From positions 1-52,657 of the forward strand of contig SXKJ01000364.1 in NCBI GenBank assembly GCA_005778115.1: 52,657 nt of DNA, given 5' to 3'. The stretch is from Planctomyces sp. GTDB lineage: Bacteria > Planctomycetota > Planctomycetia > Planctomycetales > Planctomycetaceae. Of the stretch, positions 1 through 52,657 are shown piece after piece. The stretch's first letter is position 1. Each line of letters opens with the position of its first letter. Made by a program: the position numbers and the translations under genes. Below the pieces are notes generated by a model, which worked only from the letters and a program-made list of their open reading frames with translations, made no database searches and was not told the DNA's origin.

Positions 1-767
1 ACGATGCACTTCACGCTGTCGAGCGCGGCGTTCGCGGCGCTGGCGGCGGAAGAGGCTCCGCGAGCTTTGATGACGGCCGCTCCGCGCTTTTGCACGGTGT
101 CGATGAAGGTGGTCTTCAACCACGCCTCGTCCTTGATGACCGAAGTGGCCGCTTGGCCGTTGATGCGGGCGTGATAGAAGTCTGGGAACTGCGTGGCGGA
201 GTGGTTCCCCCAGATGTTGCAGCCTTTGACCGAGCCCACGCCCACGCCCGCCTTCTGGGCCAACTGGCTTTGAGCGCGATTCTGGTCGAGCATCGTCATC
301 GCGTACCAACGATCGCGCGGCACTTTCGGAGCGTTCATCATCGCGATCAGACAGTTCGTGTTGCAGGGGTTGCCGACGACGAGCACTCGCACATCCTTCG
401 CGGTGGCGTTCTGAATGGCTTGTCCGGTCTTCGTGAAGATCGGGCCGTTGATGCGGATCAAGTCCGAGCGTTCCATGCCATCCTTGCGCGGCACGCTGCC
501 GACGCAGATCACGAAGTTGCAGTCGCGGAAGCCGTCCTCCAGGTGATCGCTGTCGGCTTTGACGACTCCGGCCAGTGTCGAGAACGCGCAGTCATCCAGT
601 TCCATCTGAACGCCGGTCAAAGCGGGCAGAACGGGGGGCACTTCAACCAGATGCAGGATCACCGGCTGGTTCGGTCCGAAGACCTCGCCCGACGCGATGC
701 GGAAAATCATGGCGTAACCAATCTGGCCAGCGGCACCCGTCACAGCGACACGAATCGGAGCAGTCAT
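1..767 (-). CDS. mdh: Malate dehydrogenase, 3' end cut by window edge
   Basis: NAD-dependent malate dehydrogenase interconverts malate and oxaloacetate in the TCA cycle. The ORF track shows only shadows here. Reading the minus strand gives a protein beginning [20 protein letters not shown], with the Rossmann GxxGxxG near residue 10. Later come the [11 protein letters not shown] segment and the catalytic region [11 protein letters not shown], then a [19 protein letters not shown] stretch typical of the cytosolic-type MDH family. About 255 residues are present of an expected ~328, so the C-terminus lies outside the window. The start ATG is preceded by GAGGAG at good spacing. It is divergent from the isomerase gene to the right. 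Identity is firm. Preference for NAD or NADP is not determined. Confidence 0.93.
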
Positions 768-836
768 TTCAGGAAATCTCCTCGGCAAGTTGTGGCCGGA
801 AATCGGCCGGTCAAAGTTTCTACGATTTCGTTGGGG

Positions 837-923
837 GGACCGCTAATCTTCGCTAATCAAGACACCAAACAAGGGACGGAAGTTGGTTTAGGATTAGCGT
901 CAATTAGCGTCGATTAGCGGTCC
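837..923. repeat. TTAGCG-type inverted repeat in the mdh/isomerase divergent region
   Basis: GGACCGCTAATC at the left is mirrored by GATTAGCGGTCC at the right. Several extra direct copies of ATTAGCG lie inside. It occupies the intergenic space between two divergent genes, so it may overlap their promoters. It may equally be one of the many small palindromic elements of this genome. Confidence 0.6.
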
Positions 924-972
924 AAACTCTCTTCGCGCGAACTTCTAGCGATTGCCAGAAAGGCCAGCAACC

Positions 973-1911
973 ATGTCTGCAAGCACTTCCCATCGAGGCC
1001 AGCCGCTCTTGGCGTTCTCGACCTTGGGTTGCCCCGATTGGAGTTTTGACGAGATCGTTGCGCGAGGTGTTGAGTACGGCTACGACGGCGTTGAGATTCG
1101 TCTGATCGAACGTGAGACCGACCTGCTGAAGCGACCGGAGTTTCGTGCTCCGGAGTTGGCGTCACGAAAGCGACAGCTTGCCGATGCGGGCTTCCGAGTT
1201 TGCGGCTTGTCCTCGTCAGTTCGCTTTGAAGAGACCGACCGATCTGTTCGAGCGGCACAGCTCGCGGCGGGCCAAGCGTACTGCGATCTCGCTCGCGAAT
1301 TGGGAGCGAGTTTCGTGCGCGTGTTCGGCGACATGATTCGGCCCAACGAAGACGAAGCTCCGCAGTTCGACTGGATCGCCAGCGGCCTGCAATTGCTTGG
1401 CGAATACGCCCGCACGGTCGGCGTGGACATCTTGATTGAGACTCACGGCGACTTCTGTCGCAGCGACAAGATGGTCGCGCTGATGAATCGAGTCACCTGC
1501 CCGTCGGTCGGCGTGCTGTGGGACACTCACCACCCGTGGCGATTTCATGACGAGTCGATCGCCGACACTTGGGCCTCGTTGAAGAAGTTGACTCGGCACA
1601 CCCACTGGAAGGACTCGGTGACTCGTCCGGCAGAACTTCAACAAGCGGTCTCCGCCGAAGTTGCCGCTCAGATCGCAGAGGCGGCGCGAGTGGCGCATGC
1701 GACGAACACGGGGCATCAGCACGCGGACTATGCACTCTTTGGCGGCGGCGAATTCCCGGCTCGCGAGTGCCTGCAACGGCTGCTGGCCGACGGCTACTCC
1801 GGTTGGTACAGCCTGGAGTGGGAGAAGATGTGGCATCCACAGATCGAAGTGCCAGAAATTGCCGTGAGGTTGTTCTCGCAGAAGTTCAAAGAGTTGTGGG
1901 ACTCGCTGTAG
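973..1911 (+). CDS. Sugar phosphate isomerase/epimerase (xylose isomerase-like TIM barrel)
   Basis: Member of the AP-endonuclease-2/xylose-isomerase-like TIM-barrel family, which isomerises or epimerises sugars using a divalent metal. About 312 residues, the usual family length. Motifs that fit metal-binding strands are DILIETHGDF mid-protein, VLWDTHHPW shortly after, a THWKDS segment, and GWYSLEWEKMW near the C-terminus. The track ORF begins at a TTG at 952. I prefer the ATG at 973, which leads directly into the first strand (LAFSTLGCPDW). The stop TAG lies in the left arm of a palindromic element shared with the convergent redoxin gene. The actual substrate cannot be told from sequence. Confidence 0.85.
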   Translation: MSASTSHRGQPLLAFSTLGCPDWSFDEIVARGVEYGYDGVEIRLIERETDLLKRPEFRAPELASRKRQLADAGFRVCGLSSSVRFEETDRSVRAAQLAAGQAYCDLARELGASFVRVFGDMIRPNEDEAPQFDWIASGLQLLGEYARTVGVDILIETHGDFCRSDKMVALMNRVTCPSVGVLWDTHHPWRFHDESIADTWASLKKLTRHTHWKDSVTRPAELQQAVSAEVAAQIAEAARVAHATNTGHQHADYALFGGGEFPARECLQRLLADGYSGWYSLEWEKMWHPQIEVPEIAVRLFSQKFKELWDSL

Positions 1912-1980
1912 GTTGGCCGCCCTCGGACGCCCTGCATGGATTCGTTCTTAAAGACGGCCAGCCGAGGGCGGCCATCCTAC
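1908..1980. terminator. Palindromic element between convergent genes, probable bidirectional terminator
   Basis: GTAGGTTGGCCGCCCTCGG is mirrored by CCGAGGGCGGCCATCCTAC about 35 bases later. The outermost GTAG and CTAC supply the stop codons of both converging genes. The fold is strong, but there is no clear U-tract. It belongs to the set of GTAG...CTAC bounded palindromes seen through the window. Confidence 0.65.
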
Positions 1981-3749
1981 GGCTTCACCTGTCCCGTCTT
2001 CGGATCGACCGCGACATTCAGCATCTCGTCATCGACGACATAGAAAACGTAGCCGTTGAACATCTCGTCGTAGGACTGCTGGCCGTAGGGGACCGTTCGC
2101 TTCGGGTCGGGGTTGTACGGGTTGAATGGCGAGTTATCGAAATGCGCGATTGCTTCGACCTTCGTCCCTTTGGGGAGTCGCTTGGTGCCCGGTTCGATTT
2201 CGTAGCCGAGTTGCCAGCCGAAATTGTAGTTCGGGATTTGCAACAGCGTTTCGCGCGGCTGATTGGGTGCGTAGGCGAAGAAGGTCATGTCTTTGCCGCG
2301 CAGGTGCATGTGAGTGAATAAGCCGAGCAATGTTGTGTCGTGCTTGAGCGTGCGGCTGGAGCGCACCTCATAGGCTCCGTGGCCGGGAGGGATTTGAATG
2401 CGGTGCGGGTCGAGCAAGAAATGATGCAGCCGTTTCTCGACGACGCGTTTAGGGAAACGCAGGCCGACGGAGATACGGCACTTCTCTGGTTTGCCGGTTG
2501 TCGTGAAGTGGATTTGCAAACCAAGCCCCGCGAGCTTCGGAACGAAATACGCCACTCCGTTATCGAACCGCCCGAGATCGAGCGGCTGGCCTCCCGGCAC
2601 ATAGCCGGTGATGAACGTCTCGATGCCGGCTCCCTGAGCGGTGACGTAGGCCATGTTGCAGTGATGCACGACGGCCGGGTTGTCGGGCCGGATCTCCACC
2701 GCCTCCAGCCAAGTGTCTGCCAGGAAGATATGCGGCAACAGTAAATGCCGATACGGGACATAACCGGTCGCGGGAATCGATTCCTCCAGCAACATGGAGA
2801 CAACAAGATCTGGTTCGCCGATGCGCCACTTGGAATCGTTGAACTTCGGTGACGGCGGAGCATCTTTCGGATCGCCGACTGCTCGGCCGGTGCGGACCCA
2901 ACGGACCAGCGTGTCGCGCTCCTCGAGAGTCAGCGACGGATCGTTTTGAAACTTGCCGTGCTTGGGATTCGCGAACCACGGCGGCATGCGTTGATCGCTG
3001 ACGACTTCGGCAATCATCTCCGCATTGGCCGCCGCGTCCTTATGATCGAGCAATGAAAACGGAGCGGCTGTGCCGGGGCGATGACAATTCACGCAGCGGC
3101 GATTCAAGATCGGTGCGACCTCTTTGTGAAACGTCGGAGCAGGCCCATTGGCCGCGAGCGGTTCGGGCGACGTTATCAAGCAGCCATCGACGGTCGTCGT
3201 CGACACCGAAACCGCCTGGCCGGCGAGCAACTCTCGCAACGCTTCTTCAAGATCACGTCGCGTCGGCTCCGGCCTCGCGCCGCCGAGCCGCAATTGATCA
3301 TCGACTCGGCCGCGATACACGAGTTTCAAGTTGGTATCCAACACCGCGACTTCCGGAGTCCGTTGAACTCCCAACCGCTTCGCGCAGGAGAGATCGGTGT
3401 CCTTAACGAACGGGAACGAGGCGTCGTACTCGATCGCCTGTGCGGCCATGTCCCGAATCGTGTCATCCGCTCCGACATTGACCGCGACGATCTGCACGTC
3501 TTGTGGTCCGTACTTGTCATCGAGTTCGATCAGTTTCGGAAACGTCCGCTTGACCAACGGACATTGCGTGGTCGTGAAGACGAACACGTAGGCTCGCTTC
3601 TTCCCCAAGTCCGCCAGCGAGCGTTGGAGGCCGCGAATGTCTTTGAAACGGAGTTCGCCGATCACATCGCTAATCGTCGGCGCGCGTTCGTCCGCGATTG
3701 CTGAAGTGAGCGTGCTCATCAGCGTCAACAAGGCCAAGCAAACTCGCAT
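1977..3749 (-). CDS. Secreted redoxin / cytochrome c / copper type II monooxygenase-like fusion protein
   Basis: About 590 residues. A signal peptide (MRVCLALLTLMSTLTSAIADE) precedes a thioredoxin-like redoxin domain (roughly residues 25-170, with the TTTQCPLVKRTFPKL region holding a single active-site Cys). A haem c site CVNCH follows near residue 220 with a cytochrome-c-like MPPWFA segment. A C-terminal domain with HHCNMAYV and HMHLRGKDM resembles copper type II ascorbate-dependent monooxygenases. Proteins with this layout recur in planctomycetes and act outside the cytoplasmic membrane; their substrate is unknown. ATGs at 3761 and 3749 are both possible. The second has a GGGA at good distance and starts the signal peptide cleanly. 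The upstream TTG of the track ORF is unlikely. Confidence 0.8.
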   Translation of the reverse strand: MRVCLALLTLMSTLTSAIADERAPTISDVIGELRFKDIRGLQRSLADLGKKRAYVFVFTTTQCPLVKRTFPKLIELDDKYGPQDVQIVAVNVGADDTIRDMAAQAIEYDASFPFVKDTDLSCAKRLGVQRTPEVAVLDTNLKLVYRGRVDDQLRLGGARPEPTRRDLEEALRELLAGQAVSVSTTTVDGCLITSPEPLAANGPAPTFHKEVAPILNRRCVNCHRPGTAAPFSLLDHKDAAANAEMIAEVVSDQRMPPWFANPKHGKFQNDPSLTLEERDTLVRWVRTGRAVGDPKDAPPSPKFNDSKWRIGEPDLVVSMLLEESIPATGYVPYRHLLLPHIFLADTWLEAVEIRPDNPAVVHHCNMAYVTAQGAGIETFITGYVPGGQPLDLGRFDNGVAYFVPKLAGLGLQIHFTTTGKPEKCRISVGLRFPKRVVEKRLHHFLLDPHRIQIPPGHGAYEVRSSRTLKHDTTLLGLFTHMHLRGKDMTFFAYAPNQPRETLLQIPNYNFGWQLGYEIEPGTKRLPKGTKVEAIAHFDNSPFNPYNPDPKRTVPYGQQSYDEMFNGYVFYVVDDEMLNVAVDPKTGQVKP

Positions 3750-3900
3750 GTCGGTTCCCATTTTGAGACGAGTGGAATCGTCGGCGCGACAGGATACCAT
3801 TCTCGGCCGCTACGAACACCAATTTCACATGTCCGGCCGAAAGCCGAGAGCCATCAGCTTTTGGCGAACAGCTTACGGCCAGTCAGAATCAGGAGTCACC

Positions 3901-4767
3901 ATGAAGTCCCTGTTCTTTGCATTCGCGGTCGTTTTGATTGGTAACTTGCTTCTCGCCGCGCCGCCGGTGTCGGACTCGGTCGTGTGGGAGGAAGCGATCG
4001 AATACTCGAACCCCGACGACACGCATTTGCAACTCAATTTGGCTCGGCCGAAGTCGGGCGAGGGTCCGTTTCCGACCGTGCTGTGCATTCACGGCGGCGG
4101 TTTCCGAGCGGGAAAGCGTGAGTCCTACGACGCGCTCTGCGTGAAGCTGGCCGAGCGAGGCTATGTCGCGGCGACGATGACGTATCGGCTGGCTCCGAAG
4201 CACAAGTTCCCAGCGGCGGTCCACGACACGAAGTCCGCTGTCCGTTGGCTGCGAGCGAACGCCGCGAAATACAAAATCAACCCGGACAAGCTCGGCGTGA
4301 CTGGTGGTTCGGCGGGCGGACATCTCGCGCAGTTCTTGGGCGTGACGGCTGGTGTGCCGCAGTTTGAAGGGCAGGGGGGCAACGCCAATCAATCGAGCCG
4401 CGTGACGTGCGTCGTCAACGTCTATGGGCCAAGCGACTTCACGAAGTCGTATGGCAAGAGCGTGGATGCTCACGAGGTTTTGCCGCTGTGGTTCGGCGGT
4501 GACCTGAGTACTCACAAAGCTTTGCACATTCAGGGCAGCCCGCTGTATTGGGTCACGCCCAACGCCGCCCCGACACTCTGTATTCACGGCACCGAGGACA
4601 AGTATGTCGCTCACGAGCAAGCCGAGTGGCTGATCGACAAGCTCCAGGCCGCAACGGTTGAGGCCGAACTACTCACTCTCGAAGGAGCCGGCCACGGCTT
4701 CAAAGGGACCGATGCGGAGAAAGCCGAAGCTGCGCTGTTCGCGTACTTTGACAAGCACTTGAAGTAG
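3901..4767 (+). CDS. Secreted alpha/beta-hydrolase, BD-FAE/acetyl-esterase type
   Basis: Serine esterase with an N-terminal signal peptide (MKSLFFAFAVVLIGNLLLA). The oxyanion motif HGGG, the nucleophile elbow GGSAGG, an acid in GTEDKYV and the catalytic His in GAGHGF complete the alpha/beta-hydrolase triad in the expected order. About 288 residues. This matches the esterase/lipase group often sold in annotation as carboxylesterase or xylan esterase; the exact ester is unknown. AGGAG lies just upstream of the ATG. The track ORF extends upstream to 3637, but that part has no signal-peptide logic and overlaps the divergent redoxin gene. The stop TAG lies in the left arm of a nested palindrome. 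Confidence 0.86.
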   Translation: MKSLFFAFAVVLIGNLLLAAPPVSDSVVWEEAIEYSNPDDTHLQLNLARPKSGEGPFPTVLCIHGGGFRAGKRESYDALCVKLAERGYVAATMTYRLAPKHKFPAAVHDTKSAVRWLRANAAKYKINPDKLGVTGGSAGGHLAQFLGVTAGVPQFEGQGGNANQSSRVTCVVNVYGPSDFTKSYGKSVDAHEVLPLWFGGDLSTHKALHIQGSPLYWVTPNAAPTLCIHGTEDKYVAHEQAEWLIDKLQAATVEAELLTLEGAGHGFKGTDAEKAEAALFAYFDKHLK

Positions 4768-4985
4768 GTCAGGCTTTCCAGCCTGACCCGAACGGCTGTG
4801 ACTTTTGTAGGGTGGGACAAGCTGAGTACTCACAGCGCCGGCCCACCAATTTGTTCCCAAGCGAAAATGGTGGGCCGGCGCGACGAGTACGTCGTTGGTC
4901 CCAACCTACGAATCAAAAACTCACAGCCTCGAACGGTTGAACGTCCCCGAATCCGCTGCGGGTCAGCCTGGAAAGGCTGACCTAC
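4764..4985. repeat. Nested palindromic elements between convergent genes
   Basis: The outer arms are near-perfect 26-mers at 4764-4789 and 4960-4985 (GTAGGTCAGGCTTTCC mirrored by GGAAAGGCTGACCTAC). Inside them, GGCTGTGA and TCACAGCC form a second pair. Inside those, a complete GTAGGGTGGGACAAGC... element with CGCCGGCCCACCA arms lies at about 4807-4909. The same inner family occurs at 23807-23906. The arrangement looks like insertion of one element into another. It supplies both stop codons of the flanking converging genes and probably terminates transcription. Confidence 0.75.
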
Positions 4986-5902
4986 TTCAACGGCTTCCCT
5001 TCGATCGGCTTGCCGTTGGTTGTCAGTACTTGGATCTCGTGAGCGTTGTGCTTGCCGGTGTAGGTCCAAACCATTTTCTTATCGGGAGTGACCTCGAACA
5101 CTTTGATGACGCCGCGTGAACCGTAGCTGGCGATGACCGTATTTCCGTTCGGGAGCCGCTGGCCGCCGCAGGGATCGGCGAAGGGTTTCTCGTTTGGGAA
5201 GTCTTCGTTGCCGACTCGCCAAACGACCTTGCCGGTTGCGTCCATCTCGACGGTCTTGTTGCCGTGCGTTAGGTTCACGAGCGTGTTGCCGTTGGCCAAT
5301 CGGATCGCCGTGAAGGGCCAGTTCTCTGCCTTGCGTCCGCCGAGATCGTCCGCGTCGGTCGGAAATTCTTTGAGCACCTCGCCGGTCGGCGAGTACTCCT
5401 TGACCTTGAATGCCAGCAGGTGCGGTACGAGGTAATTGCCGCTCGACAACTTGCGAGCCATCCGAGTCTGCATGTGCGCGTTGTCGGTTTCGGGCTTCAG
5501 CGGGAATTCCAGCACGATCTTCCCGGCGGCATCGACTTCGAGCAGTCGCGGCTTCGGCCCCAACTCGGTGATCAGCGTACGGCCGTTGTCGAGTCGCTCG
5601 ACCGTGCCGATCTCTTTCGCCTCTGCCGAACGTGCGAATCGAAACACGACCTGCTTGTTGCGAGTGAATTCTTTGACTTCATCGCTCCAGGCGATGAGCA
5701 CATTGCCGTTTGGCAAAACAAAGCCATCACGAGCCGCCTTTCGACCTGAGTCCCATGCCTCGCCCCCATCTTCGTCAATGATGCCGGTGAACGTCGGTCC
5801 GGCAATGAAGAACGAATGCTTGATGGCATCCTCGCCGCGAACGGCTCGGCTGCCGGACAGGAACACGACCAACAACACGAGGCAGAGTTTATTGAGTTTC
5901 AA
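4982..5902 (-). CDS. Secreted beta-propeller protein with NGNTL repeats (PQQ-like / arylsulfotransferase-like)
   Basis: About 306 residues from a TTG start that has AAGGGG upstream and begins the hydrophobic signal segment LNKLCLVLLVVFLSGSRA. The body carries a recurring LPNGNVLI / LDNGRTLI / LANGNTLV / LPNGNTVI motif about every 45-50 residues, paired with EVDAAGKIVLEF-like strands. This is the pattern of PQQ-like or arylsulfotransferase-type six-bladed propellers. No catalytic residues are obvious. The ORF track begins at an ATG at 5986, but that lies inside a palindromic repeat and would put 28 non-hydrophobic residues before the signal peptide. The role is unknown, probably extracytoplasmic binding. 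Confidence 0.7.
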   Translation of the reverse strand: MKLNKLCLVLLVVFLSGSRAVRGEDAIKHSFFIAGPTFTGIIDEDGGEAWDSGRKAARDGFVLPNGNVLIAWSDEVKEFTRNKQVVFRFARSAEAKEIGTVERLDNGRTLITELGPKPRLLEVDAAGKIVLEFPLKPETDNAHMQTRMARKLSSGNYLVPHLLAFKVKEYSPTGEVLKEFPTDADDLGGRKAENWPFTAIRLANGNTLVNLTHGNKTVEMDATGKVVWRVGNEDFPNEKPFADPCGGQRLPNGNTVIASYGSRGVIKVFEVTPDKKMVWTYTGKHNAHEIQVLTTNGKPIEGKPLK

Positions 5903-5919
5903 GATGTCCCCTTCAATTC

Positions 5920-6006
5920 CGGCCAATGGCCGAGAGCCGACAGCCGTTATCACACTTTGTTGTTTCGGAAAAAGGATAACGGCCATCGGCTCTCGGCCGG
6001 ACGGCT
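5920..6006. repeat. GGCCGAGAGCCGA-family inverted repeat
   Basis: The stretch GGCCAATGGCCGAGAGCCG then a CCGTTATC arm is mirrored by GATAACGG and CGGCTCTCGGCC, with a short AT-rich loop. A related half copy (GGCCGAAAGCCGAGAGCC) lies upstream of the esterase at about 3836-3856. It occupies the divergent region between the propeller gene and the epimerase gene. Confidence 0.6.
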
Positions 6007-6093
6007 GTCTGCAAATTCAAAAGTTATGAATCGCCACCGTTCGCGGTTCAGACGGCCGGACTCTATCAAACAGATTGTTGGAAGGCTTGCCAC

Positions 6094-7086
6094 ATGAAGA
6101 TCGTGATTCCCGGTGGTAGCGGTCAGGTTGGGACGGTGTTGGCTCGCGCGTTTGTCGCGGATGGTCATGGAGTCGTGGTACTTGGCAGAAGGCTGTACCC
6201 GACACGTCCAGTGTCGGGGCGAACGGATGCTGGCAGCATCCGCTACGTTGAGTGGAATGGAGAAACGATGGGGCGCTGGGCGAGCGAACTCGATGGCGCG
6301 GACGTGGTCATCAATCTGGCGGGTCGCAGCGTCAATTGCCGCTACGGAGCGCGGAACCGAAGAGAGATCAAGGAGTCTCGCGTAAAGTCCACTCGAGCCG
6401 TCGGCCAAGCGATTGCCGAAGCGGCGCTTCCTCCGCGAGTCTGGTTGCAAGCGAGCACCGCCACGATCTACGCGCATCGCTACGACGCTCCGAACGACGA
6501 GGCGACCGGCATCATCGGCGGCAACGAACCGAACTCACCGGAGACTTGGCGATTCAGCATCGATGTGGCGAAGTCGTGGGAACAAGCCGCTCTCGAAGCG
6601 GTGACGCCGAAGACTCGCCTCGTGCTGCTGCGTTCTGCCATCACGATGAGTCCTGATCGTGGCGGGGCCTTCGACTATTTGCTCCGCCTGGTGCGTTGGA
6701 GCTTGGGAGGCAAGCATGGCGACGGTCAGCAGTTTGTTTCGTGGATTCACGACTGCGACTTCGTGCGAGCGATCTATTGGCTGATCGAGCATGACCTCTC
6801 TGGCCCCGTCAACTTGGCGGCACCGAACCCGCTACCAAACGTTGAGTTCATGCGCCAACTGCAAAACGCCTGGGGCATGCGCATCGGGTTGCCGGCGACC
6901 GAGTGGATGCTGGAAGTCGGCACGTTTCTGATGCGATCGGAAAGCGAACTGGTGTTGAAGAGTCGCCGAGTCATCCCCAGTCGGCTGCTGGCATCGGGAT
7001 TTGAATTCAAGTTCCCGACGTGGGCGGAGGCTGCTCAAGATTTGTGTGATCGTTGGAAGGGTATCCAGCGGCCCGACCAGTCGTAG
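6094..7086 (+). CDS. TIGR01777-family epimerase (extended SDR superfamily)
   Basis: NAD(P)-binding short-chain dehydrogenase-like protein of the TIGR01777/DUF1731 epimerase group; substrate unknown. The Rossmann motif GGSGQVG is at residues 7-13. The family signature WNGET, then DGADVVINLAGRSVNCRY, follows, and the C-terminal part has MRQLQNAWGMRIGLP and FPTWAEAA typical of the C-terminal extension. About 330 residues. Between the second Rossmann strand and WNGET the protein carries an extra stretch (LYPTRPVSGRTDAGSIR) encoded by two back-to-back perfect hairpins, which I read as an in-frame palindromic insertion. The C-terminus overlaps the convergent ATE-like gene by about 50 bases. Confidence 0.85.
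   Translation: MKIVIPGGSGQVGTVLARAFVADGHGVVVLGRRLYPTRPVSGRTDAGSIRYVEWNGETMGRWASELDGADVVINLAGRSVNCRYGARNRREIKESRVKSTRAVGQAIAEAALPPRVWLQASTATIYAHRYDAPNDEATGIIGGNEPNSPETWRFSIDVAKSWEQAALEAVTPKTRLVLLRSAITMSPDRGGAFDYLLRLVRWSLGGKHGDGQQFVSWIHDCDFVRAIYWLIEHDLSGPVNLAAPNPLPNVEFMRQLQNAWGMRIGLPATEWMLEVGTFLMRSESELVLKSRRVIPSRLLASGFEFKFPTWAEAAQDLCDRWKGIQRPDQS
6194..6246. repeat. Double-hairpin palindromic element inside the epimerase CDS
   Basis: CCCGACACGTCCAGTGTCGGG (a 21-nt stem-loop at 6198-6218) is followed at 6224-6242 by CGGATGCTGGCAGCATCCG with 9-bp arms and a 1-base loop. The unit is bounded by GTAC and CTAC. It keeps the reading frame open and adds about 17 residues at a loop. Confidence 0.65.
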
Positions 7087-7700
7087 GTTTCCAGCGCGGT
7101 GAATTGTTTCTTGTAGTCGTAGTGCGACGGCTCGCGGAAAGCGTAACCCGGATAGTAGTAGCGGTAGCCGTGTTGCTGAGCGTACTCGATCTCCAGCAAC
7201 ATGGTGGCAATCCCCGGGCTTCGCCAAGCGTGATCGGGATGAAAGAAACCATAAACGCTGGAGACTGAGCGAGCACCGAGATCGAGATAGCTCGCGGCGA
7301 TCAATTGCGAATCGTCGTAGAGCGCAACCTCCAAGTTGGCGCAAGGAATCCGGTTGGGCAACGGGCCAAGGAAAACCTCCAGCGTCTCGGGAATGTTTTC
7401 GGTGAATCGCTGCTTATGCAGATCGAACAAGTCTTCTCGCTCAGCATCGATGACTGTCGGAGTGATTTGCAGCCGTAAGTCAGCGATCTTGCGGCACACT
7501 CGACGTTGGCTCTTCGACAAAGAAAAGCGATCCAGGTTCATTCGCAATGGCATCACATGCCGCAGTTCGGCCCCCGACAACGTGTGCGAATAACGAAAGA
7601 ACGCCGGGCCGAAGTGACGCCAGCCCTGCGCCCAAAGATGGTCCATATCCGCCGGCCGGGCCGAAATGAGGTACGCGGATTCATCGATGGGCGGCATCAT
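7035..7700 (-). CDS. Arginyl/leucyl-tRNA-protein transferase-like (ATE/Bpt C-terminal GNAT fold), short form
   Basis: ATE/Bpt enzymes add an amino acid from tRNA to protein N-termini for N-degron turnover. This 221-residue protein has the family signatures SKSQRR near residue 62, SVYGFFHPDHAWRSPG, then a YYYPGYAF segment and HYDYKKQF, matching the ATE C-terminal GNAT-like domain. The N-terminal Cys cluster normal for the family (CxxC...CxxC, with a Cys in the CPGC segment) is absent; the corresponding region reads HTLSGAELRHVMPLR. It may therefore be a divergent member with another acyl donor or acceptor. It starts 9 bases after the Uma2 stop and is likely co-transcribed with it and DUF1501. 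Either ATG at 7700 or 7697 could be used. Confidence 0.68.
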   Translation of the reverse strand: MMPPIDESAYLISARPADMDHLWAQGWRHFGPAFFRYSHTLSGAELRHVMPLRMNLDRFSLSKSQRRVCRKIADLRLQITPTVIDAEREDLFDLHKQRFTENIPETLEVFLGPLPNRIPCANLEVALYDDSQLIAASYLDLGARSVSSVYGFFHPDHAWRSPGIATMLLEIEYAQQHGYRYYYPGYAFREPSHYDYKKQFTALETYDWSGRWIPFQRSHKS

Positions 7701-7709
7701 GAGTCGCCA

Positions 7710-8327
7710 TCAACGGTCGCGGCGAGCGGGAAAGACCTGATCGACCGGCAGCGAGATTTCGGGCAGTGCCACCACGGTCAAAGTCTCGCCGAGATTGAAG
7801 ACTCGACGTTCCGAGTACGATCCATCCGGGCGCGGTCCACGACAGACTTCGACGCACTTTTGATTGACGTCGGCGATCCAATACTCACGCACTCCCGCTT
7901 CGGCATAGAGCGACAACTTGTCCGTGCGATCGGTCGACAGTGACGAATCCGCGACCTCGATCAGCAACAGGATTTCTTCTGGCTGAGGAGCGCACGCAGA
8001 GTATCCGTGATCGACTGCGGCGGTGATGACGACATCCGGCTCAGGGCGGCTGCCTAAAACAACAACCGGGTTCTGGCAGCGAACCACGATCGCATCATTC
8101 AACAATCGATGAAAAAACTTGATGAGCCGGTCCACACACGAGGCATGAGCGTCGCCGATGGGCATTTTCGTCACCAACTCTCCACGAATCAGTTCGACGC
8201 GGTCATTCTCGCCGAGAATGCCGAACTCGATCATCTGCATGTATTCTTCGAGCGAGAAGCGGTGCCGCTGCCGCTCGGTTGGCACGGCGACTTTCTCTCC
8301 CGCGATCGTTTCGTAATCGATGCTCAT
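7710..8327 (-). CDS. Uma2 family (DUF820) PD-(D/E)xK-type putative nuclease
   Basis: 205 residues with the Uma2 layout: FSLEEYMQMIEFGILGENDRVELIRGELV at the N-terminus, the nuclease-like PEPDVVI, then LLLIEVADSSLSTDRTDKLSLYAEAGVREYWIAD. These correspond to the D...ExK-like core of the PD-(D/E)xK superfamily. Uma2 genes are numerous in planctomycetes and cyanobacteria and their function is unproven. The start ATG lies 2 bases after the DUF1501 stop, so translation is probably coupled in an operon DUF1501-Uma2-ATE-like. Confidence 0.85.
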   Translation of the reverse strand: MSIDYETIAGEKVAVPTERQRHRFSLEEYMQMIEFGILGENDRVELIRGELVTKMPIGDAHASCVDRLIKFFHRLLNDAIVVRCQNPVVVLGSRPEPDVVITAAVDHGYSACAPQPEEILLLIEVADSSLSTDRTDKLSLYAEAGVREYWIADVNQKCVEVCRGPRPDGSYSERRVFNLGETLTVVALPEISLPVDQVFPARRDR

Positions 8328-8329
8328 AG

Positions 8330-9703
8330 CTAAACCAGTTCCCGAATTGGCAGCACTCCGTCAATGACGTACTGCGGACGGCCGGCGAGGTCGTTGATCG
8401 TCGCGGTGTTCACGTCGATGCCCAGCGAGTGATACAGAGTCGCGAAGACTTCTTGGAACGAGACGGGGCGATCTTTAGCGTGCTCGGCGTTGCGATTGGT
8501 CGAGCCGATGACTTGGCCGGTACGGAGTCCACCGCCGGCGAGCATGGCGCAAGCGACTTCGGGCCAGTGATCTCGGCCACCATTCGGATTGATTTTCGGA
8601 GTGCGTCCGAATTCGCCCCAGACGAGGACCGTCGTTGTGTCGAGCAAATCGCGGCGTTCGAGGTCTTCGATCAACGCGGAGAGTCCGATGTCGAGCATTG
8701 GGAAGTGCTCGCGTGCGTTTGAGAAGTTTGTGCCGTGAGGCATGCCGTGCCAGTCCCAGCGGCCATAGGCGAGCGTGACGACGCGGGCTCCGGCTTCGAC
8801 CAAGCGGCGAGCCAGCAGGAGATAGTCGTTGTTCAATGGGCCGGCATCGCCGTAGCCGGCAGGCTTGTCGCTGCCTCGGCCATAACGGTCGCGCAGCTTC
8901 GGGTCTTCACGTTCGAGATCAATGGCTTCGGCCAACTTGCTGGAGGTCAGAATGCCAAAGGCTTGCTCGGTGAACTTGTCCATGCCTTTGAGCATTCCAC
9001 TGGCATCGACGTCCCGTCGCAGCGTGTCGAAGTTCTTCAGCAACGACTTGCGAGTCCCGAAGCGATCGGTATCGACGCCGTTGAGGACCATGTCCTTCTT
9101 GCCTTCAGCGTTCGGCAGGAACGGGGCGTGACTGGGGCCGAGGAATCCCGGTTGACCAGGATCGGCCCAAGTCGAGGTAATCATCTTCGGTGCGAGGCCG
9201 ACAAACGGCGGCACAGCGGGATCGACGGCACCTTGCAGCTTCGAGACGAACGATCCCATCGACGGCCAGCCGCCGGCGATTTGATTGGCGAAACGACGGC
9301 CTGTCTGACATTGAAACGCGGCGTGCCGTCCATCTGATCCAACCAGCGAGCGAATGATCGCCAGCTTGTCGGTCATTGCGGCGAGCTTCGGGAGTAACTC
9401 GCAAATCTGGATGCCGGGGACGTTGGTCGCGACTGGCAGGAATTCGCCACGAATCTCGGACGGAGCGTCCGGTTTCAAATCCACCAAGTCCTGGTGCGGA
9501 GGACCGCCGGACAAAAAAATATTGATGACTGCTTTGTGACGAGTCGGCTGTTGGCCAGTCGTGGCGGCGGCTTGTTCGGCTCGTAAGAGTTGTGGCAGCG
9601 AGAGAGTCGCGCCACCCAGGGCGAGGCTGCCGATTTGCAAGAAACTCCTGCGATCAAGCCGGTCGCAAAAGCCATTCTGCCGGTGTCCAACGATCGTCAG
9701 CAT
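8330..9703 (-). CDS. DUF1501 domain protein with twin-arginine signal
   Basis: 457 residues. The N-terminus has the TAT-type motif DRRSFLQIG followed by ALGGATLSL, so export is expected. The body has the sulfatase-like DUF1501 features: [63 protein letters not shown]. Members are abundant in planctomycetes and usually paired with DUF1549/DUF1553 cytochrome-like proteins, but no such partner is next to this copy. GGAGAG precedes the ATG. The substrate is unknown. It is followed with a 2-base gap by the Uma2 gene. Confidence 0.9.
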
Positions 9704-9883
9704 GATTCTCTCTCCGTCATGTCCAAGAGTTTCACTGGCCTTGGTTTCGGCGGCGGGCAGTCTATCACTTCAACCAACGAATGTAAGATGGCCGATCTGG
9801 GAACAGACAAGGCAGCATTGCAACCGATCGGGCGTGTTCGCCTCCCCGCAATGGGGCACCACGAGTCATGGTGGGCAGTCGAG

Positions 9884-12800
9884 CTAGTTGCCTTCGACGT
9901 TCTCGATCTCAGCCACCTGGGCTCGCGCCTGCCAGATTTGCTCTTCCGCATCGGGCCAGCCGAACTTGATTCCGGCTTCTCCGCGAGCCAATTGTGTCTT
10001 GGCGATATCGTAGAGGGCCTTGTGCTGCTGAGCGACTTGCGGACTCTCTTCAAAGAACTGCTTTGCTTGGATCTCGTTCCCTTCCAGCGTCGCGAGAATG
10101 CCGGCTTCTCGCAGGGCATGTGGACGGCAAGCGCGATAGCTCTTGGTGATACTTAGCGCGCCGCTCAGCGCCCGTTTCGCGTTGCGAAGAGCCCGGTTGC
10201 GATCGGAGCCCTCGGCGGCTCGCTCGGCGACTGTTCGCAGTGCGGTCACTTTCCATGTCTTGGCGGCGAACAGGCAGCAGTCGCGGAACTCGCGGCGATT
10301 GGCCTCGTTCAACATCTTCTGAAGCATCTCCGCGGCTTCTTGCGGCTTGTCTTCGCAGAGCAATAGTTCCAGTCCGCGTGTGAAGAATGTTGAAGTGATC
10401 GCCAAGGGATCGACACGATCTCGTTCCATTTCCGTCTTGATCGCCCCCGGTAGAACCAAGTGCGGAGCGGCGGGCATCCAGAACAGCAACGAGATGCACG
10501 CGGCCGAGTAGTCACCGGTTTCGATTCCAATCTCGTAGGCTTTCTTGGCTTCGCGATACGCGCCCTTGAGATCTCCGGCGTGATACATCGGCACGCTCCG
10601 GATCATGCGGGCCATGTTCGCTTCCCAAACGTCGCCGGCTCCTTCGAGCAAGCGAACCGCTTCCGCTCCGGTTCGGATCCCTTCCTGGAAAGTCCCCAGC
10701 ACGATGCACGAGAACGTGTGGAAGCTGCGTGCCTTTCCCTGGCCCCACAGGTCTCCGTTGTTGAACGCGATCTCGTAGGCACGTTCGGCGTATTTGATGC
10801 CGCGTTTCGCCAGGGGTAGTCCTGTCATGGCGATCGCGTGGAAGGCATAGGTCCGACCCAGTTCCTGAGACGGCGGATACTTCTCAGCCAAGTTCATCTG
10901 GCGCAGGTGAGACCAGAGGACGAACTTCATGCCCCGCGTGAACCAATAGGTGAGCGTCAGGTTGTCATAGATGCGGGCCCGAAACAGATCCATTTGCCCC
11001 TGCGGAGACTTCGGGTCGTTTCGCCCCACGAACCGCGCGGGATACTTCGTGTGCAGGATTTGAGTGACCGCCTCTTTGACGAGCCGGGGAACTACGGTCA
11101 GGACGGAGGGAGGGCGGTTATCAATTTCCGCGATCGCCTTTTCGAGGTAGGTCAGTGAGTCCCCCATGTCTCCTTTTTTGAACGACGCGGTTCCCAATTT
11201 CCAGCTCAGCCGCGCGCTGGCCAACTTGTCTTGGGTCAAGGCTTGAGCGACCGCAAAGTGCTCGCGCGCCTCGACGTACTTGGCTCGCAGAACCAGGACA
11301 TCTCCCAGTCCTTCCAGGATGCGGAACCGGATCGCCGGGGCCACGGCACTCGCTCCACGCAGTGCGATCCGATACTGCTGCTCGGCTACTTCGAGAGCGT
11401 TCTGCTGCCGCGCTTGCTCGGCGGCGATCACGGCCAACGGGAGCGCCCGGGCGTTGTCACCGGCGGCGGCGAGGTAGTGCGTCAGATCAAAGACACGCCG
11501 CCATTGCTGACGTTCCAGACGGAAGAACTCCGTCGGTTCGGCAAAGGGTGTGGCCTTCGTCAGATGTGCGAGCACGCCTACGATGGAGATGCCACTGAGC
11601 TGCAAAATCGTTTCCGCGAGGCTCAGGTTGTAGCCCTGCTTCGTCTCATCTTCCAAATGCTTCACGACCGATTCGCGGATGCGATCGTGATAGCTTTCGA
11701 CGATGGTCGATTCATCCTCGGCTTCGGTGGCGCGAATGAAGTTGCGAGTCCGCAATTGCACGAGCAGGTTCTGCCCTTTGGCTCCGACCGCCAATGCTCG
11801 GTAAGCTTCGGCCGAGACGATCGGGCGACCCGCGACGGCGATGAGTTCCAACAGCCGGCGCGTCTCCGCGGGCAAGCGATTCACGCGAGTCCAAATGACT
11901 TCATCGAGCTCCAAAGCCTGGTCGGCCGCTTCCGGAGCCTCTTGAACGTGCTGCACCAATTCCCACACAAAGAATGGCCAGCCGCCTGATTCCTGCGCGA
12001 TCTTGGCCGCGAATTTGATGGAATCCAGGTCGTCCCGTTTGAGCAGCAACAGCGCCAGGTGAGTCGCGTCGTGTTCCTCCAACGCTTCAACGGCAAGTTC
12101 CTGTCGATGCGGATGCGCCTGGCCGGTGGTGTAGGCCGTATCCAACGCCTTCAGACACAGGCTGGTTCCAACGTACTCGCTGCGGTAGGAGCCCAGCAAC
12201 AAGACTCGCGGGGATTCCGGTGGCCGCATCAGATCGCCCAGCAACTCCGCACTGTCTTCGTCGCCCCACTGCAAGTCGTCGATGTAAAGCACAACTGGCT
12301 GCCGTGCGCCGAGCCACTTCAAGAGATCGCGCAGAGCATTCATGGCTCGCTGGCGGAGTTCCTGCTGATCCACATTGTCGATCGAGGGCTTGCCAGCATC
12401 GGTGGCACCGGGCAGTTGGCCCAGGACGGGAAACAGTCGCACCAGCGGCAGACTATCTTCCGGCACGGCCTCACGGAGAACCTCGACCGGGAGCCTTTCG
12501 AGGTGGCTGGCCAGCGAATCAATCAAGCTGTCGAGTGCTTTGAACGGGACCGATTCTTGTTCGTAGCAGCGGCCCGTCAGAACGACTGCCTGTTTCTGAG
12601 TTTTGATCTCGTCCAGAAACGTATGGATCAAAACGCTCTTGCCCATGCCGGACTTGCCGTGCACAAACATGCTGCGAGTGGAGCCCCCTTTGACTTGGGC
12701 AAATGCGTCGTGCAGCGCCGCGAGATGCCGTCCTCGACCAACCAGTTCGACGACTTGCCCGGTGCGCTTTACGGATGGGCTACGCAACGTCTCAATCGCG

Positions 12801-14359
12801 TCCTCCGCACCGATGAGACGCAGGATGTCGAACACGGTCGGACGCTTTGCGGCGTCTCGTTGCAGTAACGCGACGCACAGGTCGTTGAGTTCTTGAGGGG
12901 CCGTGGGCTCCAGGTCTCGCGGCTCTTTGGGGGTCTCCTTCTGCTTTTTGAAAATGACTTGCAGGGCTTTGCCCTCGATTGGCATTCGTCCGGTGAGCAG
13001 CTCATACAGCATGACTCCGACCGCGTACCAATCGCTGGGGGGCGTCACCGGCCGGCCGGCGGCTTGTTCCGGAGCCATGTAATCGGGAGTCCCTTGAATC
13101 CCCTGCGGACGCCCATCCCCTTCGATCTGCGCTGCCAACCCGAAGTCCACCAGGACGACTCGACCTTCCCTGGTGACCAGGACGTTGGAGGGCTTGATGT
13201 CGCGATGCAACAAGCCCGCTTCGTGCAGCGTGTGCAAACCCAACGCGAGCTGTTTCAAGCCGTCCTTCAAACGCTGCAAGATCGCTGGTGAAAGCCGTGG
13301 CTCGCTATTCGAGGCATCGGCAATCAGCTTCCGTTCCTTGCCCCGATTGAGCTTCTCGAATTCCGACCAGACGTATTCGAGGAAGTCCACCGCATCGAGG
13401 ATCTCCATCGTGAAGCACCACGTCTTGCCATCGGAGAGCAAGTCGTAGGGTCCCGCGAGATTCGGGTGCGAGACATCCGCCAGCGAACGAAACTCCTGCT
13501 TGAATCGCTGCAAGCCGACCGGGCTGATCCGCTGCAATGTCTTGAGTGCGACCTCTCGATCCAACCTCTCGTCGTAAACTCGATAGACAATACCCATGCC
13601 GCCGCGGCCCAGTTCACTGACCACCCGGTATCCGGGCAGGTTCGGCGGTTCGGTGACTTCGACTTCCGTCTGCATCGCGGAAGTCGTTCGAATCCCCGAG
13701 AACGACTTTTGAAGGGTCCCGGTCACGCCTCCCGAACTGATCGTCGGAGCCGAACGCGGAACGACGTCCGTCGGTGGAGACGGCTTGTCCTCTGTGCCGG
13801 AAGTTGGAGGAGATGGCTGCGCGTCGCGAGTTGCTGGCGACGCATCAAGGCTCTGCTCAGCTTCGGCCGCTTCAAGTTCGGCCGCTTCCACGATGAGCGT
13901 TCGATTCCCGACGTTCGCCATGGTCGATAACGGCGACGCTTCCGCAGGAGCCGGCAGGTCCACCGCGGGAGCAAACACCTTCGGCTCCTCGACCGGCGGC
14001 GGTATGTTCATTGTCGGAGCGAACACGCGTGGCTCTTCGACCGGCGGTGGCAGGTCCATTGTCGGAGCGAAAACACGTGGCTCTTCGACCGACGCGGGCA
14101 TCTCCATCGTGGGAGCGAATGGCTTCGGCGTCTCTGTGATGATTGTCTGCCCCGAAAGATGGGCCAGGGCTGAGCTGTGAGGTGCTTCGGCGGGTGCCGG
14201 TTCGCGGGAGGCGAAGGTCCGGTCGAGCGGCCCAGGAGCCGGCGTGTGCAATTCGGCCTTCGGAGTTGTGACTGATCCACACAACGGGCAGACCACCCGT
14301 TGATCGCTCGGAGTCGCAACGTCGAATCGGTGGCCGTGATGGCACAGCAACTGCGGCAT
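9884..14359 (-). CDS. Giant Ser/Thr protein kinase with AAA-type ATPase and TPR domains
   Basis: About 1491 residues from the ATG at 14359, which has GGAG/AAGGA upstream; the longer track ORF lacks support. In order: a zinc-ribbon-like CHHGHRF...CPLCG segment (residues 5-30); a Pro-rich region with four 16-residue repeats of the type PVEEPRVFAPTM; a kinase domain from about 240 (LGRGGMGIVYRV, then HRDIKPSNVL near 385, DFGLA and GTPDYMAPEQ); an AAA/NACHT-like ATPase (Walker A GKSGMGKS near 566, Walker B VVLYIDDLQW near 690); and a long TPR-rich C-terminus. The kinase motifs are complete. It is probably a signal-integrating regulator of the MalT/PknK-like kind. Its ligand and targets are unknown. 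It is intact, unlike the two tandem kinases further right. Confidence 0.88.
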   Translation of the reverse strand: MPQLLCHHGHRFDVATPSDQRVVCPLCGSVTTPKAELHTPAPGPLDRTFASREPAPAEAPHSSALAHLSGQTIITETPKPFAPTMEMPASVEEPRVFAPTMDLPPPVEEPRVFAPTMNIPPPVEEPKVFAPAVDLPAPAEASPLSTMANVGNRTLIVEAAELEAAEAEQSLDASPATRDAQPSPPTSGTEDKPSPPTDVVPRSAPTISSGGVTGTLQKSFSGIRTTSAMQTEVEVTEPPNLPGYRVVSELGRGGMGIVYRVYDERLDREVALKTLQRISPVGLQRFKQEFRSLADVSHPNLAGPYDLLSDGKTWCFTMEILDAVDFLEYVWSEFEKLNRGKERKLIADASNSEPRLSPAILQRLKDGLKQLALGLHTLHEAGLLHRDIKPSNVLVTREGRVVLVDFGLAAQIEGDGRPQGIQGTPDYMAPEQAAGRPVTPPSDWYAVGVMLYELLTGRMPIEGKALQVIFKKQKETPKEPRDLEPTAPQELNDLCVALLQRDAAKRPTVFDILRLIGAEDAIETLRSPSVKRTGQVVELVGRGRHLAALHDAFAQVKGGSTRSMFVHGKSGMGKSVLIHTFLDEIKTQKQAVVLTGRCYEQESVPFKALDSLIDSLASHLERLPVEVLREAVPEDSLPLVRLFPVLGQLPGATDAGKPSIDNVDQQELRQRAMNALRDLLKWLGARQPVVLYIDDLQWGDEDSAELLGDLMRPPESPRVLLLGSYRSEYVGTSLCLKALDTAYTTGQAHPHRQELAVEALEEHDATHLALLLLKRDDLDSIKFAAKIAQESGGWPFFVWELVQHVQEAPEAADQALELDEVIWTRVNRLPAETRRLLELIAVAGRPIVSAEAYRALAVGAKGQNLLVQLRTRNFIRATEAEDESTIVESYHDRIRESVVKHLEDETKQGYNLSLAETILQLSGISIVGVLAHLTKATPFAEPTEFFRLERQQWRRVFDLTHYLAAAGDNARALPLAVIAAEQARQQNALEVAEQQYRIALRGASAVAPAIRFRILEGLGDVLVLRAKYVEAREHFAVAQALTQDKLASARLSWKLGTASFKKGDMGDSLTYLEKAIAEIDNRPPSVLTVVPRLVKEAVTQILHTKYPARFVGRNDPKSPQGQMDLFRARIYDNLTLTYWFTRGMKFVLWSHLRQMNLAEKYPPSQELGRTYAFHAIAMTGLPLAKRGIKYAERAYEIAFNNGDLWGQGKARSFHTFSCIVLGTFQEGIRTGAEAVRLLEGAGDVWEANMARMIRSVPMYHAGDLKGAYREAKKAYEIGIETGDYSAACISLLFWMPAAPHLVLPGAIKTEMERDRVDPLAITSTFFTRGLELLLCEDKPQEAAEMLQKMLNEANRREFRDCCLFAAKTWKVTALRTVAERAAEGSDRNRALRNAKRALSGALSITKSYRACRPHALREAGILATLEGNEIQAKQFFEESPQVAQQHKALYDIAKTQLARGEAGIKFGWPDAEEQIWQARAQVAEIENVEGN
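13960..14150 (-). repeat. 48-bp tandem repeats in the kinase gene
   Basis: About four in-frame units of 48 bases encode VEEPRVFAPTM-type 16-residue repeats. They lie between the zinc-ribbon-like N-terminus and the kinase domain. The linker is probably disordered, and copy number could vary between strains. Confidence 0.75.
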
Positions 14360-14863
14360 CAATCCTTCTCCACGCTGGAGGCGACGTCGCTGAACCCCTC
14401 CTGCACAGGGAATTGCAGGCAGGGCAGGCGACGGTGGAAAACAGAGATCACAAGTCGTTCCACGAAAGGCACTCCAAGACTTAGTGCGTACACTGCGCTC
14501 AAATCTGGCCAAAGAATCAACAAAACACGGAAAGCCGAGTCACCCGCTCGGTAATTCTGCCAATCCCTGAGGTTGTGCGGAGCAGTACGACAATACGCTC
14601 GGTCACGGTTCCATCGGTCAAGTCCGCTGTCCCAAACCATGCTGGATCAATGAGCCAATTGAGCCCGTTCACACGCTGGAATTTTACGTTTGTAGCAATT
14701 CTTCAGGTATTGCATCAAACAACACGATTGTTCTTTGCGCCTGGGGCAAGGCTCATACCGATTATCCCGCCCGACCGGTCGATGAAAAAGCGGCACCATC
14801 GTTGGACCGAGAGTATTCCCATCGACCCTCAGGATCCTTTCCTCTTCTCTAAGAGAAATAACC
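14360..14863. promoter_or_regulatory. 504-bp divergent intergenic region
   Basis: It lies between the starts of the giant kinase (minus) and the FadL-like gene (plus), so promoters for both should be here. I see no convincing -35/-10 pair, no tRNA and no ORF with family character. AT-richer tracts around 14680-14740 are the likeliest promoter area for the plus-strand gene. Confidence 0.4.
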
Positions 14864-16069
14864 ATGCTCGAAAAAGTTTTTACTCGCCTCTTTGTCTGCA
14901 CGGTGCTGATCCTGGCCGCCCTCGCGCCATCGAGTCAGCTCCAAGCGCAGGGCATCGCCCTGACCGGAGTTGGTCCCGTCAATCGGTCCTTTGGTGGTGC
15001 CGGCACGGCCGCTCCCTTGGACGCCATCGGATCGTTGCACTGGAATCCAGGCTCGATCAGTGCGCTGCAATGCAATGAAATTGAATTCGGAACCGAGTTG
15101 TTGTCAGCCAGTATCACGCTGTCATCCAACCTTGGTGGTCTCAACGCAGGTTCAACAAACAGTGATCCGGGCTGGGCCGCGGTTCCCAGCATTGGCTGGG
15201 TGCATCACCTGGATGGCACTCCCATGACCATTGGCCTGGGCATCTACGGTGTCGCCGGATTCAAGAACAACATGCCCTTTGATGCGGCGAATCCCGTGCT
15301 CTCGAATGTCGGTCCGTTTGCTGGCGTCGGTCCCGCTTTTGGATCCGCCGAAATTCTGCAAATTGCTCCAACGCTGTCGTATCAACTGACCGATCGCCTT
15401 TCGATCGGTTTAGCACCGACGATCACCACCGAAACCGTGATTCTGGATCCGCTCGGTCCACCCGTTACTGGTGCTACCACGGCCGCTCAGGGAAACCGCA
15501 TGCACTGGGGCGGAGGTTTCCAAGTGGGGGCCTACTACCAAAGCGAATATGGCATCAACGCCGGGGCGACGTTTAAGAGCAAGCAGTGGATCGAGACGCT
15601 CGACTTCCAGACGGCGGGGGGCCGAGTCACCTTTAATCTCGATTATCCCACGATTGTTTCGCTCGGTCTGTCTTACACCGGGATGCCGAACTGGACCTTC
15701 GCCATCGACGGTCGTTACTTCGACTATGAACACACCGATGGTTACCGGGAACTAGGCTGGCGCAGCGTCTTTGCTGGAGCAGTCGGCGTTCAATATCAGG
15801 TCACCGAAAATCTGGCCGCACGAATGGGCTATAACTTCAACCAAAACCCGATCGAATCCGGAGCGGTCGCAACCAATCTGATTTCCCCGTTGATCCAGGA
15901 CCAAAACTACACGTTCGGTGGCACGTACAAGTTTACGCAACAAGTCAGTCTTCATGCGGCGTATGTGTACCTGGTCAACAACAAGGTCACGGGACCATTG
16001 GGACCGGGTGTCATTTCCAATGAGATTTCCGCGCATTCGCTGATCGCCGGTGTCAGCGTGAAGTACTAA
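14864..16069 (+). CDS. FadL/OmpP1-family outer-membrane transport protein
   Basis: 401 residues with a signal peptide ending in SSQLQAQG. The mature N-terminus GIALTGVGPVNRSFGGAGTA and then GSLHWNPGSIS match the FadL/TodX/OmpP1 hatch segment (asymmetric NPA-like motif). The remainder is alternating beta-barrel strands and ends in the aromatic GVSVKY typical of outer-membrane barrels. The family imports long-chain fatty acids and other hydrophobic molecules. It stands directly before the FAAL-containing PKS, which fits supply of a fatty-acid starter or export of a lipid product, but a strong terminator separates them. The start is the ATG after AAGAGAAATAACC; the SD is weak. Confidence 0.83.
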   Translation: MLEKVFTRLFVCTVLILAALAPSSQLQAQGIALTGVGPVNRSFGGAGTAAPLDAIGSLHWNPGSISALQCNEIEFGTELLSASITLSSNLGGLNAGSTNSDPGWAAVPSIGWVHHLDGTPMTIGLGIYGVAGFKNNMPFDAANPVLSNVGPFAGVGPAFGSAEILQIAPTLSYQLTDRLSIGLAPTITTETVILDPLGPPVTGATTAAQGNRMHWGGGFQVGAYYQSEYGINAGATFKSKQWIETLDFQTAGGRVTFNLDYPTIVSLGLSYTGMPNWTFAIDGRYFDYEHTDGYRELGWRSVFAGAVGVQYQVTENLAARMGYNFNQNPIESGAVATNLISPLIQDQNYTFGGTYKFTQQVSLHAAYVYLVNNKVTGPLGPGVISNEISAHSLIAGVSVKY

Positions 16070-16145
16070 CGCGCAATCAACCGCCCCATCGGAGCTTGTC
16101 TCCGTGGCATGCGGGGATTTGCACGACTCGACACGGCAACAACTT

Positions 16146-16185
16146 AAAACTTCCGAAGTCTTCGAGACTTCGGAAGTTTTTGTTT
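16146..16185 (+). terminator. Strong intrinsic terminator after the FadL-like gene
   Basis: ACTTCCGAAGTCT is followed by a three-base loop TCG and the perfect complement AGACTTCGGAAGT. Then comes a T-rich tail TTTTGTTTT. Upstream As allow bidirectional use. It separates the FadL-like gene from the PKS transcript. Confidence 0.9.
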
Positions 16186-16342
16186 TGGTGCTATGCCGCT
16201 TGGAGGCACGGTGCGGCTGGGACGCTGTGCTGCTGGACAAAATTGTCCACGGCCGCCTGGTCCGCTCCATGATGGGAAGTTTGCGAACTTATGGCTGACT
16301 CTAAGACCTGCCTGGTCCATTGCGATTCATCAGCCGGGCCAA

Positions 16343-16423
16343 CGCGATTTCGCCTTGAAACTCCGCGAAATCGAAATGAAGTATTTTGTTGGCGAACTCC
16401 GGGATAGGGTAGGCGAAATCGCG
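16343..16423. promoter_or_regulatory. Repeated GCGAAATCG motif upstream of the PKS, possible operator
   Basis: CGCGATTTCGCC at 16343-16354 is mirrored by GGCGAAATCGCG at 16412-16423. A third partial copy GCGAAATCG lies at 16365-16373. The set is 40-120 bases before the PKS start, a plausible place for a regulator to bind. The wider 16186-16461 interval shows no ORF with family character. A shared operator is inference. Confidence 0.45.
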
Positions 16424-16461
16424 ATTAGTGCCGGACCTTCGTTTCTTAACAGCGCTCTTCC

Positions 16462-19400
16462 ATGCCCCCAGCGCCTACTGATCCCCACGAGCTTGTTAGC
16501 GATTGCCGATCGCTTGTGGAATTGCTGCGCCGCCGCGCGGAACGTTTGCCGGATCAACTCGCGTATCAATTCCTGATCGACGGGCAGCGCGCAGGACCGA
16601 GTTTGACCTATGGCGAGTTGCATCGCGCAGGGCAAGCCGTCGCGGTGCGTCTGAGCGAATCCGCCGAGCGTGGTTCACGAGCGTTGTTGCTCTATCCTCA
16701 GGGCATCGAGTTTCTGATCGCCTTCTTTGGCTGCCTGCAAGCCGGTGTGATCCCCGTGCCACTGCCGCCGCCGGATGCGGCGCGGATGATGCGAACGTTA
16801 CCCCGTTTGAAGTCGGTCATCGCTGACTCACAGGCCGCACTGGTCCTGACAACCGGCGAGCTGCACGCGACGTTGCATCAGCACTTTGATGCCGAACTGG
16901 CGAGCCTGCTCTGGTTGGCAACCGATCGCCTCGTCGTGGGTCAGGTTTCCAACCTGCCAGTCCCAAACGGGCTGGTTGAAAAACTGCCCCACGTGGAACC
17001 AACACCTGACGACGTCGCCTTCCTGCAATACACGTCCGGATCAACCTCGACCCCCAAAGGAGTCATGGTCAGCCACGGCAACGTGCTTAATCAATGCCGG
17101 TTACTGGCAACGGCCGCGAGCTATTCCGCTAGCAGCGTCGTCGCCGGTTGGATGCCGTATCACCATGACTACGGCTTGATCGAAGGATTGCTTCTGCCGT
17201 TGTTCGTCGGCGTGCCGTGTTATTTCATGTCCCCGTTGTCGTTCATCAAGCGGCCGATTCGCTGGCTGGAAGCGATCTCGCGGTATCGTGTCACGCACAG
17301 TCAGGCTCCGAATTTCGCCTACGACTTGTGCGTGCAGAAGATCACGCCAGTCCAACGGAAGACACTCGATCTTTCCTGCTGGCAAGTCGCTGCCAACGCC
17401 GCCGAGCCAATTCGTTCTGAGACTCAGCAGGCTTTCTACGACGCCTTCAAAGACTGCGGCCTGCGCGAGTCAGCGCTCGCGCCTGCCTACGGTCTGGCGG
17501 AAGCGACGTTGATGGTCTCACACACACGATTGGAAATCGCAAATCTCAACTCGCAAATCTCAAATCCTGTCTCCTGCGGCCGAGTGCTCGACGAGATGCA
17601 GGTAGAGATCGTGAAGGCGGAGACGTTGCAGCGATGCGTCGCAGGCGAAGTCGGAGAAGTTTGGGTCGCCGGTCCCTGCGTGGCCAAGGGGTATTGGAAT
17701 CGACCGGAGGAAACCAAGCAGACCTTTCAGGTACGCCTGGCAGATTCCAACGACGGGCCGTTTTTGCGAACTGGAGACTTGGGTTGCCTGCGAGACGGCG
17801 AGCTATTCATCGCAGGCCGGCTCAAGGATCTGATCATCATTCGCGGAGACAATCACTATCCACAGGACATCGAGCTGACGGTCGAACGCAGCCATCCGGC
17901 ACTGCGATCCGGCCACGGAGCGGCGTTTTCCGTCGACGTGGACGGTGCCGAAGAATTGGTCGTTGTTCAAGAGGTACAAGGTAAGCAGCTGCGCGAAGCG
18001 AATGTTGAGGAAGTGCTCAGCGCGATCCGCGCCGCCGTCTTCAACGAGCATGACCTGCGATTGCATGAAGTGGTGCTGCTCAAGCCGGGAGGTGCGCTCA
18101 AGACAACCAGCGGCAAGATTCAGCGTCGTGCAATGAAGGCAGCCTTCTTGAACGGCGAACTCGATGAGCTTGGCCGCCAGACTCCCGCCCCCATTCCGGT
18201 GAGTCGCTCGCAGTCCACAATCCGGTCCAGGCTTGCGGCCTCGTTCGGCAACGATGAGGTTGATGCGTCACGCTCGTTTGCGGATCTCGGTCTCGACTCG
18301 GTGAAAGCGGTCGAACTGGCGCTCGACTTGGAAACCTGGCTCGGCCGCCCTGTTCCCGCAACGGTGTTTTGGACGTATCCGAACATCAAAGCGTTGACCG
18401 AGCATCTGATCGACGTCCAGGCGAGCGGGGCGGCGTCAGCCCCCCGGTCTTCTTTGACATCGCGAAGTCACCGGGAGGCTGACGCCGCCCTGCTCGCCAA
18501 TGAATCGCGGGATCAGAGCGCCGTGCCACACTCGGACGACATCGCCATCATCGGCATGGGCTGTCGATTCCCCGGTGCCAATTCACCTGAGGCGTTCTGG
18601 CAATTGCTCGAACAAGGCGGCAACGCGATCGGTGAGATTCCCCGTGAGCGTTGGAACGTCGAGGACTACTTCGACCGCAACGCCGACGCGCCCGGCAAGA
18701 TGTATGTGCGGCATGGAGGCTTCATCGAATCGGTCGATGAATTCGACGCCGGTTTCTTTGGGATCACTCCGCGAGAAGCCGAAGAACTCGATCCGCAACA
18801 GCGGCTATTGTTGGAGGTCGTCTGGGAGTCGCTCGAACAGGCCGGAGTCGCGCCGACCAGTTTGCGAGGCAGCGAAGCTGGCGTCTTCATTGGCATGAGT
18901 TCCGACGATCACGCGACTTGGTCACACAACGGCAATGGGTTGGCCGAGCTAAATGCTTACCGAACACTCGGAACCGCGCGGAGCATTGCGGCCGGGCGGA
19001 TCGCCTATGTGCTCGGTCTGCATGGGCCGGTTCTACAGATCGACACGGCTTGCTCGTCGTCGCTGGTGGCGGTCTATCAGGCGTGTCAGTCGCTGCAATC
19101 GGGCGAGTGCCATTTGGCGATGGCGGGTGGCGTGAATTTGATGTTGTCCCCCGCGACAACGATCGCGCTGTGCCGGTTACACGCACTCGCTCCCGACGGC
19201 CGCTGCAAGACGTTCGACGCGGCCGCCGATGGATACGTCCGCGGCGAGGGCTGCGGCATCGTTGTGCTCAAGCGAATGGCCGATGCTCGGCGCGACGGTG
19301 ATCCGATCCTGGCGTGCATTCGCGGGGCGGCGATCAATCATGACGGCGCGAGCAACGGACTGACCGCTCCGAACGGACAAGCTCAGGAGTGGCTGATCCG

Positions 19401-22400
19401 CAAAGCGTTGCACAAAGCAAAGCTCGATGGCCGAGCGATCGACTACGTGGAAGCGCACGGAACCGGCACAGAGTTGGGTGATCCGATCGAATTGACGGCG
19501 CTGCATCGCGCCTACGGTGACGGGCGAACGGCGGGGAACCGGCTGTATGTCGGCTCGGTGAAAACCAACATCGGTCACTTGGAAGCGGCGGCTGGGATTG
19601 CCGGGTTGATTAAAGTGGTGCTGATGTTGCGGCATGGCCACATCGCGCGGAGTTTGAATTTCGACAAGCCGAATTCGCACTTCGCTTGGAACAATCTACC
19701 GTTAGCCGTGCCGACGACGACGATGCCGTGGCCGGATTCCAGTAGGACGGGCACTCTTGCCCGTCCTGATCCGGGCGACGGGCAAGAGTGCCCGTCCTAC
19801 GGTTCACAGCCGAGGCTCGCGGCCGTGAGCGCCTTTGGCTTCAGTGGCACGAACGCGCATTTGATCGTGCAAGCAGCCGATGTGTTGCAGTGTGGCACGA
19901 CGCTCCGCGTCGTGAATCACGACGCGGAGCGTCGTGCCACACTGCTCTTCACGCTCTCCGCCGCATCCGACGAATCTCTGAAAACGCTCGCCAAAAAATA
20001 CGACGACTTCATCGCCGCTCACCCGGAACTGTCGCTCGCAGATCTCTGTTTTTCCGCAGCGACGACGCGCGGTCATTTCAAACGGCGAATTGCGGTCGTT
20101 GCCGCGTCGTGTGATGAACTGCGAACGAAGCTGCGAGCGTTCCACACCGGCAGCGATCCGACAGAGGTCATCGGCGGAATCAGCACCAGGCATGAAACCG
20201 CTGACCGATCGAATCTGGCATTCCTCTTCACCGGCCAAGGTTCACAGTACGCCGGCATGGGGCGTGAGCTGTACTCCACTCAGCCGGTTTTTCGTGCGGC
20301 GATCGACCGCTGCGCGGAGATTCTGCGTGACCGTTTAGAGCGGCCGCTGACAGAGCTGCTGTTTGGCGAAACAACGACCGCTGCCCAGATGCTCGATCAA
20401 ACGATCTACACGCAGCCCGCGCTGTTTGCGTTGCAGTTTGCACTCGTTGAATTGTGGAAGTCGTGGGGCATTGAACCATCCGCCGTGCTCGGCCACAGCG
20501 TTGGCGAATATGCGGCGGCCTGTGCGGCCGGAGTGTTCCGCTTGGAGGCCGGCCTGGAGTTGGTGATGACTCGCGGCCAGTTGATTCAAGCGTTGCCGCA
20601 GACCGGCGAGATGGCGGTCGTGATGGCGACCGAATCACAAGTAGCCGCAGCGATTCAGCCGTTCGAGGGAAAGATCTCGATCGCCGCCATCAACGGTCCG
20701 GACACGATCGTGATCTCTGGCGAGCGAGAAGCTGTCCGGCAGGTGACGGCGAAACTACGCGCGAATGGCGTCGATGCCGAGCCGCTCAACACATCGAACG
20801 CGGGGCACTCGGCCTTGATGGACCCGATCCTGCCGGCATTCCGCGAGGCTGCCGCACGACTGGACTTTGCGCCGCCCAAGGTGACAATCATCTCGAACGT
20901 CACCGGGCGACTCGCGGAAGCCGAGATGAGCTGCGGCGAGTATTGGGTCCGTCACGTCCGATCGCCGGTGCAGTTCGCGGACGGCATCAACGCACTGGCC
21001 GCCACCGGCTGCCACACGTTTCTGGAGATCGGTCCCAATCCGAACTTGTTGGCGATGGGGATGGGCTGCGTGAAAGATCGTCGCAACCGGTGGCTGCCGT
21101 CGTTGTCGAAAGGACGGGGCGACAGCGACACGATGCTGCACAGTCTTGGCGAGTTGTATGTGCGCGGCGCGGAGATCGACTGGCGTGGCTTTCACGCGCC
21201 GTTCGCCCGCACTCGCGTCGAACTGCCGACGTACACGTTCCAACGACAACGATTTCCGCGAGCGGTTCAGGCGAGCGGGGCGGCGTCAGCCCCCCGGTCA
21301 TTCGTCGTTGCACCAACCACCGGGGGGCTGACGCCCAATTGCACACACTTTGTGAGCGGCACGGCGCTAGCCGCCGGTAATTCATCGGAAATCGTCGATC
21401 GCAGATTACCGGTGGCTAGCGCCATACCGCTCAAGTCAGCCACCGGGGGGCTGACGCCGCCCCGCTCGCCAAGTCTTCCAGATCCGGATCAGATTGCCGC
21501 ACGCGTAGAGCATTTGCGCGTTGGCCTGGAGGACGAGTCGCGTGACATGACGCGGCAACTCGACGGCGTCGCGATTCGGTTTGTGATTGCCGCGTTCAAG
21601 CAATTGGGCTTTGACTGGAAAGTCGGCTTGGAGATTTCGCCAGCAGAGATCGATGCGCGAATTCCGAAGAAGAATCGTCCCAAAGTGGCTCGTGTGATGG
21701 GGCGGTTGGTTGAGCGTGGTTGGCTGGATGTGACGCCAGCCGTTGGGCGTGTTGAGAACGTGCCCCACGGCTGGCGCGTGGCGCTTCCCGAACCAAATGG
21801 TTTGGCGAGCGACTTGCTCGACGAGATCGAACGCGGACATCGCTATCCCGAATGCGACTTGGTACGTCGCGCGGGGCAAGCACTGGCGGCGATCTGGTGT
21901 GGCGACGTTGATCCGCTGACGTTTCTGTTCCCAGATGGCTCGACCGAGAAGGCGGCGCAGTTCTACAGCGAGGCTCGAATGTTGGCCGGGTACAACCGGC
22001 TGGCTGGTGAAGTCGTGCGCGAGATGATCGCGGCGCTTCCGGCAGATCGGGCGATCCGCGTGTTGGAAGTTGGCGCGGGGACCGGTGGCCTGACGATGCA
22101 CTTGCTGTCGCGGCTTCCGGCCGAGCGTTCTGAGTACGTCTTCACCGATTTGTCTCCACTGTTTCTACGCGCGGCCGAAGAGCGGTTTCGCGACTTTCCG
22201 TTTCTGAGCACTCGTTTGTTCGATGTCAGCGGATCGCTCAGCGAGCAAGATGTCGATGCGGGGTCGTTCGATCTGATCGTCGCGGCCAACGTGCTGCATG
22301 CGACGCCGCGGTTACGCGAAACGCTGTCCAACGTTCGCCAGCTTCTGCAGCCAGGGGGATGGTTGCTGCTGCTGGAAGGAGCGAACCCGCCGCTGTGGGG

Positions 22401-23790
22401 GGACATGGTCTTCACGTTGATCGACGGTTGGTGGAGTTTCGAGGACACCGATCTGCGGCCCGACTATCCGCTGATGCGCCGCGATCGCTGGTGTCAGGTG
22501 CTCGGGGAAACGGGATTTGAGAAGGTAGCGTGTCTGAATGACGCGACGCATCGGGATGACTCGAATCACACGTTGTATCTGGCGCAGTCTGGCGCGACGG
22601 AATCGACAAAACGTGCTGGCACAGTCGCCGTACCGCGACCGTTAGGGAGCGGCCCCGATCGCCAAACGGATCAGCCGCTCCCTAACGGTCGCGGTACGGC
22701 TTCTTTGCCAAGAATGGTTGCGACTCCCGACCACTTGCCAGTGGCGCAGCCGGAGTTGATCGAACTGGTGCGCAGTCACGCCGCGCGGGTCATGCGGATG
22801 CCGGTGGAGTCGATTGACCCGAAGCAGCCGCTGTCGGAGTTGGGGTTGGACTCGCTGATGGCGATCGAACTGCGGACTCAGCTAGGCCATCACCTCGGCA
22901 TGGAGCTGTCGCTGAACCCGCTGCGGATGCGGCGGTCGGTCGAGGAGATTGTTGCCTATCTCTACTCGGACAAAGAGCCGCCGCACGGATTCCAGGAAGT
23001 TCCCGGCAGCAAGCTGCACAACTTGGAGCTCGATGTGCCGCGCGTGCATCTCGTGCCGTTGCAGCAAGGAGGCGATCAGACGCCGCTGTTCTTTGTGCCC
23101 GCCGGTTACGGTGACCTGCTGGCGTTTCAAGATATCGCGAACGCGCTCGGCGCGGATCAGCCGGTTTACGGCTTGCAGCCGGCCAGTGCGAAGCAGGTGA
23201 AGACGATTCGTCAGATGTCGATCTATCGGCTGGTCTCGGCCTACATCGCCGAGATCAAGAAAGTGCAGCCGACGGGGCCGTATTTTCTCAGCGGCTATTC
23301 CGCCGGCGGGATCATCGTGGTGGAACTGGCTCGCGAACTGTTGCGGCAGGGGGACGAAATCGGACTGCTGGTGATCTTCGATCCCCCGTCGCACGTCCCG
23401 TTCTGGCTCGATTGGTTCTACGCGATCAACTATCGCGTCTGCCTGCACACGCACTTGATCGGACTGATTCGCAACGTGCGTTCGCGGCTGATTCGCCGGA
23501 TGTTTCACACGGTGCTGGACGAAGGACTGCGCACGCACACGACCGTGACTCGCGAGCATCTCGTCGCGCCGTATCCGGGCCGCATCACGCACTTTCGCGC
23601 GCGTTTGTCGCAGAGCAGTCTGGTCAGCCTGTGTCCGGTTGGTTGGTTTTGGCGAAAGACAGCGCGCGACGGCGTCGAGGTGCATTGGATTCCCGGCACG
23701 CACTACGGCATGTTGCGCGGCCCCGGCGCGGGAGTCGTGGTCGATGAATTGGCCGACTGTCTGAAACGGGCGAAGATGGCGAAGGATTGA
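16462..23790 (+). CDS. Modular type I polyketide synthase FAAL-ACP-KS-AT-cMT-ACP-TE
   Basis: 2442 residues. Residues 1-575 are a fatty acyl-AMP ligase (YTSGSTSTPKGVMVSH near 190, GWMPYHHDYGLI, terminal Lys in KTTSGKIQRR at 552). ACP1 has its phosphopantetheine Ser in GLDSVKA at 613. KS starts near 692 with catalytic Cys 864 (DTACSSS), His 999 (EAHGTGT) and His 1039 (NIGH). AT has Ser 1346 (GHSVGEY), and where malonyl ATs show HAFH it reads NAGH at 1446-1449. A SAM methyltransferase domain (VLEVGAGTGG at 1867) follows, then ACP2 (GLDSLMA, Ser 2131) and a thioesterase (GYSAGG, Ser 2280; GTHYGM His 2414). There is no KR, DH or ER. Expected chemistry: activate a fatty acid, one C2 extension, alpha-methylation, then release. 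Several linkers are encoded by palindromic repeats. All key residues are intact. The SD is weak. Confidence 0.92.
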   Translation: MPPAPTDPHELVSDCRSLVELLRRRAERLPDQLAYQFLIDGQRAGPSLTYGELHRAGQAVAVRLSESAERGSRALLLYPQGIEFLIAFFGCLQAGVIPVPLPPPDAARMMRTLPRLKSVIADSQAALVLTTGELHATLHQHFDAELASLLWLATDRLVVGQVSNLPVPNGLVEKLPHVEPTPDDVAFLQYTSGSTSTPKGVMVSHGNVLNQCRLLATAASYSASSVVAGWMPYHHDYGLIEGLLLPLFVGVPCYFMSPLSFIKRPIRWLEAISRYRVTHSQAPNFAYDLCVQKITPVQRKTLDLSCWQVAANAAEPIRSETQQAFYDAFKDCGLRESALAPAYGLAEATLMVSHTRLEIANLNSQISNPVSCGRVLDEMQVEIVKAETLQRCVAGEVGEVWVAGPCVAKGYWNRPEETKQTFQVRLADSNDGPFLRTGDLGCLRDGELFIAGRLKDLIIIRGDNHYPQDIELTVERSHPALRSGHGAAFSVDVDGAEELVVVQEVQGKQLREANVEEVLSAIRAAVFNEHDLRLHEVVLLKPGGALKTTSGKIQRRAMKAAFLNGELDELGRQTPAPIPVSRSQSTIRSRLAASFGNDEVDASRSFADLGLDSVKAVELALDLETWLGRPVPATVFWTYPNIKALTEHLIDVQASGAASAPRSSLTSRSHREADAALLANESRDQSAVPHSDDIAIIGMGCRFPGANSPEAFWQLLEQGGNAIGEIPRERWNVEDYFDRNADAPGKMYVRHGGFIESVDEFDAGFFGITPREAEELDPQQRLLLEVVWESLEQAGVAPTSLRGSEAGVFIGMSSDDHATWSHNGNGLAELNAYRTLGTARSIAAGRIAYVLGLHGPVLQIDTACSSSLVAVYQACQSLQSGECHLAMAGGVNLMLSPATTIALCRLHALAPDGRCKTFDAAADGYVRGEGCGIVVLKRMADARRDGDPILACIRGAAINHDGASNGLTAPNGQAQEWLIRKALHKAKLDGRAIDYVEAHGTGTELGDPIELTALHRAYGDGRTAGNRLYVGSVKTNIGHLEAAAGIAGLIKVVLMLRHGHIARSLNFDKPNSHFAWNNLPLAVPTTTMPWPDSSRTGTLARPDPGDGQECPSYGSQPRLAAVSAFGFSGTNAHLIVQAADVLQCGTTLRVVNHDAERRATLLFTLSAASDESLKTLAKKYDDFIAAHPELSLADLCFSAATTRGHFKRRIAVVAASCDELRTKLRAFHTGSDPTEVIGGISTRHETADRSNLAFLFTGQGSQYAGMGRELYSTQPVFRAAIDRCAEILRDRLERPLTELLFGETTTAAQMLDQTIYTQPALFALQFALVELWKSWGIEPSAVLGHSVGEYAAACAAGVFRLEAGLELVMTRGQLIQALPQTGEMAVVMATESQVAAAIQPFEGKISIAAINGPDTIVISGEREAVRQVTAKLRANGVDAEPLNTSNAGHSALMDPILPAFREAAARLDFAPPKVTIISNVTGRLAEAEMSCGEYWVRHVRSPVQFADGINALAATGCHTFLEIGPNPNLLAMGMGCVKDRRNRWLPSLSKGRGDSDTMLHSLGELYVRGAEIDWRGFHAPFARTRVELPTYTFQRQRFPRAVQASGAASAPRSFVVAPTTGGLTPNCTHFVSGTALAAGNSSEIVDRRLPVASAIPLKSATGGLTPPRSPSLPDPDQIAARVEHLRVGLEDESRDMTRQLDGVAIRFVIAAFKQLGFDWKVGLEISPAEIDARIPKKNRPKVARVMGRLVERGWLDVTPAVGRVENVPHGWRVALPEPNGLASDLLDEIERGHRYPECDLVRRAGQALAAIWCGDVDPLTFLFPDGSTEKAAQFYSEARMLAGYNRLAGEVVREMIAALPADRAIRVLEVGAGTGGLTMHLLSRLPAERSEYVFTDLSPLFLRAAEERFRDFPFLSTRLFDVSGSLSEQDVDAGSFDLIVAANVLHATPRLRETLSNVRQLLQPGGWLLLLEGANPPLWGDMVFTLIDGWWSFEDTDLRPDYPLMRRDRWCQVLGETGFEKVACLNDATHRDDSNHTLYLAQSGATESTKRAGTVAVPRPLGSGPDRQTDQPLPNGRGTASLPRMVATPDHLPVAQPELIELVRSHAARVMRMPVESIDPKQPLSELGLDSLMAIELRTQLGHHLGMELSLNPLRMRRSVEEIVAYLYSDKEPPHGFQEVPGSKLHNLELDVPRVHLVPLQQGGDQTPLFFVPAGYGDLLAFQDIANALGADQPVYGLQPASAKQVKTIRQMSIYRLVSAYIAEIKKVQPTGPYFLSGYSAGGIIVVELARELLRQGDEIGLLVIFDPPSHVPFWLDWFYAINYRVCLHTHLIGLIRNVRSRLIRRMFHTVLDEGLRTHTTVTREHLVAPYPGRITHFRARLSQSSLVSLCPVGWFWRKTARDGVEVHWIPGTHYGMLRGPGAGVVVDELADCLKRAKMAKD
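16939..16987. repeat. Degenerate palindromic element in the FAAL domain
   Basis: GTGGGTCAGGTTTCCAACC is mirrored imperfectly by GGTTGAAAAACTGCCCCAC. The core CAGGTTTCCAACCTG matches the CAGGCTTTCCAGCCTG family of 4764-4985. It encodes GQVSNLPVPNGLVEKL in frame, just before the AMP-binding motif. Confidence 0.55.
18420..18498. repeat. GCGAGCGGGGCGGCGTCAGC-family palindrome in PKS ACP1-KS linker
   Basis: GGCGAGCGGGGCGGCGTCAG is mirrored by CTGACGCCGCCCTGCTCGCC. It encodes about 27 residues (ASGAASAPRSSLTS...) in frame between ACP1 and the KS domain. Other copies lie at 21270-21470, 24388-24460 and 50076-50289. Confidence 0.8.
19742..19800. repeat. GTAGGACGGGCACTC-family palindrome in the KS C-terminal region
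   Basis: GTAGGACGGGCACTCTTGCC is mirrored by GGCAAGAGTGCCCGTCCTAC. It encodes SRTGTLARPDPGDGQECPSY in frame shortly before the KS end motif GFSGTNAHLIV. The frame used reads AGT AGG, so the TAG in the left arm is not in phase. A second copy follows the P450 gene, where the TAG is the stop codon. Confidence 0.78.
19889..19943. repeat. Perfect 27-bp palindrome in the KS-AT linker
   Basis: AGTGTGGCACGACGCTCCGC continues to a 27-base arm followed, after one base, by its exact complement. It encodes QCGTTLRVVNHDAERRATL in frame between KS and AT. Confidence 0.78.
21270..21470. repeat. Nested palindromic elements in the AT-methyltransferase linker
   Basis: An outer GGCGAGCGGGGCGGCGTCAG element has its right arm motif ACCGGGGGGCTGACGCC present twice. 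Between those two copies lies another palindrome at 21354-21432, GAGCGGCACGGCGCTAGCC mirrored by GGTGGCTAGCGCCATACCGCTC. The total is 201 bases, exactly 67 codons, all open in the PKS frame. Confidence 0.78.
22627..22700. repeat. Perfect 27-bp inverted repeat in the methyltransferase-ACP2 linker
   Basis: GCCGTACCGCGACCGTTAGG extends to a 27-base arm at 22627-22653 and is repeated in exact reverse complement at 22674-22700 with a 20-base loop. It encodes VAVPRPLGSGPD...PNGRGTA in frame in a linker. Confidence 0.8.
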
Positions 23791-23806
23791 TGGCCCGGGT
23801 TGAGAC

Positions 23807-23906
23807 GTAGGGTGGGACCAGCGTCGCTTCGACGCGCCGGCCCACCAGAAAACACAGCGAGTGAAGATGGTGGGCCGGCGCTCGAAGCGAGCTTGTCCCA
23901 CCCTAC
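23807..23906. terminator. GTAGGGTGGGAC-family palindrome between convergent PKS and lipocalin-like genes
   Basis: GTAGGGTGGGACCAGC and CGCCGGCCCACCA are mirrored by TGGTGGGCCGGCGC and GCTTGTCCCACCCTAC. It is the same family as the inner element at 4807-4909. Placed just after the PKS stop and before the stop of the opposing gene, it could end both transcripts. Confidence 0.68.
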
Positions 23907-23926
23907 ACGAGGTTTTCAACTGGCCT

Positions 23927-24361
23927 CTAACCAACCCGCTCCCAGATCAGCACGCCGACGAGTTCCGTGCCGGCCATTAGGAATGGGGGCGTGCGGAAGG
24001 TGAGTTTGTTTCCTTCAAATTCGTAGAAGCGCAGATTCGTGTGGCCGACCCTATTGGGAAACAGGCTGCCTTCGATGACGTAGGTTAGCTCGCGCTTGGA
24101 TTCGTCGAATTGGTACTTCGCCCAGAATGAGACAAAGCCTTGATACGCGGCGCGAATCTCGTCATCCGTGCCACGCACGATGTCACCGCTGGAAAACTTC
24201 GGGCGATCGGGGCGCATCAGTTGCGCGGACAGAACACCCGTCGCATCGAATAGGATGCTTCCGGCGCAATCCGGTCCCAACGGGTACAGCACCTCGCCCG
24301 TGGACTTACGCATTTCCGAACTCAGCAGCTTCCAAGCTCCGACGAATGGATTGGTGGGCAC
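23927..24361 (-). CDS. Lipocalin-like domain protein
   Basis: 144 residues matching the small lipocalin-like family (lipocalin_5 type): FVGAWKLLSSEMRKSTGEVLYPLGPDCAGSILFDATGVLSAQLM at the start, an internal FWAKYQFDESKRELTY strand pair, and VLIWERVG at the end. Such proteins form small beta barrels that bind hydrophobic ligands, and they occur next to polyketide genes. Here it sits between the PKS and the ACP/KAS III genes on the opposite strand. No signal peptide is seen, so it is probably cytoplasmic. A binding or cyclisation role for the PKS product is inference. It could be unrelated. Confidence 0.75.
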   Translation of the reverse strand: MPTNPFVGAWKLLSSEMRKSTGEVLYPLGPDCAGSILFDATGVLSAQLMRPDRPKFSSGDIVRGTDDEIRAAYQGFVSFWAKYQFDESKRELTYVIEGSLFPNRVGHTNLRFYEFEGNKLTFRTPPFLMAGTELVGVLIWERVG

Positions 24362-24387
24362 GTGCGGTTCTTTTATAAAAGTGTTTT

Positions 24388-24460
24388 GGCGAGCGGGGCG
24401 GCATCAGCCCCCCCCCGGGTTGGCGGAATACACCGGGGGGCTGACGCCGCCCCGCTCGCC
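24388..24460. repeat. GGCGAGCGGGGCGGC-family palindrome, intergenic
   Basis: GGCGAGCGGGGCGGCATCAGC is mirrored by CACCGGGGGGCTGACGCCGC and CCCGCTCGCC. It lies between the ACP stop and the lipocalin-like start, both minus strand. This is an intergenic copy of the element that is in frame in the PKS. Confidence 0.78.
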
Positions 24461-24495
24461 TGGAATTCGATTGGTACGGCCGGTGGCCGACCTAG

Positions 24496-24741
24496 TCATT
24501 GGTCTATTGGCCGAATTCCATTGAGGTAAGTCACGACGTCGTTGAGCGTCTTCAATTGGCGGGCGACATCGTTCGGCAGTTCGACGTTGTATTTCTCTTC
24601 CAATTCCGTGAGCAACGACATCCGGTCGTACGAGTCGATGTCTTGCAGGTCGAGCGACTGATCGGCGACCAGCGTGTCGGCTTTGCCGCGCGCGATCCCC
24701 GTCTCTTTCATGAGCTGAACGATGTCTTTGGTCGTAATCAT
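24496..24741 (-). CDS. Discrete acyl carrier protein
   Basis: 81 residues with the four-helix ACP pattern. The phosphopantetheine attachment Ser is in LDLQDIDSYDRMSLLTELEE, where DSY replaces the commoner DSL. It carries acyl chains for a synthase. Its ATG overlaps the TGA of the KAS III gene in an ATGA, so the two are translationally coupled and probably act together. The long track ORF to 25107 is a shadow of the KAS III gene. It may deliver an acyl group to or from the PKS, which has its own two ACPs. Confidence 0.88.
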   Translation of the reverse strand: MITTKDIVQLMKETGIARGKADTLVADQSLDLQDIDSYDRMSLLTELEEKYNVELPNDVARQLKTLNDVVTYLNGIRPIDQ

Positions 24742-25688
24742 GTGCCGGGCCTTGTTCGTTGAAGTAGGTTGTTGCCCCAGGTGAATCCGACGCCGAATCC
24801 GCTCAGCGCGATGCGATCCAGTATTCCGTCCTCGAGATGTTTTTGGAGCATCAGCGAGATCGACGACGAAACGGTGTTGCCATAATCGGCCGCTTCGAAC
24901 GGAGCCTTCTCGGCCGGCACGCGCATTTTGCGGGCGACGTACTCGACCAGATACTTCGAGCCTTGGTGCAACAGGAACAGGTCGACGTCGCTCGCCGTGA
25001 GGCCGTTTCGTTGCAGCAATTCCGAAAGACTCGGCGGCGCTTCCTGAACCGCGTGCTTGAAGACTGCGCCGCCATCCATTTCCAGGCAATTGCGAAACAG
25101 CAGGCAACGATAACTCTCCGGGAGCGTGCCGAAGTTTGAGTCGATCAACTCATAACCGGGGCCGGTGCGCGTGAAGTACGTTGCGGTCGCTGCGTCGCCG
25201 AAGAGCAGGGCGGTGTCCTTGTCTTGCGGATCGACTTTGTCCGAATACGGATCGCAGGTCATCAACACGGCATGATCCAACCGGGCGGACTCCATCACGC
25301 CGGTGACGATTGTCACTCCATGCGTGAAGCCGGCGCAGCCGTGCGAGACATCGAACGTCATGCAGTGCTTCGCCAGTCCCAACCGGTTGTGAACGATCGC
25401 GGCCGCGTGCGGCACTTTGAATTCCGGGTGCTGAGTGACCACGACCAAAAGCTGGATTTGCTCAATCGGCAGGTTCGTTCTTTGTCGCAGATCGTCGAAC
25501 GCACGTACGCAAAGGTCGGAGTTCGATTCGCCCGGTTCCTTGATCGACCGCTAGACGACACCGAGTTTGTGCTCCAGAAAATCGCGGGCAAAGCCCAACT
25601 GCTCTGCTTTCTCCCAATTCGATTCACGCCGCGCCGGAATGTAGATTCCGATTGACTGCATGCGAGGGCGAGACGTGTTGTTACTCAT
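24738..25688 (-). pseudogene. 3-oxoacyl-ACP synthase III (FabH-like), in-frame TAG at codon 46
   Basis: Condensing enzyme of the KAS III family, full frame about 316 residues from the ATG at 25688. The catalytic Cys is in VSHGCAGFTHG near 116, His in LFLLHQGSKY near 240, and Asn in YGNTVSSSIS near 270. The N-terminus MQSIGIYIPARRE is normal. At codon 46 (25551-25553) the frame reads LGVV-TAG-RSIKEPGE. Homologues have a polar residue there, so a single base change is the simplest explanation. The frame is otherwise open, and the track ORF simply restarts at an internal TTG that would remove the first strands. It is coupled to the ACP by ATGA. It may be a recent pseudogene, an amber read-through or a sequence error. 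Confidence 0.8.
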
Positions 25689-25709
25689 GTCGGTTGATTG
25701 TCTGAATTG

Positions 25710-26810
25710 TCAGGCGTTGACGGCAAAGATCGGAAAGTAACTGGCGACGTTGCCGCGCGCATACTCGTCGATCAACGCGGGAATGTCCTCCCAACTCCAG
25801 ACGCGATCTTCATGCGGCGGCATCCAGTTCTGTTCGGCGGCGAATCGTACCGCGTCGAGTCCTTCGGAGTAGCGTGCGTAGTGCGTGTGGACATGAATGT
25901 GTCGCTGTTGGCATTCAATCGCTCGCGCGATCGACGTGCGCATCCCAGCTTTCCAACCACAGGTGGCGACGACTCCTTGGCGGGCGAGCGCCTTGAGCGT
26001 AATCCGATGTGCCGAACCGCCGATGTTGTCGATGAAGATCGAGACCCCTCGCCCGCCGGTGCGTTCAGCAATCGCGGCCAGCACGCCCTCTTCGAGTCGG
26101 TCCGCGTTGAAATGACTGCGGTCGATCGGTTCGATTCCGGATTGGCGGAGCAGATCGAAGCGATCTGCGTTCGAGCAAATCATGATCACCGGACAACCAA
26201 GCTTCCGAGCCAAGGCGAGTTGCGCGAAGCTGACGCCGCCTCCCCAGGCACAAACGATGGTCTCCTCTGGAGCCACGCCGAGCATTTGCGATTGCCAGCA
26301 GGCATAAGCGACTCGCCAGTTGGCCCAGGCAGAAATGTAGCGCAGCGAGAAGGCGGCCCACTGCTGCAACGTGAATGCGCTGTCGGCCGGAATCGGAATC
26401 AGTTGCCGCTGATTGAGCTTCATCGTCTTGGGCAGCACGCCCATCGTGCCGGGAGCGTCATAGGCCATGATTTTGATCGGGTATCCCTGCTCGTCCCACA
26501 CCGCGTTGCCGAAGACGAGGCACAGATCTCCCTCGCGAACGAGGTCCACTTCCGCACCAATCCGTTCGACGCGGACGACGCCGGCATTGCCGATGACGAC
26601 CGAGTCCTCGCCTCGCAACGCGCAGATGTCGACTGGATCGCGCTCGATCGCATGGAGCATGTTCCCTTCCAGGCAGCCGTAGATCGGCTTTGCCATGACT
26701 TCCTGCGCGGTGATGTCTTGGAAGCAGAATTCCTCTCGGATCAACGCTCCGCGTCCTGGCTGTCGCGCGGTCGAAGGCAAAACCCAAGCGTCGGTAGTGA
26801 TGGTTGTCAT
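25710..26810 (-). CDS. MDR-superfamily reductase, crotonyl-CoA reductase/quinone oxidoreductase-like
   Basis: 367 residues of the medium-chain dehydrogenase/reductase fold. The N-terminal GroES-like part has VVIGNAGVVRVERIGAEVDL and GDLCLVFG. The nucleotide-binding part has ETIVCAWGGGVSFAQLALARKLG, and later FIDNIGGSAH. Typical zinc-binding Cys/His clusters are not evident, and the pattern resembles the CCR-like non-zinc reductases, which reduce 2-enoyl thioesters with NADPH. Next to an ACP, a KAS III and a PKS without an ER domain, a trans-acting enoyl reductase or an extender-unit role is plausible but inferred. I take the ATG at 26810. The SD is weak, and the extra upstream residues of the track ORF run into an inverted repeat. 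Confidence 0.7.
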   Translation of the reverse strand: MTTITTDAWVLPSTARQPGRGALIREEFCFQDITAQEVMAKPIYGCLEGNMLHAIERDPVDICALRGEDSVVIGNAGVVRVERIGAEVDLVREGDLCLVFGNAVWDEQGYPIKIMAYDAPGTMGVLPKTMKLNQRQLIPIPADSAFTLQQWAAFSLRYISAWANWRVAYACWQSQMLGVAPEETIVCAWGGGVSFAQLALARKLGCPVIMICSNADRFDLLRQSGIEPIDRSHFNADRLEEGVLAAIAERTGGRGVSIFIDNIGGSAHRITLKALARQGVVATCGWKAGMRTSIARAIECQQRHIHVHTHYARYSEGLDAVRFAAEQNWMPPHEDRVWSWEDIPALIDEYARGNVASYFPIFAVNA

Positions 26811-26871
26811 CGTGGCGTGCTCATGATCGAATGAGTTGTCGGCGGATTGTAGTGAAACGTGTGGCAGAGGA

Positions 26872-26962
26872 GTCGGGTGTTCGGTTCTTCGAAATTGGCG
26901 GGACGTAGCGTGATTCGCGAACCAGCTCAATCTCGCCAATTCCGAAGAACCGAACACCCGAC
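26872..26962. repeat. Long inverted repeat in the reductase/phospholipase divergent region
   Basis: GTCGGGTGTTCGGTTCTTCG then AATTGGCG is mirrored by CGCCAATT then CGAAGAACCGAACACCCGAC, about 30 of 32 positions matching, with a 27-base spacer. It fills the shared promoter area of two divergent genes. It could be a regulator site or another mobile palindrome. Confidence 0.72.
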
Positions 26963-26994
26963 CCTGGTTTGAACCTGCTGGGAGTTATTCGTCA

Positions 26995-29310
26995 ATGGAA
27001 TCGACATTGAGTGCCGCTTCGCCGGAGGAGCTGGTCCGGTTGGTCGCCGAGACCTCGCTGTTTCGCGACGTGGATCGAGCGGCATTGGATGCAATCAAGG
27101 ATCAATTGGAGTGGGTCGCTCTCGAGGACGGCGAGGATCTGTTTCGTGAAGGGGACATGGTCGACGCGCTCTATGTCGTCGCCGAAGGGTGGCTCGAAGT
27201 CACGAAGGAACAGGAGAACCTGGATGGCGCCCCAACCAATGATCGACTGGTTGTCTCGCGGCTGGCTCCCCCCTCGACGATTGGAGAAATGCAGATCCTC
27301 ACGGGAGGGAAACGGACCGCGACAGTCACCGCGTCACTTCCCAGCGGTCTCGTCCGATTTCCGAAGCCAGCGTTTGACCAGTTAATGGCCCAGGATCGAC
27401 GGATCGTCGAGGAGCTTACAAAGACGATCATGCCGCGATTGTTTCGCGACCAGATGGTGGGGGTGTTGCCGAAGCTGTTTGGGGAACTCGATAAAGCGAT
27501 GGTCCGCGATCTGGAGCAAAAGATGACCTGGCTGTGTCTGCCGCGCGGACAGGTGCTTTGTCGTCAGGGGGACGTGTCGGACAGCTTCTATATCGTGATC
27601 AGTGGTCGCTTACAGGTCGTCATTCAAGATGCCCACGGAATTTCACGGCAGGTGGCGGAGGTGTCGCAGGGGGAATCGATTGGTGAAATGGGGGTCTGCA
27701 CCGGTCAGCCTCGTTCGGCAACGATTATCGCGTCGCGGGATTCGGAACTGGTGCAATTCTCGAAAGAAAAATACGACGACTTCACCACTCGCTATCCGCA
27801 ACTGATGCGGCACCTCATGAAGTTGTTGATCGGGCGTTTGCAGCGAGTCAGCCAGGGAACGAAATCCAACTTTCTCAGTTCGAACATTCTGTTGGCTCCG
27901 GCCAGCAATGACGCTCCGATGGACGAGTTTGCCCAGCGCTTGTTTGTGGCGCTTTGCGAAATGCACTCCAGCAGCGGGCCTGGCATGGAGCCTTGTTTGC
28001 TGCTGACCAGTCGCGAAGTAGAAGGACTAATGAGCGTGCCGGGAATCGCTCAGGCAAGAGGGGACGAGCCGAATGATCTGCGTCTGCGCTCGTGGCTCAG
28101 CCAGCAGGAGCAGCGCTACAAGGTCATTCTGTTTCAAGCCGATCCAACGGTGACGAATTGGACGAAGCGCTGCATCCGCAGTACGGATGAGATCATCTAT
28201 GTCGCGGAGCCCAAACATGCCTCGCCGGGGACGGCCGTCGCGCAGGAGATTCACGATCAGGAGAAGCTCCATCAGACCCGCCGCCGCCGCGCCTTGATGC
28301 TCTTGCACGACGATGACACCGTGCGGCCCTCGAATACCAAACGCTGGCTGAAGGCCCTCCATTTGGAAACGGTTGGTTCCGATCGGCAGACGGGCGCACG
28401 ACATTTTCACTTGCGCCGCAGCAGCGACAGCGACTACCAACGCATCGCGCGGTATGTGTCGAATCGAGAAGTCGGCTTGGCCTTGAGCGGCGGCGGAGCG
28501 CGCGGGTTCGCTCACGTCGGCTGCATTCATGCCATGCAAGAACTGAATATCCCGATCGACATGATCGGCGGCGTCAGCATGGGGAGCTTGGTCTCGGCCG
28601 CCTATGCGTTCGATCCCGCACGCTTCGACGACACGATTCGAGCCATCAAATCGCAGTTGAAAGGTGTGCTGTTCGATCTGACTCCGCCGGTGGTCTCGTT
28701 TGCCCGTGGGCGTCGCTTCGATCAACGCTTGCAAGGCTGGTTCGGAGACTTGGCCATTGAAGACCTGTGGGTTCCGTATTTCTGCGTCGCGAGCAATCTG
28801 ACGAAAGCCAACATCGAGGTCTTTGACACCGACGCCCTGTGGTGGGCCGTGCGTGCCAGTGGCACGTTGCCGGGCCTGACCGCTCCGCAGATTCGTGACG
28901 GCTGCTTGTTGTTTGACGGCTGCCTGCTGGACAACTTGCCGATGGACGTGATGCGCGAACGGATCGGCTCTTCAAAAGTGATCGCGGTCGATGTGGTTCC
29001 GCCTCAAGACTTGAAAGTGGAAGTCACGGAACTTCAGAGTCCATCGGGCTGGTGGTTGCTGTGGAAGAAGCTCACACGAATCGGCCCCAAGGTCGAGCTG
29101 CCAAACATCGTCTCGATCATGCAGCGCGCCTCCGAATTGGGAAGCGTCTACGGCCGGCAGAAGCTGATCGAGAGCCGGCTGGCGGACATTTACCTGCAAC
29201 CGCCGGTCGATGACATTTTCGTCGCCGACTTCAAAAAGGTGGATGATGCGGCCCGGATCGGCTACGAGCACAGCAAAGACCGGCTGGCCGAATGGTGGGC
29301 CAAAGGCTAA
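26995..29310 (+). CDS. NTE-like patatin phospholipase with two cNMP-binding domains
   Basis: 771 residues. Two cyclic-nucleotide-binding domains occupy about 15-135 and 160-290 (LFREGDMVDALYVVAEGWLEV; RQGDVSDSFYIVISGRLQV; GEMGVCTGQPRSATI). A middle region follows with ILFQADPTVTNWTKRCIR, as in neuropathy-target-esterase proteins. The patatin domain has the oxyanion GGGARG near 499, nucleophile GVSMGS near 528 and catalytic Asp in FDGCLLDN near 641, where Cys takes the usual Gly/Ala place. The family hydrolyses phospholipids and lysophospholipids at the membrane. Control by cyclic nucleotide is possible. In this context it could release the fatty acid used by the oxidative enzymes nearby; that is inference. 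Confidence 0.9.
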   Translation: MESTLSAASPEELVRLVAETSLFRDVDRAALDAIKDQLEWVALEDGEDLFREGDMVDALYVVAEGWLEVTKEQENLDGAPTNDRLVVSRLAPPSTIGEMQILTGGKRTATVTASLPSGLVRFPKPAFDQLMAQDRRIVEELTKTIMPRLFRDQMVGVLPKLFGELDKAMVRDLEQKMTWLCLPRGQVLCRQGDVSDSFYIVISGRLQVVIQDAHGISRQVAEVSQGESIGEMGVCTGQPRSATIIASRDSELVQFSKEKYDDFTTRYPQLMRHLMKLLIGRLQRVSQGTKSNFLSSNILLAPASNDAPMDEFAQRLFVALCEMHSSSGPGMEPCLLLTSREVEGLMSVPGIAQARGDEPNDLRLRSWLSQQEQRYKVILFQADPTVTNWTKRCIRSTDEIIYVAEPKHASPGTAVAQEIHDQEKLHQTRRRRALMLLHDDDTVRPSNTKRWLKALHLETVGSDRQTGARHFHLRRSSDSDYQRIARYVSNREVGLALSGGGARGFAHVGCIHAMQELNIPIDMIGGVSMGSLVSAAYAFDPARFDDTIRAIKSQLKGVLFDLTPPVVSFARGRRFDQRLQGWFGDLAIEDLWVPYFCVASNLTKANIEVFDTDALWWAVRASGTLPGLTAPQIRDGCLLFDGCLLDNLPMDVMRERIGSSKVIAVDVVPPQDLKVEVTELQSPSGWWLLWKKLTRIGPKVELPNIVSIMQRASELGSVYGRQKLIESRLADIYLQPPVDDIFVADFKKVDDAARIGYEHSKDRLAEWWAKG

Positions 29311-29369
29311 TCGTCATATCTCCCTAAAGTGGGCGTGGCCCGTAATCAAATGTCTGACGAGTCGAGCAT

Positions 29370-29460
29370 TGAAACTTGAGAATTGGAAAATGAGAGGAAG
29401 CGACATCCACAGTTTTCAATCTCCAATTTCCAATCCTCAATTTTCAATTCCCTCAAACAT
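29370..29460. repeat. Low-complexity CAATTTCCAATC-type repeat
   Basis: TTGAGAATTGGAAAATGAG is loosely mirrored by CTCCAATTTCCAATCCTCAA with further CAATTTTCAATTCCCTC units. The pattern resembles the short CAAATCTCAAATC stretch that encodes LEIANLNSQISNP in the PKS FAAL domain at about 17524-17572. Nothing else is seen between the phospholipase and TVP38-like genes. Confidence 0.5.
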
Positions 29461-29526
29461 GCCTGCAAAAAACATGCATGTTTTGGACAAAGACTCTACG
29501 CAGTGAGTCTGTTGAATCATCAGCCC

Positions 29527-30252
29527 ATGACATCCACGCACGACACATCAAAGAGTTCAGACGATCGAGCGGATCGTTGGCGCTTGAGCGTGGCCGTCCT
29601 GTTGGCGGTGGCAATCGCTGCCCTGGCCACGGTCTATCGCAACGAGTTGAGCCTGACGCATCTCGTGCAGTACGAGGACTCGCTGCGGAAACTCCACGAC
29701 GAACAGCCGATGCTGGTCTTCGCCAGTGTGTTTGGCGTGTTTGTGGCGGTGACAGCGTTGTCGCTGCCGTTGTCTACGGCGTTGACGGTGGTTTGCGGTT
29801 GGTACTTTCCGTTTTGGCGAGCGGTGGTGCTGGTCAGCTTTGCGTCGACGGCCGGTGCCACCGTGGCGTTTTGGCTCTCGCGGTATCTGTTGCGCGACGT
29901 TGTGCGGCATCGATTCGGAGGACGGCTGACACGAATCAATCAATCGTTGGAACGGGACGGTGCGTTTTACTTGTTCTCGCTGCGTCTAGTGCCGGTGATT
30001 CCGTTCTTTGTTCTCAACCCGGCGATGGGACTGACGCCGATCCGTGCACGCACGTTTTGGTGGGTCAGTCAGCTCGGCATTTTGCCGGTGAACCTGGTCT
30101 GGGTGGCTGTCGGCGCGTCGGCTCCGAGTCTGCGCGTGCTCGATGAAGAAGGTTTGTCGGGCCTGCCAACGACCCAGATTGCAGTCGCATTCACTCTGCT
30201 GGGGTTGCTGCTGTTGGCGATCAAAAAATGGTTCAGGTCGATCGCCCGGTAA
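29527..30252 (+). CDS. TVP38/TMEM64 (VTT domain) membrane protein
   Basis: About 241 residues with several transmembrane helices. The VTT/SNARE-associated signature is visible: ALSLPLSTALTVVCGWYFPFW, FASTAGATVAFWLSRYLLRD, then LRLVPVIPFFVLNPAMGLTPI. The family is thought to move lipids or small molecules across membranes and is related to DedA, a copy of which lies at 45.3 kb. I start at the ATG opening MTSTHDTSKSS; the longer track ORF reads through the low-complexity repeat. It lies on the same strand between the phospholipase and the P450. A lipid-flipping role in the same system is inference. Confidence 0.85.
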   Translation: MTSTHDTSKSSDDRADRWRLSVAVLLAVAIAALATVYRNELSLTHLVQYEDSLRKLHDEQPMLVFASVFGVFVAVTALSLPLSTALTVVCGWYFPFWRAVVLVSFASTAGATVAFWLSRYLLRDVVRHRFGGRLTRINQSLERDGAFYLFSLRLVPVIPFFVLNPAMGLTPIRARTFWWVSQLGILPVNLVWVAVGASAPSLRVLDEEGLSGLPTTQIAVAFTLLGLLLLAIKKWFRSIAR

Positions 30253-30305
30253 GAGCCGCGCCGAGCAGTCTGATATCTGAAACGGGGAAATTGTTGTCGA
30301 CGCAT

Positions 30306-30370
30306 CAGCACGACGCGCGAGCGAGTGGTTTTCCAGAATCACCACTCGCTCGCGCGTCGTGCTGGTTTTT
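30306..30370 (+). terminator. Perfect 24-bp palindrome with T-tract after the TVP38-like gene
   Basis: CAGCACGACGCGCGAGCGAG is mirrored exactly by CTCGCTCGCGCGTCGTGCTG with an 11-base loop, followed by GTTTTTGTT. It reads as an intrinsic terminator. The same family, with slight changes, is at 38358-38431. The rest of the 305-bp gap to the P450 shows nothing clear. Confidence 0.72.
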
Positions 30371-30557
30371 GTTACGCCGTCACAACGGATACGGCGCGAC
30401 AAAACCGCTTGCTCTGGATAAGCGCGCGGCGAATCGCAAATTGACTCTCCGTTCTTTACACAATCACTGGACGTAATTTCGTCGCGTCTACGCATCATTC
30501 CTCCGGCCTTGAAGCCCCGCGTTCCCCGGCAGAACGGGGCGAAGGAAAGTGTTTTCC

Positions 30558-31934
30558 ATGCTTTTTGAGAAAATCTTCGCGAGAACCGTCGCACCGTTTG
30601 CCGGTCTGCCCGGACCAAAGCCCCTCTTTCCGATTGGCAATCTGCTGGACTTTCTTGGCAAGTCCACCCGGCCGTGGGAGGTCATGGCCAGTTACGGCGA
30701 GCGTTTTGGCAGCATGAGCGTCATGTGGATGCTCAACCAGCCGGCGATTGTGCTGAATGATGCGCGGCTGATTACCGAGGTGCTCTGCACTCGGACGAAG
30801 GATTTCTACAAGGACGAGCCGTGCGGGGCGCTCATCCCAGTGCTGACTCGGTCCAGCCCAAACATCAACAACGGTGCCGAGTGGACGCGAACCCGAACGC
30901 AGAGTCCGCTGACTCAGCCTTGGATCGGCGAATGGCGGCGAGCTCAGATGCCGGCGCTGAGAAGCGTCTTGCGACGCTGGGGCGAGCGGATGGCGTCTGT
31001 TACGGATCGTGAGGCCGTGCCGCTTCAAAACGAATTGCAGCGGATCACGTTCGACTGCTTTTCTGTCGCGACCATGGGCAGTGAACTCTCCGATGCCGCC
31101 TATGCCGACTTCATGTCGCTGGCGTCACAGGGAAGCAAACGCATGTTGACGCCTCGTCGGCCGAGTCCCGATCTCAATTCGCGTGGCCAGGAGACTCGCA
31201 AGCGATTCCTGAGAGTTTTGCGAGACCGCTATGACGCGGCAGTGGCGAGTCCGAGGCCCGCCTCGTTCGATCTGCTGTCGATGGCAATGCGTCAGAACAC
31301 GCTATTGCCGCCGGATGAGTTATCGGCAGAGATGGGCAACGTGTTTTACGGCGGCTGCTTCTCCGTCCCCAGCACGATTGTCTCTACGCTGTATCTGCTG
31401 ACTCAGCATCCCAACGAATCACAGAAACTGAAAGCGGCCGTTCTTCAGCTGGATGACGACTGCGATCTGGAAGCATTGAATGACTGCAAGCCGCTGGATT
31501 ATGCGTTGCGAGAAGCCATGCGATTGCTACCGGCGGTGCCGATGTTCGGCCGGCGCGTGCTGCCAACCGCGGCGACGGAAGTCGGAGGATGTTTGTTGCC
31601 GCCGAATACCAGCATCTGGTTGGTGAATTGGCTGCTGCAACGATCGGGTCCGCATTGGGACCGTCCGCTGGACTTCTTGCCCGATCGTTGGGGAGGGGGC
31701 GTTGCGGAAGCGAACCCGTTGGGGAGCGAATACTTTTTCCCCGAAGGCCGCGGCCCTCGCATCTGTCTGGGAGCTGAGTACTCGATCTTTTACATGAAGC
31801 TGGTGCTGGCCACGTTGCTTCGCCGCTGGGACGTTGAGTGCGGCCAAGGGCAGCCGTATGACGCGGACCAGAAATTCTTCTTCGGCGTGCGCATGCCAAT
31901 GGGCCTACGAGCGCGGCTTCGCCGCCGGGCGTAG
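30558..31934 (+). CDS. Cytochrome P450 lacking the I-helix acid-alcohol pair
   Basis: About 458 residues. The N-terminus has the proline-rich LPGPKPLFPIGNLL. The K-helix ExxR is in LREAMRLLP, and the haem-ligand loop FPEGRGPRICLG puts the axial Cys near 403. In the I helix, where oxygen-activating P450s have AGxDTT, this protein reads GGCFSVPST at the same distance from the following QHP. The acid is Phe and the Thr is Ser. P450s without this pair (CYP74, CYP152, prostacyclin synthase) use peroxides rather than O2 plus reductase, and no redox partner is nearby. The start is either the ATG at 30558 or GTG at 30549 just after AAGGAA. The stop TAG lies in a palindromic element. Confidence 0.9.
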   Translation: MLFEKIFARTVAPFAGLPGPKPLFPIGNLLDFLGKSTRPWEVMASYGERFGSMSVMWMLNQPAIVLNDARLITEVLCTRTKDFYKDEPCGALIPVLTRSSPNINNGAEWTRTRTQSPLTQPWIGEWRRAQMPALRSVLRRWGERMASVTDREAVPLQNELQRITFDCFSVATMGSELSDAAYADFMSLASQGSKRMLTPRRPSPDLNSRGQETRKRFLRVLRDRYDAAVASPRPASFDLLSMAMRQNTLLPPDELSAEMGNVFYGGCFSVPSTIVSTLYLLTQHPNESQKLKAAVLQLDDDCDLEALNDCKPLDYALREAMRLLPAVPMFGRRVLPTAATEVGGCLLPPNTSIWLVNWLLQRSGPHWDRPLDFLPDRWGGGVAEANPLGSEYFFPEGRGPRICLGAEYSIFYMKLVLATLLRRWDVECGQGQPYDADQKFFFGVRMPMGLRARLRRRA

Positions 31935-31994
31935 GACGGGCACTCCTGCCCGTCGGCTTTTCGTCTATCAGACGGGCAAGAGTGCCCGTCCTAC
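31931..31994. terminator. GTAGGACGGGCACTC-family palindrome between convergent P450 and cytochrome genes
   Basis: GTAGGACGGGCACTCCTGCC is mirrored by GGGCAAGAGTGCCCGTCCTAC. The left arm contains the P450 stop codon. The same family is in frame inside the PKS at 19742-19800. It is probably a bidirectional terminator here. Confidence 0.7.
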
Positions 31995-32001
31995 GAGTTG
32001 C

Positions 32002-33675
32002 TCACAGCGTCTTGAGGTACTCCAGCAACGCCGCGCGTTCGTCGTCGGTGATCTTGGTGCCGTAGAGATGTCCGGCGTTGGATTGGCCTGGCACCGACGT
32101 GTCGAACTTGGTGCTCCCTTCGGCGGGAGCCGTCTGATAGCCAACGCGAGCGGGATCGAATTGGCGATTGCCGGTTTGGAATGTCTTCGCCCGCTTCTCC
32201 GGCGGCAGCCGCAGATCGTGCAGGCTGGCGATCGAGCCGTTATGCAGGTACGGAGCCGTTGCCCAGATGCCGGCCAACGGGGCGGCGCGGTAGACGAGCA
32301 GGCTCTTCACCAGTTCATTCACCTCGGTGTCATTCTTAGGCAATGTCGGCATCTCGCGATGCCCCAGCATCGATACGAGTTCGTCCGGCGTGGGCTTGAG
32401 TTCTTGAAGACCTGACATTGTGAAGTTGGCCAGCAAGCCAAGGAACATGACGGCGGCAGGAACGTCCGATTTACCCTCGTAGGCGCTTCCCTTAAACATC
32501 GGCGCGAGAATGCCCGTGCTCGCGGTACGCTCGACAAAGTAGACGGCGTAGGTCGGATCGGTGCCGACTTCCTGGAACGGTACGAGAGTGACTTTGATGA
32601 ATTGCTTTCCGTATATGTTCGGTTCGGTTTGTGGATAGGGCGGACGGTTCGAGTGACATTTGGCGCAGCTTTCCCGCTCGAAGATCTTGGCACCTTTGTC
32701 GGCCTTGGCACGGTCGATGGCTGCGAAGATGGACTCTGGCCATTTTGGAGGTTGGAGGTCCATGAGCGTGTCGTACATCTTGTCGAGTTCTTTCAAATCC
32801 GCAGTGGTTTCGAATTTGAGACCGTTCGCCACGGGTGTGACTTTCGTCCTTCCGAACACTCCGATGACTTCGCCAACGCGACGCATCGCCATGTTGTGAA
32901 CCGCGCCGTTCCAAAGGACTCGATCTTCCTGTTGTGTCAGCCAGATCGCGGGATAACTGACCGGCATGTTGGGGACGCGATAGTTGTCCTTGTTGCCGGC
33001 TGAGGTGGCGTTGGTGGCATTCATCAGCGTGTTGAGCGCGTCGAAGCATCCCGGCCCTGTTGGGTTCGCAGATCGGTTCCGCGCGGCCCAGTCGGTCATC
33101 GCGATCGCGTACTGACTGAGCTGCGTTTTGAGCTCAGCCGCGGACTTCTCCGAGTATTGGTTGGCGAGCACTCGCTTGGCGAAGCGATCAAATTTCTCCG
33201 GCTGTGCCAACGTGAATCGGAGCGCGTCGGTCAGCGCCTGTTGCCAGCCGGTCAGATCGACGAGGTTTGGTCCGCCGTCGATGCGGATGCGTTTCTCTTT
33301 GCTATGAACCTGCGCGGTATGGCAAGCCGCGCAGGTCAGACCGGTTCAAATGACGCCATCCGGCGCGCGGCCGTTCGCGAAGCCGACGGGGAATCCATCG
33401 GGATTCGACTTGTTGACCGGGTTTCGCAGGAAGCCATACGACTCAAGAAAATCATCGTCGCGAAACAGCTTCTGCGAGTGTGCCTGTTCGAGTGCGAGAA
33501 ACCAGCGATGCGGCAGGACTTGAGAGCCTTGCGGCCGGTAGTAGTAGTTCTGCCGGTCCGCGTCCTTCAAACCTTGGTCGAGGTAGATGACGTCGTCGCC
33601 AAAGCTGAGCGAGGGCAAGGCCAATGCGGTGCTAACGATGCTCAACAACCAACAACACAGAGACCAAGTTTTCAT
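32002..33675 (-). pseudogene. Di-haem c-type cytochrome, RoxA/cytochrome-c-peroxidase-like, in-frame TGA at codon 110
   Basis: About 557 codons. A signal peptide (MKTWSLCCWLLSIVSTALALPSLSFGDD) follows AAGGA. The first haem site CAACH sits near 115-119 and the second CAKCH near 336. The C-terminus has GIWATAPYLHNGSIASLHDL, GNRQFDP and FDTSVPGQSNAGHLYGT, as in the RoxA-like di-haem proteins. These are periplasmic oxygenases or peroxidases; Pseudomonas di-haem relatives are reported to dioxygenate oleic acid. At 33346-33348 the frame reads GVI-TGA-TGLTCAACH; a TGG Trp codon is the likely ancestor. The frame continues open on both sides. If translation restarts at the track ORF start it would lose both the signal peptide and the first haem. 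Confidence 0.78.
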
Positions 33676-33692
33676 CGGGGTTCCTTTTCGTC

Positions 33693-33757
33693 GTAGCACA
33701 GGCGGCTCGCCTGTGGCTCTTCAGGGATGATTCCAGCAGGCGAGCCGCCTGCTCTAC
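33693..33757. repeat. GTAGCACAGGCGGCTCGCC-family palindrome
   Basis: GTAGCACAGGCGGCTCGCCTG is mirrored by CAGGCGAGCCGCCTGCTCTAC. The right CTAC contains the stop codon of the first tandem kinase. A short perfect relative is in frame in bioA at 51055-51077. Confidence 0.72.
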
Positions 33758-36700
33758 GCCAGTTGTTCCAGGAGTATCTTCGCGGCGACCAGATCCGTGG
33801 TGTCGAAGCCTTCGGTGAACCATTGATAGCACTGTTGCAACTCGCGCACAGATTTGTCGTCTCGCTGGTTGCGGTTTTTGAAACGGCAAAGGCTGGTGAG
33901 TGCTTTCAATTCCCAAGACTTCGAGTTGCGGCGACGGGCTAAGTCGATGGCCTCGCGGAAGCATTCTTCGGCGGCGGCCGCATCGGCAGCAGGTCGGCCA
34001 GCGAGGATTTCTCCGCGCAGGCGGAGTAGCTCTGCTTCCAAGTAGAGTTCATTGTGCTCGCGCGAGATGCGTAAGCCGGTCTCGGCTTCAACGAGCGCTT
34101 GATCGAAGTCTAGCAATTGCAGATGCGCTTCCGTGAGACTTACCTGGCCGTAGCACATGTGGAGTTCGGCACCGGTGGCGCGAAACGCTTGCATGCCTAA
34201 TCGGCAGTTTTCGATCGATTCCTTGTAGCGGCCCTGGAGATTCCACAAGTGCGACTGCGCCACGCGGCCTGTGGCGGCCCAAAACACAAAGGACTGCTCG
34301 ACGGTAATTTTCAGAGTCCGTTGCACGAGAGGCTCCATCTCGGCCGCGTCGCCGCAAAAGCCAATCACCCATGAGGCGTGATTCGTGCCGTGGACCAGCG
34401 AAAACGGATCGTTGAGTCCCTCGGCGATCCGGACCGCCTCGCGAGTGAGTTGGCGTGCCTGGTCTGGATAACCCAAGGCCCAGCGCGCATGGGCCGCACA
34501 GACGCGATGCGTGATGGCCGAGTTTTGTCCGGTATGTGGAGCCAAGGCTTTGCAGCGATCGAGATCCTCGTACGGCCGAGCCAGCTCAAAGTGCTTCCAC
34601 GACTCCGCGAAGTTGCCGCGATGGACCTGGGAACAAATCGGTGCGTAATGAGCCTCCATCAGTAACCCCGGGTCGCCGGTTTGCTCGGCCAAGTCGAGCA
34701 ACTGCTGGCCCAATGTGACGGACGCATCCAATTGATCGAGGATCAGGCTGCGAGCCCACATGCCCCACGAGATGAAGAACAGCGCACCCACATTGTTGAG
34801 CCGGATCGCCAGTTCGCGTGCGCGTTCCAGGACTTGCCCCGGCTCGTCATGCGCGTAACCTCGCGCCGCGAGCAACACCGTCGCCAGCGGTCCTTGCAGG
34901 CCGAGTTCGCAGCCGTCGCGCTCGGGAGATTCGGGGAGAGCCGCAACCGCCTGGAGTCCTTTGCGAAAATGTTCGATCGCACCGAGATTCGCAAATCCGG
35001 CTTGAGCCTTCTGTCCCGCCTTCAGCCAATAATCAACAGCGCGTCGTGTCGCCCCCGCCTCGGTCAAGTGGTGCGCGAGCAACTCGGGTTGCGCCTCCGC
35101 GGTCTTCGGGAATTGTTGTTCGAGCACTTCGGCGATGCGGAGATGACACGTTTGGCGTTTCTTCGTGAGCATCGAACGATACGCAGCGTCCTGCAACAGC
35201 GCGTGTTTGAAGATGTAACCTGCCGCCGTCCCTTGTCCTTTTTGAAACAGGATTTCGGCTTTGACCAGCTTGTCGAGTTCGAGTTGCAGTTGGTCTTCAG
35301 GCAACGAGCAAGCCGCGGCCAGCAGACGGAATCCGAACTCGCGACCGATCGTCGCGGCAATCTGGATGACTTTGCGATCAGCAGCCATCCGATCGAGCCG
35401 CGACAGCAGCAGATCCTGCAACGTTGCCGGGATGACATTCAGCAACGTCGCGGTATCAGTCCCTGCATCAGCGCGATCCAGGATGCCCGACTCGACGATG
35501 ACGGCGGTGAAATCTTCGATGAACAGCGGGATGCCGTCAGTGCGCTCGATGACTTGTTGCAGAATCGCTTCGGGAATTTCGCGACGGTGCGTGCGCTTGC
35601 GCATCATCTCACCGACCTGTCGCTTGGTCAGGCGATTCAACGCGATCTGAGTTTGATGCGGCTTGCTCTTCCACGGCGTCTCGAACTCCGGGCGAAAAGT
35701 CAGCACGCTCAACATGCGGCCGCTTTCAAATTGCGAGACATGCTTTTCGAGCAGTTCCAAGGTTGAGGCATCGATCCAGTGCAAGTCTTCGACGATGAAG
35801 AGCGCGGGGCTGACCTCCGCCAGGTTCCTGAGCCAGGCCAACAACAATTCTTCGGTCACCTCTTTCAGCTTTTGTGGCGACAACGCCAGCGCTGGAAAAC
35901 GGGCGTCGGTCGGCACGCTCAGGATTCCGCCGAGCAGCGCGACATTCTCGGGCGATTCGAGTTTCAGTTCGCGCAGATACCTTACCAAGGATTCCAGCCG
36001 CTCGGTGGCCGAGAGGTTTTCCAGGTCGAGCAACCGCGAGAAGAACTCCACGATCGGGAAATAGCTGGTCCCTTGGTGATACTGCGAACAACGCAGCTCA
36101 ATAACCGCCACTCGTTCCGCGTCATCGCGCAGGACATGCTCACGCAGTTCGCGGATCAGCCGAGACTTTCCTAGTCCGGCGTCGCCGATTAACAGCACAA
36201 TCTGCCCCAGCTCTTCCTGAGCCTGCTCCCAGCGATCCTTCAGCACGCTGAGTTCCGTGTCGCGGCCAACCAGCGGTGTCAGATTGCCCGGATCGACGAG
36301 CTCGACCCGATTCCGTGACGCGGCTTCCTTAACGACCTTGAACATTTCGACGGGCTGCAGGATGCCGCGCACGTTCTGAGTCCCCAGCGACTCGCAGTCG
36401 AAATACAACGCGACTCGCTGGTGCGTCGTCGCACTGATCGAAATGGTCCCCGGCATGGCAATCGTGTTCAGTCGAGTGGCGGTGTTGCGCGCATCGCCGA
36501 CCAAAGAGACCCTGAAATCTTGCGAACCACCGAGTTGCTCGGCGACGGCTTCTCCCGAATGGACAACGACCCACGCCTGGCTTGCCGATGGCAAGTCGGT
36601 GTGGTTTGTTCCGCCGGCCGCGAGTTCTCGCATGACTTGCAGAGCCACACGCACCGCCCGTTGAGGCGCGTCTTCAAACGCTTGCGGAAAACCAAAGCAC

Positions 36701-37989
36701 TCAATCACCGCCTGTCCCGAACTGACGACCGTGGTGCCACCGAGTCGCGCGATCTGTTCGCTGACGAACGACGCGAACGACAGCGACTGATTGTGCAACA
36801 ACTCCGAGACTGACGACGTGTTTTCGGCGTTGCAGTTTTCCTGGATGTCATAGTCGAAGATCGCCACCGTGACCTGCCGCAATTCGGCGTCGCGGAGCGA
36901 GCGGCAGAAGGCCGATGCGTCGCTATCGGGCTCCGAACGGGTCGCGAAATCCTGGCCCGGACGTCGCTGGACCGTCTGCGACAGATCGCTGAATTTGGCG
37001 AGGATGTTCGTCAATTCTTCAGCGAACTTCGTGGCCGAAGCGTGTCGTTGCGAAGGGGATTTCGAGAGGGCCTTCAGGCAGACGGCATCAATTTCGCGTG
37101 GCAATTCGCGACGCAGTTTCGATGGCGGGTCGGGCTCGCGCGACACGATTTGCCCGTAAAGCGAAGTGATCAGGCCTTCAAACGGCCGTTGTCCCGTCAC
37201 CATCTGATACAGAATCACGCCCAGGGCATACACGTCGGTCGCGGGTCCAATTTCGTCATGCCGCGCTTGGATTTGTTCGGGAGCCATGTAGGCGGGGCTC
37301 CCCATGACCGCCCCCTCCTGTGTCAGTTCCGCTTCCCCTTCTTTCCTCCAGCGAGCCAAGCCGAAGTCCATGATGATCGGTTCAAGCTCGCTGGTCAGCA
37401 TGATATTGGCCGGCTAGAGATCGCGATGCACGATCCCCTTCTCATGCGCCTTCTGCACGGCCGTGGCCACCGTTCATGCCAGCGCCACCGCTTGGAAGAG
37501 TGGGAGCGAGCCCGACGCTTTCAGTCTTTGAGACAACGGCTGGCCGTCGATGTAAGACATCGTGAAGAAGTGCCACCGCTCGAACTGGCCGACGTCATAA
37601 ACCTGACACAGGTTGGGGTGTTGCAAGGTCGCCATCGCGCGAGCTTCGCGATAGAGACGCTCGACGATTTCCACATCGTCGTCCTCTTCAAAGAAAGGAA
37701 TCTTGAGCGCGACCTTGCGATCCAATTGCCCATCGTGTGCTAGATAAACGGCTCCCATACCGCCCCGTCCGAGTTCTCGTTCGATGCGATATCGTCCGAA
37801 TTGTGCGGGTACGGACTTGGCCGCACTAAGGCGTTTCGCAGGCTTGTGACTTTTCTGCTCGTTGCCCATCAGAAGCGTCGCGCCGAGGTCCGATGTCTCG
37901 GCTTTGACAGACGGATTCGCATCCTTCGCGGTATCGATTCGGAACTGATCTTGTTGACTCATGGGCGCTGAGTCAGAAGTCGAAGGCAT
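33754..37989 (-). pseudogene. Kinase / cyclase-like / AAA ATPase / TPR regulator, two in-frame stops
   Basis: A 1412-codon frame. It opens with a Ser/Thr kinase domain (RELGRGGMGAVYLAHDG from about 72). Next comes a degenerate class III cyclase-like domain (RQVTVAIFDYD; GGTTVVSSGQAVIECFGFP) without the metal-binding Asp pair. An AAA ATPase (LLIGDAGLGKSRLIREL; LFIVEDLHWIDAS) and a long TPR tail follow. TGA at 37474-37476 (codon 172, probably a lost Trp) and TAG at 37414-37416 (codon 192) interrupt the kinase. The TAG replaces the Lys of HRDLKPAN, the catalytic loop. The frame stays open for over 1200 codons beyond, so decay is recent or the bases are wrong. The remainder, ORF 33754-37401, could make an ATPase-TPR protein. 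It is a tandem paralogue of the next gene. Confidence 0.82.
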
Positions 37990-38467
37990 GTTGTGTTCCT
38001 GAGACTGTCGTGACCCGAAAGGTCACATGTCTGGTTGGCACGGAGAAATCGGCCAACTGCTGGCGACTGAAGCGAAGCGTGATAATCAGGACCGCGGCAA
38101 CTTTCGCCAGCGGCGATAGCCCGTCGGGCGAGGATTCTGGCAATCCCGAAACAAATGATTTTTCAAACTCAGCGGTGAGTCGCAGCGGGGATGTTGCGCG
38201 GAGGCCAACGTCGACGAATCACTTCGTGTCTCGATGATTCCCGTCACGGTGAAGCCGTCACGTCGTTGGTCGCGGCAGTGATGACTGGTCTGCTTGTGGC
38301 GGCCGTTTGGCTCCGAGGAACGGGAGATCAAATAGTTCGCGAACCAAACTGGGAAACAGCACGACGCGCCAGCGAGTGGTCGTGATCGTGGTCGTGGTCG
38401 TCATCGGAATCACTCGCTGGCGCGTCGTGCTAACGGGACTTCGGGAAAACTTTTGCTCTCCCGTTCC
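37990..38467. other. 478-bp gap between tandem kinase genes, with palindrome at 38358-38431
   Basis: It holds one copy of the CAGCACGACGCGC palindrome (arms AGCACGACGCGCCAGCGAGTG and its complement) with a GTCGTG-rich loop. The palindrome is close to the stop of the second kinase and could end its transcript. The rest should contain the promoter of the first kinase, but I see no clear -35/-10 pair. Confidence 0.55.
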
Positions 38468-41400
38468 TTAAAGCCCTGCGAGGAGTGCCTTGGCCGCTTT
38501 CAGGTCGGGCATGTCGAAGCCTTCGGTGAACCAGTTGTAGAGCGGTTCCAAATGCTGACGGATCTCGGCGAGCTGACCGCGCTGCTGCCAGATTCGGCAG
38601 AGTTGCAGCATGGTCCGCAGTTCGTGCATCTTCGCTCCTTGGCGAATCGCGACCGCCAGTGCATCGCGGTACGAAGACTCGGCTTGATCCAGTTCGCCGC
38701 GATCGAAGGCGAAGTCGCCACGAGTGCGGAGCAACTCGGCGTGCATGAAGTACTCGCCGCCACTTTGATCGGCGAACGCGGCGTCGAGCTGCTTGACCGC
38801 CGCGTCACGTTGGCCGGCTTGCCACAGTGCGTCCGCGAGATGACACCGGTACTTCGGAAAGAGGATGAACGAGCCGGTGGCTTCCAACTGCGTGAGAGCG
38901 GCTTGCAGCGCGTCGATCGCTTCATGAAAACGGCCGAGATGTTTGAGACCGACTCCCTTGCAGCCCGTTCCGAGCGCTACCCAGAACGCGAAGCCTTGCT
39001 CGTCGGCGATCCGTCGGCAGCGTTCGCCGTATTCGATGGCCTTATCGCCCAGACCGGCGAACTCATACGTTTGTCCGACTTTCCATTCGGTCATCTGCAG
39101 CGTGAAGATGTGCTTGAGGTCGACCGCCATTTCGAGAGCCTCTTGCAGCCGAGCGAAGGCTTGATCGGCATAACCTAACTGCCAGAGCGCCATGCCGTGA
39201 TACGCGAGGTTCAACGGACCACTGTTTTGCTGCGTGATTTTCGCGAATTCGATACTGGCTTCGCGATGATGATGCCGCGTGCCGATCTCGGCATGCTTGC
39301 AGGCGGTCGGGAAGTCTCCTGCGTAAAACGACGTGCAGTTCGAAGCCCAATACGCTTCGGCCATCATCCCCGGTCCCTGAGCCGCCTCGGCCAGAGCGAT
39401 GACTTCGGGACAGCGCTGGTAGCAGTCGGTAAACCGGCCGCGAATGAAGAGCCACTCCCAGTTCGCGCACAGCACCGGAAACAACGGAGCCCCCTCGCCC
39501 AGATGCCGGCAAATCTCGATGCACCGATTCTGCACCGGTTCGACTTCCGGAGCAGCATAGCCTTGCAGCGCCATCAGCACGCCGCTGATCGGCAGCTTCA
39601 AGCTCAGTTCCAACATGTCACGCTGTGGCGACGCGGGCAGCGTCATCGTCAGCGCGAGTCCGCGCTCGAATTGCTGCAGCGCGGCGACGTTGGCCGATTG
39701 CTCCTGCGACTTTTGTCCGGCCTTCAGCCAGTACTGGATCGCCCTGTCGGTGATGCCCGCCTCGGTGAAGTGTTGCGCCAGCAAGGCTGGCTGCGAGTTG
39801 GCGATATCTGGGAAGTTTGCTTCCAACACTTCGCCAATGCGTTGATGACACGCTTGCCGCTTCTTGGTGAGCATCGATCGATACGCGGCGTCTTGCAGCA
39901 GCGCATGTTTGAAGATGTAGCTCGCTTCGGTCGCTTGCCCCTTGTGAAAGAGGATCTCCGCTTTGGCCAGCTTGTCGAGTTCCTGTTGCAGACCGGCTGC
40001 GGGCAGCGTGCAGGACGCGGCCAGCAGCTCGAAGCTGAATTCGCGGCCGATGGTCGCGGCAAGCTGTAATGACTTCGCGATCGGCCGCCATGCGATCGAG
40101 ACGAGCCAGCAGCAAATCGTGCAATGTCGCCGGAATGACATTCAACAGCGACGCAGCGTCGGCTCCGGCATCCGTTCGATCCAAGATTCCCGACTCGACG
40201 ATGACGACGGTGAATTCTTCGATGAACAGCGGGACGCCGTCCGTCCGATCGATGACTTGTTGCAGAATCGCTTCGGGGATGTCGCGACGCTGCGTCCGCT
40301 TCCGCATCATCTCGCCGATTTGCCGCTTGGTCAGACGGCTCAGTGCGATTTGCGTTTGGTGCGGCTTGCTCTTCCACGGAGTCTCGAACTCTGGGCGGAA
40401 CGTCAGCAGGCTCAGCACGCGTCCGCTCTCAAACGCCGAGACGTACTTTTCGAGCAACTCCAACGTCGAGGGATCGAGCCAGTGCAAGTCCTCGACAATG
40501 AAGAGCACCGGGCTGACAGCGACCAAGTGCTTCAGCCACTGCAACAGCAACTCTTCCGTCTGTTCTTTCAGCTTCTGTGGCGACAACGCAGGCACCGGAA
40601 AGCGGGCATCGGTCGGCACGCTGAGCATCCCGCAGAATAGCGCGACGTTCTCGGCCGATTCGAGTTTCAAGTCGCGCAGATAACGCACGACGGTTTCGAG
40701 CCGCTTGGAGGCGGAGTGGCCTTCAAAATCCAGCAGTCGCGAGAAGTACTCCACGATCGGGAAGAAGCTGGACCCCTGATGATACTGCGAGCAACGTAGC
40801 TCGATGACGGCGGCCCCTTCTGAGTCCTCGCGAATGACATGCTCGCGTAGTTCGCGAATCAGCCGCGACTTGCCCAGCCCCGCGTCGCCGATCAGCAGTA
40901 CGATCTGGCCGAGTTCATCGAGTGCCTGCTCCCAACGATCTTTGAGGATCGTCAATTCCGTGTCACGACCCACCAACGGTGTCAGGTTACCGGGATCAAC
41001 CAGATCGACTCGATTTCGCGAGGCCGCTTCCTTGATGACTTTAAAAAGTTCGGCCGGCTGAGACATGCCGCGAACACGCTGTGAGCCCAGCGACTCGCAT
41101 TCAAAGTACAAAGCCACTCGCTGATGCGCCGCCGTACTGAGGACGATTGATCCCGGTTCGACGACTGTGTTCAGCCGCACGGCCATGTTGCGAGCATCGC
41201 CGACCAACGAGATCGCCGCTGCGATGCCATCCCCGACCACTTCGGCCACCGCCTCGCCGGAGTGAATCGTGACCCACGCCTGTTTGGCCGAAGGCAAGTT
41301 TTTGTTTCTTTGATCGGGCGCGGCGAATTCACGCATGACCTGTAAAGCCACACGCACCGCTCGCTGTGCGGCATCGTCGAAGGCTTGCGGAAATCCAAAG

Positions 41401-42946
41401 CAAGTGATGACTTCCTGGCCCGAACCCAGCACGGTGACGCCACCCAACTTGGCGACCTGTTCGCTGACGAACGACGCAAAGGACTGAGCTTGTTCGTGCA
41501 GCAGCTCTGAATGCGAGGTCGCCGAAGTGTACGAGAGGGAACTGTCCTCAGCCTCGTAATTGAAGATCGCGACCGTGACCAACCGCAATTCGGCATCGCG
41601 ACGGGTCCGACTGAGAGAGACCGCGCTCCCTTTCTGTTCGGACTCCGAGTCGAAACTCGCTGATTCCGAATCGAGATCGACGCGAAAGCTCATGGTTGGC
41701 GACAGGTCGCCGGCTCGGCCCAGAAATCGCGCCAGCTCTTCGGCAAAGTCCGCGGCGGAGGCGTGCCGTTCCGCCGGCGCTTTCGCGATGGCCTTCAGAC
41801 AAATCTCATCGATTTCGGCGGGAAGATCGCGACGCAAACTCGATGGCGGGGCGGGAGTGCGCGACACGATTTGTCCAAAGATCGAAGCAGCCGATCCTTC
41901 AAATGGCCGATGCCCCGTGACCATGACGTAAAGGATGATGCCCAACGCATACACGTCGGTCGCGGGGCCGATTTCGTGATGCCGCGCCTCGACTTGTTCC
42001 GGAGCCATGTACGCCGGGCTGCCGAAGACCGCTCCGGTTTGAGTCAGCTCGACCTCACCGGCGATCTGACGTCGGGCCAGTCCGAAGTCCATGATGATCG
42101 GCTCAAGATCACTGGTCAGCATGATGTTGGCCGGATTGAGATCGCGATGCACGATGCCCGACTCGTGAGCCTTCTGCACCGCCAGCGCGACCTTTTCAAC
42201 AGAGTGACCGCTTGCAACAGGGTCAGCCCACCCGCCTCTTTCAGCTTTTTGGAGAGCGGCTGCCCGTCGATGAAAGCCATCGTCAGAAAGTGCCACTGCT
42301 CGAATCGTCCTACGTCGTAGACCGGACACAGGTTCGCTTGTTGCACCGTCGCCATTGCCCATGCCTCGCGATAGAAGCGCTGCACGGATTCGACATCATC
42401 ATCGTCGCGGAAAAACGGAATCTTCAGCGCGACCTTGCGATCCAACTGCCCGTCGTGAGCGAGATACACCGCCCCCATGCCGCCCCGGCCCAGTTCCCGC
42501 TCGATTCGGTAGCGGCCGAACTGCTCAGGCACTTTGGTGGGATCACTAATGCGAGGCTGCTCCGCGGTTTCCGAGCGTTCTTGTTTGCCTCCCACCACCA
42601 GTGTCTGGCCCTCGCGAGCTGTTTCGGCTTTCGGCGCGGAACCGGAAGGGCCTACTGACGACGCAGATTTCTCAACCAGCTTCGAGATCAATTCCGAGTG
42701 TTCGGGAAATCGAGCCACGTACTCGGCGGGCGAAACGGAATCCCCCGCGTCGCGACGAACGCCGAACTCCACGAGCAACAATTCTGGCAGTAGCGCGGCT
42801 TGCAATTCGTCGGAAACAAACGGCAAGAAGTCTTCGATCCGCGGCTGCCGTCCCCCTTGCATCGACTTCAGAAACGCGTCCTTGGCGAAGTCGAGTCGCT
42901 GTCGATCAAGTGGGTTCAAAGAATCATTCCGTAGTGGCGATGTCAT
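38468..42946 (-). pseudogene. Kinase / cyclase-like / AAA ATPase / TPR regulator, two frameshifts
   Basis: Tandem paralogue of the preceding gene. It has a planctomycete kinase leader (IEDFLPFVSDELQAALLPELL), the kinase domain (RELGRGGMGAVYLAHDG; HRDLNPANIM with Asn for Lys), a degenerate cyclase-like domain, Walker A LLIGDAGLGKSRL, Walker B LFIVEDLHWLD and a TPR tail. The frame breaks near 42206: LLQAVTL reads on as VEKVALAVQKAHE only after restoring one missing G. It breaks again near 40066, where an extra A separates MAADREVI from QLAATIGREF; the paralogue is uninterrupted at both places. The track therefore shows three overlapping ORFs. The ATG at 42946 has GGAAG upstream; 42985 is an alternative. 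It may be a pseudogene or two indel errors. Confidence 0.82.
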
Positions 42947-43203
42947 CGCGACTTCCATCGACGATCGTGAGTTAAGCGGCTGCACGAAAACAAGTCATGA
43001 CGTGGGCGATAGTAATCACGAACTCGCTGGATTTCGCCTATGACGCCCCCTCATCACAGGAGTCGATCGGAGAAAAGGCCTTCTCCCGACAGGAAGAGCA
43101 ACAGGATGGGATGAACCGGACCACTCTCATAATGACCTAGCGGAACCGAGAGTGTCCTATTTCGGTCCGTTTGTGCTTAATCGCTTCGCCTCGAATTGTC
43201 GCC

Positions 43204-43257
43204 CTTCATTTTCCGCCAGCTCTTCCCGAATCCAAAATCGGCTGGCGAAAAATGAAG
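43204..43257 (-). terminator. CTTCATTTTTCGCCAGC inverted repeat downstream of the lipoxygenase
   Basis: CTTCATTTTCCGCCAGC is mirrored by GCTGGCGAAAAATGAAG, 16 of 17 positions, 26 bases after the lipoxygenase stop. It is a plausible terminator or mRNA-stabilising hairpin. The surrounding 42947-43282 interval holds no gene that I recognise. Confidence 0.6.
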
Positions 43258-43282
43258 TGTTAAAAAATGAAGTCAGAAGACA

Positions 43283-45070
43283 TCAAACGTTAATGCTCTG
43301 AGGAACGCCGCTGGGAGTGAGCGTCTCGTACGGCCGGCGCGTCAGATTGCGTTCGTTGATCTTCTGACCGATGTCTGCCAACCGTTTTTGAAACTGTTGC
43401 AGCGGAGCCGTCACACGCTGGTCGTGAAACTGCTGCCGGTGGTACTGGCCGAGTTCCGTGTAATGCATCGTCCCTAGCAGGTATCCCAAGTCCATCTGCA
43501 GATCGGCCATGTCGAGCGTCGGCAACATCGCCAGAAAATCGGCTTCGGTCGCGCCGGTCTTCAGGGTGGGAGCCGGGCGGTATCCGGCCAGCGGCATGTT
43601 GGGCGTGTAGCTCATGCAGTCGTACTGCGGGAAGTTGACCGCCGCATGCTGCACGCTGCACGTGTAGACTACGAAGGTCACGACCTCAATCAAATCTTCG
43701 ATCCGTTGGATCGCGCCGTTGTTGGGCAGCCCCTTGATCCTCCCGCCGTTGTCGGCCGCCAGTTCGCGACCCCAGGCTTGCAGCTCCGGATCTCGCTGAA
43801 GTTCCGCGTCGTTCAGATAGTACAGCCGCAAGTACGCGCTGACCCATTCGTGAATCGCGTCCCAATACAGCAGCGTATCGTCCCGATACGGGTAAATCGG
43901 AAATGCCTCGCGGTCGTCCACTCCCCGTTGAGCGAACGTCAGCGGCAGCAGATCGTTCATCACGCGAGTGCTTTGCACGCCGTTCACGCACACTTTTCGG
44001 GAGGTGTTGATCGTGCCCCCCATGAGCTTATCGACCCCTCCCTTGTCGGCGATCAGATGCTTCCAGGCGGCGCTGTTGATGGCCAGCGTCCCTTCAAAGT
44101 GCGGCCAAAGGAGCAGAGCCAAAGGATGACTATCGTGAAGCTGCCGGTAGGACGAGATGACGAACGCCTCCATCGTCAGATGCGTGCGGCCCAGATGCGT
44201 CGACGCCTCGTGGATGTTACCGTCGGCAGTCTCGACGATCGTCTTGGCAATCAGCCAGTTGTAGCCATCGTTGGGCGTGAAGATCGGATTATCCGCCGCC
44301 GGCTTCTGTTTGCATTGAATCGCGACCGGCAGCAGTTCTTTCTTGGCACCCGTGATCACGAACAACGCCAGCGGCGCGTAAAGGTACTTTTGCCCGTTCG
44401 AGTACGTGCCGAGTTCGGCCCCGTCCAACGGCGCATAATCGGCCAGATACAGCCGGCCTTCGGCGAGCGCCGCGTTCAAGGAATCCCCCGGCGCACCGAT
44501 CCGAAACATCTCGTTCGTGATCTTCATCCGTTCGTCGAGAGTTTTCAGTCGCTTAAGCATCACTGGATTCGGGCCGGCAGTGCGCATGGAGGCGAAGACG
44601 CGGTCGTCCATGAAGTCTTTGGCGATCGGCGGCAGACCAAAGGCACGAAACAGATCGGCGTATTCTTGCAGCGACTTCGCGTGATTCGCTGGCGCACCGA
44701 ATCTGCCATCAAAATGCAGCGCTTCGGAGATGTGATGTGTGAGCGTGAGAACCGAGGCTTCACCGATCTCTATCAGCTCGCGAATCACCTTGTGCTTGTC
44801 AGCATGGTTCTGGGCGGTACGCGTTCCCAATTCCAATTCCGCGCGATTCTCCAACGCATCGATCACTCGCTTACCAACGATTCCCATCCACTCGAAGCTG
44901 AACTGATCGGTAATTGGGAGATGCTTCAAGACCGCCAGCGGCGACACATGCGAGTAGTCGTACTTGTACGATCGCTAATCCCAGAGAATGCGAACCTTCC
45001 GCGTGAGACGTCTCAGCATGGAGGCTTGCTGAGGCAAGCAGGGGGCGGGCTGAGGCAGAAAGGCGGTCAT
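43283..45070 (-). pseudogene. Lipoxygenase, in-frame TAG at codon 32
   Basis: Non-haem iron lipoxygenase, about 595 residues from the ATG at 45070, which has AGGAG upstream. It inserts O2 into polyunsaturated fatty acids. Motifs are STHLGRTHLTMEAFVISSYR near 285-305 (two iron His), HDSHPLALLLWPHFEGT, HAAVNFPQYDCMSYTPNMPLA near 475 (third His, Asn), and a C-terminal GVPQSINV, where Val takes the place of the usual terminal Ile ligand. Codon 32 (44975-44977) is TAG within LWD-TAG-RSYKYDYSHVSPLA. The frame and family similarity continue on both sides. The track ORF restarts at an internal GTG and would lose about 41 residues. Lipoxygenases are uncommon in bacteria. The neighbouring P450 and di-haem gene suggest oxylipin chemistry. 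Confidence 0.85.
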
Positions 45071-45285
45071 AATTTCTCCTGATCGGTGCAAGTGCGAGTT
45101 GGGGAATCGTCGAATGAAGGCAGCACAACAACAGTCAACAGACTAACGATGAGAATTTCCAGGTTCAGGCTTTGCCGCCAACTCTTCCTGAGTTTTCTGA
45201 GAGATTCTTAGCCGGCAGTGAAACAGGGAATTCGCGTCTGGAGAGTTTTTTTTTGGCGGAAACCATCGGGAACGATTCGCAAAAC

Positions 45286-45933
45286 TCACGGCTTCGATTT
45301 CTGAAGTCGATTTCGCGCCGCCTCCCAAACGATGGGAAGCACCGACACGACCACGATGCCGATCACGACCAGCGAGAAGCGTTCCTTCACCCACGGAATG
45401 TTTCCGAAGAGCACGCCCGCGATCGTACACGCCAGCACCCACGCGCAGCCGCCGACGATGTTGTAAAAGCCAAACTGCCGATAACTCATTCGTCCGATCC
45501 CCGCCACGAACGGCGCGAACGTGCGCACGAACGGCGCGAACCGAGCGATCACAATCGTCTTGTTTCCGTACCGCTCAAAGTACGCATGGGTCTGGTCGAG
45601 ATGCTCTTTCCGAATCCACGGCAGGCGTTGTGTGGCCAAGAACCGCTCGCCGAACTTGGCTCCCAGCAGATAGTTCACCGCGTCCCCCAGCACGGCCGCG
45701 ACAATCAGCGAGACCAGCACCACCACGAGCGACAGCTTGCCGGTCGCCGCCAACGCTCCGGCCGCGAACAGCAGCGAATCACCGGGCAGAAACGGCGTCA
45801 CCACCAAGCCGGTTTCGCAAAAGACGATCACAAACAGAAAGACGTAGGTCCAAGGCCCTGCCCAATCCAGCATCTCGCTGAGATGCCGGTCAAAACGGAG
45901 CAGAAACTCCAGCAACTGTTTGATCAATTCCAT
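45286..45933 (-). CDS. DedA-family membrane protein
   Basis: 215 residues from the ATG that opens MELIKQLLEFLLRF. DedA features are FCETGLVVTPFLPGDSLLFAAGALA, GDAVNYLLGAKFGERF, then FARFAPFVRTFAPFVAGIGRMSYRQF, and a hydrophobic C-terminus. The family acts in the inner membrane as a proton-coupled or lipid-recycling transporter (undecaprenyl phosphate or phospholipid flipping in known members). The track ORF extends upstream to 46098 through an inverted repeat with no family similarity. Between it and the lipoxygenase start is a 215-bp gap with a run of nine T near 45250. Confidence 0.9.
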   Translation of the reverse strand: MELIKQLLEFLLRFDRHLSEMLDWAGPWTYVFLFVIVFCETGLVVTPFLPGDSLLFAAGALAATGKLSLVVVLVSLIVAAVLGDAVNYLLGAKFGERFLATQRLPWIRKEHLDQTHAYFERYGNKTIVIARFAPFVRTFAPFVAGIGRMSYRQFGFYNIVGGCAWVLACTIAGVLFGNIPWVKERFSLVVIGIVVVSVLPIVWEAARNRLQKSKP

Positions 45934-46016
45934 CGGGCTTCCAAGTATCGCGGAGTGTTTCGATCGCGGCGATTGGTAGCCCACAAGCGTTCGCAAGAAC
46001 AAGACCGCCTTCATTC

Positions 46017-46068
46017 CTCTGGCCCCATTCGTCGGCCGAAAGGATTTGGCAGGCGAATGGGGCCAGAG
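46017..46068 (-). terminator. CTCTGGCCCCATTCG inverted repeat after the exb operon
   Basis: CTCTGGCCCCATTCG is mirrored by CGAATGGGGCCAGAG. It lies about 20 bases after the stop of the last gene of the ExbB/ExbD operon and could terminate it. No U-tract is evident. Confidence 0.58.
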
Positions 46069-46087
46069 AAATGACTGCGGGAGGCGA

Positions 46088-47131
46088 TCAAGTAGCACTC
46101 GGCGAAGCGGGTGGCGTGGCCGGATTCGCGGAGGACGTAGTCTCGATCATGGGCGTAACAGAGATGAAGTCGGGAACGGATGGAAGCGATTCGGAGCGAG
46201 CTTCCGAAGTCGAACTTGCCATCCAATTATCGGGCAACCGTTCGGGGGCGTCCACGTTAGCACCAGCGGGGACCGGGCGCAAGCGACGCAACATCCGCAG
46301 GCTGAGCCAGCCGAGGAAGGTCAACAAAAAGACGCCGCCGATCAACATCAGAAACGCAACTTCCCAGCCGCCGTTTTGCGCGGCGTTCGCGTTGCGAACA
46401 GGCGGCCTAGCTCGGCCGACCAGGAGCGGTGCGTTCTTCTTCTTATCCTCGAAGGAGCGATAGCTCATCCATTTCACAAAGTAGCCAACGAAGATGATAT
46501 CCCCCTCCACATCGGTGCCGATCGGCACTCCGGGGGGCTTTTCCGGCAAGACGACGATGATGGGAAACGACAGCGAGTTGTCGGTGAAGCCATACGCTTC
46601 ATAAACCTTTTTGAGCCCCAGCGGATTCTCTTTCGTGTCGTAGGCGATCACTCGGCGAACATGCAGCTTCAGACGCATGGGCTGGCCGCGGTACAGGTCC
46701 GGCTCTTCCCACAGGCGTGAGTACGGGATGTCGCGGAGTGCTCCCTTTTCCAACTCCGCGAACGGGCGAGTACGACTCCAACCGAGTAGTCGCCAGTAGG
46801 CGGGCATCTCATGCGGCAGCAACGGTTGGCGATCCTGGATCGACTTCAAGTTGGACCGCAGCTTGGCGAGTTCATCCGGATCGGTTTCATTGGGTCCGGG
46901 GACGATTTCTTCCTGAGCATTTGCGGTCGTCCCCGGCGACTTTGCTTTCTCGACCGGCCGCGATTGATCGTCGTCTGCATCAGCACGGCTTTCGTTCGTC
47001 ATCCAGCGCCAGAACTGCGGTTCCTTCACGCGCTGATAAAGCATGGCGAGCACCGCCATCGCCATCAGCATCGACAGAATTCGGGACGAAGAGAAGGTAT
47101 GACCGAACGGGCGGGCCAGGCGACGTCGCAT
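46088..47131 (-). CDS. Membrane protein of unknown function in the ExbB/ExbD operon
   Basis: 347 residues. An N-terminal transmembrane helix (SMLMAMAVLAMLYQ), a charged low-complexity region, a soluble domain (LWEEPDLYRGQPMRLKLHVRRVI, then GDIIFVGYFVKWMSYRS and KNAPLLVGRA), a second transmembrane helix (FLMLIGGVFLLTFLGWLSL) and a Ser/Pro-rich tail. I do not recognise a named family. The soluble domain is shared with the divergent gene at 49135, so the two are paralogues. AGGAG precedes the ATG, and the gap from the ExbD stop is 12 bases, so it is part of the operon. A role in envelope energy coupling is inferred only from context. Confidence 0.72.
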   Translation of the reverse strand: MRRRLARPFGHTFSSSRILSMLMAMAVLAMLYQRVKEPQFWRWMTNESRADADDDQSRPVEKAKSPGTTANAQEEIVPGPNETDPDELAKLRSNLKSIQDRQPLLPHEMPAYWRLLGWSRTRPFAELEKGALRDIPYSRLWEEPDLYRGQPMRLKLHVRRVIAYDTKENPLGLKKVYEAYGFTDNSLSFPIIVVLPEKPPGVPIGTDVEGDIIFVGYFVKWMSYRSFEDKKKNAPLLVGRARPPVRNANAAQNGGWEVAFLMLIGGVFLLTFLGWLSLRMLRRLRPVPAGANVDAPERLPDNWMASSTSEARSESLPSVPDFISVTPMIETTSSANPATPPASPSAT

Positions 47132-47143
47132 GAGTGATCTCCT

Positions 47144-47662
47144 CTAACGCGGCCGCATTTCCACGAAGCTCACTTTGCCCAGCGATGTGCCGTCGGGCAA
47201 CTTCTGTTGAGCGCAGACATCGACCAGCTTCAAGAGTTCTTCGTAGCGCAGGTCGCGATCCACTTCGATTTGGATGCGGTCGTAAATCGCATTGCCGCGT
47301 GCGAACAGCGGCTGGAGCCGGCGGTCGATGCCCGCCAGAGTTCCCGGAGTCAGCCGGCCGGACGAGAGGATCGCGCTCTCTAAGCGGACTTGGGCCACTT
47401 CGCCGGTTTCCGTCGCGGTGACAAACAGATGCAGCGCGTGCAGCGGAGCGATTCCGCCCCCTTCCTTGCCGGCGATCACCTCGGTAGCGACGTTCGTCAG
47501 CGGCACCGGAGGAGGCATGTTCAATGACAGGTGTCCTTCGACGGGAGCCGGTCGGAACGTCAGGATGAAAAACGAAAGAAGCTGAAACGCCATGTCGAGC
47601 ATGGCGGTGACATTCAGTTTGACCGCACTTTTGTTCTTGCGGCGGTGACGACGGCGGCTCAT
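47144..47662 (-). CDS. ExbD/TolR-family biopolymer transport protein, second copy in operon
   Basis: 172 residues with a basic N-terminus, one transmembrane helix (LNVTAMLDMAFQLLSFFILTF) carrying the Asp typical of ExbD/TolR in the LDMAFQL motif, and a periplasmic domain. ExbB/ExbD use the proton motive force to drive envelope machinery. The start is 1 base past the preceding ExbD stop, so the genes are co-transcribed. The longer insert in the periplasmic part distinguishes it from the other copy, and the two may form heteromers. Confidence 0.85.
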   Translation of the reverse strand: MSRRRHRRKNKSAVKLNVTAMLDMAFQLLSFFILTFRPAPVEGHLSLNMPPPVPLTNVATEVIAGKEGGGIAPLHALHLFVTATETGEVAQVRLESAILSSGRLTPGTLAGIDRRLQPLFARGNAIYDRIQIEVDRDLRYEELLKLVDVCAQQKLPDGTSLGKVSFVEMRPR

Positions 47663-47663
47663 G

Positions 47664-48110
47664 TTATTCCTTGCCAGTCATCGCGCTCAACGAGAACTGT
47701 TGATAGCCGTTCTCTTGGCAGAGCTGGATGATGCGGTTGACCAAATGAAACTTCGTCGCTTTGTCGGAACGCATGACGACAGGCACCGGTAACTCACCCG
47801 TGGTGGGTTGTCCCGCGGCTTTTAACTGGGCCTTCAGTTCGGCCGCTTCGCGGGCGATGTGTTTCTCCGGATCGACCACGGCTCCGTAGACCTTGATGTG
47901 GCCATCCTGGTCGATGTTCAAGACCAGTGGTTCGAACTCCCCCTTCCATTCCAACGGCCGAGCGGAACCGAGCACCGGCAGTTGCAGTGTTTGATCCAAA
48001 GCCGCTCCCTTGAAGTTGATCACCAGCATGAAAAAGGTGACCAACTGAAACACCATGTCGAGCATGGGAGTCAGGTCGGGTTCCGCCCCTTCGGATGAAC
48101 CGTGTGACAT
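47664..48110 (-). CDS. ExbD/TolR-family biopolymer transport protein, first copy in operon
   Basis: 148 residues from the ATG opening MSHGSSEGAEPDLTPMLDMVF. The transmembrane segment PMLDMVFQLVTFFMLVINF has the protonatable Asp. The periplasmic part ends VNRIIQLCQENGYQQFSL as in ExbD. GAGAG lies upstream. The track ORF start at 48149 is upstream of the SD and unlikely. It lies between ExbB and the second ExbD. Proton-driven energy transduction is inferred from the family. Confidence 0.87.
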   Translation of the reverse strand: MSHGSSEGAEPDLTPMLDMVFQLVTFFMLVINFKGAALDQTLQLPVLGSARPLEWKGEFEPLVLNIDQDGHIKVYGAVVDPEKHIAREAAELKAQLKAAGQPTTGELPVPVVMRSDKATKFHLVNRIIQLCQENGYQQFSLSAMTGKE

Positions 48111-48173
48111 TGAAGTTCTCTCTGCGATTCCGTCTTTGCCCCGCACCAAGGAAGCTGACGCGTTGGGTTAGGA

Positions 48174-49016
48174 TTACGCCTGCGGTGGAGTCGCTGAGCG
48201 AGTCTGAGCCATGGCGTGCATCTTGCGAATCAGTTCGTCCGACATGTTCTGCACATCCACCGTCAGCGTGGCGACGCGATCTTTGAACAACGCGAACAGA
48301 AAAATGGCCGGGACCGAGATAAACACTCCCTCGAATGTCAGCACGAGAGCTTCCGAAATGTTGCCGGCCACCTGGCTCGCCTTCAATTGCGTGCCTGAGA
48401 GTGCGATCGCGCTAAAGGCTCCGATCATCCCTTTGAGCGTCCCCAGCAAGCCGATCATCGGGCCCAGCGAGCCAATGACCGCCAGCAAGCTGATCCGTTT
48501 CTCCATGTGAACCGTGATCGCTTCGCCGGTCCGATCCATCGCCTCACGAGCTTCACCCAGTCCCGACGACATCGCCGTCATCCCCGCGACCATCAGTTGT
48601 CCTAACGCCGAATCGCTCTTCTTCGACGCCTGATAAACGCCGTTGAAATCTCGCTTCGCCACCAGTCCTTCAATCTGTTCGACCAAGTCGGGGGGTGAAA
48701 CAATCTCTGGCTTGAACTCCAGAAACAGCGTCACGACGCGATGCACGAAGAAAATCGAAATGACAAGGATGATCGCTCCGATGAGTCCGGAGGTCTCGAT
48801 GAGCCACATCAGCATCGACTGGCTTTCGGCCTCCCCTTCTGGCTTGGCGGCGTCACCTTCCGCTGCCCCTTCATCGGCTTTCGCGGCCGGTGGGTCCGCT
48901 CCCTCCATCGCGGGTTCTTCTTCCTGTGAGAACACTGTACCCGCCGCTGAAAAAACTCCGATCAGCAGCAGCCATTTGGCCCACCAGGCCACTCGCCCGA
49001 ACCCATTCGACAGCAT
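48174..49016 (-). CDS. ExbB/TolQ/MotA-family proton channel protein
   Basis: About 280 residues. A signal-like N-terminal helix (WWAKWLLLIGVFSAAGTVFS) is followed by an acidic Ala/Glu-rich periplasmic linker. The ExbB core has LIGAIILVISIFFV, then EKRISLLAVIGSLGPMIGLLGTLKGMIGAF and LVLTFEGVFISVPAIFLFALF, the helices that form the channel around ExbD. The ATG at 49016 has GGAG at good spacing; the track ORF starts at a TTG two codons earlier. It is the first gene of an operon with two ExbD genes and a membrane protein. Planctomycetes often have such ExbB with long N-terminal extensions. Confidence 0.9.
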   Translation of the reverse strand: MLSNGFGRVAWWAKWLLLIGVFSAAGTVFSQEEEPAMEGADPPAAKADEGAAEGDAAKPEGEAESQSMLMWLIETSGLIGAIILVISIFFVHRVVTLFLEFKPEIVSPPDLVEQIEGLVAKRDFNGVYQASKKSDSALGQLMVAGMTAMSSGLGEAREAMDRTGEAITVHMEKRISLLAVIGSLGPMIGLLGTLKGMIGAFSAIALSGTQLKASQVAGNISEALVLTFEGVFISVPAIFLFALFKDRVATLTVDVQNMSDELIRKMHAMAQTRSATPPQA

Positions 49017-49134
49017 GAGCAAACTCCGTGTTGAGGAATCTCGCGAAAAGTGGCGGGTATCGTGACGACGGGGCTCTCGATTTTCAAACGGGCGAGTGAC
49101 CCGCGTTTTGGCGAAGCGTGGCTACAATCGGGCC

Positions 49135-50067
49135 ATGCGTTTTGGAACTTCCGACCGCCCGCCGCTCGCGCCGAATTGGAGATTGATTCTCTGGGGGACG
49201 ATGCTCGCACCTTCGCTGCTGATCCTCTCGTGGTCGTTGAAGCAGCCTCGGCAACCGAAGCGAGATCCGGTGCTGGCCGGCCGGACTCCCGACGAAGCGC
49301 GGCGGCTCAAGCATTTGCTGAACGAACCGCACGAAACTGATTCCACACCGCTGCGAGACGACACCGTCCGTGTCGTTGGCGAGTCGAGTTCGTCAGCGAC
49401 TCCGATCGACAAGTCGCTGCTGGCGTCCATCACCGACAACACGTTTGGCGTCACGGCGGCGGAGAAAGTTGCCTACGACACATTCTTGGCAAAAGTCCGC
49501 GACGTGCCGCTCACCGAACTCGAACGAATCGCGCAGTCCGACGTGCCGTTCGCAGTGCTGATGCTCGAAGCCAATCGCTATCGCGGCGAGGTGCTGACTG
49601 TCGTCGGAGAGATTCGCCGGTGCCAACCGATTCCCGCAGCGTCTGAGGAACCGCCGACGTCGGAAGCATGGCTCTTCACAGCCGATTCCGGACTCAATCC
49701 GTATCGCGTGGTGCTCACCGACTTGCCGGCTGGCGTTCCCCACGGAGACGACCTGAAACTGCCACTCCGCGTTCGTGTCACGGGATACTTCTTCAAACGG
49801 TACAGCTACGCGACGGCGAATGACTTTCACACCGCCCCGTTGCTGTTGGCGAAAACATTGACCGTGTTGTCTCAACCCAAGTCACCCGCACCTCGACCTG
49901 CCGGGTACAGCGGTTCGCTGACGTACTTGGCGATCGGGATTCTGGTGACGCTTCTTGTCGTCGGCGCGACGGTGGAATTGATCGTCCGCAAACGTTTGCG
50001 CCGTCGCGACGTCGTCTCTTCAGAGGCAACCGAAACGCCTGACTTCACCTGGCTGGATCATTCGTAA
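49135..50067 (+). CDS. Two-helix membrane protein of unknown function, paralogue of the 46088-47131 product
   Basis: 310 residues from the ATG at 49135. An N-terminal transmembrane helix (LILWGTMLAPSLLILSW), a soluble domain (ANRYRGEVLTVVGEIRRCQP; PLRVRVTGYFFKRYSYATAN; APLLLAKTLTV) and a C-terminal helix (LTYLAIGILVTLLVVGATVELIV). The YRG, GYFxKxxSY and APLL positions match the product of the exb operon's last gene. It is divergent from ExbB. TACAAT lies at about 49122-49127 only 8 bases before the ATG, so the mRNA could be leaderless. A GTG start at 49096 is the alternative. No known function. Confidence 0.72.
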   Translation: MRFGTSDRPPLAPNWRLILWGTMLAPSLLILSWSLKQPRQPKRDPVLAGRTPDEARRLKHLLNEPHETDSTPLRDDTVRVVGESSSSATPIDKSLLASITDNTFGVTAAEKVAYDTFLAKVRDVPLTELERIAQSDVPFAVLMLEANRYRGEVLTVVGEIRRCQPIPAASEEPPTSEAWLFTADSGLNPYRVVLTDLPAGVPHGDDLKLPLRVRVTGYFFKRYSYATANDFHTAPLLLAKTLTVLSQPKSPAPRPAGYSGSLTYLAIGILVTLLVVGATVELIVRKRLRRRDVVSSEATETPDFTWLDHS

Positions 50068-50075
50068 GACATTCA

Positions 50076-50289
50076 GGCGAGCGGGGCGGCGTCAGCCCTC
50101 TGGTTCTGCGGTAGAGGCACCGGGGGGCTGACGCCGTTAAGGATTTCTGTAGCCGAATTCGTCAGAATTCGGAGTCTTCGAGCGACTCAGCCGAAGTCTG
50201 ACGACTTCGGCTACGCCTAAATCGCCATGTTTCACAGTATCCAAAATCCTTAACGGCGTTGCACAGGGGGGCTGACGCCGCCCCGCTCG
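50076..50289. repeat. Three-level nested palindromes at the bioA 3' end
   Basis: The outer GGCGAGCGGGGCGGCGTCAG element (50076 to about 50289) contains a CCGTTAAGGATT...AATCCTTAACGG pair (50133-50257). That pair contains a GTAGCCGAATTCGTCAG...CTGACGACTTCGGCTAC palindrome at 50149-50214. The bioA stop codon TAA is in the middle element, and its last residues ([11 protein letters not shown]) come from the outer one. Confidence 0.75.
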
Positions 50290-51626
50290 ACTGTCTGTTT
50301 CGCACACACTTCCTGAATCGACGCGTACAACTGGTCGCACACTCGACTGACCAATTCAGGAGGCATCGCGGGCGCGGGCACGATCGTGAGCACTTCTCCG
50401 AGCGACCGCGTGAACAACCCGCGCCGCCGCGCGGCCAGCGTGACTTGATGCCCGATCCGTTGTTGCGGAGCAAATGGTTGGCAAGTCGCTTTGTCCGCGA
50501 GCAATTCGATGCCGACCAGGATCCCCTTCTGCCGGATCTCGCCGACGTGTGGCCAATCGCGAATCTCGTCCAGTCTTTGAGTCAGCAGCCGCGAACATTC
50601 CGCGACGTTGTCCAACACGCGGTTTTCGTCGAACAACTTCAGTGACGCGAGTGCCGCCGCACAGCCCAGCGGATTGCCGGTGTAGGTGTGGCCGTGAAAG
50701 AAGGTCCGCCCGGAACCCGGCTCACCGAGGAAGGCGTCATAGACTTCGTCGGTCGTCAGTGTCGCGGCGAGCGGCAGATAGCCTCCGGTGATCCCTTTCG
50801 AGAGGCAGAGAAAATCGGGAACGACCTCTTCTTGCTCGCAAGCGAAGAGCGTCCCCGTGCGACCGAAGCCGACCGCCACTTCATCAGCGATCAGCAAGAT
50901 GCCGTGCTGCCGCGTGAGTTCACGCACACGCCGCAGATAACCAGGCGGATGCACCAAGATGCCGGCGGCCGCTTGCACGAGCGGTTCGATCACAAACGCG
51001 GCGATCCGGCCGGCGTTCTCGCTGAGTGTCCGTTCGAGTTCATGGAGCGACTCGGCCACAGGCGGACCGCCTGTGGCTACGGTAGGGCAGGGGACTCGCA
51101 GAGTCGGGAACAGCAACCGTTCGTAGCTGCGATGAAAGGCGTCGATGTTGCCAAGACTCACGGTCCCAACCGTGTCGCCGTGGTAGGCGCTCGCGATGCC
51201 GACAAACAGATCGCGTGGCTCCGGTGTCGGCTTCTGGCGATGAAACTGATACGCCAGCTTGAGTGCGACCTCGACCGCCGTCGCGCCGTCATCGGAATAG
51301 AAGACTTTCGTCAGACCATGCGGCGCACGACGGACCAACTCGGCGGCGAGCTCAATCGACGGCACATTCGACAGTCCCAGCAGCGTGCTGTGAGCGACTT
51401 GATCGAGCTGTTCGCGAATCGCACGGTCGATCTCCGGCACGCGGTGTCCATGCACGTTGCACCACAGCGACGAGACGCCATCGAGATAACGGCGTCCCTC
51501 GGTGTCGATCAATTCAAAGCCTTCCGCAGAGGCAATGATTGGGGCGTCATCTGCGACAAACTCACGCATCTGACAGAACGGGTGCCAGACGTGAGCACGA
51601 TCAGTTTCGCGGAGTGAAGAGGCCAT
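50250..51626 (-). CDS. bioA: Adenosylmethionine-8-amino-7-oxononanoate aminotransferase
   Basis: PLP-dependent class III aminotransferase of biotin synthesis, converting 7-keto-8-aminopelargonate to 7,8-diaminopelargonate. About 458 residues starting [20 protein letters not shown]. Motifs are [51 protein letters not shown] and the PLP Lys in [13 protein letters not shown], then [19 protein letters not shown]. The track fuses it to an upstream TIR domain, but that fusion is an artefact of a frameshift in the TIR gene, and this ATG fits the family start. A 23-nt perfect palindrome is in frame at 51055-51077, and the C-terminal 14 residues come from a repeat. No other bio genes are adjacent. Confidence 0.9.
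51055..51077. repeat. Perfect palindrome in frame in bioA
   Basis: GCCACAGGCGGACCGCCTG completes to an 11-bp-arm palindrome with a one-base loop. It encodes part of [13 protein letters not shown] and resembles the arms of the element at 33693-33757. Confidence 0.65.
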
Positions 51627-51663
51627 GCGCGAATGATCAAGGGCTGACGAGCGATGATCAACT

Positions 51664-52133
51664 CTACGCCTCCGCCCGCAGATCGCGGAGCAGGTCGGCG
51701 AAGGCGGACTCGAAGGCGTCGTGGTCTTTCCAGTTCGAGAAATCGGGATGTGGTATTCGCGAATCTTCTCGGCCAAGTCTTCGCCGGTATCGGCGTCATC
51801 GCAGCGCCAGTTGCGGATGCGATCGATGCTCACGAGTCGGATCGGAAACAACGTCTGCCGCTGCTGGACCCGTTCCGTCGCGCGGGCGCGTTTGATTTCT
51901 CGCCGCACCCAGGCGCTGTTCATGCTGTGCTCCGAGAGCACCAGCAGCAGGCGGTCGTTGAACTGGATGGCCCGGTCGATTTGCTCGATGAGTTTCTGGC
52001 CCCCCTGCATGTCCTCCGGAGCGAACCAGACCCGCAACTTTTTGCCACGCATCTTCTCGTACAGCCGCCGATCAAACTCCTCGTCCCGGCTGCTATAGCT
52101 GATGAAGCACGATCGGTATTGAAGCGGCTGCAT
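51664..52133 (-). pseudogene. TIR-domain protein, single-base frameshift near its 3' end
   Basis: Small TIR (TIR_2-like) domain gene: [21 protein letters not shown], then [21 protein letters not shown], a [19 protein letters not shown] segment, [13 protein letters not shown] and EKIREYHIP. Restoring one C in the CCC run near 51746 gives [22 protein letters not shown] and a stop at 51664, the standard end for this family (about 156 residues). As written, the frame instead runs into bioA. TIR proteins of this kind act in NAD hydrolysis or protein interaction, sometimes in defence, but no partner effector is visible here. It may be a pseudogene or a homopolymer error. Confidence 0.75.
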
Positions 52134-52581
52134 CGTCCCAATGAGCGACGGCAGGTAGCTTGATCCAAGAGTGTTACCTATGTCCCCGAACGAATGTTAC
52201 CTATCTCTCCGGTCTAAACAGAGGCAATCTGTGGAACCCGTCGATTGAAGTTGAGAATCGAAGGTTTGAAATTCGCCCCACTCGCATTGTCGGGCGCACC
52301 TTGACCTTGTTCTGTCGCGGACTAAAGTCCGCCCTCCGTTCGCCACCATCTGCGTTGTCGCATTTGCACACCTAGCTCAATTGGCTAGGCGAAACTCGCC
52401 CCAACAAATCCTTTACTAGTAATAGATTGCGCAACTTTCTGCGACCTCAAAAATTCCAGATTTTGCTCCAAAATAGTGCCATTGGGGCCACTTTTAGTGC
52501 CAGGAAAGTGCCAAATCTGTGATTGATTACCGAGGGACTGAACTTGCGCTCTGTTCGTGGGGATTGTAATCTCCGCGAATC
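52134..52581. other. 448-bp gap with possible insertion-sequence end motifs
   Basis: TGTTACCTATGTCCCCGAAC at 52172 is followed by ATGTTACCTATCTCTCCGG, a pair of TGTTACCTAT units of the kind found at ends of some integrase-type insertion sequences. Further on are GGACTAAAGTCC (about 52320), CCTAGCTCAATTGGCTAGG and repeated AGTGCC units near 52475-52515. No open gene with family character is seen. It reads as remnants of mobile DNA. Confidence 0.4.
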
Positions 52582-52657
52582 ATGGATGAAGTCGAGCGAT
52601 TGCGGCGACGAGTTGCTGAGGTCGAGGCGTTGGTGGAGAAGCTGACGCGGACGATCG
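52582..52657 (+). CDS. Start of a coiled-coil protein, possibly an IS66-type transposase
   Basis: Only 25 codons are present before the window ends. They read MDEVERLRRRVAEVEALVEK and on, a heptad-like coiled coil similar to the N-terminus of IS66-family transposases or other leucine-zipper starts. The ATG is preceded by a region with IS-end-like motifs. The identity is a guess. Confidence 0.3.
   Translation, partial: MDEVERLRRRVAEVEALVEKLTRTI

Follow-up and report, generated by a model that had tools for sequence, protein, structure and literature searches.

Cytochromes P450 that metabolise hydroperoxides downstream of a lipoxygenase (LOX) define oxylipin signalling in plants and animals. 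The prostacyclin synthase CYP8A1 and the thromboxane synthase CYP5A1, both with an atypical I helix, rearrange without a reductase the peroxide delivered by a partner dioxygenase. The CYP74 clan, which comprises plant and metazoan allene oxide synthases (AOS), hydroperoxide lyases and epoxyalcohol synthases together with members from Methylobacterium, pairs with LOX and is without the acid-alcohol pair of the I helix; its hallmark is a nine-residue insertion in the heme-binding domain (PMC8124189, PMC10813956). The bacterial CYP152 peroxygenase family (P450 BSbeta, SPalpha, OleT) has an altered heme loop and carries Arg-Pro at the acid and alcohol sites (Arg242-Pro243 in BSbeta) (PMC5818669). 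In the fungal dioxygenase-P450 fusions, i.e. linoleate diol synthase, fungal AOS and epoxyalcohol synthase, the P450 isomerises the hydroperoxide of its partner (PMC13049297). The oleate diol synthase pathway of Pseudomonas aeruginosa uses two RoxA-type di-heme enzymes, PA2077 and PA2078, which act on fatty acids and their hydroperoxides; no P450 or LOX is described there in the sections of the source consulted (PMC4496055).

For bacteria, the literature consulted mentions only the CYP74-clan members of Methylobacterium and the catalase-LOX fusions, and searches of the open-licence literature found no LOX-P450 pair described from Planctomycetota. A separate P450 clade that accompanies LOX in several planctomycete families would mean that this partnership arose there independently.

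The P450 gene and its I helix

The window is the whole stretch of 52,657 nucleotides analysed here, and is one contig (C343) among the 515 of a planctomycete draft genome of 7.4 Mb. The P450 gene and its motifs are as follows.

30558..31934 (+): acid-less cytochrome P450, 458 aa from the ATG (alternative GTG at 30549); Pfam p450 E=5.7e-40; orthologues at 87, 77 and 66% identity
31350..31367 (+): I-helix motif GGCFSV, residues 268-273 in GTG numbering, placed by alignments
31512..31523 (+): ExxR motif EAMR, intact in alignments
31743..31772 (+): heme loop EGRGPRICLG, Cys ligand present, Glu399 in place of the usual Phe at -7

The ATG at 30558 is the likely start, favoured over the GTG by the orthologues. 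The reading frame is free of stops and, compared with the 87% orthologue (G481), has a dN of 0.077 and a dS of 0.576 (dN/dS about 0.13); the gene is intact and under purifying selection. The profile match, the ExxR motif and the cysteine in an FxxGxRxCxG-like loop, whose Phe is here Glu, place the product in the P450 superfamily. AlphaFold2 applied to this protein and three orthologues gave no usable model (pLDDT 36).

The I helix reads FYGGCFSVPST. The initial annotation had seen GGCFSV replacing AGxDTT (more generally AGx(D/E)TT), and the alignment bears this out, the distance to QHP being the canonical one. When aligned with 21 other planctomycete P450s, Phe271 takes the place of the acid and Ser272 that of the alcohol. 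The same annotation had both members of the pair replaced by Phe-Ser; this stands for the acid and not for the alcohol, since a serine occupies that site, so that the pair is only half lost. The Phe-Ser pair is unchanged in orthologues at 87, about 77-78, 66 and 63% identity.

The heme loop (FFPEGRGPRICLG) is of normal length except for two extra residues upstream. The exchange at -7 to the heme cysteine had escaped the initial annotation; the residue is Glu in the subgroup of the window P450, Tyr or Phe elsewhere in the clade described below, and Phe in the 21 other planctomycete P450s. By counting, this Phe is also absent in the PDB-verified sequences of AtAOS (Pro), CYP152A1 (His) and prostacyclin synthase, PGIS (Trp).

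A separate P450 clade in Planctomycetota

The clade was gathered from a scan of a collection of genome contigs, which led to three orthologues (87, 77 and 66% identity), from a search of 170 genomes of the family, which gave 13 clade members (E<1e-79), and from a 14-sequence profile, which added six further members in two other families of the same class. All 20 sequences carry F, Y, I or V at the acid site followed by Ser at the alcohol site, with G268, G269 and S272 invariant; the motifs found are GGCFSV, GGVFSG, GGVFSC, GGVFSA, GGAFSA, GGAYSA, GGNISS, GGNISA and GGDVSS. Because Phe-Ser is kept in the orthologues and [FYIV]-S throughout the clade, the exchange in the window P450 is not due to chance.

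A maximum-likelihood tree was built with the 14 clade members known at that stage, 18 further P450s from planctomycetes and seven references. Of the latter, AtAOS, CYP152A1 and PGIS (3b6h) were verified against the PDB, and CYP3A4, CYP102A1, CYP120A1 and CYP55A1 entered as unverified sequences; CYP5A1 was left out, and CYP74 is represented by one sequence, AtAOS, on a long branch. The 14 members group in a single clade (support 100/100) whose stem is 1.41 changes per site long, and AtAOS, CYP152A1 and PGIS fall outside it. As the references sit on long branches, the deep placement of the clade is uncertain. In profile comparison the closest matches are CYP3A4 (E=3e-33), CYP120A1 (1.5e-24 by hhalign, in a nearly full-length alignment) and CYP102A1 (1.4e-20), followed by PGIS (3e-11), CYP152A1 (2e-9) and, weakest, AtAOS (2e-6). 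The window P450 has the GGx[FYIV]S motif, belongs to the fully supported clade and shares its genome with a LOX. Plasmid records yielded only generic P450s, about 25% identical.

A phylogeny against CYP74, CYP152, CYP8A and CYP120 had been proposed as a check; the clade groups with none of these and is no closer to CYP74 than to ordinary monooxygenases. The likeness to CYP74 goes beyond the pairing with LOX, in that seven of the 20 members have TNFFGG, where the distance from Asn to GG is that of FNTWGG in plant AOS. The Asn is however not conserved across the clade: the catalytic Asn of CYP74, three residues before GG in AtAOS, corresponds to Val in the window P450, which has an Asn one residue earlier. 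With the nine-residue insertion absent, Ser where AOS has Ile, this Asn out of register, and a position apart in tree and profile, membership in CYP74 was rejected. CYP152 was rejected for Phe-Ser instead of Arg-Pro and its distance in the tree, CYP8A for the Asn-Met of PGIS and its unrelated position, and CYP120 for the AGHETL of CYP120A1, which falls outside the clade. Fungal fusions were set apart by description: there the P450 is fused to a heme dioxygenase of the cyclooxygenase superfamily, whereas here P450 and LOX, the latter a non-heme iron enzyme, are encoded by separate genes near each other. Judged from these alignments and the tree, nothing supports membership in CYP74, CYP152 or CYP8A, and the group is best filed as a new clade, a previously unnamed P450 branch of Planctomycetota linked to LOX and probably convergent on LOX-pathway chemistry.

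Since the clade retains the alcohol and loses only the acid, it would allow one to ask directly which changes in the I helix are required to convert a monooxygenase to a hydroperoxide isomerase.

In a second group of planctomycete P450s the I helix reads AAH[ML]T, with the acid lost and Thr kept. It includes the other P450 of the window genome (locus L001, contig C268 of G000) and sequences from four further loci (L033, L035, L037 and L038); four of the five source genomes have no LOX.

Co-occurrence with lipoxygenase

The initial annotation had placed a lipoxygenase 10 kb from the P450. The gene is genuine, and the distance is 11.3 kb.

43283..45070 (-): lipoxygenase; Pfam Lipoxygenase E=9.3e-57; PDB bacterial 15-LOX E=1.4e-106; iron-ligand motifs HLGRTH and HAAVN

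LOX was recognised at 43283-44947(-); the full frame starts at 45070 and is interrupted by TAG at codon 32 (44975-44977). The codon is CAG in the closest relative, a single transition.

That P450 and LOX work together, as had been suggested from their proximity, is now strongly supported by distribution and gene order. In the family, LOX is present in 21 of 170 genomes, including all 13 with a clade P450 (Fisher p=2e-14). In a class sample of 398 genomes, the P450 occurs in 16 and LOX in 25, with 15 genomes carrying both (p=9e-20), and collapsing to genera leaves p=5e-11; these tests allow only partly for the relatedness of the genomes. The distribution is patchy within genera, e.g. in genus g1 the P450 occurs in only two of twelve genomes, each of which also has LOX. 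Both P450-bearing genomes of genus g310 contain an extra LOX (49% identical) near the P450, which is absent from two LOX-bearing relatives without the P450. The one exception in the class sample is G717, where LOX was not detected and the P450 lies 51 bases from a contig end.

LOX genes with single in-frame stops (TAG and TAA) are also found in two genomes without the clade P450, G404 and G479.

Gene order and neighbours

The strongest evidence for the link is physical. In three genomes, each from a different family (G498 of f1, G701 of f101 and G645 of f5), the LOX gene immediately adjoins that of the P450, in the same orientation and about 95 to 400 bases away. The order P450, RoxA-like di-heme protein, kinase and then LOX found in the window recurs in three genomes of family f101 (G555, G622 and G679), with a P450-LOX spacing of about 14-15 kb. 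Between the two genes the window contains:

32002..33675 (-): RoxA-like di-heme cytochrome c peroxidase-type protein; NCBIfam CytoC_perox E=9e-105, Pfam RoxA-like
33754..37989 (-): Ser/Thr kinase-AAA-cyclase-TPR protein (Pfam), frame interrupted
38468..42985 (-): second kinase-AAA-cyclase-TPR protein (Pfam), frame broken

The RoxA-like gene, overlooked in the initial annotation, lies directly downstream of the P450 and convergent with it; it is the point of likeness to PA2077/PA2078. Orthologues adjoin the P450 in the same three f101 genomes, and one is present in the G701 cluster. An in-frame TGA at 33346-33348 (codon 110) is TGG in relatives, again a single transition. The stops in the LOX and RoxA-like genes are the two that were compared with relatives; both kinase genes are also frame-broken and the KASIII-like gene has an in-frame TAG at about 25550. 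These broken frames reflect either assembly or base errors, a mixture of strains, or real decay of the region, so that in this assembly the pathway may have decayed or been wrongly assembled. Other genomes have intact copies.

The neighbour that recurs most constantly is the kinase-AAA-cyclase-TPR gene, which lies beside or near the P450 in most clade loci; in the window, G481 and G453 such a gene also adjoins LOX. This raises the alternative that P450 and LOX merely travel together, as parts of a shared island or under shared kinase regulation, and catalyse unrelated reactions. The kinase flanking both genes would fit, as would the separate contigs on which they lie in several genomes (genus g276 and genomes of g304). 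Direct tandems in three families and near-perfect co-occurrence even where the genes are unlinked make such a coincidence very improbable.

Upstream of the P450 are found genes of lipid metabolism:

14864-16069: FadL-type porin, preceding the lipid/polyketide cluster
16462-23790: FAAL-PKS, a FAAL-ACP-KS-AT-methyltransferase-ACP-thioesterase megasynthase
16462-26957: whole lipid/polyketide cluster, which also encodes a lipocalin-like protein, a stand-alone ACP, a KASIII-like protein and an enoyl-reductase-like ADH
26995-29310: neuropathy-target-esterase-type patatin phospholipase with cyclic-nucleotide-binding domains

The patatin phospholipase may supply LOX with free fatty acids. A further alternative is a peroxygenase, which would use H2O2 or the LOX hydroperoxide to hydroxylate a different substrate, e.g. 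a lipid or the product of the nearby polyketide synthase. Loss of the acid, a LOX supplying peroxide and the FAAL-PKS in the window agree with this, but the Arg-Pro pair that binds the carboxylate in CYP152 is replaced by Phe-Ser, the tree places CYP152 at a great distance, and no PKS was seen in the available flanks of the P450 relatives; we regard a peroxygenase as rather improbable. As the PKS is not seen in those flanks, the FAAL-PKS cluster was also dropped as the definer of the P450's role.

A UbiH/geranylgeranyl-reductase-like FAD oxidoreductase (L065, 4761-6206; also L075, L078 and L079) lies between P450 and kinase, or close by, in genomes of g303 and g304.

Proposed function

From the sequence features and the company of the gene, the most likely reading, which we hold at about even odds, is that the P450 acts downstream of LOX in an oxylipin pathway, as a hydroperoxide isomerase, lyase or epoxyalcohol synthase. 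LOX would peroxidise a polyunsaturated fatty acid to a fatty-acid hydroperoxide, which the P450 would bind at its ferric heme; after cleavage of the O-O bond the chain would be rearranged, cleaved or rehydroxylated, and neither O2 nor a reductase would probably be needed. With a bulky hydrophobic residue in place of the acid, the proton relay of O2 activation would be blocked, and the invariant serine could hold the hydroperoxide or a water. The lack of an AOS-type Asn in the window P450 would be no obstacle, since such enzymes can split the O-O bond whether the residue close to the iron is an amide or nonpolar (PMC13049297). Other peroxide-processing P450s also deviate from the canonical acid-alcohol site (PMC5818669, PMC13049297), and among RoxA-like di-heme enzymes are a dioxygenase of fatty acids and a diol synthase that uses hydroperoxides (PMC4496055).

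Several observations were counted in favour of hydroperoxide chemistry: the [FYIV]-S pair, the co-occurrence with LOX, the tandems and the repeated gene order, the second LOX of g310, the loci scanned being free of ferredoxin, the chemistry of the RoxA-like enzymes, and the loss of the heme-loop Phe in the references. Counted against it were the hydroxyl still offered by Ser, the CYP74 Asn being in register in only seven of 20 members, G717, the separate contigs in g276 and g304, the nonsense codon of the window LOX, and the AAH[ML]T group, which is acid-less and not tied to LOX. Acid loss by itself is weak evidence because of this unrelated group, and it was rejected as sole proof; the argument from the absent pair straight to hydroperoxides or peroxide, as the initial annotation had it, was too strong.

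P450s without a carboxylate at the acid site can remain monooxygenases, as do CYP7A1 and CYP51. An ordinary monooxygenase within the LOX pathway, dependent on O2 and a reductase and hydroxylating or epoxidising a fatty acid or a LOX product, would take Ser272 as its alcohol and receive protons via water or another residue. The serine invariant at the alcohol position, profiles nearer to CYP3A4, CYP120 and CYP102 than to CYP74, and a second acid-less group without LOX linkage in these bacteria all speak for it; the residue at the acid site is on the other hand always bulky and hydrophobic, and it is unusual that the heme-loop Phe has changed to Glu or Tyr, as it has in two subgroups. The loci scanned showed no recognisable ferredoxin gene next to the P450, the motif hits there looking like chance or antisense matches; bacterial redox partners are frequently encoded elsewhere. 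On balance a monooxygenase is possible but on the unlikely side.

A self-sufficient hydroperoxide-processing P450 is a plausible reading of these data, with substrate, product and independence of a reductase as its predicted properties. The lost acid and the regular company of LOX suggest that these bacteria have a route of their own to signals made from oxidised fats, comparable to those known in plants and animals. More tentatively, with somewhat less than even confidence, the clade may be a new, independently evolved P450 family of reductase-free fatty-acid-hydroperoxide isomerases or lyases in Planctomycetota, part of a dedicated bacterial oxylipin pathway together with LOX, RoxA-type enzymes and kinase sensors; a further convergent origin of the dioxygenase-P450 partnership of plants, animals and fungi, which this reading would entail, is put forward with the same reserve.

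A second LOX type, about 34% identical, adjoins a catalase-domain protein in five genomes (L065, 3-1292; L068, 8678-11290; L070; L072; L074). This protein of ~870 aa has a hydrophobic N-terminus and a C-terminal catalase domain and may be a catalase-type hydroperoxide enzyme; the divergent LOX with its catalase neighbour recalls the catalase-LOX fusions (PMC11719350).
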